NCBI GenBank assembly: GCA_014584695.1
Contig: JACTMI010000047.1
Span: 1 to 39,036 of the forward strand
Direction: 5' to 3'
DNA from: Acidobacteriota bacterium
GTDB lineage: Bacteria; Acidobacteriota; Thermoanaerobaculia; Multivoradales; JAGPDF01
DNA: 39,036 bases
Part shown: positions 1-39,036 of the stretch, piece by piece
Layout of the letters: every line of letters starts with the position of its first letter
How positions within the stretch are numbered: the stretch's first letter is position 1
Translations under genes and position numbers: made by a program
Notes under the pieces: generated by a model
Database searches by the model: none
The model's input: the letters and a program-made list of their open reading frames with translations, nothing else
What the model was told of the DNA's origin: nothing

Positions 1-3000
1 AGGCGGTTCTCGAAGTCCCAGGTGTAGGTGGCGCCGTCGGGGCCGGTCTTGCTGGTCTGGTTGCCGTTGGCGTCCCAGCCGTGGACGACCGCGTTCTCGG
101 TCAGCAGGCGGTCGCGGCTGTCGTGGGCGTAGGCGACGTCGAGCGGGGCGCCGGCGCCCTGCGTGCGCTCCTGGTGGAGGCGGTTGCCCACCGGGTCGTA
201 GGTGAAGCCGTTGCGCCAGGCCGTCGGCGCGTCCGACGCCGGGCCGGTGCGCACGTGCTCGTCGGTCAGCCGCGAGAGCAGGTCGTAGCCGTAGTGCCGC
301 GTGGTGCAGTGCCGCGTGGTGCCGTCCTGCTCGGTGATCCGCGTCCGCTGGCCGGTCGCGGCGAGCGTGTAGAGGTAGGAGACCACCGTGCCGGAGACAG
401 CGTGGACGGCGGTGAGCTCGCGCAGCCGGTTGCGGTTGTCGTGCTGGTAGCTCGTCGCGACGCCGTTCGGGTGGACGAGACTCGCCCGGTTGCCGTTCGG
501 ATCGTAGCCGTGGACGTAGACCCCGCCCGCCGGATCGGTCACCGTCTCCAGCCGGTTCAGCCCATCGTAGGTGAACGAGGTGGCGAGCGCCTGCCCGCCC
601 AGGAACGCGGTGAGCCCGGTCCGGTTCCCCGCCAGGTCGTACGTGAAGCCGAGGCTTCGGCCGTCCGGGTAGGTCAGGCCGGTCACCCGGTCCCGCGCGT
701 CGTAGTCGTAGCTCGTCGTCCCGCGCCCGTCGACCATCGTCGCCCGCCGCCCCGTCGCCGTGTAGGTGAAGGCGTGGAACGAGCCGTCCGGGTAGTTGCG
801 CCGCTGCAGACGGTTCGAGGCGTCGTAGAGGTAGTGCGTCGTCCGCCCGGCGAAGTCGACGCGGGTCCTGCGGTTGCCGACGGCGTCGTAGGTGAACCGC
901 TCCTCGGCGCCGTCGGGCAGGATCCGCTTCGTCTGCCGCCCCAGCGCGTCGTAGTGGAAGCGGGTGACGTGGCCGTTGGCGTCGGTCTGGGCCGTCCGGT
1001 TGCCCAGCTCGTCGTAGTCGTAGCTCGTCACCTGCCCCAGCGCGTCCGTGACCGCGGTCAAGCGACCGAGCGCGTCGTAGGTGAACTCGGTACGGACCCC
1101 CGCCTCGTCGATCTCCGCCGTCCGGCGTCCGAGCGTGTCGTACTCCGTGCGGCGCACGGTGCCATCCGGAAAGTGCGTACGAGTCAACCGGCCCGCGGCG
1201 TCGTGGACGAAGGTGGTCGTGAAGCCTCGCGGATCCGTGATCCCGGACTGGTTGCCCGCCGCGTCGTAGGCGAAGGTGGTGAGGTGGCCGAGGGCGTCCG
1301 CGATCGTCCGCCGGCGGCCGGCGGCGTCGTAGCCGTAGAGGGTCGCGAGGCCGCGGGGATCGATCGTCCGCTCCAGGCGACCGGCCGCGTCGTAGAGCTG
1401 CTCGACCAACGCGCCGTCGGGATACGTCGTCTTGTGCAGGCGCCCCGCCGCGTCGTACTCGAAGCTCGTCGTTCGGCCGGCGCGATCCCGGGCGCTGACC
1501 CGACGCCCCTCGGCGTCGTATCCGCTCTCCTCCCAGGTGCCGTCCGGAAGGTCGATCCGCACCTGCCGCCCGAGCTCGTCGTAGGCGATCTCGGTCCGCC
1601 GGCCCAGCGGGTCGACCGTCGCCGTCACCAAGCCGAGCGGGTTGTACTCGGTCGCCGTCAGGCTGCCGTCGGGCGCCGTGGTCTGGACCATGCGACCGGA
1701 CGCGTCGTAGGTGAAGGTGGTGACCAAGATCTCCGGGGTGCCGTCGCCGCGCGTCCGCGTGCGCGTCTCCGTGCGGCGGTTGCCCTGGGCGTCGTAGGTG
1801 TAGGTGGCGACCGACGCGCGCGCGTCGGTCTCGCGGATCAGGTTGCCACGGCCGTCGTAGACGAAAGCGGTCTCCGCCCCGAGCGGGTCGATCTCCGCGA
1901 GGAGGTTGCCGCGCGCATCGTAGGTGAAGCGGGTGAGCGCCCCCGCGGGATCGGTCGTCTGCAGCAGGTTGCCGCGGGCGTCGTAGGCATTCGTGGTGAC
2001 GCCGCCGCGCGGGTCGGTGGTGGTGAGGACGTTGCCCCGCGCGTCGTAGGTGAAGCTCGTCGCGTGGCCGAGCGGATCGGTGACCCGGGTCAGATTCCGC
2101 CCGGCGTCGTAGAGATAGAGCGTCGGCGGCAGCCCGCCGCTCGCCTCCGAGAGGAGCTGGTCGTCGCCGTCGAAGGTCCGGATGGTCGCGACCCCGCTCT
2201 CGTCGACCTCGCGCGTGACGTTGCCGCGCTGGTCGTACTCGAGCAGGCGCGAGGCGCCCAGGCGGTTGGTGACGATCTCCCGCCGCGCGGCGATCTGATG
2301 GTCGTAGACGATCTCGTGGCCGAAGGCGTCGACGTGCCGGAGGAGGCGCCCGTCGGGGCCGTACTCGTTGCGGATCGGCGTGCGCCCGAGCGGATCGACG
2401 ATCGACTCGAGATAGTGGCCGGGCAGGTAGCCGAACGTGGTCACCGCCGACGCGCGGTCGGTGACGGCGATCAGATCGCCATCGCCGTCGTAAGCGTAGA
2501 GCACCTGCTGCCCCGCCGGGTCGGTCAGACCGGTGACGCGTCCGAGACCATCCCGCTCGAGACTGATCGACGCCCCCGACGAATGGGTGATCGCCCCCGC
2601 CGAGAAGCTGATCGCGTTGCCGTTGGCGTCGGTGATCCGGGTGACGCCGGTGCCGCGCTCGAGCTCGAAGCGACGCCCGTCGCGGGTCGTCAGGCGCGCC
2701 CGCGGGGGATCGAACAGCTCCAAGCTATCCGTGTCGAGCAGGCGCGTGTCGGCGGTCGCCCAGAAAACGTTGCGGTTGCCGAGCACCTCGAGCGCGGCGC
2801 CGGGGACCGGGCCGTCGACGAACTGATAGCCGACGGCGGCGAAACAGCCGCCGACAGCGACCGCGAGTCCCGTGAGCACCGGCCGGAAGCGGTAGATCTC
2901 GCGGTCCGACAGGCGGACGGTGGTCAGGTGCGGCGCCAGCTCGATCGCCTGCTGGCAGGGGAGGAAACCGGCGGCGATCTGCCATGCCTCGCCGACCCGC

Positions 3001-4469
3001 CGGTTGTGCACCAGGCTCCCCTGGCGGATCTCCATCGTCCAGCCGAAGCCGAAATCGCCGCGCCGGTCCTGGCGCCGCGAATCGTAGGTGCGCAGCACCT
3101 GGATCGGCAGACCGGCGAGCGGCACCTCGAGATCGACGAAGGTGAGCGAGAAGTGCCCGATCTTCATCTGGCCGGCGACCAGCAGGTCGAGCACCCGCTC
3201 GGCGGTCCGGCCGACCGTATCGACCGCGAACAGCCGGAGCTCGTAGAGGCCGTTTTCGAGCAGCGTCGGGTCGAAGGTGCCGAGCGGAGAGGCTTCGACC
3301 GGCGTCGTGCCGGCGGCGAGCTCGATCCAGGGCGTGTCGCCTTCGGCGCGGTAGGCGAGCTGCCAGCCGGCCAGAGTCGGCGAGCGCACCGTACCGACGA
3401 CCGCCGTCGGCTCGGTCACCTCGGCGAGTTCGACCGGCGCCGCGATCGCGACCGTCGGGCCGTCGCTCGCGTTCGAGACCGTGAGCGTCGAGGCCTCGGT
3501 GACGTAGATCCAGTAGCCGCGGCCGGGGCGCAGCTCCGCCAGATCGTTGGCCCAGGTCGGCACCCCGACGCCGTGGACCTCCCACGGATCGGCCGGATCC
3601 GCGGGATCGAAGCCGAAGACGCGCAGGTAGCGGCCCGCGATCGAGGCGAGCGCCGCCTCGACCGGGCGGGGTGAAGAGCTGGGGAAGCCGACCAGGTTCC
3701 AGCCGACGCAGAGGGGAATCGCCGTCTCGACCGGCTCCGGCCCGGCCTCCGGCAGCGTCGCCGCCGCCGCGCCCTCGAGCCAGAAGCCGCGGGCCGGAGT
3801 GATCGCGGTGAGGTCGCTGGTGCCCGGGCTGGCGGGGTCCCAGAGTTTCCACGGGTCGGCCGCGTCACAGGCGTCGAAGGCGTAGGCACGGAGATAGGCG
3901 CCGGCGATCGGCGCCAGGACGGCCGCGGGAGACGGGTCGCCGGGTTCCCAGGAGATCGACAGGAGGTTCCACGCGGGCAGCACCGGCACGGAGACCTGGG
4001 CCGGCTCGCCCGCCGGCGCGATGGCGGCCGTCGCGCTCGCGCCGGTGCGCGCCAGGGAGAAGTCCGGGGGCAGGGGGGGCGGCGGGATTTCACGGCGCGG
4101 CGGCGCGGGCCGTTCGCGGATACCGAACGGATCTTCCGGATCGCGCGGCGGCTGAGACTCGGCGTTGGCGGCCGGATCCCGCCGTTCCCCGCCGCCGCGA
4201 TCGACGTCGGCCAGAGAGTCGAGCGCCCGCGCCAGGCCGCGCGCCGCCAAGATCGCCGAGGAGACGCGCGGCGAGCCCTCGCCCTCGGCGGCGAACCCGA
4301 GCTCGACCGGCAATCCGAGCCCCAGAACCGGCCCGGTGGGCAGCAGCGAGACGGCGAGCAGCAGCCGCGCCACGGCGCGGACGAGCGGACGATGCGTCGT
4401 GCGGTGCGGCGCCTTCGCCGTGCTGCTCCGACTTCGAGCGAAGCTCCCCGAACTCCTCCCAGCGAACAT
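1..4469 (-). CDS. RHS/YD-repeat secreted protein (C-terminus beyond window edge)
   Basis: The frame is open from the ATG at 4469 to the window edge, about 1489 codons, with no stop. After a basic N-terminus comes a hydrophobic stretch (LLLAVSLLPTGPVLGLGL) that looks like a signal peptide. Then come two copies of a WNL-type module (WNLLSISW and WNLVGFP, roughly residues 150-330), an Ig-like stretch, and an RHS N-terminal segment with the motif RTYDSRR near residue 460. From about residue 640 to the edge there are more than 30 YD repeats (FTYDARGN, YGYDAAGRR, FTYDALGRL and so on). RHS proteins are large secreted or surface polypeptides whose repeats form a hollow beta-cocoon holding a variable C-terminal, often toxic, domain. 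That C-terminal part lies outside the window, so toxicity cannot be judged. The ATG shares its A with the TGA of the giant upstream gene, implying translational coupling. No frameshift was seen where I checked the frame. Confidence 0.9.
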   Translation of the reverse strand, partial: MFAGRSSGSFARSRSSTAKAPHRTTHRPLVRAVARLLLAVSLLPTGPVLGLGLPVELGFAAEGEGSPRVSSAILAARGLARALDSLADVDRGGGERRDPAANAESQPPRDPEDPFGIRERPAPPRREIPPPPLPPDFSLARTGASATAAIAPAGEPAQVSVPVLPAWNLLSISWEPGDPSPAAVLAPIAGAYLRAYAFDACDAADPWKLWDPASPGTSDLTAITPARGFWLEGAAAATLPEAGPEPVETAIPLCVGWNLVGFPSSSPRPVEAALASIAGRYLRVFGFDPADPADPWEVHGVGVPTWANDLAELRPGRGYWIYVTEASTLTVSNASDGPTVAIAAPVELAEVTEPTAVVGTVRSPTLAGWQLAYRAEGDTPWIELAAGTTPVEASPLGTFDPTLLENGLYELRLFAVDTVGRTAERVLDLLVAGQMKIGHFSLTFVDLEVPLAGLPIQVLRTYDSRRQDRRGDFGFGWTMEIRQGSLVHNRRVGEAWQIAAGFLPCQQAIELAPHLTTVRLSDREIYRFRPVLTGLAVAVGGCFAAVGYQFVDGPVPGAALEVLGNRNVFWATADTRLLDTDSLELFDPPRARLTTRDGRRFELERGTGVTRITDANGNAISFSAGAITHSSGASISLERDGLGRVTGLTDPAGQQVLYAYDGDGDLIAVTDRASAVTTFGYLPGHYLESIVDPLGRTPIRNEYGPDGRLLRHVDAFGHEIVYDHQIAARREIVTNRLGASRLLEYDQRGNVTREVDESGVATIRTFDGDDQLLSEASGGLPPTLYLYDAGRNLTRVTDPLGHATSFTYDARGNVLTTTDPRGGVTTNAYDARGNLLQTTDPAGALTRFTYDARGNLLAEIDPLGAETAFVYDGRGNLIRETDARASVATYTYDAQGNRRTETRTRTRGDGTPEILVTTFTYDASGRMVQTTAPDGSLTATEYNPLGLVTATVDPLGRRTEIAYDELGRQVRIDLPDGTWEESGYDAEGRRVSARDRAGRTTSFEYDAAGRLHKTTYPDGALVEQLYDAAGRLERTIDPRGLATLYGYDAAGRRRTIADALGHLTTFAYDAAGNQSGITDPRGFTTTFVHDAAGRLTRTHFPDGTVRRTEYDTLGRRTAEIDEAGVRTEFTYDALGRLTAVTDALGQVTSYDYDELGNRTAQTDANGHVTRFHYDALGRQTKRILPDGAEERFTYDAVGNRRTRVDFAGRTTHYLYDASNRLQRRNYPDGSFHAFTYTATGRRATMVDGRGTTSYDYDARDRVTGLTYPDGRSLGFTYDLAGNRTGLTAFLGGQALATSFTYDGLNRLETVTDPAGGVYVHGYDPNGNRASLVHPNGVATSYQHDNRNRLRELTAVHAVSGTVVSYLYTLAATGQRTRITEQDGTTRHCTTRHYGYDLLSRLTDEHVRTGPASDAPTAWRNGFTYDPVGNRLHQERTQGAGAPLDVAYAHDSRDRLLTENAVVHGWDANGNQTSKTGPDGATYTWDFENR

Positions 4470-7400
4470 CAGAGCGATCTCCTTCCGAGCAGAACCAGCG
4501 CCGCGACGGCGAGCGCGAGCGCCAGCAGGATCAGCATCCGGCGGTCGAGCGCCGGGATCTCGACGATCGCGAGCGGCGCGACCGCGACCTCGAACTCGCA
4601 GCTCGCCGTGAGCCCGACGGCGTCGACCGTCGAGCAGACGACCAGCGTCGTCCCCGCCGGGAAGAGCGATCCGGGCTCCGGCTGGCAACCCTGGGTCACT
4701 TCCGGGCAGTTGTCCGTCGCCGCCGGCGCGACGAACTCGATCGGCCAGGAGAGCGCCCCCGGCGGCACCTCGACCCGCAGATCGGCCGGGCAAGCGGCGA
4801 GCGCGGGCGGCTCCTGGTCGACGACGGTGACCTCGAGCGTGCAGGCGACCGGCGCTGTCGAAGCGGTGCAGGTGACGACGGTCGTCCCGACGGGGAAGAA
4901 GGCACCCGACGGGGGCTCGCAGACGACCGGCCCGCACTCGCCCTGCGGCGCCGGTACCGGCAGCGTGACCGCGGCGCCGCAGAGCCCCGGGTCGTTCGGC
5001 AGCAGCAGCGACTCGCCGCACTCGAGCGCGCAGGCGACAGCGTCGTCATCCAGGATCGTCACCAGGCCGCTGCCGTCGGCGATCTCGGCCAGGACGGCGC
5101 TCGAGAGCTCGACGCGGAACGTCTCGTCCTCCTCGGCCTCCTCGTCGCCGACGATCTCGACCACGATCTGCGCCACGGTCTCGCCCGGGGCGAGCTCGAG
5201 CGTGCCGGCTGCGGGCAGGAAGTCGACCTCCGGGGTCGCGCTCTCGCCCACGGTCGTGTAGTCGACCGTGACCGTCGCCGTGTGGGCCACCGAGAGGACG
5301 ACTTCGAGCGTCACCACCGTCGTGCCGTCGTCGCCCTCCTCGACCGTGGCGTCGCCGATCGAGAGAAACGTCGGATCCTCGTCCGTGATCGTTCCCCAAG
5401 CCTCGGCCACCGGCAGCTCAGCGCCCTGCGGGTTCGCGAGCAGCAAGCGCACGGTCTCCGGTAGCTCGGGCAGCGCGTCGTCCAAGGTCACGACCGCGAT
5501 CGTCGCGCTGGTCTCGAAGGGCGCGAAGACGAGGACGCCGGCTGCCGCCACGTAGTCGCTGCCGCCCACGGCGGTGCCGTCGGCGGTGGCCCACTCGACG
5601 CTGACCGGCAGCGCGCTCGGCGCGCTCGACGAGACGACGAAGAGCAGCGGCGCTCCCTCCTCGGCGAGCGCGTCGGCCGCGACGAGTGTGGTCGAGTCGT
5701 CGTTGAGCAGCGTCGCGAAGGCCTCGGCGGTCTCGAGGAACAGGAACATCGGGGAGGCGAGGACGAGCCGGAAGCTCTCGTCGAGCTCGACGACCTGGTC
5801 GCCGACCGCCTCGACCACGATCTGCGCGGTCGTTTCGCCCGGGGCGAAGGTCAGGGTGCCGCTGGCGGGGAGGAAATCCTCGCCCGCCACGGCGGTCCAG
5901 CTCTCGGCCGACCAGGCGACGCTCGACGGCAACTGGGCCGGCCGATCCAGCGTCAGCTCGAAGACGACGGGGGTCGTGCCGGAGTCACCCTCGGGCAGGG
6001 CGACCGCAGCGACCGAGAGCCGGGGGTGAACGTAGACCGGGACCCGGGTCGGATCGGCCGGCGCGGGGGTCGTCGGATCGTCCGAAAGCAGCGTGTCGAT
6101 CTCGGTCGCCACCACGGTCGCCTGGTTCGCGACCTCCTCGAGCCCGGGCGGCAGCTCCGCGGGGAGTGCCGTGGTGAAGGCGAGGGTCACCGTGTCGCCG
6201 ACCGCGAGCTGATCGAGCGCGACGAGCACCGGATCGAAGCCTACGACCGTTCCCTGAGTCGTGACGATCGAGCCGGCGACGAGCGCGAGCGGCGGCGTGA
6301 TCGGGTCGGAGATCACCACCCCGCTCACGCTGCGCTGGCCACCGACCGCAAGCTCGACGGTCCATGCGATCTCGTCGCCCGCGGTGGCGACGCCGTCGCC
6401 GTCGTGGTCGAGCAGCGTCGCGCTCTTGGTCAGAGCGAGGGCCGGCGAGGCCTCGACCGGCGTCCGGGTCGGGTCGGCCGGCCCGGGCAGGTCGGGGTCG
6501 TCGGTGGGGATCGGCGGCAGCTCGAGGCTCGAGACGACGCCGCTGTTGACGATCTCGTGGACGCCGGCCGGCAGCGGCTGGACGACCTCGACCGCGAACT
6601 GCACCAGCACCGAGGCGCCGGGGGCCAGGCGAGGGATCTCGGCGACGACTGGATCCTCGCTCACGATCAGCAGCTCGGGCCCGGCGCTCCCCGGCACGAT
6701 CGCGGTGTGCGCCGGGATCGGATCGGTCAGCACCAGTCCGGTCGCCTCCTCGGCGCCCTGGTTCGCGATCTCGATCCGGTAGAGAATCCAGTCCCCCGGT
6801 CCGACCCGCCCGTCGCCGTCGCGGTCGATGGCCTCGTCGGTCTTCGACGCCGTGAGGTGCGGCGGCGAGGTCAGCACTTCGACCGTGAGCGCATCGCAGC
6901 CGCTGCCGCCGTCGTCGTCCTCGACACAGACCGTGACGGCATAGGTGCCCGGGGAATCCCACCGGTAGCTGCCCAGTACGATTCCGCTACCGGCGTCCTC
7001 TTCGACCTGCACCGGCGTCGTGGCGCCGTCTCCCCATTCGGCGGAGGCGACGTGGAAGTCGAGCCGGCCCGGGTCGGTGAAGGTCGCGAGCGGCAGCGTC
7101 GTGGCGACGCCCGCGATCGCCCAGGTGTCGGGCGCGGCGTCGACCACCGGCGGGAGATTCAGCACCAGCAGCGGGAAGCGGCCGCAGCCGAGCCCCGCGT
7201 CGTCGTCCTCGACACAGACGCCGATCGAGTAGGCACCGTCGTCGAAGTAGTCGTGCGGACCGACAACCAGGCCGAAGCCCTCGTTCGTCGAGATCTCACC
7301 GGAGGTCACGGCGCCGTCGTCCCAGTCGATCGTCGCCTGGTGGGTGTCGTCCCAGCCTAGGTCGGCGAACGCCGCCTGGAGATCGAAGCGCTCCCCCTCG

Positions 7401-10400
7401 TACTGGGCCGACAGGCCGAGCACGAAGCCCCGATACTGCACGTTGCCCTGGGAGAAGTTGTAGAAGCCGAAGTTCCCGGCCGGGAAGCTCCCCGTGAGGT
7501 CGAACTCCAGCACGCCGTCGACCCAGATGCGCAGCGTGTCCGGCTGATACTCGAACCGGAAGTGGTAGTCGCGCCCGGCGAACCAGCGTGCATCTCCGAG
7601 GGTCGCGCCGCGGGCCAGCTCTTCGATGCCGTTCTCGGGGCCGTTGGCGGGGTAGTTCACATGGTCCCAGAGCTCTCCGGAGCTGACGATGCCGAAGACC
7701 CGGCTGACCGCCAGACCTCGACGCGCGGCCGACTGGTTGTTCCCCTTCCAATCGATCAGGATGTACTCGGCCTGCGGGTTCTCCGAGTCGCCGCTCGCGA
7801 AGCCGAGGACGAAGCCGATGAAGTCGTCGTCGGAAGTCGACTGCACGCGGAGAATGCCCTCCAGGAAGGTGCCGAAGGCCGGCAGGGGGCTCAAGTAGAT
7901 CGACGGGCGACTGTTGACCGTCTGGGTGACCGACAACCCGTTCGCCGCCACGACCCAGCTCGACGCTGGTTGACTGTGCGGGTACTCCTCCTTGGGCCAG
8001 CCACCCAGGTGGACGTTGCCCGGTTCGACCACGTGCGGCGGGGCGTTCGCGATCGTCGCGACGGTCGAGGCGCAGCCCGTGTTCCCGGCGGCGTCGGTGA
8101 CACAGACCTCGATCGGGAACAGGCCGTCGTCGCGGTAGGTGTGGCGCAGCGTCATGCTGCTCCCGGTTCCGGTCGGGATGCTGAGAGTGGCCGGCTCCAC
8201 GGTGCCGTCGCCCCAATCGACGGTGCCGGTGTGCGCCTCGCCGGGTGTCGTGTCGGCCCAGCGCGCGCCGGTCAGCGTGAGCAGCGTCCCCTCGACCCCC
8301 GCCGGCGCGGCCGGCAGGGTCACGATCGGCGTCACGGCATCCGAGAGGCGGAGCGGGACCGACGCGAAGTTGTTGCCGGGATTGCCATCGGGGCCGCTCG
8401 CGGGGCTGGAGGTGACGACCGCCGCGTTGGTGACGATGGCGCCGTAGGGGACGGTCGCCGGGACCTCGGCCACCAGCGTGCGTGTGGTGCTGGCCCCCGG
8501 GTTGAGGTTGTTCGGGGTCCAGGTCACCGTGCCGCCGGCGTGGACGCCGCTGCCGCTCGCCGAGACGAAGATCAAGGGCTCCGGCAGGTGGTCGACCAGG
8601 GTGATCCCGGAAGCCGGCAGGGTCCCGAGGTTGTCGACGCGCAGGGTGTAAGTGACCCGCTGGCCCGGCCGCGCCTCGGCGACCGAGAGGCTCTTCGAAA
8701 CCGCCAGGTCGAGCAGCCGGGCGACCAGCGTGACTTCGGTCCCCCGGCAGTCGGTGCCGCCATCGCCGTCGTCGACACAGAGACGGATTAGGTAGGTCCC
8801 GGCTCCGAGATAGAGGTGCGAGCCCGAGATCGTGCCGGCTCCCGCGCCCTGAGCCACGCTCGCGGCCTCCACGGTGCCGTCACCCCAGTCGACCGTCGCG
8901 CTGTGCTGGTCGAGCACGCCGGGATCGGTGAAGCTGGTGCCGTCGAGGGTGACCGGGTTGACGAAGAAACCCGTCGTGCCGACGGCCAGCTGTAGCGAGG
9001 GCGGCAGGTTCTCGATGAAGCCAGGAATCGTCCGACAGGCCGAGGCGCCATCATCGTCGGTGACGCAGACGACGACTTCCGGCGTGCCGTCGTCGAGATA
9101 GACGTGGCTCGCCAGGACCTCGCCCCAACCCTCTTCCTCGGCGATCGGCGCCGGGCCGGAGTGGCCATCTCCCCAGTCGACCTGCGCCGTGTGGGTGTCG
9201 GCGATCCCCGGATCGGAGAAGTGGGCGCGCAGGATCGCCTCCTGCCCCTCGACGCCGACCACGGAGAGCGTCGTCTGGTGGGCGGTGAACACCGCGCCCG
9301 CCTGCGAGTAGTCGTAGAGCGCCAGCCGCCCGGCCGGAAAGCTGCCCGCCTGATCGAGCTCGAGCGTGCCATCGACCCAGACCCGGAGCCGCGTCGCCGA
9401 GGACTCGACGCGGAATCGATAGTCGGTGTGCCGAGCCCAGCCGACCTGGCCGAGCGTGGCGGCCCGCGCGAGCTCGACCAGGCCGTTGCCCGGGCCGTTG
9501 GCGGCCTGATCCGTGTGGAGCCAGAACTCCGCCGCGGTCGGCGTGCCGAAGACGCGCGAGAGAGCGAGCCCGGGCCGCGCGCCGTCCTGGAAGCCGCGCT
9601 TCCAGTCGAGCAGCAGATACGAGGCGCCCGGATTCGACCGATCGCCGGGCACGAAGCCGAGCCCCAGGCCGACGTAGTCGTCGTCGCCCACGTCGGCGAC
9701 CCGCAGCGTGATCTCGTACTCGCCATAGGAGGGCAGGGTGCCAACGAAGAAGGCGGGGGCGCCGTTGTGGCGCTGGATCACCGTCCGGCCGCTGCCGGAG
9801 ACATCCCAACGCGTGGTCGTGCTCCCCGGCGCCTCTTCGACCACCCAGCCGTCGAAGGCGAACTCGGTCGACTCGGGGATCTCCGGGGCGGCATTGGCGA
9901 TCAGGGCCGGAATCGCCAGGCAGACCGGCGGCGCGCTGCCATCGCTGACGCAGACGCCGACCTCGAAGCTGCCGTCGTCCGGGTAGACGTGGCTGCCGAG
10001 AAGCGTCCCCGCCACGACCGGCACGCTCTCGACCGTGCCGTCGCCCCAGTCGACCGTCGCGGTCAGCTCGTCGCCCGGGTCGGTCGCGGTGACGCCGGCG
10101 AGGGACAGCGGGCTCCCCTCGATGCCCTCGAAGAGCGGCGGCGCGGTGACGACCGGCGGCTCGTTGCCGATCTCGGCCGTGGTCTCGTCGACGTCGCTCT
10201 CACCCGAGTCGTCGGTGACCCTGAGGCGCACGACGTAGAGCCCCTCCCCCGGCGGCAGCCAGCTGACGACGGCCCCCGAAGCGTCGTCGAAGAGCCCGTC
10301 GGCGTCGAGGTCCCAGAGGTAAGAGACGATGGTGCCGTCGCGATCGAACGAGCCGCTGCCGTCGAGCGCGAGCGGCACTCCTTCGGGGCCGAAGTAGGGT

Positions 10401-13400
10401 CCGCCGGCGTCGGCCCGCACCGAGGTCACGGCGTCGACGTCCACGGCGACGTTGTTGGCCGGCGTCGGATCGGGTCCCTGCCCGCCGTCGTCGGTGACGC
10501 TCGCCGTGTTCGCGATCGAGGTCACGCCGAGCGGGATCGCCGGATCCACCTGAAGCGTCAGGGTGCGGACCGCGCTCGTCCCCGAGGCGAGGGCGAAGGG
10601 GGGCCAGGTCACCATGCCGCCGGCTGGGAAGCCGCCGTCGCTCGCCGCCACGAACAGCGTGTGGGCCGGCAGCGCGTCGGTGACCGCGACGCCGGTCGCG
10701 GTGCCGGGGAAGGCGTTGTGCACGGTGATCGCGTACGTCACCGTGTCGCCGGGACCGACCGAGGCCGTGCCGTCGTCGAGCGTGATCCAGAGCCCGAGCG
10801 AGGCGAGGTCGTAGCCGGTCGAGACCCGGTTGTTGCCTTCGTCGCACTCGCGCTCCCGCCCGGCGCCGGTGCCGTCGTCGTCGGCCACGACCGTCAGGAT
10901 GCCGGTCGGGGCGGCCGGCAGGGCAAAGGCGCCGGTCAGCTCGACGAACGCTCCGGCCGCGAGCCGGCCCGGGAGGGTGAGCACTCCCAGCAGCGCGCCG
11001 GTCTCCGGCTCGCCCTCGTAGAAGGCGACCGGCAGCCCCGGACCGACCGTCACGGCGCCGCCGTTGCCGATCCGGACCGAGACGCCGAGCAGCGGCAGCG
11101 CCGCGGGATCGATCACCAGCCGACTCGCCGTCAGGTCCGGGGAGGCCCCGGCACCCACCGGCGGCGGCACGTTGGCGCGGAAGCTGTTGTGGGTGAGCCA
11201 GCTCCACTCGGGGCTCGCCGGGACGCTCGAATCCCCCCGCACCAGCTCCGGCAGGTAGGCGTGCTGATTCCAGATCGGGCGCGCCGGCACCCAGCCGTCG
11301 CCGGCGTCGCCGAGCACGAACAGGCCGGCGGTCCGCTCGCCTGCGGGGATGCCGACGTCGGGGGCGCGGTCCGAGGTGACGACGATCTCGGCGTTGCCGT
11401 CCCCGTCGACGTCGGCCACGACCGGCTGCTCGGTCCAGGTGTTCGACGACAGCGTCCACTCCGCGAGCACCGCGCCGTCGGTGCCTCGATAGACGCGCAG
11501 GCGCCGCTCGTCGCGGTAGACGATCTCGAGCCGGCCGTCGCCGTCGAAGTCGAAGCTGGTCGAGCCGGTCAGGTTCGAGCTGTAGTCCTGGGTCGGCGCC
11601 TGCCAGAGCAGCGTGCCGTCGGTGTCGAAGACGGCGTAAGCGTCGGAGCCGGCGACGCCGATCTCGGGCCAGCCGTCGCCGTCGAAGTCCCCCACGGTGG
11701 GGGCGCCGCCGGCCTCGGGGTCGGTGCCGGGCAGCGCGACCGGCCCCCAGAGCAGCGTGCCGTCAGTGTCGTGGAGACGGATTGTGCCGCGCGCGACGAC
11801 CACGATCTCGGCCTCGGAATCGGCGTCGAAGTTCGCGACTGCAGGGTAACCGTCGGGCAGCGGCGACTGCCAGACGATCGTGCCGTCGTGCCGGTAGAGC
11901 GTGTTGCCGGTGACCACTTCGAGTCGGCCGTCGAGGTCGACGTCGGCGACGGCCGAGATCGCGCCGCCACGATCGCCCGAGTTGCCCGAGGACTGGAACG
12001 CCTGGCCGCCTGCTCCCACCCAGCGCAGGTGGCCATGGCGGTCGAAGACGTGGGCACCGACGATGATCTCGACTTCGCCGTCGCCGTCGAGGTCGCCCAG
12101 GGTCGGATTGTCGCGGTTCGACAGCCCGGTCGGGCTCGGGTGAGTCCTGTAACCCTGGCTCACCCACTTGAGGGCGCCGGTGTGCTCGTAGGCGCGCAGG
12201 AAGTTGATCGGCGCCGGACCGAAGGTGGTCGAGAGGATCTCGGGCTTGCCGTCGTGGTCGATGTCGCCGGCGGCGAGGCCGGAAAAGGAGAGCAGCGTTG
12301 GCGCGGTCGGGTGCGGGAAGAAGCCGTTGACGTCGAAGATCGGCGCGCCGGTGTCCCCCCGGATCGCGCGCAGCGCCACCTGGGGTTCGAGCAGGTAGGT
12401 CAGATCGACGGTGACGAAGACCAGGTCGGCGACGTCACGCTCGTCGTAGAGGCCATCGCCGTTGTCGTCGGTCAGCTGGAGGACGAGCGGCGTCGACAGC
12501 GAGTCGATGGCGCGCGGGAACGCGATCGTGCCGCCCGCGGGAGGCCAGCGCAGCTCGACTCGCGGGGAGAAGGGCGCGGCCGTCGGCGCCGTGACGCAGG
12601 CCGCGGCGGTGTCGGCGACGTTGTTCGTCTCGTCGAGCTCCGGGACCTCGAGCGCGCCGTCCGCCATCGCGAACAGGCGTTCGCCGACGAAGCGCGCGAG
12701 GCCGACGACGGGGACGGTCAGAACCTCGACCGCGCCCGCGGCGAGGCCGCCTTGCCGGAAGGTGCCCAACACGGCGTCGCCGCTTCCCAGCGCGCCGTCG
12801 CCGTCGAGGTCCTGGAACAGGACGAGATCGAACGGCGTGGCCGCGAGCGTCCCGCGGTTGGCGAGCGAGACCGCCGCCTCGCCGCTGATTCCGAGCGTCT
12901 GCGGGTCGATCGTCACCGCGGCGGCGGAGACGAGGTCGAGCGCGAGGTCGGCGCCGTGGAGCACCTCGTCGAGATCGGTCGCGGCGTTGTCCGTGGCGTC
13001 GAGATCGGGTCCGTTGGCGCCGTCGTCCAGCGCGCTCGCCACGTCGGCGAGCTCGGCAACCGCGGGATCGAGCGAGGCCGGCAGACGCACCGTAACGGCG
13101 CGCTCGAAGGCGATTCCAGCGGCGAGCTCCACCGCCGGCCAGGTGACCCGTGCGCCGGCGCGGGCGCCGCCGTGGCTCGCCGAGTAGAACTCGACTCCTG
13201 CCGGCAGGTCGTTGGTCAGCACCACGCCCGTCGCCCCCTGGGTTCCCACGTTTTCCACCCGGATCCGGTAGATCAGCGTTTCGCCCGGGCGGACCTGCTC
13301 CCGGCCGTCGCTCAGCGTGACGCGCAGGTCCGGAGCGGCGAGCAGTTGATCGACGTCGGTCGCGTGGTCGTTGGTCGGGTCGGGGTCGGCTCCGGTGGCG

Positions 13401-14161
13401 CCGTCGTGGTGGACTTCGGCGGTGGTCGCGAGCTCTTCTTGCCCGGCCGGGAAGCTGCTCGCGAGCTGGAGCTCGAAGGTCCGCGTCGCGATCGCCCCGT
13501 CGGCGAGCGTGAAGGGGGGCCAGACCACCCGGCCCGCCTGGAGGACGCCGCCGTCGCTCGCCGCGACCAGCGCGGTCCCGGGCGGCGGAACGGCCTCGAG
13601 CGCGGTGCCCTGCGCGGCGCCGGGGCCGTGGTTGGTGACGGTGACCGTGAAGGCGACGCTCTCGCCCGGGCTCGCCGTCGAGACGCCGTCGGTGATCGCG
13701 ACGCCGAGATCGGGGCCGGCGCCGGCTTCGAGATCGAGCGGCGTGTAGTCCCCGGCATGCCAGATCGAGGTCGCGGCCGGCGCGCCGCCGACTCGCAGCT
13801 CGAAGCTCGCCCCTTCGACCGGCCCCTCGATCTCCGGGGTGTCCGGCCGGTCGCCGGGCACGTCGAGGCGGTAGCGCGCGACGCCGTCGTCGGCGAAGAC
13901 GGCGCTCGCCGCCACCAACTGGCCGCCGCTCCAGGCCGAGACCACCGTGCCCGCGGGCGCCGGCTCGCCCGCCACCTGGACGGCGCCGAACCGGCTCGAA
14001 GGCAGGGGTGGAGCGTCGGCTTGCACGGCGCCCGAGGCGAAGGCGGCCAGGGCGAGGAGGGCGGCGGGCAGGGGGAGGGGGCCGCGCGATGCCGCGCCGA
14101 CGCGCGAGCGCGCAGGGCGCGGGGCGAAGCGAGAGACTCCAGATGGGGCAGCACGACGCAC
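4469..14161 (-). CDS. Giant secreted multidomain surface protein (DUF11, FG-GAP, PKD, TSP-C-like, Calx-beta, HYR; IPTL-like anchor)
   Basis: 3230 residues from a GTG at 14161, preceded by a GGGAGGGA Shine-Dalgarno. A signal peptide is visible (LPAALLALAAFASGAVQA, near residues 31-48). In order: DUF11 repeats (about 155-400; motif TVTVTNHGPG), CARDB-like segment (about 410-520), FG-GAP/VCBS-type beta-propeller with DGDG calcium loops (about 540-965; GDLDGDGEVEIIVG), more DUF11, and PKD-type repeats (DWGDGTVE). Two thrombospondin-C-terminal-like domains follow (about 1427-1645 and 2044-2265), with further DUF11 (about 2430-2700), three Calx-beta repeats (about 2720-3040) and HYR-like repeats. 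It ends with IPALDRRMLILLALALAVA and a basic tail, resembling an IPTL-CTERM sorting/anchor segment. It is probably exported and held at the cell surface; a role in adhesion or matrix is inference. It is the first gene of a pair with the RHS protein. Confidence 0.92.
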   Translation of the reverse strand: MRRAAPSGVSRFAPRPARSRVGAASRGPLPLPAALLALAAFASGAVQADAPPLPSSRFGAVQVAGEPAPAGTVVSAWSGGQLVAASAVFADDGVARYRLDVPGDRPDTPEIEGPVEGASFELRVGGAPAATSIWHAGDYTPLDLEAGAGPDLGVAITDGVSTASPGESVAFTVTVTNHGPGAAQGTALEAVPPPGTALVAASDGGVLQAGRVVWPPFTLADGAIATRTFELQLASSFPAGQEELATTAEVHHDGATGADPDPTNDHATDVDQLLAAPDLRVTLSDGREQVRPGETLIYRIRVENVGTQGATGVVLTNDLPAGVEFYSASHGGARAGARVTWPAVELAAGIAFERAVTVRLPASLDPAVAELADVASALDDGANGPDLDATDNAATDLDEVLHGADLALDLVSAAAVTIDPQTLGISGEAAVSLANRGTLAATPFDLVLFQDLDGDGALGSGDAVLGTFRQGGLAAGAVEVLTVPVVGLARFVGERLFAMADGALEVPELDETNNVADTAAACVTAPTAAPFSPRVELRWPPAGGTIAFPRAIDSLSTPLVLQLTDDNGDGLYDERDVADLVFVTVDLTYLLEPQVALRAIRGDTGAPIFDVNGFFPHPTAPTLLSFSGLAAGDIDHDGKPEILSTTFGPAPINFLRAYEHTGALKWVSQGYRTHPSPTGLSNRDNPTLGDLDGDGEVEIIVGAHVFDRHGHLRWVGAGGQAFQSSGNSGDRGGAISAVADVDLDGRLEVVTGNTLYRHDGTIVWQSPLPDGYPAVANFDADSEAEIVVVARGTIRLHDTDGTLLWGPVALPGTDPEAGGAPTVGDFDGDGWPEIGVAGSDAYAVFDTDGTLLWQAPTQDYSSNLTGSTSFDFDGDGRLEIVYRDERRLRVYRGTDGAVLAEWTLSSNTWTEQPVVADVDGDGNAEIVVTSDRAPDVGIPAGERTAGLFVLGDAGDGWVPARPIWNQHAYLPELVRGDSSVPASPEWSWLTHNSFRANVPPPVGAGASPDLTASRLVIDPAALPLLGVSVRIGNGGAVTVGPGLPVAFYEGEPETGALLGVLTLPGRLAAGAFVELTGAFALPAAPTGILTVVADDDGTGAGRERECDEGNNRVSTGYDLASLGLWITLDDGTASVGPGDTVTYAITVHNAFPGTATGVAVTDALPAHTLFVAASDGGFPAGGMVTWPPFALASGTSAVRTLTLQVDPAIPLGVTSIANTASVTDDGGQGPDPTPANNVAVDVDAVTSVRADAGGPYFGPEGVPLALDGSGSFDRDGTIVSYLWDLDADGLFDDASGAVVSWLPPGEGLYVVRLRVTDDSGESDVDETTAEIGNEPPVVTAPPLFEGIEGSPLSLAGVTATDPGDELTATVDWGDGTVESVPVVAGTLLGSHVYPDDGSFEVGVCVSDGSAPPVCLAIPALIANAAPEIPESTEFAFDGWVVEEAPGSTTTRWDVSGSGRTVIQRHNGAPAFFVGTLPSYGEYEITLRVADVGDDDYVGLGLGFVPGDRSNPGASYLLLDWKRGFQDGARPGLALSRVFGTPTAAEFWLHTDQAANGPGNGLVELARAATLGQVGWARHTDYRFRVESSATRLRVWVDGTLELDQAGSFPAGRLALYDYSQAGAVFTAHQTTLSVVGVEGQEAILRAHFSDPGIADTHTAQVDWGDGHSGPAPIAEEEGWGEVLASHVYLDDGTPEVVVCVTDDDGASACRTIPGFIENLPPSLQLAVGTTGFFVNPVTLDGTSFTDPGVLDQHSATVDWGDGTVEAASVAQGAGAGTISGSHLYLGAGTYLIRLCVDDGDGGTDCRGTEVTLVARLLDLAVSKSLSVAEARPGQRVTYTLRVDNLGTLPASGITLVDHLPEPLIFVSASGSGVHAGGTVTWTPNNLNPGASTTRTLVAEVPATVPYGAIVTNAAVVTSSPASGPDGNPGNNFASVPLRLSDAVTPIVTLPAAPAGVEGTLLTLTGARWADTTPGEAHTGTVDWGDGTVEPATLSIPTGTGSSMTLRHTYRDDGLFPIEVCVTDAAGNTGCASTVATIANAPPHVVEPGNVHLGGWPKEEYPHSQPASSWVVAANGLSVTQTVNSRPSIYLSPLPAFGTFLEGILRVQSTSDDDFIGFVLGFASGDSENPQAEYILIDWKGNNQSAARRGLAVSRVFGIVSSGELWDHVNYPANGPENGIEELARGATLGDARWFAGRDYHFRFEYQPDTLRIWVDGVLEFDLTGSFPAGNFGFYNFSQGNVQYRGFVLGLSAQYEGERFDLQAAFADLGWDDTHQATIDWDDGAVTSGEISTNEGFGLVVGPHDYFDDGAYSIGVCVEDDDAGLGCGRFPLLVLNLPPVVDAAPDTWAIAGVATTLPLATFTDPGRLDFHVASAEWGDGATTPVQVEEDAGSGIVLGSYRWDSPGTYAVTVCVEDDDGGSGCDALTVEVLTSPPHLTASKTDEAIDRDGDGRVGPGDWILYRIEIANQGAEEATGLVLTDPIPAHTAIVPGSAGPELLIVSEDPVVAEIPRLAPGASVLVQFAVEVVQPLPAGVHEIVNSGVVSSLELPPIPTDDPDLPGPADPTRTPVEASPALALTKSATLLDHDGDGVATAGDEIAWTVELAVGGQRSVSGVVISDPITPPLALVAGSIVTTQGTVVGFDPVLVALDQLAVGDTVTLAFTTALPAELPPGLEEVANQATVVATEIDTLLSDDPTTPAPADPTRVPVYVHPRLSVAAVALPEGDSGTTPVVFELTLDRPAQLPSSVAWSAESWTAVAGEDFLPASGTLTFAPGETTAQIVVEAVGDQVVELDESFRLVLASPMFLFLETAEAFATLLNDDSTTLVAADALAEEGAPLLFVVSSSAPSALPVSVEWATADGTAVGGSDYVAAAGVLVFAPFETSATIAVVTLDDALPELPETVRLLLANPQGAELPVAEAWGTITDEDPTFLSIGDATVEEGDDGTTVVTLEVVLSVAHTATVTVDYTTVGESATPEVDFLPAAGTLELAPGETVAQIVVEIVGDEEAEEDETFRVELSSAVLAEIADGSGLVTILDDDAVACALECGESLLLPNDPGLCGAAVTLPVPAPQGECGPVVCEPPSGAFFPVGTTVVTCTASTAPVACTLEVTVVDQEPPALAACPADLRVEVPPGALSWPIEFVAPAATDNCPEVTQGCQPEPGSLFPAGTTLVVCSTVDAVGLTASCEFEVAVAPLAIVEIPALDRRMLILLALALAVAALVLLGRRSL

Positions 14162-14367
14162 GGCGTTCCCTCCCAGCTCAAGAGACGAGATTCAGCCCGC
14201 CCGACTCGCGGCAGCGGCGACCCGAGGGGTCGAGCCCTCGACTTCGACTTCGACTTCGGAAACTGGCGCCGATTCTCCATCACCCGACCTGCGGCCGCAA
14301 GCGGGCGCTGCGCGGCGATCGGGTATCCTGAAAACGGCATGGGCGATCGGCGGGGGTTCGTAGCGGG
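14162..14367. promoter_or_regulatory. Divergent intergenic region between surface-protein pair and sucrose operon
   Basis: 206 bases separate two divergent start codons, so promoters for both directions should lie here. On the minus side a GGGAGGGA ribosome site lies about five bases upstream of the GTG at 14161. On the plus side a weak -10-like TATCCT is seen at 14324-14329, without a convincing -35 box. It also holds a hexamer repeat (listed separately). No RNA gene was seen. Confidence 0.4.
14238..14260. repeat. Short tandem hexamer repeat, TCGACT x3 plus a partial copy
   Basis: Three perfect TCGACT units at 14238-14255 are followed by TCGGA. They lie in the divergent intergenic region just outside any real gene. 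Slippage or a protein-binding role is possible, but nothing in the sequence shows either. Confidence 0.6.
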
Positions 14368-15285
14368 GTGACCGGGCGGCCGATTCTGGTCGGGGAGGTG
14401 CTGTTCGATCGCTTTCCCGACGGGACGGAGACGCTGGGGGGGGCGCCGCTCAACGTGGCGGCGCACTTGGCCGGGCTGGGCGCGGCGCCCCTGCTCTTGA
14501 GCCGGGTCGGGGCGGACGAGGCGGGCGATCGAGCGGTGGCCGCGATGGCGACCCTCGGCCTCGACATCGGTGGGATTCAGCGCGATCCGGGGCGGGCGAC
14601 GGGGAGCGTCGAGGTCCGCTTCGAGGACGGTGAGCCGCGCTTCGAGATTCGCTCCGACGCGGCCTGGGACGGCATCGAGCTCGCCCCGGCCGCGGCGGCG
14701 GTCGCCGGCGTCCTGCCGGCGCTCGTCTACCACGGCACCCTCGCCGCGCGCTCCGAGATCACCCGGGCGACTCTTGCCGCGCTGACTGCCGGGCTCGCGC
14801 TGCCGCGCGTCGTCGACGTCAACCTGCGGCCGCCCTGGACGCCGGTCGCGCGGGCGCTCGAGCTCGCGCGCGGCGCGGATTGGCTCAAGGTCAACCACGA
14901 AGAGCTGGCGCTGCTGCTCGATTGGAGCACTCCGCTGCCCGAGGCCGACCTCGAGCGGGGCGCCCGCGAGCTCGCCTCCCGGCTGGAGGTCCGGCGGGTC
15001 GTCGTCACGCTCGGCGAGCGCGGCGCCCTGCTCGCCGGCGAAGACCTGCCCGTCCTGCGGGTCGCCGGCCGCACCATGCCGGCGGAGCGCTTCGTCGACG
15101 CCGTCGGCGCCGGCGACGCGTTCGCGGCGGCGCTCGTCCTGGGCGCCCTCTGTCGGTGGCCGGAGCGGCTCGCCCTCGAGCGCGGCGCCGAGCTCGCGGC
15201 GCGGGTCTGCACGCTGCGCGGCGCGCTGCCCGCGGCGCCCGAGCTCCACGCCGCCGTGCGCCGGGACTGGGGGCTCGACGGATGA
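14368..15285 (+). CDS. PfkB-family sugar kinase, probable fructokinase
   Basis: 305 residues from a GTG at 14368. PfkB/ribokinase-fold features are seen: the N-terminal substrate motif GGAPLNVAAHLAGLG (about residues 25-39) and the C-terminal catalytic motif DAVGAGDAFAAAL (about residues 247-259), whose GAGD Asp is the catalytic base in the family. It would phosphorylate a sugar with ATP in the cytosol. The two downstream genes encode sucrose-phosphate synthase/phosphatase and sucrose synthase, so fructose is the most likely substrate: fructose released by sucrose cleavage would be returned as fructose 6-phosphate. The stop overlaps the next start (ATGA at 15282-15285), supporting one operon. 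Another PfkB sugar specificity cannot be excluded from sequence alone. Confidence 0.88.
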   Translation: MTGRPILVGEVLFDRFPDGTETLGGAPLNVAAHLAGLGAAPLLLSRVGADEAGDRAVAAMATLGLDIGGIQRDPGRATGSVEVRFEDGEPRFEIRSDAAWDGIELAPAAAAVAGVLPALVYHGTLAARSEITRATLAALTAGLALPRVVDVNLRPPWTPVARALELARGADWLKVNHEELALLLDWSTPLPEADLERGARELASRLEVRRVVVTLGERGALLAGEDLPVLRVAGRTMPAERFVDAVGAGDAFAAALVLGALCRWPERLALERGAELAARVCTLRGALPAAPELHAAVRRDWGLDG

Positions 15286-17450
15286 GGAACTCCGGCCTCT
15301 ACCTCCTGCTCGTCAACCCGCACGGCCTGGTGCGCGGGCACGACCTCGAGCTCGGCCGCGACGCCGACACCGGCGGTCAGACCAAGTACGTCGTCGAGCT
15401 CGCGCGGGCGCTGGCCGAAGACCCGCGCGTCGAGCGGGTCGATCTCGTCACCCGCCGCGTCGTCGATCCCCGGGTGAGCTCCGATTACGCCGCCGCCGAA
15501 GAGGAACTCGCGCCGCGCGCCCGGATCGTCCGCCTCGACTTCGGCCCCCGCCGCTACCTGCGCAAGGAGAGCCTCTGGCCCCACCTCGATCTGTTCACCG
15601 ACCGGATCCTCGGCCACCTGCGGCGGCTGCGCCGCCTGCCCGACGTGATCCACAGCCACTACGCGGACGCCGGCCGCGTCGGCGCGAAGCTCGAGAGCCT
15701 GCTCGGCGCGCCGCTCGTCCACACCAGCCATTCCCTCGGCCGGGTCAAGCGCGAGCGGCTGCGCGAGCAGGGCATCGCCGACGAGGAGATCGAAGAGCGC
15801 TTCCGGATGACCACCCGGATCGAGGCCGAGGAGCGCGCGCTCGACCACGCCGCGCTGGTCGTCGCCAGCACCCGCCAGGAAGTCGAAGAGCAGTACGCGC
15901 TCTACGAGAACCATCGTCTGCCGCGGACCGCCGTGATCCCGCCCGGCACCGATCTGTCGCGCTTCCGCCCCCCCGCGGCCGGCGAGCCCGAACCGGCGAT
16001 CGCGGCGGCGATCGACCGCTTCCTGGTCGAGCCGGGCAAGCCGCTGGTGCTGGCGATCGCGCGCGCCGATCCGCGCAAGAACCTGGTGGCGCTGGTCGAG
16101 GCTTTCGGTCGCAGCGCGCGGCTGCGCGCGCTCGCCAACCTGGCGATCGTCGCCGGCACCCGCGAGGACCTCGAGGAGATGAAGCGCGAACCGCGCCGCG
16201 AGCTCTCGCGGCTGCTGGCCGCGATCGACCGCTTCGACCTCTACGGCCACGTCGCCTACCCCAAGCAGCACGCGCCGCAGGACGTGCCCGACCTCTACCG
16301 GCTGGCGGCGCGCCGCCGCGGCCTGTTCGTCAACCCGGCGCTCACGGAGCCGTTCGGATTGACGCTCATCGAGGCGGCGGCGAGCGGGCTGCCGGTGGTC
16401 GCGCCGCTCGACGGCGGCCCGCGCGACATCCTCGAGGCGTGCGGGCACGGCGAGCTCGTCGATCCGACCGACAACGACGCGCTCACCGCCGCGATCGAGC
16501 GCGGCCTGACCGATCGCGAGCTCTGGAACGAGCGCTCCTGGCGCGGCGTGGAGGGCGCGCGGAAGCACTACCGGTGGGCGAGCCACGTCGAGCGTTACCT
16601 CGCCCGGGTGCTCGAGCTCGAGCCGGAGCGCGATGCCACCCGCGGCGCCCCGCCGCGGCTGCCGCTCCACGACCGCCTGCTGGTGAGCGACATCGACGGC
16701 ACGCTGATCGGCGACCGCGAAGCGCTGGCCGAGCTGCTCGCGGAGCTCGCCCGCCGCGGCTGGGGTTTGGGCATCGCCACCGGCCGCCGGCTGGAGAGCG
16801 CCGTCGAAGTGCTCGCCGGGTGGGGCGTGCCGGCGCCCGACCTGCTGATCACCGCGGTCGGGGCCGAGATCCACTACGGGGCGCGGCGGCTGGCCGACGC
16901 GTCGTGGTCGCGCCATCTCGACTACCGCTGGCGGCCGGAGGAGATCCGCCGTCTCCTGCTCGACGAGCTGGCGGGCCGGCTGACCCTGCAGGCGGAAAGC
17001 GAACAGCGCCGCCACAAGATCAGCTTCGACGTCACGGGTCGCGGTCTGCCCTCCGTCCCGGCGCTCCGTCGGATGCTGCGCGAGCGCGGGTTGCACGCCC
17101 ACCTGGTGCCCTCCCATGGCCGCTATCTGGATGTCCTGCCGATCCGCTGCTCGAAAGGGCTCGCGCTGCGCTGGGTCGCCCAGCGCTGGGAGATCCCGCT
17201 CGAGTCGATCGTGGTGGCCGGCGACTCCGGCAACGACCGCGACATGCTGACCGGCGCGACCCCCGCGATCGTGGTCGGCAATCACGCCGAAGAGCTCGCC
17301 GACCTGGCCGAGCGGCCGCGCGTCTACTTCGCCCGGGGCGCGTGCGCGGCCGGCATCCTCGAGGGCCTGCGCGCGCTCGAGCGCGCCACCCCGGAGCCGC
17401 CGCGGGAAGGACCCGATGCCGCGGCGGCGCCGCCCCCGCAGGAGAGCTGA
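15282..17450 (+). CDS. sps: Bifunctional sucrose-phosphate synthase / sucrose-phosphate phosphatase
   Basis: 722 residues from the ATG at 15282, which overlaps the kinase stop. An upstream extension of this frame lies inside the kinase gene and is not real. The N-terminal part (about 1-450) is a GT-B, GT4-family glycosyltransferase: LVNPHGLVRGHDLELGRD with DTGGQTKYVVELARAL near the start, HTSHSLG in the middle, and the donor-site motif ALTEPFGLTLIEAAASGLP (about 350-368). The C-terminal part (about 465-705) is a HAD-family phosphatase of the sucrose-phosphatase type: catalytic DIDGT with D470 and D472, and the late motif GDSGNDRDML (about 647-656). The fused enzyme would join NDP-glucose and fructose 6-phosphate to sucrose 6-phosphate and then hydrolyse it to sucrose. 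It sits between the sugar kinase and sucrose synthase in the same operon. Confidence 0.93.
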   Translation: MRNSGLYLLLVNPHGLVRGHDLELGRDADTGGQTKYVVELARALAEDPRVERVDLVTRRVVDPRVSSDYAAAEEELAPRARIVRLDFGPRRYLRKESLWPHLDLFTDRILGHLRRLRRLPDVIHSHYADAGRVGAKLESLLGAPLVHTSHSLGRVKRERLREQGIADEEIEERFRMTTRIEAEERALDHAALVVASTRQEVEEQYALYENHRLPRTAVIPPGTDLSRFRPPAAGEPEPAIAAAIDRFLVEPGKPLVLAIARADPRKNLVALVEAFGRSARLRALANLAIVAGTREDLEEMKREPRRELSRLLAAIDRFDLYGHVAYPKQHAPQDVPDLYRLAARRRGLFVNPALTEPFGLTLIEAAASGLPVVAPLDGGPRDILEACGHGELVDPTDNDALTAAIERGLTDRELWNERSWRGVEGARKHYRWASHVERYLARVLELEPERDATRGAPPRLPLHDRLLVSDIDGTLIGDREALAELLAELARRGWGLGIATGRRLESAVEVLAGWGVPAPDLLITAVGAEIHYGARRLADASWSRHLDYRWRPEEIRRLLLDELAGRLTLQAESEQRRHKISFDVTGRGLPSVPALRRMLRERGLHAHLVPSHGRYLDVLPIRCSKGLALRWVAQRWEIPLESIVVAGDSGNDRDMLTGATPAIVVGNHAEELADLAERPRVYFARGACAAGILEGLRALERATPEPPREGPDAAAAPPPQES

Positions 17451-17452
17451 CG

Positions 17453-19864
17453 ATGGAACCGATCCGGAGCCGCGGCGAAGCGCTGCTCGACGACTGGCGG
17501 GCGTGGAGCCGCGAGCGCGTCGACCGCACCGTTCCTTTCTTCCGGCGCCTGGTGGCGATCGGACGCCCCTTCCTCCTGCGCAACGACCTGCGCGCCGCGA
17601 TGGCCGAGGAGGTCGCGCGCGATCCGGCGCTCGCCGGCTCGCCGCTCGAGCGCGCGATCGAGCGCGCCCAGGAGGCGGCCACCGACGGCCATCGGCTGCT
17701 GTTCGCGCTGCGCCCGCGGGCGGGGGAATGGCGCCATGCCCAGGGCGACGTCGACAACGGCTTCGTCGAGCCGGTCTCCGCCGGGCGCTATCTCGAGTTC
17801 AAGGAGGCCCTGGTGCTCGGCCGGCCGGCCGATCCCTGGACGCCGGTCTTCGACCTCGGCCCCTTCGAGCGCGAGTTGCCACGGATGACCGAAGCGCGCT
17901 CGATCGGGCGCGGCGCCGAATTCCTGAACCGGACACTGTCGAACCGGCTCTTCCGCGCCGATGGCGAGGGCGTCCGGCGCCTGCTCGAGTTCCTGCGGCT
18001 CCACCACGCCTCCGGCCAGCAGCTCCTGGTCAGCGACCGAATCGAGAGCGTCGGCGCGCTGCGCACCGCCGTGCGGCGGGCGCTCGACGAGCTCGAAGAG
18101 CGCGCCGCCGACACCTCCTGGGCGGAGCTCGCGCCGGCGCTGCGCGCGCTCGGCCTGCAGCCGGGCTGGGGCAGGACCGCCGCCGGCGTTCGGGCGACTC
18201 TCGGACTGCTCGCCGATCTGCTCGAAGCGCCCGACCCGGAGACCGTCGAGCGCTTCCTGGCGCGGATTCCGATGATCTTCTCGGTGGTTGTCCTGTCGCC
18301 CCACGGCTGGTTCGGCCAAACCGATGTTCTCGGCCGCCCGGACACCGGCGGCCAGGTGGTCTACATCCTCGACCAGGTGCGCGCGCTCGAGCGCGAGATG
18401 CGGCGCCGGCTGGCCGAACAGGGGGTCGAGGTCGAGCCACGAATCCTGGTGGTCACCCGGCTCATCCCCGAGGCGGAGGGGACGACCGCCGATCAGCGCT
18501 ACGAGCCGGTCGCGGGCACCGAGCGCGCCGCGATCCTGCGGGTTCCGTTCCGCGACGCCGAAGGCGCGGTGCAGCCGCGCTGGATCTCCCGCTTCGAAAT
18601 CTGGCCCTGGCTCGAGCGCTTCGCCGGCGACGTCGAGCGTGAAGTGCTGGCCGAGCTCGGCGGGCGCCCCGATCTGCTGGTCGGCAACTACTCCGACGGC
18701 AACCTGGTGGCGACGCTGCTCGCCCGCCGCCTGGGGGTCACCCACTGCACCATCGCGCACGCGCTCGAGAAGTCGAAGTACCTGCTCTCCGACGCCTACT
18801 GGCGGGACCTCGACGCGCAATACCACTTCGCCGCCCAGTTCACCGCCGATCTGGTGGCGATGAACTCGGCCGATTTCGTCATCGCCTCGACCTACCAGGA
18901 GATCGCCGGCACCGCCGACGCCGTCGGCCAGTACGAGAGCCACGCCACGTTCTCGCTGCCGGGTCTCTACCGGGTCCAGCGCGGCATCGACGTCCACGAC
19001 CCGCGTTTCAACATCGTCTCGCCGGGCGCCGATGCGCGCGTCTTCTTCCCTTTCGGCGAGGGCGAGCGCCGGCTCGTCGGGCTGCGGGCCGAGATCGAAG
19101 CGATGATCTTCGGCGGCGCGCGACCGGACGCCCGGGGCGAGCTCGCCGAGCCGGAGCGGCCGCTGCTGTTCTCGATGGCGCGGCTCGACCGGATCAAGAA
19201 CCTGACCGGCCTGGTCGAGGCCTTCGGCCGGCACGAGCGCCTCGGCCGAATCGCCAATCTGCTGATCGTCGCCGGCCACGTCGACGCCGGCGCCAGCACC
19301 GACACCGAGGAGCGGGCCGAGATCGAGAAGATGCACGCGCTGATGGACGAGCTCGGGCTCGAGGGTCGCGTGCGCTGGCTGGGTGTGCGGCTCGAGAAGG
19401 GCCTCACCGGCGAGCTCTACCGGATCGTCGCGGACCACCGCGGCGCCTTCGTCCAGCCCGCGCTGTTCGAGGCGTTCGGCTTGACCGTGATCGAAGCCAT
19501 GGCGACCGGACTGCCGACCTTCGCCACCTGCTACGGCGGCCCGCTCGAGATCGTCGAGGACCGCGTCTCGGGCTTCCACGTCGATCCGACGCGGGGGCCG
19601 GAGATGGCCGACCGGATCGCCGACTTCCTCGAGGCCTGCGCCGACGATCCCACCCGCTGGGACGAGATCTCCGCCGGCGCGATCGCGCGCGTGCGCAGCC
19701 GCTACACCTGGGAGCTCTACGCCGAGCGGATGATGACCTTCGCCCGCACCTACGGCTTCTGGCGCTTCATGACCGACCTCGAGCGAGCCGGCGCCCACCG
19801 CTACCTGGATCTCTTCTATGCCCTGCAGTTCCGGCCGCTGGCGGAGAGGATCCGTCCGGCCTGA
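17453..19864 (+). CDS. sus: Sucrose synthase
   Basis: 803 residues, the usual length for sucrose synthases, starting at the ATG at 17453, two bases after the preceding stop; a longer open frame upstream is a shadow. The N-terminal region matches the regulatory domains of the family (VDNGFVEPVSAGRYLEFKE, about residues 100-118). The GT-B catalytic part contains HGWFGQTDVLGRPDTGGQVV (about 284-303), the sugar-binding segment THCTIAHALEKSKY, and the E-x7-E motif E673/E681 in FEAFGLTVIEAM. The enzyme reversibly converts sucrose plus NDP to NDP-glucose plus fructose. At the positions of the plant Gln/Asn pair linked to UDP preference, this protein has R646 and T652, so ADP preference, as in other bacterial enzymes, is inferred. 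Together with the two genes before it, it forms a complete sucrose synthesis and mobilisation module. Confidence 0.95.
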   Translation: MEPIRSRGEALLDDWRAWSRERVDRTVPFFRRLVAIGRPFLLRNDLRAAMAEEVARDPALAGSPLERAIERAQEAATDGHRLLFALRPRAGEWRHAQGDVDNGFVEPVSAGRYLEFKEALVLGRPADPWTPVFDLGPFERELPRMTEARSIGRGAEFLNRTLSNRLFRADGEGVRRLLEFLRLHHASGQQLLVSDRIESVGALRTAVRRALDELEERAADTSWAELAPALRALGLQPGWGRTAAGVRATLGLLADLLEAPDPETVERFLARIPMIFSVVVLSPHGWFGQTDVLGRPDTGGQVVYILDQVRALEREMRRRLAEQGVEVEPRILVVTRLIPEAEGTTADQRYEPVAGTERAAILRVPFRDAEGAVQPRWISRFEIWPWLERFAGDVEREVLAELGGRPDLLVGNYSDGNLVATLLARRLGVTHCTIAHALEKSKYLLSDAYWRDLDAQYHFAAQFTADLVAMNSADFVIASTYQEIAGTADAVGQYESHATFSLPGLYRVQRGIDVHDPRFNIVSPGADARVFFPFGEGERRLVGLRAEIEAMIFGGARPDARGELAEPERPLLFSMARLDRIKNLTGLVEAFGRHERLGRIANLLIVAGHVDAGASTDTEERAEIEKMHALMDELGLEGRVRWLGVRLEKGLTGELYRIVADHRGAFVQPALFEAFGLTVIEAMATGLPTFATCYGGPLEIVEDRVSGFHVDPTRGPEMADRIADFLEACADDPTRWDEISAGAIARVRSRYTWELYAERMMTFARTYGFWRFMTDLERAGAHRYLDLFYALQFRPLAERIRPA

Positions 19865-19887
19865 GACCGCGCGGACCGGCGCGACGG

Positions 19888-20334
19888 TCAGGCGGAGGAG
19901 TCGTCGTTCCAGGCCGCCGCGTCGCCGACCGCGATCTCGCCGTCGTCGAGCAGCTCGCCGTAGGCGCCGGCGCGCCAGTCGGGCAGCAGCGCCTCCTGGA
20001 GGCGCGGGTGGGCCTCGTTCATCCGCTCGCAGGGGCGGGTGTTGCCGTGGATGCGGATCCGCACCGCGCCGAGCTCGAGGATGCGGCCGCGGCTCTCGAG
20101 GTAGTCGATGCCCTCGGTCAGCACGTTGGCCCGCCGGGCGGTGAAGGCGACCGGCGCGCCGACCGCCGCCTCGGCGTCGCGCCAGCGCGCGAGGTCGATC
20201 AGCGTCACCTGGCGGCGCCCCCCCTGGTCGGCGTTGCCCTCGAGCCCGACGCCGGCGAGCGAGCGCGCCCGCTCGACCGGGTCCATCGGCCCCCGCTTCG
20301 CCCGCTTGATCCAGATCGCCGCGATGTGTCCCAT
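19888..20334 (-). CDS. MOSC-domain protein
   Basis: 148 residues. The MOSC pattern is visible: an early GLEGNADQGGRRQVTLID segment, a central LESRGRILELGAVRIRIHG strand region, and the conserved cysteine in TRPCERM. Stand-alone MOSC proteins act in sulfur carriage or as molybdenum-cofactor-dependent reductase components; the substrate here is unknown. It lies 31 bases after the second ABC exporter on the same strand and converges with sucrose synthase 23 bases away. It could ride at the end of the peptide-export operon, but functionally it looks like a bystander. A second possible start (Met17) is in frame. Confidence 0.8.
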   Translation of the reverse strand: MGHIAAIWIKRAKRGPMDPVERARSLAGVGLEGNADQGGRRQVTLIDLARWRDAEAAVGAPVAFTARRANVLTEGIDYLESRGRILELGAVRIRIHGNTRPCERMNEAHPRLQEALLPDWRAGAYGELLDDGEIAVGDAAAWNDDSSA

Positions 20335-20365
20335 CGCTCGAGTCTAGCGCGGCCGGCCGGTCGCC

Positions 20366-22504
20366 TCAGGGATGAGCGATCACCAGCAGCGACCGGGCGC
20401 GGCCGCGGACGAAGGTGAGCGCGCGCTCGAGATTCTCCGGGTCGAGCGCCGCGAAGCTCTCGTCGAGCAGCAGCAGCTCGGGATCCTGCAGCAGCGCGCG
20501 GGCCAGGAAGAGCCGGCTGCGCTCGCCGTGGGAGAGCTGCCAGCCGGTGTCGCCCACCGTCTGGAGCAGGCCGGCCGGCATGCGGTCGAGCAGCTCGCCC
20601 AGGCCGAGCCCGCGGCAGACCGCGTCGACCTCGTCGAGGTCGCGCTGGCTCGGCGGCCAGTCGCGCCCGAGCAGGGCGTTGAAGGCGAAGCTCTCGGTCA
20701 GCACGTGGTTCTCGTGGAACTGCGGCGCCGCCACCACCCGCTTGCGCCAGCCGGACTCGCCGAGGGTGTGGCGGTCGAGGCCGCCGAGCAGCAGCAGCCC
20801 CGAGGCCGGCGCGCGCCACCCGGCCAGCAGCGCCGCGAGCGTCGACTTGCCGCCGCCGGACGGCCCCTCGAGCAGGAGCTGGTCCCCGGCGGCGATCCGC
20901 AGATCGCAGCCGTCGAGCACCGGCTCGGGCCGGCCGGCGTGGCGGAAGACGAGATCGTCCGCTTCGAGCAGCGCCGGAGCGCCAGCCGGCGCGGTGCCGT
21001 CCGTCTTCGGCGGCGGCCCGACGCACGGCTCGTCGGCCGCGCGTGCCCCGGCCGCGAACAGCGGCGCCACCTGCCGCCAGGCGATTCCGGCGCCGGCGAG
21101 GTGGGCGATCCCCGCGCTCAGCCGGCGCAGCGCCCGGAAGGCGACGAGCAGGCCGCCGACCGCGATCGCGAGCCCGGCCGCGGTGCCGCGGCCGCCGACG
21201 AAAGCCGGCGCGAGCGCCAGCAAACCGAGCAGCAGCCAGCCGCGCGGCACCAGCGCCTGCAACTCTGCGTGGCTCACGTCCATCGCGCGCGAGCGCTCGA
21301 GATAGCGTGCCAGCGCGGCGTCTTCCGTGCGGTGCCAGGCCGCCGGATCCTCCTGCGCCAGCCGGGTGCGGTGCCCGATCATCCCCTCGACCAGGTCGTG
21401 CGTCATCGCCAGCCGCTCCTCGGTCCAGGCGCGCCGGCGGCGGTGGTAGCGGCCGGCGAGCGCCAGCGCGACGCCGGTCCAGGCGACCAGCAGGAGGGCC
21501 ATCGGCCAGCCCCCGGCGCCCAGAGCGAGCACAGCCACGGCGAGCGCGAGCTCGATTCCGGCGACCAGGCCGAGCAGGCCGCCGCTCAAGGCGAGCGACT
21601 CCATCGCCTCCGCCTCGACCACCCGGCCGAGCAGCTGACCGACTCCCTGGTGCCGGACCTCCTCCGGCTCGAGGCGCAGCGCCCCGGCGAGCAGGCGCCG
21701 CTTGAGCAGGGCGCCCGCGCCCAGCGCCACCGCGCCCTGCAGCCAGGTGACCAGCAGCTGGAACGGGATCAGCGTCGCGAGCAGCAGCGCCCACGACAGC
21801 ACCCAGCCGCGATCCATCCGGCCGGAGAGCGCCGCGCTGCCGACCAGCCACCAGGAGGCGAGCCAGAGCAGGTACTGCGCGGCGTGCGCGAGCGTGAGGC
21901 CCGCCAGGCGGCGCGACAGGCCGGCGCCCGCCGCCTGCGCCGCGAAGCTCGCCGCGGGAGGCGAGCGCAGCAGCCAGCAGACGCCGAGCGGCTCGCTGGC
22001 CAGGCGCTGGCCGAGCAGCGCCGCGCGGGCCCGCGCCCGCCGCCGCGGCGCCACTTGGGCCGCGGCGAGCACCGCTTCGACTTCCCCGGCGTGGCGCGCC
22101 GTGGCCGCGCGCCCGAGCGCCGCGCGGAGCGCCTCCAACGGCAGCCAGCGGCGGCGCAGATCGGCGCCCAGCACCAGGACGCGCCGGCGCCCGCCCCGCA
22201 AGAGCGCCAGGTCGCGGCGCTCCTCGCCGTCGAGCCGGAGCAGCGCCGGGCCGGCCCGCGCCAAGAGATCCGGAAGCTCGGCGTAGGTCAGCCGCGTCGG
22301 CTCGGCCTCGAGTCCCGCCGCCGTGGCGAGCGCCGCGATCGGCGCGGGCTCCGCCTCGCCGGACGCCCCGTCGGCGACCCCATCCCGCTGCGCTCGTTGC
22401 GCGCGCGCGAGGCCGCTCGCGCGCGCGAGCGCATCGATCGCCTCCGGCAACCGTGCCGCCGGCCAGAGGCACGCCTCGAGCTCGCGTCCGGTGCGGCGGC
22501 TCAT
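20366..22504 (-). CDS. ABC exporter, second subunit, with degenerate C39-like N-terminus
   Basis: 712 residues from the ATG at 22504, overlapping the upstream stop (ATGA). The first 150 or so residues resemble a C39-like fold without the catalytic residues (a stretch around LTYAELPDLLARAGPALLRL). A membrane domain with several helices (AQYLLWLASWWLVGSAAL, WVLSWALLLATLIPFQLLV, LLGLLALAPAFVGG) precedes an ATPase with Walker A GPSGGGKST (about 546-554), signature LSHGER (about 656), Walker B LLLLDES and a last-residue H-loop VIAHP. The protein ends one residue after the H-loop His, much earlier than in typical family members. Paired with a C39-ABC and an HlyD adaptor, it resembles the two-ABC export systems of NHLM-type peptide clusters. 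It probably forms part of the exporter for the repeat peptide encoded upstream (inference). Confidence 0.85.
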   Translation of the reverse strand: MSRRTGRELEACLWPAARLPEAIDALARASGLARAQRAQRDGVADGASGEAEPAPIAALATAAGLEAEPTRLTYAELPDLLARAGPALLRLDGEERRDLALLRGGRRRVLVLGADLRRRWLPLEALRAALGRAATARHAGEVEAVLAAAQVAPRRRARARAALLGQRLASEPLGVCWLLRSPPAASFAAQAAGAGLSRRLAGLTLAHAAQYLLWLASWWLVGSAALSGRMDRGWVLSWALLLATLIPFQLLVTWLQGAVALGAGALLKRRLLAGALRLEPEEVRHQGVGQLLGRVVEAEAMESLALSGGLLGLVAGIELALAVAVLALGAGGWPMALLLVAWTGVALALAGRYHRRRRAWTEERLAMTHDLVEGMIGHRTRLAQEDPAAWHRTEDAALARYLERSRAMDVSHAELQALVPRGWLLLGLLALAPAFVGGRGTAAGLAIAVGGLLVAFRALRRLSAGIAHLAGAGIAWRQVAPLFAAGARAADEPCVGPPPKTDGTAPAGAPALLEADDLVFRHAGRPEPVLDGCDLRIAAGDQLLLEGPSGGGKSTLAALLAGWRAPASGLLLLGGLDRHTLGESGWRKRVVAAPQFHENHVLTESFAFNALLGRDWPPSQRDLDEVDAVCRGLGLGELLDRMPAGLLQTVGDTGWQLSHGERSRLFLARALLQDPELLLLDESFAALDPENLERALTFVRGRARSLLVIAHP

Positions 22505-25206
22505 CGCCCCGCGCCCCCGGCGGCGGCCTCGACCAGGCGGCCCGCTTCGATCCGGAGCCGGCGCCAGAAGGGCGCCCGCCAGGTCCGCTCGGCGAGCGCG
22601 CGCTCGGCGGCGGCGAGCGCCGCGTAGCGCGAGTCCGGACGGGCCGCGAGCTCGCGCGGCGCGCCATCCTCGACCACCCGGCCCCCTTCGACCACCAGCA
22701 CGCGGTCGAACTCCGCGGTCTCGCCGACGTCGTGGGTGACGCACAGCAGCGTCGCCGTGCGCCAGTGCTGGCGCGACCGCGCGAGCAGCTGCCGCCGCTG
22801 CGGGCGCGCCAGGCCGCGGAACGGCTCGTCCAGGATCGCCAGCGCCACCCCCGGCCGCAGCAGCGCGCGCGCCCACCGGATGCGCTGACCCTCACCCCCC
22901 GAGACCAGACCGCCCCCCTCCCCGAGCGGCGTCTGGAGGCCGCGCGGCAGCTTCTCGACCAGCCCCCGGAGCTCGGCCGCCTCGAGCGCCGCGCCGCCGG
23001 CCGCCGCCGCGCCGGCGTCGGCGCCGTAGGCGAGATTGTCGAGCAGCGTCTGGTTCCACAGCTGCACCGCGGGATCGACCCAGACCGTCCGCCGCCGCAA
23101 GCGCGCGAGCTCTTCGCCCATCAGCGGCCGACCGTCGACGAGGACCCGGCCCCGCTCGGGCCGGTGCCAGCCGAGCAGCAGGCCGACCAGGCTCGACTTG
23201 CCCGCCCCGGAGGGACCGACGATCGCGACGTGGCTGCCGGCGGCGACTTCGAGGTCGAGGTCGTCCAGGAGGGTGTGCCCCGATGCCTGCACCCGGACTC
23301 CTTGGAAAGCGAGCGCGACGCCGGCGGTCGAGGGCACCGCCGGTCGCTCCAGGTCGTCCCCCGAAGCGACCACGGTGCCCGCGTCCTCTTCCGGCGCTCC
23401 CAGCGGCTCGAGCAGCCGCAGCGCGAGGCTCCGGTGCGCCGGGTACTGCCAGGCGAGCTGCGCCAGCTCTTCGCCGAGCACCGGCAACTGCAGCGCCCAG
23501 TAGACGAGCAGGAGGGCGCCGCCGCCGTCGCCACCCCGCTCGACGTGGCGCAGCAGGAGCAGCGCCGCGGCGCCGAAGCCGGCCACGAACTGCGCTCCTT
23601 CGATCGCGACCGCGGCGCGCTGGCGGCGCCGCCCGGCGCGCACCCAGTCGGCCACCAGGGCCTCGTGCTCCCGCCGGACGGCGCGCTCGGCGCCGTGCGC
23701 CCGCACCGCCAGCAGGCCGAGCAGGCCGTCGAGGTAGAAACGCCCGAGCGCCGCGGCGTGGCTGCGCAGCCTCAATTCGCGTTCCGTCAGCGTCGGCTGG
23801 GCGGCGAGCGGCAGCCCGAGCGCCACCGCCATCGCGAACAGGGCCCAGGGCGCGCTCGCCGGGTCGAGCCAGACGATGCCGGCGGTGGTCAGCAGCAGGG
23901 CGAAGGCGGCGCGCGCCAGCTCGCCTCCGAGCTCGGGCAGCTGGCGGATCTGGTGCACGGTGTGACCGCGCTCGGCCATGTCGGAAGTGAGCCGGCTGTG
24001 GAAGTAGCGGTCGCCCAGGCGGGGGATTTTCGACAGGAACGCGAGGCGCAGCCGCGCCTCGAGGTGCCGGCCGAACCGGAGCAGCCCGGTGGCGACCGGC
24101 AACTCGACCAGCAGCAGCGCGCCGGCCAGGGCCACGAGCGCCACCAGGGCGCCGAGCCGCTGCCCGGCCAGACCGAGCCGGTCGCCGAGGTCGAGCAGGC
24201 CGCGCAGCAGCAGCGCCTCGATCACCACACCGCCTGCGGCCAGCGCCAGCGCGCAGGCGAGCGCCGCGGGGGCGAGCGCGCCGTCGGCGCCGAGCAGCTC
24301 GAGCAGCTTTCGACCCGGCCGGGTCGGCGGCTCTTCGAGCACCGCCGCCAGGCCGGCCGGCAGGCTCGCGGCCTCGGCCTCGCCGGCCACGGCGAGGCTG
24401 GCCGAGGCTCGCCCAGCGATGTGCACCAAGACCGCGCCGCGCATCGCGAGCTGCGCGCCGCCGTCGGCGCCGGGCGCCGCCGGGCGGACCGACCAGGCGC
24501 TCGCGGGCAGCGCCGGCGTCTCCCCGCGGCGGCCCTCGGCGAACCAGCGCGAGAGCGCACGCGTCGCTTCGCGGCCCCGCGCCAGCCCGCCCGCCGCCAC
24601 CAGATCGACCGTCGCGCGCGCCGCGGCGTCGAGCGCCGCGAGGCCGCGCCAGCCCGGCTCGGCGAGCGCCGCGGCGTAGAGCTCGTCGACCTCGGCCGCG
24701 CCGACCCCCGCCGCCGCCAGGCGCCGCCCGAGCGCGAGGCGCAGGCTGCCGCTCGCCGCCCAGCCGCGCCAGGCATCGGCCGGCACCACCTGCTCGTGGG
24801 GGTAGACCTCGTCGAGAAAGCGGCGCCAGGGGACGAAGCGCCGGCCGATGCGCGGATCCATGAGCTGGAGCCAGGGCCCGTGCCGGCGCCAGGCGACCAG
24901 GAAGTGGGCGGGGCCACCCGGCGTGCGCACGACGACGATCGCCGGCAGCTGCTCGGGCAGCACGGCGTGGTCGACCGGCACCAGGATCTGCTCGGCGTCG
25001 AGCCCCAGCCGGCAGGCCACTTCCTGAAGCGTGTCGATCGAGGTGCCGTCGACGTCGGTTTGGCAGGCCTCGCGCAAGCGGCCGTAGCTGGCGCGGATCC
25101 GGTGCCCCTCGAGCAGGCACTTGAGCGCCGCCGGGCCGCAGTCCATGGTCGAGGTCTGGACCACCTCGGGGGCGAGCCAGCGCCGGCGCCGCCCCACCGC
25201 GCTCAC
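22501..25206 (-). CDS. C39 peptidase-containing ABC transporter (peptide exporter/protease)
   Basis: 901 residues from a GTG at 25206 that overlaps the HlyD stop (GTGA). The N-terminal C39 cysteine protease has a complete catalytic set: oxyanion Gln17, Cys23 in TMDCGPAALKCLLEG, His101 in GGPAHFLV and Asp117 in LMDPRIG. C39 domains cut after double-glycine motifs while the transporter exports the cargo. Between the peptidase and the membrane helices is an unusual extra segment of about 170 residues (about 130-300) rich in Ala and Arg. Membrane helices follow (about 310-600), then the ATPase with Walker A GPSGAGKSS (about 662-670), signature VSGGEGQR, Walker B AILDEP and H-loop CVTHD. The D-loop lacks the usual SALD (here FRGLARPQ). 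Its position between the HlyD and second-ABC genes and downstream of the repeat peptide suggests that peptide is its cargo. Confidence 0.92.
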   Translation of the reverse strand: MSAVGRRRRWLAPEVVQTSTMDCGPAALKCLLEGHRIRASYGRLREACQTDVDGTSIDTLQEVACRLGLDAEQILVPVDHAVLPEQLPAIVVVRTPGGPAHFLVAWRRHGPWLQLMDPRIGRRFVPWRRFLDEVYPHEQVVPADAWRGWAASGSLRLALGRRLAAAGVGAAEVDELYAAALAEPGWRGLAALDAAARATVDLVAAGGLARGREATRALSRWFAEGRRGETPALPASAWSVRPAAPGADGGAQLAMRGAVLVHIAGRASASLAVAGEAEAASLPAGLAAVLEEPPTRPGRKLLELLGADGALAPAALACALALAAGGVVIEALLLRGLLDLGDRLGLAGQRLGALVALVALAGALLLVELPVATGLLRFGRHLEARLRLAFLSKIPRLGDRYFHSRLTSDMAERGHTVHQIRQLPELGGELARAAFALLLTTAGIVWLDPASAPWALFAMAVALGLPLAAQPTLTERELRLRSHAAALGRFYLDGLLGLLAVRAHGAERAVRREHEALVADWVRAGRRRQRAAVAIEGAQFVAGFGAAALLLLRHVERGGDGGGALLLVYWALQLPVLGEELAQLAWQYPAHRSLALRLLEPLGAPEEDAGTVVASGDDLERPAVPSTAGVALAFQGVRVQASGHTLLDDLDLEVAAGSHVAIVGPSGAGKSSLVGLLLGWHRPERGRVLVDGRPLMGEELARLRRRTVWVDPAVQLWNQTLLDNLAYGADAGAAAAGGAALEAAELRGLVEKLPRGLQTPLGEGGGLVSGGEGQRIRWARALLRPGVALAILDEPFRGLARPQRRQLLARSRQHWRTATLLCVTHDVGETAEFDRVLVVEGGRVVEDGAPRELAARPDSRYAALAAAERALAERTWRAPFWRRLRIEAGRLVEAAAGGAGR

Positions 25207-26396
25207 GCGCCCGCCCCCGCCAGCGGGACGCCGCGGTCGCCGACCGGCCGCGCCAGGCGCCGGCCGGCGGCGCGCAGGACGAGCTCGGCCGGCGAGACGC
25301 GCTCGATCTCGACCTCGACCACGCCCGGCAGGCCGTGCTCGAGCGGAATCAGCGTCGAGGTCGCCGGCGTGAGCTCGAGCTCGACCCGGATGCGGCCGCG
25401 CTCGAGCTCGCTGGCGACCGCGGTGACGGTCGCCGCGACGGTGCCGAACTGCGCCCAGGAGAAGCCCTCCAGCCGCAGCCGGGCCGGCTGCCCCGGCCGC
25501 ACCCGGCCGAGCGCGGTCGCCGGGGCGAAGCTCGCCACGATGCGGACGCCACCGGGCGGGACGATCGCGCCCAGCCGCTCCCCCTCGTCGACCACCGCGC
25601 CGACGCGCAGCTCGGCCATTTCGCCGACCCGCCCGGCAACCGGCGCGCGCAGCTGGCGGCGGTCGACTTCGTGGGCCAGTCGCGCGACCGCCGTCGTCGT
25701 CGCCGCCGCGCGCCCCTCGAGCTCGGCGAGCGCCCCTTCGAGCGCCGCGATCCGGGCGCGGCGGTCCTCGACGCTCACGCCGAGGTCGCGCTCGAGCCGC
25801 GCCACCGCGAGGCGCTGGCCCTCGACCGCGGACCGACTCCGGCTCGCTTCGGCACGGGCGCGCAGCGCCTCGAGCTCGGCCGCCATGCCGGCTTCGAGCA
25901 ACCGCTCGATCCGCTCCGCCTCCTGCGCGGCGAGCGCCGCCACCGCCTCGGCCTCGCGCACGCGGGCGCGCGCTTCGTCGCGCGCCGCGCGCCCGCCGTC
26001 GAGCTGCGCGGCGAGGGCGCGTCGTTCGACCGTCACCTCGCCCGCGAGCGCTTCGAGCTGGGCCGCGAGGGTCGAGATCTGGCGCCGCTCCTGCTCGAGC
26101 CGCAGGCGCTCCGGCTCGGCGTCGAGCTCGACCAGGACCTCGCCCGCCTGCACTTCCAGACCGAGCTCGAGGCGCGAGGAGACGATCCGGCCGAGCACCG
26201 GCGAGGCGATGGGGTGCGCGGCGGCGGCAGCTTCGAGCCGCGCGCTCTCCGACAGCTCGTAGAGCGGCAGCTCCGCGGCGAGGAACCAGACCAGCCAGAC
26301 GGCGACGAGCGCCGCGGCGACGGCGAAGGCCACGAGCGACGGACGGAAGCCGTCGGTGTCGAGCGAGCGCAGCGTCCGGTCGAACGGCGTCGGCAC
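25203..26396 (-). CDS. HlyD-family membrane fusion / adaptor protein
   Basis: 397 residues from a GTG at 26396 with a very strong purine-rich ribosome site upstream; longer versions of this frame are shadows. After a short cytoplasmic start there is one membrane helix (SLVAFAVAAALVAVWLVWFL, about 20-40). Next comes a lipoyl-like half-domain (HPIASPVLGRIVSSRLELGLEVQ), a long coiled coil of Glu/Arg/Ala-rich heptads (about 90-225), the second lipoyl half (LRAPVAGRVGEMAELRVGAVV) and a beta-barrel region. HlyD adaptors link an inner-membrane ABC exporter to the outer membrane. It is translationally coupled to the C39-ABC gene. The expected outer-membrane TolC-type partner is not in the window and may be encoded elsewhere. 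Confidence 0.92.
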   Translation of the reverse strand: MPTPFDRTLRSLDTDGFRPSLVAFAVAAALVAVWLVWFLAAELPLYELSESARLEAAAAAHPIASPVLGRIVSSRLELGLEVQAGEVLVELDAEPERLRLEQERRQISTLAAQLEALAGEVTVERRALAAQLDGGRAARDEARARVREAEAVAALAAQEAERIERLLEAGMAAELEALRARAEASRSRSAVEGQRLAVARLERDLGVSVEDRRARIAALEGALAELEGRAAATTTAVARLAHEVDRRQLRAPVAGRVGEMAELRVGAVVDEGERLGAIVPPGGVRIVASFAPATALGRVRPGQPARLRLEGFSWAQFGTVAATVTAVASELERGRIRVELELTPATSTLIPLEHGLPGVVEVEIERVSPAELVLRAAGRRLARPVGDRGVPLAGAGA

Positions 26397-26397
26397 G

Positions 26398-26408
26398 TCC
26401 CTCCTCCT
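26398..26408 (-). promoter_or_regulatory. Strong ribosome binding site of the HlyD gene
   Basis: On the minus strand AGGAGGAGGGA lies just upstream of a GTG at 26396. It decides this start over the many upstream in-frame codons. It is far stronger than sites at the coupled genes downstream, suggesting that this start sets translation for the whole export module. Confidence 0.8.
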
Positions 26409-26434
26409 CTTCGAGCTGAACCGCGGGCGGGCGG

Positions 26435-26440
26435 ATTGTA
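26435..26440 (-). promoter_or_regulatory. Possible internal -10 element (TACAAT) before the HlyD gene
   Basis: The 98-base gap between the TPR and HlyD genes contains TACAAT (five of six matches to TATAAT) about 40 bases before the start, but no good -35 box. The same gap starts with a GC-rich imperfect hairpin. A secondary promoter or processing site for the exporter genes is possible. Confidence 0.25.
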
Positions 26441-26494
26441 GCCGCTCGGAGCACCGCTTCGGCCCGCGCCGCCCGCCCCGGCGGCGGGCTCGGC

Positions 26495-27634
26495 TCAGGC
26501 CGACAGTTGCCGCAGGCGCGCCGCGCAGGCGCGGGTGTGCGGATGGCGCGGACCGAGGGCGCGCTGGAAGCCCGCGAGCGCCGCGGCGTAGAGCCGGCGC
26601 GCCTCTCGCGGCCGCCCCCGCTGCTCGGCGAGCGCGGCGAGGTTGTGGCCGACGAGGGGCAGATCCGGGTGGTTTGGCCCGCCGATCTCGCGCAGCAGGC
26701 GCAGCGCGCTCCGATAGCTGCGACCGGCCGCCGCGAGCCTCCCGGTGGCCGCATGGACGGCGCCGAGATTGCTCAAGTTGATCGCGATCTCGTAGTGCCT
26801 GGGCCCGAAGGCGCCGCGGAAGATCGCCAACGCGCGCCGGTAGAGCGGCTCGGACTCCGAATAGCGGCCGAGACCGTCGAGGATCGCCGCGAGCGCCGCG
26901 AGATCGGCGCCGAGCTGGGGGTGGCGCGGCCCGAGCGCCGCCTCCGAGAGGGCCGCCGACCGGCGGGCCCAGCCCTCCGCGCGCGCGTAGCGGCCGCGCG
27001 CGTGCTCGAGCCCGCCCAGGTTGTGGTAGAGCGGCGCCAGGTCCGGATGGTCCTCGCCGAGCGCCGCGACGAGCACTTCGCGCGCCCGGCGATAGCAGCG
27101 CGCCGCCGCGGCCAGCCGGCCGCGGAACTTCTGCACGCCGCCCAGGGCGACCCGTGCCTGCGCGATCTCGAGATGGCGCGCACCGAGCTGGCGCCGGCCG
27201 AGAGCGAGCGCCCGCTCGAGCGCCCGCGCGGCGGCCCCGTATCTTCCCTGGTCGCGCAGCGCGCAGCCGACCAGCACCCGGCAGCGCAGACGAAGGGTCT
27301 CGAGCTCTTCGCCCCCGGGCGCCAGACGGGCGAGGCGCGCGACGGCGCCGCGCGCCTCGGCGGCCGCCCCCTCGTAGCGGCCACGCGCGAACAGCACCGT
27401 CGCGAGCGTCTGGCTGGCACCGGCGACATCGGGATGCCGCCTTCCGAGCCGTGACTCGAGACCCGCGAGCGCCCGTCGGGCGAGCCGCTCCGCCGCGGCG
27501 AGGTCGGTGGCATGGAGCGCGGCCACCGCCCGGTCGTGGAGCGCCAGGGCGCGTTCGACCGAGGGTGGCCGCGAGCTCGGACTGGGTCTGGCGGCGGCAG
27601 GCGATCGGGCCTGCCGGCACCTCGCCACCGTCAC
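26495..27634 (-). CDS. Cytoplasmic TPR (kinesin-light-chain-like) repeat protein
   Basis: About 379 residues from a GTG at 27634, two bases after the stop of the repeat peptide; a second GTG at 27628 is equally possible, and the frame is open further upstream through the peptide gene. The body is made of about seven 42-residue tetratricopeptide repeats of the TPR_10/TPR_12 type (for example LGPRHPQLGADLAALAAIL, EPLYRRALAIFRGAFGPRHY and GPNHPDLPLVGHNLAALAEQ). No signal peptide or membrane helix is seen, so it is probably cytosolic. TPR proteins bind peptides or proteins. Lying directly between the peptide gene and its presumed exporter, it could be a chaperone, escort or immunity factor for the repeat peptide (inference). 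I do not recognise a specific named family member. Confidence 0.82.
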   Translation of the reverse strand: MTVARCRQARSPAAARPSPSSRPPSVERALALHDRAVAALHATDLAAAERLARRALAGLESRLGRRHPDVAGASQTLATVLFARGRYEGAAAEARGAVARLARLAPGGEELETLRLRCRVLVGCALRDQGRYGAAARALERALALGRRQLGARHLEIAQARVALGGVQKFRGRLAAAARCYRRAREVLVAALGEDHPDLAPLYHNLGGLEHARGRYARAEGWARRSAALSEAALGPRHPQLGADLAALAAILDGLGRYSESEPLYRRALAIFRGAFGPRHYEIAINLSNLGAVHAATGRLAAAGRSYRSALRLLREIGGPNHPDLPLVGHNLAALAEQRGRPREARRLYAAALAGFQRALGPRHPHTRACAARLRQLSA

Positions 27635-27636
27635 CT

Positions 27637-27918
27637 TCAGCCCCGGGCGAGGCTCTTGTTGTGCTGGAGGTAGGGGCCGCCGGCCTTGACGCCCGTGCGC
27701 ACCTGGACGCCCGCCTGGCTCTTGTTGTGCTGGAGGAACGGGCCGCCGGCCTTGACGCCGGTGCGGACGGAGACGCCGCGGAGGTTCTTGTTGTGCTGCA
27801 GGAACGGTCCACCCGCCTTGACGCCGGTGCGCACCTTCACGCCCGCCTGGCTCTTGTTGTGCTGCAGCACCGGCCCGCCCGCCTTCACACCCGTCCGCAC
27901 CGCGATGCCCTTCGACAT
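27637..27918 (-). CDS. Four-repeat 93-residue peptide, candidate exported precursor
   Basis: 93 residues from the ATG at 27918. A start MSKGIA is followed by four repeats of 22, 22, 22 and 21 residues. Each has the core VRTGVKAGGPxLQHNK, with x being V, F, F and Y, then a linker (SQAGVK, NLRGVS, SQAGVQ, SLARG). The core is otherwise invariant in protein, yet many codons differ synonymously between copies (for example GGC/GGT/GGG/GGA glycines), so the conservation is at protein level. There is no classical signal peptide and no separate leader region. Each repeat has a Gly-Gly followed by Pro. It is strongly basic, with no Asp, Glu or Cys, and contains one His-Asn per repeat. The gene lies between a kinase and a TPR gene in a same-strand array leading to C39-ABC, ABC and HlyD genes. 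Export by these and a signalling or antimicrobial role are inference. I cannot name a family for it. Confidence 0.85.
   Translation of the reverse strand: MSKGIAVRTGVKAGGPVLQHNKSQAGVKVRTGVKAGGPFLQHNKNLRGVSVRTGVKAGGPFLQHNKSQAGVQVRTGVKAGGPYLQHNKSLARG
27640..27900 (-). repeat. Four in-frame 66-base repeats encoding the 22-residue peptide unit
   Basis: Units run at 27900-27835, 27834-27769, 27768-27703 and 27702-27640 (the last is one codon short). Bases differ mostly at third codon positions and in the linkers, so the repeats are old rather than freshly duplicated. Units 1 and 3 share a similar SQAGV linker, suggesting an ancestral pairwise duplication. Confidence 0.92.
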
Positions 27919-27926
27919 GGTCGTCG

Positions 27927-27932
27927 CCCTCC
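27927..27932 (-). promoter_or_regulatory. Shine-Dalgarno of the repeat-peptide gene (GGAGGG)
   Basis: GGAGGG on the minus strand is followed by eight bases and then the ATG at 27918. This fixes the start of the 93-residue peptide against a longer shadow frame running upstream through the kinase gene. Confidence 0.85.
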
Positions 27933-27959
27933 GAGTTCGCCGGCGCCGCCATGGCGCCT

Positions 27960-30800
27960 TCATCTCCACAGGCGCAAACCGGAGACAAAACCCACAACGG
28001 CCATGGGAGCCCGCGCGGCAACCGCCGCTTCGGCGGCGCCCGGCGCCTGCGGACAGCCCGCCAGCTCCGCCTCCAGCTCGGCCTCGACGCGACCCGTGAA
28101 GGCGGTCGGCGGGCCCGGCCACTGGCGCCAGATCTCGATCGCCTCGCGGGTCGACGGGCAGCGCTCTCCCGGACGCAGCTCGGCGCGCAGACGCAGCGCC
28201 TCGGAGAGCCCGAGCACGACCTCGATCGCCTGCGGATGGCTTGCCTGGAGCGCCCGCAGTTCTTCGATCAGCGCGGCGAGCTCGGGCTCGGCACTGGAAT
28301 CGCCGAGCGCGCGCAGCGCCCGGACCCCTTGATAGCGGCACGACAGGTGAGCCGCCCGCTCCTCGACGCCGGCGCCCGGAGCGAGCTCGTTCTGTTCGGC
28401 GAGCACCCGGCCGGCGCGGAGCGCCGCGCGCGCCTCGTCGAGTCGGCCGACCTGGGCCAGGGGCTCGGCCATCGAGCAGCGGGTGAAGCGCTCGAACTGG
28501 CGGAAGTAGCCGGCGGCGCGCGCTGCGGTCGGCATGGCCTCCCAAATCGCCAGGGCGCGCTCGAACAGGGGCAGGGCGGCGGCCGGGGACCGTCGCGCGC
28601 GCAGCACCGCGAGCGGCGTCAGCGTGCCCGCCACCTCCGATGCCGCACGCTGGTCGAGGCTGTCGCGGCTGAAGAGGCGCTCCGCCAGCTCCAACGCCCG
28701 CTCGAGGGTCGCCTCGCCCGCCGCAGCGTCGGCAGAGTGCGGATTCCAGATCGACAGCTCGGAGACACCCGTGAGGCTCTTCGCTTCCCAGATGCTGGCC
28801 AACCAGAGCTCGCGCCGGTAGCCGGCATGCTCGGGATGCTCCTCCACCAGTTCGGTGAACAGTCTCCGCGCCTCCCGCAGGGCGACGGCCGCGCCCTCCG
28901 GGTCGGCTTCGGCGAAGTGCAGGGCTCCCTGGGCCTCCAGGCAGATCCCCAACCAGTAGGTGGCGCGCGCCGAGGGCCGCGTCCGGGACCAGCGTTCGGC
29001 CACCTGCTGGGCCTTCGCGACGCTCCCCGCCACCGCCGCCACCACCCCGTGCGCGCTCTCGTGCTCGAACTGGGAGAGGTGCGCCAGCAGCGCCACCTCG
29101 TAGTCGTAGCTCTCGGACTCGGGCAGCGATTCGACCAGCCTGACCGCGCGGCGGACCGCGTCGCGACCGGCGGCTGGATCCCCCTCCCTGGACAGCGGCT
29201 CGCCGGACTGCAGGAGCACCCGGGCCAGCGACCAGGAGACGGCCTCCGGCTCGTGGCCGCGAGCGAGGAGCTGCTCGAGCATGGCGCGCGCTTTCGAGTA
29301 GTTCTCGATCGCCTCGCGCGGACGGCCGAGATTGGGTCCGCGGGGGTTGGCCAGAATGTCGCCGGTCTTGAGGTAGGCGAGCGCCACCTCGCGCGCCAGG
29401 GTCGCGTCACCGCCGGCTTCCGCGGCCAGGCGATCGAGGTACTGGCGTGCCCGGCTCACGATCAGCTCGCGCGCCGCGGTCGCGCCTTCGAGATGCTGAA
29501 TCTGCTCGTCGACCTCGAACAGCAGCGAGTTGGCGAGGTGGCGGACGTCCTCGAAGCGGCGCTCGGCGCGCCGGGCCTGCTCGAGCGAAACCACGGTCGC
29601 GACGCCCAGCGCGGTGGCGACCGCCGCCGCGATCGCGATCGGCACCCGGCGGCGGCGGACGAACTTGCTCGCCCGGTAGCTCCAGGTGCCGGCGCGCGCG
29701 AGGACGGGACGGCCGTCGAGGTGCCGGCGCACGTCTTCGGCGAGCTGCTCGACCGAAGCGTAGCGCCGCGCCGGCTCTTTCTGCAGCGCCTTGAGCACGA
29801 TGTTGTCGAGGTCCCCGGCGAGCGCCCGCCGGCGGGCCGGAGCCGCCACGGTCGACGGCCGCGGCGGCTCGCGCTCGCAGATCACGCGCAGGGTCTCGAC
29901 CACGTCGCCGCCGGAGAGGCGGTGGGCGCGCTCGCCGCAGAGCAGCTCGTAGAGCACGGCGCCCAGCGAGTAGACGTCGGTCGCCACCGTGATCGACTCC
30001 GCGCGCGCCTGCTCCGGGCTGCCGTACTCGGGGGTGAACAGGTGCATGCCGGTCCGCGTGCGCGCCTCGCGCGTGCCGGCCTCGCTGCCGAGCAGCTTGG
30101 CGATGCCGAAATCGAGCAGCTTCGGCACGCCGTCGGCGCCGACCAGGATGTTGCTCGGCTTCAGGTCGCGGTGGACGACCAGCCGCTGGTGCGCGAACTG
30201 CACCGCGGCGCAGACCTGCCCGAACAGCTCCAGCCGCGCGCGGATCGACAGGTGGTGGCTCTCGCAGTAGTCGGTGATCGGCTCGCCCTCGACGTACTCC
30301 ATCACCAGGTAGGGCAACCCGTCGCCGGCGCTGCCGCCGTCGAGCAGGCGGACGATGCCCGGGTGCTCGAGCGCGGCGAGCAGTTGCCGCTCGTCGCGGA
30401 AGCGCGCCACCGCCTCGGTGGTCTCGAGGCCCCGGCGCAGCAGCTTGAGCGCCACCCGCTGTTCGAACTCGAGGTCGTCGCGGACGGCCAGGAAGACCGT
30501 GCCCATGCCGCCGCGGCCGATCTCGCGATCGATCCGATAGGGCCCGATGCGGGTCCCGATGCGGCCCCCTGGATCGGCCAGGTAGCGGGCCTCGGCCCGG
30601 ATCGCGGCGCCGAGAGAGTCGGCGGCGGTGGCGGCGTCGGCGCGCAGCAGGGAGTCGACCTCGGCGCGCAGGCCGAGGTCGTCGCCACACGCTCCGGCGA
30701 GATAGGCCGCCCGGGCCTCGGGCGGCAGCTCGACGGCGGCCTGGAAGAGCGCTTCGATCCGCCGCCAACGCTCCGGGTCGAGCGGGCTCGCGCCGCTCAT
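27960..30800 (-). CDS. Transmembrane Ser/Thr protein kinase with TPR-like C-terminal sensor region
   Basis: 946 residues from the ATG at 30800, which overlaps the sigma factor stop (ATGA). The N-terminal segment (WRRIEALFQAAVELPPEARAAYL) is the adaptor found in many acidobacterial kinases. The Hanks-type kinase domain (about 88-365) is complete: glycine loop GRGGMG (95-100), Lys119, HRDLKPSN (210-217), DFG (230-232) and SPEQA (261-265). A membrane helix follows (about 386-406), and the C-terminal 540 residues form a helical, TPR-like periplasmic region. Autophosphorylation and target phosphorylation on Ser/Thr are expected, with the outer part as sensor. Its neighbours are an ECF sigma factor upstream and the repeat-peptide gene 41 bases downstream, suggesting that it controls that operon (inference). 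Confidence 0.93.
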   Translation of the reverse strand: MSGASPLDPERWRRIEALFQAAVELPPEARAAYLAGACGDDLGLRAEVDSLLRADAATAADSLGAAIRAEARYLADPGGRIGTRIGPYRIDREIGRGGMGTVFLAVRDDLEFEQRVALKLLRRGLETTEAVARFRDERQLLAALEHPGIVRLLDGGSAGDGLPYLVMEYVEGEPITDYCESHHLSIRARLELFGQVCAAVQFAHQRLVVHRDLKPSNILVGADGVPKLLDFGIAKLLGSEAGTREARTRTGMHLFTPEYGSPEQARAESITVATDVYSLGAVLYELLCGERAHRLSGGDVVETLRVICEREPPRPSTVAAPARRRALAGDLDNIVLKALQKEPARRYASVEQLAEDVRRHLDGRPVLARAGTWSYRASKFVRRRRVPIAIAAAVATALGVATVVSLEQARRAERRFEDVRHLANSLLFEVDEQIQHLEGATAARELIVSRARQYLDRLAAEAGGDATLAREVALAYLKTGDILANPRGPNLGRPREAIENYSKARAMLEQLLARGHEPEAVSWSLARVLLQSGEPLSREGDPAAGRDAVRRAVRLVESLPESESYDYEVALLAHLSQFEHESAHGVVAAVAGSVAKAQQVAERWSRTRPSARATYWLGICLEAQGALHFAEADPEGAAVALREARRLFTELVEEHPEHAGYRRELWLASIWEAKSLTGVSELSIWNPHSADAAAGEATLERALELAERLFSRDSLDQRAASEVAGTLTPLAVLRARRSPAAALPLFERALAIWEAMPTAARAAGYFRQFERFTRCSMAEPLAQVGRLDEARAALRAGRVLAEQNELAPGAGVEERAAHLSCRYQGVRALRALGDSSAEPELAALIEELRALQASHPQAIEVVLGLSEALRLRAELRPGERCPSTREAIEIWRQWPGPPTAFTGRVEAELEAELAGCPQAPGAAEAAVAARAPMAVVGFVSGLRLWR

Positions 30801-31363
30801 GCCGGCGCGAGCTGTTGCTGGAGCCAGGCGCGCGCCAGCCGCAGCTCGCGCGCGACGGTGTTGACGTGGACGCCGAGCAGCGACGCCACCTCCTCCTGAC
30901 CGAGGCCGCCGAAGTAGTGCCATTCGACGATGCGCGCCTTGCGCTCGTCGAAGGCGGCGAGCCGCTCGAGCGCGTCGTCGAGGAGGAGCAGCTCCTCCGG
31001 CCGCTCGCGCGCGAGCAGGGCTTCGTCGAGGGTCACCGCGCGCTCGCCGGCGCCCCGCTTGCCGGCGCTCCGGCGGCGGGCGTGGTCGACCAGGATCTGG
31101 CGCATGTGGCGGGCGGCGATGGCCAGGAAGTGGGTCCGCCCGGACCACTCGCGGCCGCCGTCGTCGACCAGCCGGAGATAGGCCTCGTGCACCAGCGCGG
31201 TGGGCGCCAGCGTGTGGCCGGGGCGCTCCCCGCGCAGGTAGGACGAGGCCAGCCGCCGCAGCTCGTCGTAGAGCAACGGCGTCAGGCGTTCGAGCGCGGA
31301 GGCGTCCCCGCCGCTCCACAGATGGAGCAGCCGCGTCACGTCGCGACGGGCGATCGAGTCCAT
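30797..31363 (-). CDS. ECF-family RNA polymerase sigma factor (Sigma70_ECF type)
   Basis: 188 residues from the ATG at 31363; a GGAG lies six bases upstream. Region 2 (about 10-90; HLWSGGDASALERLTPLLYDELRRLA, then HTLAPTALVHEAYLRL) and region 4 with a helix-turn-helix (about 130-185; EEVASLLGVHVNTVARELRLARAWL) are both present. It matches the acidobacterial/planctomycete ECF type commonly paired with Ser/Thr kinases. It overlaps the kinase gene by four bases. No anti-sigma factor gene is adjacent, so kinase-based control, as known for EcfP/PknT in Vibrio, is a reasonable model (inference). Target promoters are unknown but may include this operon. Confidence 0.93.
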   Translation of the reverse strand: MDSIARRDVTRLLHLWSGGDASALERLTPLLYDELRRLASSYLRGERPGHTLAPTALVHEAYLRLVDDGGREWSGRTHFLAIAARHMRQILVDHARRRSAGKRGAGERAVTLDEALLARERPEELLLLDDALERLAAFDERKARIVEWHYFGGLGQEEVASLLGVHVNTVARELRLARAWLQQQLAPA

Positions 31364-31384
31364 TCCAGGCTCCGGGCTTGGCCG

Positions 31385-31390
31385 AGTATA
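31385..31390 (-). promoter_or_regulatory. Possible -10 element (TATACT) of the sigma/kinase/peptide operon
   Basis: On the minus strand TATACT (five of six matches to TATAAT) lies 22 bases upstream of the sigma factor ATG. No clear -35 box at the usual spacing was seen. The 93-base divergent gap to the DUF6526 gene must carry promoters for both directions. Confidence 0.35.
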
Positions 31391-31456
31391 AGCACAGACG
31401 GCGGGCTCGAGCGGGTCCGCAGTAAGCTGCGCTCGACCCGCGACCCGGAGAGCGCC

Positions 31457-31906
31457 ATGTCCCCGACCGCCCCACCGCCCGAGCAGAGCTACGCCAATCA
31501 CGTCCGCCGGCTGCCGGCGCTCTATGTCGCGGGCTGCGTCGCGATACTGCTCGGCTTCGCCGGGGCACTCTGGGAGCTGTTCACTCGGCCGGGGCCCTTG
31601 GCGGCGGCGCTCGCGCTCGCCGCTCTCGGCGCCGGCGCGGCGAGCTACTACGCGCGGATCAACGCGCTCGTCGTGCAGACCCGGCTGGTCGCCTTCGAGG
31701 AGCGGCTCCGCCTGGCGCGGCTGCTGCCGGCCGAGCTCGCCGCGCGGTTGCCGGAGCTCGCGACCGACCAGCTGGTCGCCACCCGCTTCGCGAGCGACGA
31801 CGAGGTCGCCGAGCTGGTGCGCCAGGTGCTCGACGAGGGCCTGAGCCAGAAGCGCGCGATCAAGCGCCGTATCCGTACCTGGCGCGCCGACTGGCACCGG
31901 GTGTAG
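31457..31906 (+). CDS. DUF6526 family membrane protein
   Basis: 149 residues from the ATG at 31457. It starts EQSYANHVRRLPALYV, followed by two membrane helices (VAGCVAILLGFAGALWELF and LAAALALAALGAGAASYYA). The cytoplasmic tail reads VAFEERLRLARLLPAEL, then LPELATDQLVATRFASDDEVAELV and a basic end (IKRRIRTWRADWHRV). These are the hallmarks of DUF6526 as I know it; the function is not established. It is divergent from the sigma factor, so the two may share regulatory DNA. Longer upstream frames are shadows of the sigma factor gene. Confidence 0.82.
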   Translation: MSPTAPPPEQSYANHVRRLPALYVAGCVAILLGFAGALWELFTRPGPLAAALALAALGAGAASYYARINALVVQTRLVAFEERLRLARLLPAELAARLPELATDQLVATRFASDDEVAELVRQVLDEGLSQKRAIKRRIRTWRADWHRV

Positions 31907-31919
31907 CCGCCGTCGCATG

Positions 31920-31955
31920 GATGTTTTGATGCTTCGATGCTACCATGCCGCCATG
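31920..31955 (+). promoter_or_regulatory. Five GATG/CATG iterons at 8-bp spacing, candidate RHH operator
   Basis: GATG at 31920, 31928 and 31936 and CATG at 31944 and 31952 start exactly eight bases apart; the last contains the antitoxin ATG. Ribbon-helix-helix regulators are known to bind tandem 8-bp boxes cooperatively (MetJ), so an autoregulatory operator is likely. A -35/-10-like pair (TGGATG, 17 bases, TACCAT) overlaps it. Confidence 0.55.
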
Positions 31956-32189
31956 GCCCGGGTGACCCTGACGCTCCCCGACGAGCTTCATCGCGCGCTC
32001 AAGGAGGCGGCCGCCACGCGCGGGCGGACGATCGGCGAGCTGGTCGCCGAGAGCGTGCGCTTCTACGGCATCCAGCCGCGGGAGGAGGCGGCCGCGATCG
32101 TGGCGCGGGCGCGCCAACGCTCCGGCCTTTCGGAGCGGGCGGCGCTCCGCCTGGCGATCGCCGAGACGCGGTCGGCACGGCGGCGATGA
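31953..32189 (+). CDS. Ribbon-helix-helix antitoxin
   Basis: 78 residues from the ATG at 31953; an upstream ATG at 31917 would add 12 residues coded by the iteron DNA and is less likely. The N-terminal RHH fold is seen: beta strand ARVTLTLPDELHRAL followed by helices KEAAATRGRTIGELVAESV. The C-terminal part (EEAAAIVARARQRSGLSERAALRLAIAETRSA) should wrap the toxin. It overlaps the PIN gene by four bases (ATGA at 32186-32189). No Shine-Dalgarno is visible, so leaderless initiation is possible. RHH antitoxins bind the operator and neutralise their toxin. Confidence 0.85.
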   Translation: MARVTLTLPDELHRALKEAAATRGRTIGELVAESVRFYGIQPREEAAAIVARARQRSGLSERAALRLAIAETRSARRR

Positions 32190-32593
32190 GGCCCGTCGCG
32201 GTCGTCGACACGAACGTCGTCGTGGCCGCGCTCTTGACCGCCGACGCGGCCTCCCCGACCGCCCGCATCCTCGCTGCCATGTTGGCGGCGGACTTCGTCT
32301 TCCTGCTCTCGGAGGAGCTCCTCGCGGAATACCGCGGGGTCCTCCTGCGCGGGCCGATCGCGACCCGCCACGGTCTCTCGGCGGACGAAGTCGACGAGCT
32401 GCTGGTCGCGCTGGTAGCTCACGGCACGCTGAGGCGACCGGGCCCGGCGAGCTCCGGTCCGCGCGGCGACGAGCACCTGTTCGCTCTGCTCGCGACCGAC
32501 CAGCGGGCTCTCCTGGTCTCGGGTGATGCCGCCGTGCTGCGCCGCGCCGGCGAGCGCGGCCGCTCGCCGGCGGCCTTCGTCGAGCGGCCGTGA
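32186..32593 (+). CDS. PIN-domain toxin (putative ribonuclease)
   Basis: 135 residues, overlapping the antitoxin. PIN-domain acidic residues are visible: Asp8 in VVDTNVVVAALL, Glu43/Glu44 in LLSEELLAEYRGVL, and later acidic residues in GDEHLFALLATD and VSGD. The N-terminal pattern VVDTNVVVAAL and the length fit the COG1569/TIGR00305 type of putative toxin. PIN toxins of toxin-antitoxin pairs cut RNA in the presence of Mg2+ or Mn2+. It ends 22 bases from the convergent DAHP synthase stop. Target RNA and activity cannot be told from sequence. Confidence 0.86.
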   Translation: MRPVAVVDTNVVVAALLTADAASPTARILAAMLAADFVFLLSEELLAEYRGVLLRGPIATRHGLSADEVDELLVALVAHGTLRRPGPASSGPRGDEHLFALLATDQRALLVSGDAAVLRRAGERGRSPAAFVERP

Positions 32594-32618
32594 GCCGCTC
32601 GGGCGAGCCGTCGGCTCA
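32591..32618. terminator. Inverted repeat spanning both stop codons of convergent genes
   Basis: TGAGCCG at 32591-32597 and CGGCTCA at 32612-32618 are perfect 7-base arms with a 14-base loop; each arm contains one stop codon (PIN and DAHP synthase). It may act as a bidirectional terminator, but no T-tract follows. Confidence 0.35.
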
Positions 32619-33965
32619 GCCGCGGCGGTCGGCGCCGGCGCGGCGGGCGATGGCCATCGCCATCTCGAGCGCCTGCTCGTAGTTGAGGCGCGGATCGACC
32701 TGGCTTCTGTAGGCGCGGCCGAGGCCGTCGTCGGCCAAGCCCCGCGCGCCACCGACGCACTCGGTGACGTTCTCGCCGGTCAGCTCGAAGTGGACGCCGC
32801 CCAGGTGGGTGCCGTGCGCGGCGTGCAGGTCGAAGGCGCGCTCGAGCTCTTCGAGAATGTGGTCGAAGCGCCGGGTCTTGAAGCCGGCGGCGGTGAGCAC
32901 CGTGTTGCCGTGCATGGGGTCGCAGACCCAGAGCACCGGGTGCCCGCCCGCGCGGACGAGATCGAGCAGCGGCGGCAGCCCGGCCTCGATCCGGTCGACG
33001 CCAAAGCGGTGGATGAGCGCCAGCCGCCCTGGCTCCCGGCCCGGGTCGAGCCGGTCGAGCAGGAGCGCCAGCTGGTCGGGCGTCGTCGCCGGGCCGACCT
33101 TGAGACCGACCGGGTTGGCGACGCCGCGGAAGTACTCGACGTGGGCCCCGTCCGGATCCGCGGTGCGCATGCCGATCCAGGGGAAGTGGGTGCCCAGGTT
33201 GTACCAGCCCTCGCGGTGCGGCACGCGGCGGGTGTGGGCCTGCTCGTAGAGCAGGTGGAGCCCCTCGTGGCTGGTGTAGAAGTCGACCCGGTTCATTCCC
33301 GCCACGGTGCGGCCGGCGAGCGTCTCGACGAAGCGCAGCGCCTCGCCGATCCCCTCGACCATGCGCCGGTAGTCGGCCGCGAGCGGCGAGTGCTCGACGA
33401 AGCCCAGGTCCCAGTACTCGGGGTGATGGAGGTCGGCGAAGCCGCCGTCGACCAGGGCGCGGATGAAGTTGATCGTGAGGCCGGCGCGCTCGTAGCCGCG
33501 CAGCAGCAGCTGCGGGTCGGGGGTGCGGTCGGCGGCGGTGAACGGCGAACGATTGATCAGGTCGCCGCGGTAGGCCGGCAAGCGCGCGCCGTCGTGCTCC
33601 TCGAGGTCGACCGAGCGCGGCTTGGCGTACTGGCCGCCGAAGCGCCCCACCCGCACCACGCGGGTGCGCAGGCCCCACACCAGCACCAGGCTCATCTGGA
33701 GCAGGATCTTCAGCTTCGCCGCGATCGCCGAGGAGTTGCAGTCGGCGAGCGACTCGGCGCAGTCGCCCCCCTGGAGCAGGAAAGCCCGTCCGGCGGCGGC
33801 CTCGGCGAGCTGCGTCTTGAGCGCCTCGACCTCCCAGGAGGTGACCAGCGGCGGCAGCTCGGCGAGCTCGGCGACCGCGCGCGCGAGCGCCTCCGGATCG
33901 CCGTATGTCGGCTGTTGGAGGGCGGGCCGTCGCCGCCAGGAATCGGGAGACCAGTCTTCGCTCAT
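32616..33965 (-). CDS. aroG: Class II 3-deoxy-D-arabino-heptulosonate 7-phosphate synthase
   Basis: 449 residues; starts WSPDSWRRRPALQQPTY as class II (plant/mycobacterial type) enzymes do. Signatures seen: GGDCAESL (metal-ligand Cys), YAKPRS, INRSPF, CDPMHGN and HLGGVHFELTGENVTEC. It condenses phosphoenolpyruvate with erythrose 4-phosphate, the first step of aromatic amino acid synthesis, in the cytosol. It is the last gene in the rpiB-glyA-DAHP synthase run; rpiB supplies pentose phosphates and glyA supplies serine/glycine, so the cluster links central carbon to amino acid synthesis. A strong hairpin lies five bases before the start and no Shine-Dalgarno is visible there. Confidence 0.96.
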   Translation of the reverse strand: MSEDWSPDSWRRRPALQQPTYGDPEALARAVAELAELPPLVTSWEVEALKTQLAEAAAGRAFLLQGGDCAESLADCNSSAIAAKLKILLQMSLVLVWGLRTRVVRVGRFGGQYAKPRSVDLEEHDGARLPAYRGDLINRSPFTAADRTPDPQLLLRGYERAGLTINFIRALVDGGFADLHHPEYWDLGFVEHSPLAADYRRMVEGIGEALRFVETLAGRTVAGMNRVDFYTSHEGLHLLYEQAHTRRVPHREGWYNLGTHFPWIGMRTADPDGAHVEYFRGVANPVGLKVGPATTPDQLALLLDRLDPGREPGRLALIHRFGVDRIEAGLPPLLDLVRAGGHPVLWVCDPMHGNTVLTAAGFKTRRFDHILEELERAFDLHAAHGTHLGGVHFELTGENVTECVGGARGLADDGLGRAYRSQVDPRLNYEQALEMAMAIARRAGADRRG

Positions 33966-33970
33966 CGCCG

Positions 33971-33994
33971 GCGCGCCGCGGCTGCGCGGCGCGC
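33971..33994 (-). terminator. 10-bp GC hairpin between glyA and DAHP synthase gene
   Basis: Arms 33971-33980 and 33985-33994 are perfectly complementary around a 4-base loop. The hairpin ends five bases before the DAHP synthase ATG, where the ribosome site should be, and is not followed by a T-tract. It could be an intergenic terminator, a processing site or a block on translation start. Confidence 0.4.
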
Positions 33995-34002
33995 GCTCTC
34001 CT

Positions 34003-35256
34003 TCAGGCCGCCGGCTCGTCGTAGAGCGGGAAGCGGCGGCACAGCTCCTCGACCCGCGCCCGCACCCCGGCTCCGACCGCGGCGTCGCCGGGAGCCGCCA
34101 GCACCTCGGCCACGAGCGCCGCGATCTCGTCCATCTCGCGCTCGCCGAAGCCGCGGGTGGTCACCGCCGCGGTGCCGACGCGGATGCCCGAGGCGACCAG
34201 CGGCGGGTTGGTGTCGTAGGGAATGGTGTTCTTGTTGACCGTGATCGCGGCGCGGTCGAGCGCCTCCTCGGCGACCTTGCCGGTCAGCCCCTGGCCGGTG
34301 ACGTCGGCGAGGAAGAGGTGGTTGTCGGTGCCGCCCGAGACGATCCGGTAGCCGTGGCCGGCGAGCGCCGCGGCGAGCCGCGCGGTGTTGGCGACCACTC
34401 GGCCCTGGTAGGCACGAAACGGCTCGCCCGCGGCCTCGGCGAGCGCGACGGCCTTGGCGGCGATGACGTGCATCAGCGGGCCGCCCTGGACGCCGGGGAA
34501 GACCGCGCGGTCGATCGCCTTCGCGTGGGCGGCGCGGCAGAGCACCAGGCCGCCGCGCGGTCCGCGCAGTGTCTTGTGGGTGGTCGTGGTGACGAAGTCG
34601 CAATGCGGCACCGGCGACGGGTGGAGCCCGGCGGCGACCAGGCCCGCGATGTGGGCCATGTCGGCCATCAGCAGCGCGTCGGCGCGGTCGGCGATGGCGC
34701 GGAATCGCTCGAAGTCGATCGTCCGGCTGTAGGCCGAGGCGCCGGCGACGATCAGCTTCGGCCGCTCCGCGAGCGCCAGCCGCTCGACCTCGTCGTAGTC
34801 GATCCGCTCGCTCTGGCGGTCGACGCCGTAGGCCACCACGCGGAAGTCGCGCCCGGAGTAGGAGAGCCGGTGGCCATGGGTCAGGTGGCCGCCACACGAG
34901 AGGTCCATGCCGAGCAGGGTGTCGCCCGGCCGCAGCATCGCGAAGTAGACCGCCATGTTGGCCGAGGTGCCCGAGTGGGGCTGGACGTTGGCGTGCTCGG
35001 CGCCGAACAGCGCCTTGGCGCGGTCGATGGCGAGCGTCTCGACGCGGTCGACGACCTCGCAGCCGCCGTAGTAGCGGCGGCCGGGATAGCCCTCGGCGTA
35101 CTTGTTGGTGAGCACGCTGCCGGTCGCCTCCAGCACGGCGCGGCTGGTGAAGTTCTCCGAGGCGATCAGCTCCAGGCCGTCGCCCTGCCGCCGCCGTTCG
35201 GCGGCGAGCGCGGCGTGGATCTCCGGGTCGGTGGCTTCGAGGGTGCGCTGGGTCAT
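34003..35256 (-). CDS. glyA: Serine hydroxymethyltransferase
   Basis: 417 residues, the normal length. Family motifs: [12 protein letters not shown] near the start, [15 protein letters not shown] (about 52-66), the PLP region [14 protein letters not shown], and the PLP-binding lysine in [13 protein letters not shown] (Lys228). It interconverts serine and glycine with tetrahydrofolate, giving one-carbon units, in the cytosol. The ATG follows the rpiB stop with no gap, so the two are translationally coupled. 37 bases with a strong hairpin separate it from the DAHP synthase gene. Confidence 0.97.
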
Positions 35257-35691
35257 TCAGCCGATTCCGTCCAGCTTGTCGACCCGCCGGCGGTGACGGC
35301 CACCGTCGAACGGGGTTTCGAGGAAGACGTCGAGGATCGCCTCGGCGAGCGCGGGCGCGACGACGCGCGAGCCGACCGCGAGCACGTTGGCGTCGTTGTG
35401 AGCGCGCGCCAGCCGCGCCGAGTAGAGGTCGTTGCAGGCCGCCGCGCGAACGCCCTTGATGCGGTTGGCGGCGATCGCCATGCCGATGCCGGAGCCACAG
35501 ACCAGCAGGCCGCGCTGGACCGCGCCGCTCGCCACCCGTAAGGCGACCGCGCGGCCCCAGTCCGGATAGTCGGTCGACTCCGGACCGTGGGCGCCCAGGT
35601 CCTCGATCTCGAGGCCACGCTCGACGAGCGCGTCCTTGAGCCGCTCCTTGAGGTCGAAGCCGGCGTGGTCGCAGCCCAGGGCGATGCGCAT
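35257..35691 (-). CDS. rpiB: Ribose-5-phosphate isomerase B
   Basis: 144 residues. RpiB/LacAB family motifs: GCDHAGFDLKE at the start (residues 6-16), DYPDWGR (41-47), active-site Cys65 in VCGSGIGMAIAANRIKG and HNDANVLAVGSR near residue 100. It interconverts ribose 5-phosphate and ribulose 5-phosphate in the pentose phosphate pathway. A GGAGG ribosome site lies in the 14-base gap after the upstream basic-protein gene, and its stop abuts the glyA ATG. The rpiB-glyA neighbourhood is common in bacteria. Confidence 0.96.
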   Translation of the reverse strand: MRIALGCDHAGFDLKERLKDALVERGLEIEDLGAHGPESTDYPDWGRAVALRVASGAVQRGLLVCGSGIGMAIAANRIKGVRAAACNDLYSARLARAHNDANVLAVGSRVVAPALAEAILDVFLETPFDGGRHRRRVDKLDGIG

Positions 35692-35705
35692 CGCGCCCGC
35701 CTCCG

Positions 35706-36035
35706 TCAGTCGGCCGGCGGCTCGGGGGCGGCGGGCGCCGCGGCCGGCTCGCCCTCGGCCGGGGCGGCCTTCTTGGCCGCGCTCTTGCGCGGCTTCTTCT
35801 CGGCTTCGCCTTCGCTCTTCTTGGCCGGGCTCTTCTTGGCGGCGGGCTTCTTCTCCTTGGCCTTCTCTTCGGCCTTCTCCGCCCCCTCCGCCTCGCCCGC
35901 GGCCCCCTTGGCGCCCCGCTTCGAGGCCTCCGGTCGGGCGCTCTTGCGCTTGGCGATCTCTTCCCGGTTCTGCTCCCTCAACCGCTCCTGCCGGCGCTTG
36001 CGCCGCCGGCGCAGATCGCGATCCTTCTGCCGCAT
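35706..36035 (-). CDS. Lys/Ala-rich basic protein, histone H1-like tail
   Basis: 109 residues from the ATG at 36035, with a GAGGAGAAG ribosome site upstream; a longer frame from 36140 is less likely. The N-terminus (RQKDRDLRRRRKRRQERLREQ) is a strongly basic helix. The rest is low-complexity, with KPAAKKSPAKK-type and Glu/Lys/Ala-rich repeats like histone H1 or AlgP tails, ending in PAPEPPAD. Such proteins bind nucleic acids nonspecifically; a role as nucleoid or ribosome-associated protein is inference. I cannot assign a family. It precedes rpiB by 14 bases and is likely cotranscribed with rpiB and glyA. Confidence 0.75.
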   Translation of the reverse strand: MRQKDRDLRRRRKRRQERLREQNREEIAKRKSARPEASKRGAKGAAGEAEGAEKAEEKAKEKKPAAKKSPAKKSEGEAEKKPRKSAAKKAAPAEGEPAAAPAAPEPPAD

Positions 36036-36172
36036 CGGGCTTCTCCTCGCTCGGAAGTTGCCGTCGGCGACCCGCCCTCCCCCGGCGGCCCCCGACAACC
36101 CAACCAGTCTACCAGCAGCCCCGCGGCGCCCCGAGCGCAAGGTTGCTGCGCGGCGGAGATCCGTTCCTGCCT

Positions 36173-36694
36173 TCAGAGGAGCCGGTCGCGGATCTCGCGC
36201 GGCACCAACGCCGAGAGCTCGGGGTAGCGTTCGAGCAGCCGGGCGATGTCGGCCAGGTCCTTCTGGCGTTTGCTGGCCCGGCGGGCCGGGTCGGAGACGG
36301 CCCAGACCTTTCCCGCCAGGACGTCCTCGAGCCGCGCCACGGGGAGCTCGTGTCCCAGCACGCTGCGGAGCTCCCGGCGGGGAACGAATGCGGCGTAGCG
36401 GGGATCGAGTCGAAACTGGACCCGCAGGTCCGAGTCCGAGGCGCGCAGATGGACGCTGTGCTCGAATCGCTCGACGTCGAATCCGTAGCCGAGCGTCGGC
36501 AGGAGACGTTCGAGATCGGGAGCCGCGATGGCGAGGTCGAGATCCAAGGAGACCAGCGGCTCGACGTAGGCATTCACCGCCTGGCCGCCGATCACGCAGT
36601 ACGGCGCACCCGCCGCATCGAGCTTTTCGAGCAGCCGCTCGAGCAAGCCCGACTCATCGACCGTGATCGTTCGCCAGTACCTCGAGGCCTTCAT
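36173..36694 (-). CDS. Nucleotidyltransferase-fold protein (AbiEii/MNT-like)
   Basis: 173 residues from the ATG at 36694. The polymerase-beta-type nucleotidyltransferase pattern is visible: YCVIGGQAVNAY (about 31-42) and SLDLDLAIAAPD (about 48-59), with the paired acidic residues DLDL that bind metal. A C-terminal helical part (KRQKDLADIARLLERYPEL) follows. It resembles AbiEii/AbiGii-type or other minimal nucleotidyltransferases, which can be toxins or antitoxins. No partner gene (HEPN or an AbiEi-type antitoxin) is visible beside it, so its role is open. A longer upstream frame is a shadow of the carboxylase gene. Confidence 0.75.
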   Translation of the reverse strand: MKASRYWRTITVDESGLLERLLEKLDAAGAPYCVIGGQAVNAYVEPLVSLDLDLAIAAPDLERLLPTLGYGFDVERFEHSVHLRASDSDLRVQFRLDPRYAAFVPRRELRSVLGHELPVARLEDVLAGKVWAVSDPARRASKRQKDLADIARLLERYPELSALVPREIRDRLL

Positions 36695-36792
36695 CGCGCC
36701 GATTCTAAGCTCGATCCGGCGCGCCGGCTCGCCGCTGAACCGAGACTCGAGCGAGCTCGTCTCGGGGCGCGAGGCTCCCGCGCGGCGGTCGC

Positions 36793-38343
<1,551 letters not shown>

Positions 38344-38613
38344 CGTCCCCCCTCCTTGTCCGCGCCGCCGAGCCTATCGTCAGGGCGCGCCGGGCAGGAC
38401 GCGCCGCGGCGGGGCACGGGTTGCCGCCGCCCGCGGCCCTCTGATACCCTCCGCGCGGTTGGTCGGACCGGCCTCGCGGGGCCGTTCGGGCCGGCGCCGA
38501 CTGGGACGCTCCCAGACAACCTCATCGGTATCGGGCTGCGAGCCCGGGGCCTCGCGGCCCAAGGCCGGCAGCCCGCCCGGGATCCCGAGCCTGCTCGACT
38601 CCGAGGGCCCAGC
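38344..38613. promoter_or_regulatory. Divergent intergenic region, carboxylase / ATP synthase operon
   Basis: 270 bases between divergent starts. Near the plus-strand gene are two small hairpins in tandem: CGGGCT-GCG-AGCCCG at 38532-38546 and GGGCC-TCGC-GGCCC at 38547-38560. They may lie in the leader of the ATP synthase operon. No convincing promoter boxes were found by eye and no gene is seen in this stretch. Confidence 0.4.
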
Positions 38614-38871
38614 GTGGAACAGAGCAACCCTCCGGGAGGGTGGCTGAAGCTCGCGGGGCTCGGATTCGAGCTCGCGGCCTCGATCGCCGGGGGTGCGTTG
38701 ATCGGCTGGTGGATCGACCGGCGGCTCGGGACGGCGCCGAAAGCCCTTACCGTCTGCACCGCGATCGGGGTGGTCGGCGGGCTCTACAACCTGATCCGGA
38801 CCGCGCTCGCGGCCTCGAGAGAGGCCGAACGGGGCCGGCGGCCCGGCGGGGGGCAAGGGGGGCCGGCATGA
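38614..38871 (+). CDS. atpZ: AtpZ/AtpI-family ATP synthase assembly protein
   Basis: 85 residues from a GTG at 38614 with a GAGG seven bases upstream. Two membrane helices (LAGLGFELAASIAGGALIGWWI and ALTVCTAIGVVGGLYNLI) are joined by the short loop DRRLGTAPK; this is the GYxxD-type pattern of the ATPase_gene1 family, encoded at the start of F-type ATP synthase operons and linked to Mg2+ uptake or complex assembly. Its stop overlaps the next start (ATGA), fitting an atp operon continuing beyond the window. Confidence 0.86.
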   Translation: MEQSNPPGGWLKLAGLGFELAASIAGGALIGWWIDRRLGTAPKALTVCTAIGVVGGLYNLIRTALAASREAERGRRPGGGQGGPA

Positions 38872-39036
38872 GCCAGGTCGGCGCCGCGGTGGCCGGCTGG
38901 CTGCTCCACTGCGGGCTCGCGACGGTCGCGGTGGGGGCGCTCGGCTGGCTGCCCACGGCGCGGCTGGCCGGCCCGGCGGGGACCGCCGCGCTGCTCGCCG
39001 GGTGCGCGACGGCGCTCGCGGGGGCCGCGCTCGGCG
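38868..39036 (+). CDS. Membrane protein, start of gene (probable ATP synthase subunit I), truncated by window
   Basis: 56 codons from the ATG at 38868 to the right edge. The visible part is hydrophobic with helices AAVAGWLLHCGLATVAVGALGW and AGTAALLAGCATALAGAALG. Its position directly after atpZ, overlapping by four bases, suggests the poorly conserved AtpI-like subunit that precedes atpB in many operons. Sequence alone does not prove this. Confidence 0.6.
   Translation, partial: MSQVGAAVAGWLLHCGLATVAVGALGWLPTARLAGPAGTAALLAGCATALAGAALG

Follow-up and report, generated by a model that had tools for sequence, protein, structure and literature searches.

The giant gene at positions 4469–14161 (minus strand) of the window, the whole stretch of 39,036 nucleotides from an Acidobacteriota genome that was analysed here, encodes a protein of 3230 aa with two domains which profile searches and structure models assign to TSP_C (PF05735). 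TSP_C is the calcium-binding lectin-like domain at the end of the thrombospondins, which are animal matrix proteins. With a probability of roughly 0.6 we take the giant protein to be an exported and exosortase-sorted matrix adhesin, in which a propeller would hold on to exopolysaccharide and the TSP_C domains would make calcium-dependent contacts to the outside.

Two TSP_C domains in the giant protein

The frame starts with GTG, is open over its 3230 codons, and its GC content at the three codon positions (0.72/0.52/0.92) is coding-like. The first-pass annotation had given frame and length correctly; the strand, which it did not name, is minus, and all parts of the protein mentioned below lie on it. 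At the N-terminus a probable signal peptide was recognized by eye (aa 1–48, 14018–14161), consisting of a hydrophobic core followed by AVQA/D. The FG-GAP propeller (aa 536–996, 11174–12556) is assigned by Pfam and by homology to the Bap1 propeller (PDB 6MLT). In total Pfam finds six stretches of DUF11, six of PKD_4, five of FG-GAP_3, three of Calx-beta, two of TSP_C, and one each of CARDB and HYR. The top-scoring repeats are aa 1250–1327 for PKD (10181–10414), aa 1818–1935 for DUF11 (8357–8710) and aa 2943–3040 for Calx-beta (5042–5335), and the HYR domain covers aa 3114–3194 (4580–4822). PKD repeats, a beta-propeller and Calx-beta domains had been read from the sequence at first pass and are each matched by Pfam; DUF11, CARDB, HYR and a C-terminal tail resembling a sorting signal are additions to that reading.

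The TSP_C profile PF05735 matches two stretches of the giant protein (E 7.6e-13, 49.1 bits at a cut-off of 25.6). In the profile search of the genome contigs the copies reach 32.3 and 23 bits, the latter score rising to 27.6 when its neighbours are included, and both were flagged as over the cut-off. Because the Pfam alignment covers no more than the initial third of either copy (positions 2–77 and 3–60 of 198), relatives were needed to show the remainder. A contig search with copy 2 gave 60 loci, and an HMM built from these loci scores copy 1 (aa 1428–1642, 9236–9880) with 184 bits and copy 2 (aa 2044–2258, 7388–8032) with 229 bits. These bounds lie within 7 residues of those first proposed (1427–1645 and 2044–2265), and the motifs quoted with them are those of copy 1. 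Nearly every locus contains one or two full domains, the exception being L063, whose contig begins within the domain. After weaker matches below 100 bits had been dropped, 65 domains from the loci were aligned with the two giant-protein copies, and Pfam TSP_C matches all 67. The profile of these 67 domains finds human TSP-1, TSP-2 and COMP with E-values from 1.2e-31 to 7.7e-29 over positions 22 to 203–206 of 219; the next match, a levanase module, has an E-value of 0.098.

The AlphaFold model of copy 2 (mean pLDDT 91.9, Foldseek E 1.8e-11) has its best PDB matches in TSP-2 (2RHP, Z 25.7), COMP (Z 25.3), TSP-1 (1UX6, Z 24.7) and again TSP-2 (1YO8, Z 23.9), with 196–203 residues aligned at an rmsd of 2.4–2.5 Å. 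Copy 1, modelled within its PKD neighbours (pLDDT 93.2, pTM 0.76), matches the thrombospondin structures with Z 24.1 to 22.4. For both copies thrombospondin C-terminal structures are the four best matches, at an rmsd of 2.0–2.5 Å; they lead CBM66, which follows as the next fold (Z 18.3 for copy 2 and 17.6 for copy 1), by about 5 Z units. L-type lectins (VIP36, ERGIC-53) share the fold of copy 2 with Z 13.5 to 14.3, well below the thrombospondins. The two thrombospondin-C-terminal-like domains postulated by the first-pass annotation are borne out by the profile search as well as by the predicted structures, and aa 1428–1642 and 2044–2258 are TSP_C domains. Pfam, the 67-domain profile and the structure matches rule out that the motifs agree by chance or that the fold is another one.

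That the structures next after the thrombospondins are fructan-binding CBM66 modules (Z 18) and other glycan-active jelly rolls would also suit a nutrient-capture protein, whose TSP_C domains would be carbohydrate-binding modules that capture polysaccharides from the surroundings, to be taken up or digested, and do not glue cells into a matrix. A Ruminiclostridium protein of the type S-TSP_C-(fn3)4-CBM is indeed listed among cellulosomal proteins (PMC5256962). We nevertheless regard nutrient capture as unlikely, since neither the giant protein nor the directly adjoining genes yielded a catalytic domain or a transport gene, and since the propeller resembles that of a matrix adhesin.

In TSP-1 the DDD motif D1001–D1003 of the lectin-like domain coordinates calcium and is needed for, and controls, matrix deposition (PMC6526912). 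Counting along the profile alignment, these residues fall on D72–D74 of the copy 2 query, that is aa 2111–2113 of the giant protein (7823–7831); in copy 1 the aligned motif is found at aa 1493–1495 (9677–9685). DDD is present in 67 of 67 aligned domains, both giant-protein copies included, an invariance which is inflated because SDDDFIGF was one of the six peptides used for retrieval. The glutamine aligned with Q1027 of TSP-1 is present in 65 of them. In a sample of 20 domains found by Pfam and counted by eye, 14 have DDD, four DND, one neither and one is cut, and here the Pfam TSP_C model itself may favour domains with DDD. This sample excludes repeats of earlier loci and includes loci from 6 of 27, 6 of 10 and 1 of 1 genomes with matches. 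Judged from the alignment, the calcium residues of TSP-1 are kept in both copies, each of which has a putative calcium site.

Distribution and domain context among bacteria

According to record titles and tree labels, proteins with TSP_C occur in at least ten bacterial phyla. Those named are Acidobacteriota, Pseudomonadota, Chloroflexota, Planctomycetota, Myxococcota, Bacteroidota, Bacillota, Cyanobacteriota, Actinomycetota, Thermodesulfobacteriota and Hydrogenedentota. PF05735 is rare even in the protein's own phylum, with 2 of 297 Acidobacteriota genomes (its own included), which speaks against the matrix-adhesin reading. Counted with their centre genomes, 8 of 398 genomes in the Pseudomonadota and 10 of 246 in the phylum of the planctomycete L030 have a match, while the single match among 247 genomes in the phylum of Aequorivita L031 is the centre itself. 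Fourteen control genomes gave no PF05735 match in any phylum run, and phages gave no match to copy 2. TSP_C is much more common in the phylum of the Myxococcales locus L037 (27 of 235 genomes, centre included) than in the other sampled phyla.

A quick tree was calculated from 79 domains, leaving out L070 (the same as L007), L076 (weak) and L073 (which looked the same as L072). The three human sequences are found on one long branch (100) with a length of 1.59 on either side of the root, which was placed on this human branch, and several long branches were flagged. Without an independent root the tree gives no direction of a transfer between bacteria and animals. The giant-protein copies stand beside those of the Acidobacteriota locus L006 (93, below the starred level). 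The L006 protein, from Acidobacteria MAG HKST-UBA06, has 47% identity to the giant protein over 2468 aa and two TSP_C domains, and by these sequence features it is its ortholog, with a conserved architecture. Downstream of its propeller, L004 keeps this domain order and has additional domains.

Six proteins contain 11 TSP_C domains with the N-x-P start of a PKD/Ig-like repeat before them and the FxDxGxxD...WGD core after them (two each in the giant protein, L004, L006, L012 and L015, and one in L010). This suggests that TSP_C is nested in one PKD repeat, between its first two strands. The nesting stays an assumption, because the model of copy 1 has no first PKD strand ahead of TSP_C. By eye, a similar arrangement in a different type of repeat is seen in L003, L055 and L061.

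Relatives of copy 2 were also found on 15 plasmid records, nine of them annotated as traN. A tenth TraN record, AP026557, encodes a protein that is identical to TraN of pVb1762 and annotated as hypothetical. In pVb1762 TraN (1441 aa, L064 3889–8214) Pfam recognizes F_T4SS_TraN and, at residues 716–892, TSP_C. Comparison with IncHI TrhN gives two homologous pieces, 318–695 and 906–1438, which are separated by about 210 residues including TSP_C in pVb1762 TraN, but by 15 residues in TrhN. Compared with IncHI TrhN, TSP_C in pVb1762 TraN is thus a clean insertion. The literature describes TraN as a putative adhesin on which the specificity of exclusion depends (PMC11493245). With TSP_C in them, some TraN variants may recognise recipients via a lectin-like head. 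Except for TSP_C in some Vibrio-group proteins, the F-type TraN (pVb1762 TraN, IncHI TrhN) and the giant protein are unrelated. The presence of TSP_C in an adhesin of the mating pair is independent support for a role in contact. On a Photobacterium plasmid (L065) type VI secretion genes are followed by an IS6 transposase and then by the gene of a TSP_C protein annotated as 'Ig-like'.

Nested among Ig-like repeats and with calcium-binding Calx-beta repeats alongside, the TSP_C domains might be structural spacers only, in which calcium stiffens a passive rod that has no ligand. We hold this for very improbable, because in many small secreted proteins TSP_C stands alone and spaces nothing, and because it is inserted in the adhesin TraN.

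Proposed sorting and matrix binding, and the adjoining RHS gene

The tail of the giant protein (4478–4558) consists of IPALD, a hydrophobic helix and RR, and scores 19.1 bits over all 27 positions of the IPTL-CTERM model TIGR04174, just under the cut-off of 20.5. Nine other IPTL-CTERM tails in the same genome pass this cut-off, exosortase H (XrtH, TIGR04177) is found there with 118.6 bits at a cut-off of 86, and Poly_export is present as well. Like PEP-CTERM/exosortase and IPTL-CTERM/XrtH proteins, the giant protein combines a probable N-terminal signal with an IPTL-CTERM-like C-terminal tail of motif, helix and basic residues, and has XrtH in its genome; in contrast to the IPTL-CTERM/XrtH proteins its tail lies slightly below the cut-off of the model.

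Similar tails are frequent among the relatives. By a regular expression for the C-terminus, 23 of the 60 loci are PEP-CTERM-like (9) or VPxPA/G-like (14), and most of these encode proteins of 240–300 aa with little beyond signal peptide, TSP_C and tail. An exosortase match at E 1e-3 or better was obtained in 25 of 30 genomes tested. For this test 23 genomes were counted as PEP-type, namely 21 of the regular expression set (L043 and L045 were left out) plus L008 and L025, which were added by eye. A strong full-length match (E 9.3e-38 or better) is present in 21 of these 23, and none was found in the genomes of L027 and L038. Among the seven other genomes, those of L006, L004 and L031 have weaker matches, that of L012 has one below the cut-off, and those of L052, L037 and L030 gave none. 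PEP-CTERM goes together with exopolysaccharide genes (PMC1569441), and a PEP-CTERM protein has been linked with flocculation (PMC9850573). Through the TSP_C domain a group of uncharacterised PEP-CTERM proteins gains a function that can be tested.

The propeller matches 6MLT with E 1.6e-42 and 149.4 bits in two stretches which cover both halves, and this is the only PDB match at 1e-3. The propeller of Bap1 and RbmC is eight-bladed and of the FG-GAP type. General FG-GAP kinship may be the source of the match. The giant protein shares with these Vibrio cholerae proteins a homologous FG-GAP propeller, separate lectin-type domains and, probably, export; however, it is about five times longer than the crystallised Bap1 chain of 613 residues, and in place of the beta-prism of Bap1 it has TSP_C, PKD, DUF11, Calx-beta, HYR and the C-terminal tail. 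A beta-prism was not found in it by Pfam, and residues 245–446 of 6MLT have no counterpart in the alignment. The structure 6MLT is Bap1 without a 57-residue loop (PMC8295476), and the Bap1 propeller is reported to bind the exopolysaccharide VPS, with the other domains facing the environment (PMC10102183).

Mainly because a Bap1-type propeller is here combined with TSP_C in the place of the beta-prism, we propose the following for the matrix adhesin. The protein would be exported by its signal-peptide-like N-terminus, and with its tail processed by XrtH it would be retained in the layer of exopolysaccharide. Its PKD and DUF11 repeats, which are Ig-like, may form a long rod, with the two L-type lectin-like TSP_C domains lodged at the starts of PKD repeats. 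The propeller would bind matrix polysaccharide as that of Bap1 does, and calcium at the DDD site would hold the two TSP_C jelly rolls in shape. These could then make the second contact, to a glycan or protein of a neighbouring cell, a surface or the matrix, so that the plan would be the 'double-sided tape' of Bap1/RbmC with thrombospondin-type lectins replacing the beta-prisms. The term 'calcium-dependent adhesion scaffold' in the first-pass annotation fits the kept calcium-site residues, the Bap1-like propeller and the sorting system; binding and calcium dependence, like the ligand and the function in general, we infer from this anatomy.

Directly downstream lies a gene for an RHS/YD-repeat protein (3–4469, minus strand), whose 3' end is off the contig, as base 1 of the window is also base 1 of the contig. 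The protein has an N-terminal hydrophobic stretch and 15 RHS repeat stretches. Its ATG overlaps the stop codon of the giant gene (TGATG), so both proteins are probably translated together. The planctomycete locus L030 (5946–11858) combines TSP_C with following RHS repeats in one chain, and the pairing therefore occurs at least twice. Both observations would fit a giant protein which, with its coupled RHS protein, serves contact-dependent recognition or antagonism between cells and uses the TSP_C domains as recognition heads. We give little credence to such a partnership, since the RHS protein runs off the contig before its C-terminus, so that an effector domain cannot be seen, and among the genes of the window no secretion gene of that type was recognized. 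Furthermore, a scan of the collected loci detected three or more YD motifs only in the window and in L014, although it missed the repeats of L030.

Upstream and divergent from the giant gene are a pfkB-type sugar kinase gene and, shortly after it on the same strand, a bacterial sucrose synthase gene (16439–19864, plus strand). The stretch 20366–26754 (minus strand, GC 76–79%) contains two adjoining ABC-transporter frames, one of which carries a peptidase C39 domain; several further open frames that overlap in this stretch are probably spurious.

Relation to the animal thrombospondins

The domains of TSP-1 (1UX6), TSP-2 (1YO8/2RHP) and COMP (3FBY) and the bacterial copies share the same fold of about 190–200 residues, whole-domain sequence homology, the DDD motif, a WKQxxQ segment and an SQ near the end. 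However, the thrombospondin domain ends a signature unit, whereas bacterial TSP_C sits in PKD repeats or alone, and PKD precedes both copies of the giant protein. Pfam finds neither EGF-like domains nor type 3 calcium repeats in it (E up to 1), and this lack rules out the giant protein as a member of the thrombospondin family proper. The kinship with thrombospondins is one at the domain level only.

The occurrence of TSP_C in bacteria is not new as such, since the Pfam model finds it and a proteome from the Clostridium group lists one such protein (PMC5256962). In the open-licence part of PubMed Central we found no literature on bacterial TSP_C as a group. TSP_C is listed among the domains that originated in Choanozoa (PMC6792448). 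Thrombospondins are held to have arisen at the common base of choanoflagellates and animals, and the DDD motif is proposed to have debuted within animals (PMC6526912); the main text of the latter paper never uses 'bacteri' or 'prokaryot'. With the same domain and motif present across many bacterial phyla, an animal or choanoflagellate origin becomes directly testable, and a domain that counts as part of the animal matrix equipment turns out to be a surface module widespread among bacteria as well. One tentative and rather doubtful idea is that TSP_C with its DDD switch is an old bacterial module for retention in the matrix, with which bacteria of many phyla kept exported proteins in exopolysaccharide and in cell-cell contacts such as mating pairs, and which the choanoflagellate/animal line acquired from bacteria. 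If this were true, the matrix-deposition mechanism of thrombospondins would predate animals.

As far as can be judged by eye, L014, L018, L022 and L029 have a Cys-rich repeat, then TSP_C and then Asp-rich repeats of the calcium type, which is the reverse of the animal order. Thus in some relatives (L018, L022, L029) the Asp-rich repeats come after TSP_C, whereas in animals they come before it. The Cys-rich repeat is confirmed by Pfam (DUF4215) in L018 only.

Follow-up and report, generated by a model that had tools for sequence, protein, structure and literature searches.

A complete 39-kb contig, which is the whole stretch of DNA analysed here and is referred to below as the window, comes from an Acidobacteriota genome of 4.35 Mb in 48 contigs and carries seven same-strand genes that we read, with a probability of roughly three in four, as a dedicated unit for the production and export of a peptide under the control of a kinase and a sigma factor, with a TPR protein as peptide-binding partner. 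The 93-aa product of one of these genes is best read as a four-unit tandem precursor, one particular form within a far larger family of peptides, and comparison across genomes indicates that this family is very probably real and paired with an exporter of the C39-ABC type.

The seven genes span 20366-31363 on the minus strand in the order sigma factor, kinase, repeat peptide, TPR protein, HlyD, C39-ABC and second ABC, with junctions of -4 (sigma/kinase), 41, 2, 98, -4 and -4 bases, which confirms the layout of the initial annotation. The window thus joins a sigma/kinase half and a peptide/exporter half in a single run, with the following features:

30797..31363, minus strand: ECF sigma factor of 188 aa, TIGR02999 (Sig-70_X6) subfamily
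27960..30800, minus strand: Ser/Thr kinase of 946 aa, Pkinase 142 bits
27637..27918, minus strand: putative tandem precursor peptide of 93 aa with four 22-aa units, leader-like xVRTGVKAG plus core GPxLQHNK...
27844..27909, minus strand: peptide unit 1, GIAVRTGVKAGGPVLQHNKSQA
27778..27843, minus strand: peptide unit 2, GVKVRTGVKAGGPFLQHNKNLR
27712..27777, minus strand: peptide unit 3, GVSVRTGVKAGGPFLQHNKSQA
27646..27711, minus strand: peptide unit 4, GVQVRTGVKAGGPYLQHNKSLA
26495..27634, minus strand: TPR protein of 379 aa (TPR_12/TPR_10), GTG start, start uncertain
25203..26396, minus strand: HlyD-type periplasmic adaptor of 397 aa with one N-terminal membrane helix, HlyD_3 54.7 bits
22501..25206, minus strand: C39 peptidase plus ABC exporter (PCAT) of 901 aa, Peptidase_C39 and ABC_tran, intact Gln/Cys/His/Asp
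20366..22504, minus strand: second ABC exporter subunit of 712 aa, ABC_tran 68.1 bits, no C39 match
19888..20334, minus strand: MOSC-domain gene, co-directional, 31 bases downstream of the operon

The MOSC-domain gene is probably outside the system, because it is not seen near the loci of relatives. A single site resembling an intrinsic terminator lies inside the seven-gene run, at 28007-27991 at the end of the kinase gene, and it is at chance level.

The 93-aa reading frame, which begins MSKGIAVRTGVKAGGPVLQHNKSQAGVKVRTGVKAGGPFLQHNKNLRG, is truly coding and under selection at the protein level, since 52 of the 84 base differences between the four DNA copies fall at third positions and pairwise dN/dS between units is about 0.07-0.3; codon differences between the units are synonymous in 39 cases and non-synonymous in 24, alternative frames score worse and the unit motif, present four times in the window, is absent from 100 shuffles. 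A search of 99 relatives and of plasmids for homologues of the whole peptide gave no genuine match, the one hit, in L003, being antisense and of low complexity, and within 396 genomes of the phylum the fixed pattern KAG[GA]xxxxHN was found more than once in the window only. The peptide might have been taken for an orphan on this showing, a view overturned by a motif scan that found family members in other phyla. The DNA pattern V-x-T-x-[VIL]-K-A-G-x5-H-N was run over 84,980 genomes, using the peptide motif alone and no information on neighbours, and gave 53 loci, of which 18 hold genuine members of the family, some with one unit and others with several in tandem. These belong to Acidobacteriota, Planctomycetota, Myxococcales and Amycolatopsis; the peptide of Myxococcales bacterium 68-20 is 61% identical to that of the window. 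In viral contigs the unit pattern gave six single matches, which is the chance level. The unit has the consensus GLxVKTxVKAGGxxxNHNQT, the His and Asn of NHN being the most conserved core residues, and is present in 1 to 15 copies per gene, with four separate one-unit genes of 21 aa in one genome (G450) and 84 units in another (G453). Given this range of unit numbers, one-unit genes included, the functional element would be the unit and not the repeat array.

As the scan used the peptide motif only, the neighbours of the peptide are an independent result. The initial annotation had looked for unrelated genomes in which such repeat peptides are paired with C39-ABC/HlyD genes, and these were found across four phyla: a C39-ABC/ABC2 set related to that of the window lies within about 10 kb of the peptide in 10 of 16 genomes, and HlyD is also present in nine of these, which are all nine thought to be diderm. 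The tenth, the monoderm Amycolatopsis, has peptide-TPR-C39ABC-ABC2 without HlyD, as would be expected of an envelope-spanning exporter. Three more of the 16 have a C39-ABC gene elsewhere in the genome and none was found in the remaining three. A TPR protein 34-48% identical to that of the window accompanies nearly all tandem-repeat sets, and a TIGR02999 sigma factor and/or Ser/Thr kinase adjoins the peptide in G450, G452, G456, G457, G459, G461 and most loci of G453, against a background of 0 to 47 TIGR02999 sigma factors per genome. In G453, a member of the Acidobacteriia, 10 of the 12 peptide contigs have such a sigma factor within 4 kb where 3% would be expected for each (P about 6e-14). 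Clustering of all neighbours revealed no further partner common to many loci, and there was no RiPP-modifying enzyme among the shared neighbours, in keeping with what had been noted for the window. Other TPR proteins adjoin peptides unlinked to an exporter in six loci, twice together with an ECF sigma factor.

The NHN-type peptide is found in the window's order only at the window's own exporter locus. Searching this order with the C39 part identified 15 further genomes with the exporter, arranged HlyD-C39ABC-ABC2 where the contig is long enough, and none of these loci except L034 has an adjacent sigma factor, kinase or TPR gene, so that these three partners are not obligatory. The 15 loci were at one point held to be free of peptides, which was wrong, the initial gene calls having passed over the tiniest genes. 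Just upstream of HlyD in the order's exporter loci there are genes for peptides such as MTVKTQLKAGQSTTGILE, MKITTSLKAGQSLSVIVE and MKVKTNVKAGLAPTCGCGATGRKGHKTSYQGRHTG, and MNVKTNxKAGPSxQxKRxVILKSSTAGN is encoded three times in the planctomycete L108; these micro-peptides have MxVKTxVKAG in common and nothing beyond.

A pattern for the leader stretch, run on 27 exporter-bearing genomes with the reversed pattern as control, matched in 23 of them, against two reversed matches overall. An unbiased subset is provided by the 15 genomes of the order, which were chosen by exporter only: 13 have MxVKTxVKAG micro-genes (38 matches in 97 Mb, none with the reversed pattern), and a copy with a GTG start adds G030 to the genomes holding leader-type micro-genes. 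Among 45 exporter-free genomes of the same order (229 Mb) two have one match each (Fisher P = 2e-9 for 13/15 against 2/45), and neither of these matches passes a filter for size and ribosome site. The strict leader pattern gave two matches in the 396 genomes of the phylum, both in exporter genomes. The pattern itself fixes leader positions, so that the measured conservation of the leader is partly by construction and the case rests on the contrast between genomes with and without the exporter, on the reversed control and on the tails. Most matches are genes for 15-35 aa with strong ribosome sites, which lie at exporter loci or elsewhere in the genome, with up to about eleven different peptides in single genomes. 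Their tails include FDLEDY, AVDGVVITDM, RIHIIGLG, PDISN, PRIIINP, LFPWID/SFPWVN/NFPWID, QSTTGILE and DVTVPACDGSSKEAGY, and a comparison of 15 family peptides with Pfam and NCBIfam gave only scattered weak single matches. The FDLEDY core is identical between relatives with a synonymous change in the DNA, and the QSTTGILE core is identical with three synonymous changes and with 5 of 10 leader residues different; the core is thus preserved across changes in its DNA and in the leader, as would be expected if leader and core were two modules. The repeat peptide of the window had been described as leaderless and regulated and exported: the system is real and its link to a sigma factor and kinase recurs, but "leaderless" has to be given up, as the xVKTxVKAG half is common to non-repeat peptides with unrelated tails, and with this half shared each unit most likely carries a short leader of its own.

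The C39-ABC protein of the window scores 59.1 bits for Peptidase_C39 against a gathering threshold of 22 and 74.8 for ABC_tran against 25, and its transporter part matches PCAT1 (4ry2). The protease is intact as had been claimed, with the Cys, His and Asp triad and the Gln before Cys present, and Gln/Cys/His/Asp are kept in 30 of 30 aligned C39 domains. By eye, the N-terminal region of the second ABC protein resembles a degenerate C39-like domain. In a tree of C39 domains the exporter of the window groups loosely with Acidobacteria exporters and apart from the chief clade of its own order; the whole set may have been acquired by transfer, for which the support is not strong. MQVKTKVKAGFDLEDY, MKINTSVKAGQSTTGILE and the 93-aa tandem peptide are candidate C39 substrates.

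It is known that C39 domains cleave behind a motif of the double-glycine type and require Val, Leu or Ile (or Thr) at -4, and that in the case of LahT Leu-7 and Leu-12 also matter and Lys at -7 blocks cleavage (PMC6363468). If the cut is placed after the invariant AG, position -4 is Val, Ile or Leu in essentially all members, -7 is Lys, Gln or Arg, hydrophobic residues are found at -8 and -10, and single-unit genes have no -12. Set against GG/GA/GS with hydrophobic residues at -4, -7 and -12 (PMC6363468), the family has an invariant AG and, of these three positions, is hydrophobic at -4 only. The putative leader is one of ten residues and non-classical, and with an AG motif and no hydrophobic -7 or -12 the C39 domain must either read it differently or cut elsewhere. 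From the intact protease residues and the hydrophobic -4 we infer that the peptide is cut behind KAG and its core exported, the site of cleavage being somewhat favoured and export itself clearly probable. Cutting after each AG in a tandem precursor would yield a core joined to the next leader, so that further trimming or some other logic would be needed.

Pairs of Ser/Thr kinases and ECF sigma factors are abundant in Acidobacteriota and Planctomycetota and the signals to which they respond are mostly unknown. The family assignment of the signalling pair proposed for the window is borne out by scores of 212.8 bits for TIGR02999 Sig-70_X6 (cut-off 126.15) and 142 bits for Pkinase, and the sigma factor has the TIGR02999 match and the adjacent kinase gene, overlapping by 4 bases, that mark the ECF43 type. 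Phosphorylation-activated ECF43 sigma factors have a conserved Thr in sigma2.2 (PMC13147305, PMC8999054). In the window this region reads TLAPTALVHEAYLRL, with Thr in place of the acidic residues of ordinary ECF sigma factors; the stretch TLAPTALVHEA (APTAL) has its counterpart, TLQPTAL or similar, in most of the peptide-linked sigma factors read by motif, with Ala in L107. The kinase domain occupies about 88-351 and a single membrane helix about 388-406, followed by a C-terminal part of about 540 aa with weak TPR similarity that is presumably extracytoplasmic. In nearly all of the peptide-linked kinases a single membrane helix follows the kinase domain, which leaves a large, presumably extracytoplasmic part as a sensor. 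Control of the operon by kinase and sigma factor appears rather more probable than not on these grounds.

The TPR protein lacks both a membrane helix and a signal and is predicted to form a TPR superhelix (mean pLDDT 92) in which TPR repeats fill the model, and Pfam finds TPR families only, with no HTH or phosphatase-type output domain. The model gives Z scores of 27.7 to the phage Rap 8rsv (335 residues), 27.0 to RapF 4i9c and 25.9 to NprR 5dbk; it also aligns almost end to end with MalT domain III and APPBP2, and the top rank in Foldseek is the TPR of kinesin light chain. Taken together these likenesses make a peptide-binding groove likely and a role as receptor only suggested, the TPR fold being common and a shared fold carrying no proof of function. 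Assignment to the TPR protein of the FxSxx-COOH system (NF040586) was rejected at 132.2 bits against a cut-off of 300.

In the mechanism that we propose the 93-aa product would be a tandem precursor, with xVRTGVKAG in each unit serving as a very short leader recognised by the exporter and what follows as core. Cleavage behind the invariant Ala-Gly would be the work of the C39 domain in the C39-ABC protein, which together with the second ABC protein and HlyD would move the product through the envelope. Exporters of this type would also serve many other tiny peptides of 15-35 aa with only MxVKTxVKAG in common. An outside signal, possibly the peptide itself, would activate the transmembrane kinase, which would phosphorylate the ECF sigma factor and so control the operon, whilst the TPR protein may act as a cytoplasmic peptide-binding partner, either receptor or chaperone.

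Whether the exported cores are signals rather than weapons is evenly balanced. It would seem rather unlikely that they are bacteriocin-like antimicrobials, with sigma factor, kinase and TPR protein merely regulating or protecting: many cores have no more than 5-10 residues, with a neutral or acidic composition (PDISN, FDLEDY, FPWID), unlike known bacteriocins, and the neighbourhoods have no recurrent immunity-type gene, although C39 exporters carry both pheromones and bacteriocins (PMC6363468), the precursors have many units and many copies (84 units in a single genome) and certain cores contain Cys (LAPTCGCG...). The sigma/kinase pair could instead be an ordinary regulator of the Acidobacteria type that lies upstream of an exporter-peptide operon by chance, given that there are 13 TIGR02999 sigma factors in the window's genome, that most exporter loci of the order are without the pair and that such kinase domains are very frequent. 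This too is unlikely, as the peptide is beside the pair in several unrelated genomes, including G450 and G456 with only two or four such sigma factors, and as a sigma factor is near the peptide in 10 of 12 contigs of G453.

A further alternative is that the repeat peptide stays inside the cell, either bound by the TPR protein or itself binding metal through His and Asn, and that the exporter has some other cargo. It would account for the TPR gene that adjoins most tandem-repeat loci and for the conservation of the His and Asn of NHN; it is made improbable by the fact that the half common to all exporter-linked peptides is VKTxVKAG and not NHN, and by the C39-ABC and ABC2 genes beside the tandem peptide in 10 genomes, with HlyD in all nine thought diderm. 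Finally, VKTxVKAG, as the sole part common to all members, could itself be the functional peptide and the tails neutral filler, which is very improbable: orthologous and paralogous genes have the same core to the letter (QSTTGILE, FDLEDY), even where as many as 5 of the 10 leader residues have changed. A role in anti-phage defence was considered and rejected, matches being limited to generic kinase and ABC domains.

No published description of the system or motif was found in the literature searched, outside which lay subscription papers and preprints, and the peptide family is apparently undescribed. Genes of 15-35 codons escape annotation and without the leader motif the family would be invisible. 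If the reading of a peptide production and export unit is true, the combination of MxVKTxVKAG, a ribosome site and a C39 exporter would allow the peptides secreted by little-known soil phyla to be listed from genomes, the neighbours of such micro-genes would be candidate receptors, and Ser/Thr kinase/ECF sigma pairs would gain defined candidate peptides open to synthesis and testing. More tentatively, and at somewhat less than even odds, the set may represent a new class of peptide signalling in diderm soil bacteria, in which dozens of micro-genes per lineage would combine the ten-residue MxVKTxVKAG leader with private cores of 5-25 residues and share a single C39/HlyD machine for export, each core being sensed by its own partner, either a transmembrane Ser/Thr kinase with an ECF sigma factor or a Rap-like TPR protein.

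Every part of the system is of a known kind, the distinguishing points being the separate type of leader, the very short products and the kinase, sigma and TPR partners. With PCAT/AMS systems that have double-glycine leaders it has in common the intact Cys/His/Asp C39 domain, ABC exporter and HlyD adaptor, the hydrophobic -4, hypervariable cores behind a conserved leader and one exporter for many peptides; it differs in its 10-residue leader without hydrophobic -7/-12, in AG instead of GG/GA/GS, in mature parts down to 5 residues, in leader-core units in tandem and in the lack of a modifying enzyme. The export systems of NHLM/NHLP bacteriocins (TIGR03794, TIGR03796, TIGR03797) likewise have C39-ABC, second ABC and HlyD in a row, whereas here there is no nitrile-hydratase-like or Nif11 leader and no RiPP enzyme, and membership was rejected at 165.7, 99.4 and 33.4 bits against cut-offs of 853.3, 709.4 and 156.2 (ABC1, ABC2 and HlyD respectively). 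The ECF43-type sigma/Hanks kinase pairs EcfP/PknT of Vibrio and EcfK/PknS of Xanthomonas also combine a TIGR02999/PF07638 sigma factor, bearing the sigma2.2 Thr, with a neighbouring transmembrane Ser/Thr kinase; what the known pairs control is polymyxin resistance or a type VI system, whereas the neighbours here are a peptide and its exporter. In RRNPP systems (Rap-Phr, NprR-NprX, Rgg-SHP) a TPR protein is similarly encoded beside a micro-peptide gene, with many peptides per genome, and the predicted superhelix of the window's protein matches Rap and NprR over almost its full length, but here the TPR protein is without an HTH or phosphatase output domain, the transporter is of the C39 type and not Sec/PptAB, and the hosts are diderm. 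The tentative new class would thus follow a logic comparable to that of the Rap-Phr sets of Bacillus, using other parts.

The genome of uncultured Acidobacteriia Umea1_bin-0121 (loci L127-L138, L207 and L208) holds 84 peptide units, the majority of which lie in sigma-peptide-kinase modules with no adjoining exporter; one exporter is located in another part of this genome. Unlinked micro-peptide genes are adjoined at six loci (L184, L189, L191, L193, L198 and L211) by a second family of TPR proteins of 340-460 aa, some members of which have an N-terminal HxxxCxxC stretch, and at two of these loci an ECF sigma gene precedes the TPR gene. These TPR proteins are candidate receptors or anti-sigma sensors.

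Other genes of the window, outside the system, are these:

3-4373, - strand: RHS-repeat protein with 15 RHS repeats, gene truncated by the contig end
4469-13975, - strand: surface-type protein of 3168 aa with DUF11, PKD, Calx-beta, FG-GAP and HYR domains
15282-19864, + strand: sucrose gene pair just outside the system and on the opposite strand to it, in which the first gene encodes a glycosyltransferase/sucrose-phosphate phosphatase fusion and the second encodes sucrose synthase
31953-32593, + strand: toxin-antitoxin-like ribbon-helix-helix/PIN pair, immediately upstream of the sigma gene on the opposite strand

Myxococcales bacterium 68-20 has a second exporter set (L143), in whose surroundings no leader peptide of a recognised type was found; a 52-aa ORF containing CVMCC lies nearby. 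L202 is a row of four tandem-unit peptide genes in which each core has two Cys (KICPNRNCAGAEEDPNHNQ); within the NHN class, these peptides make up a branch that contains Cys.
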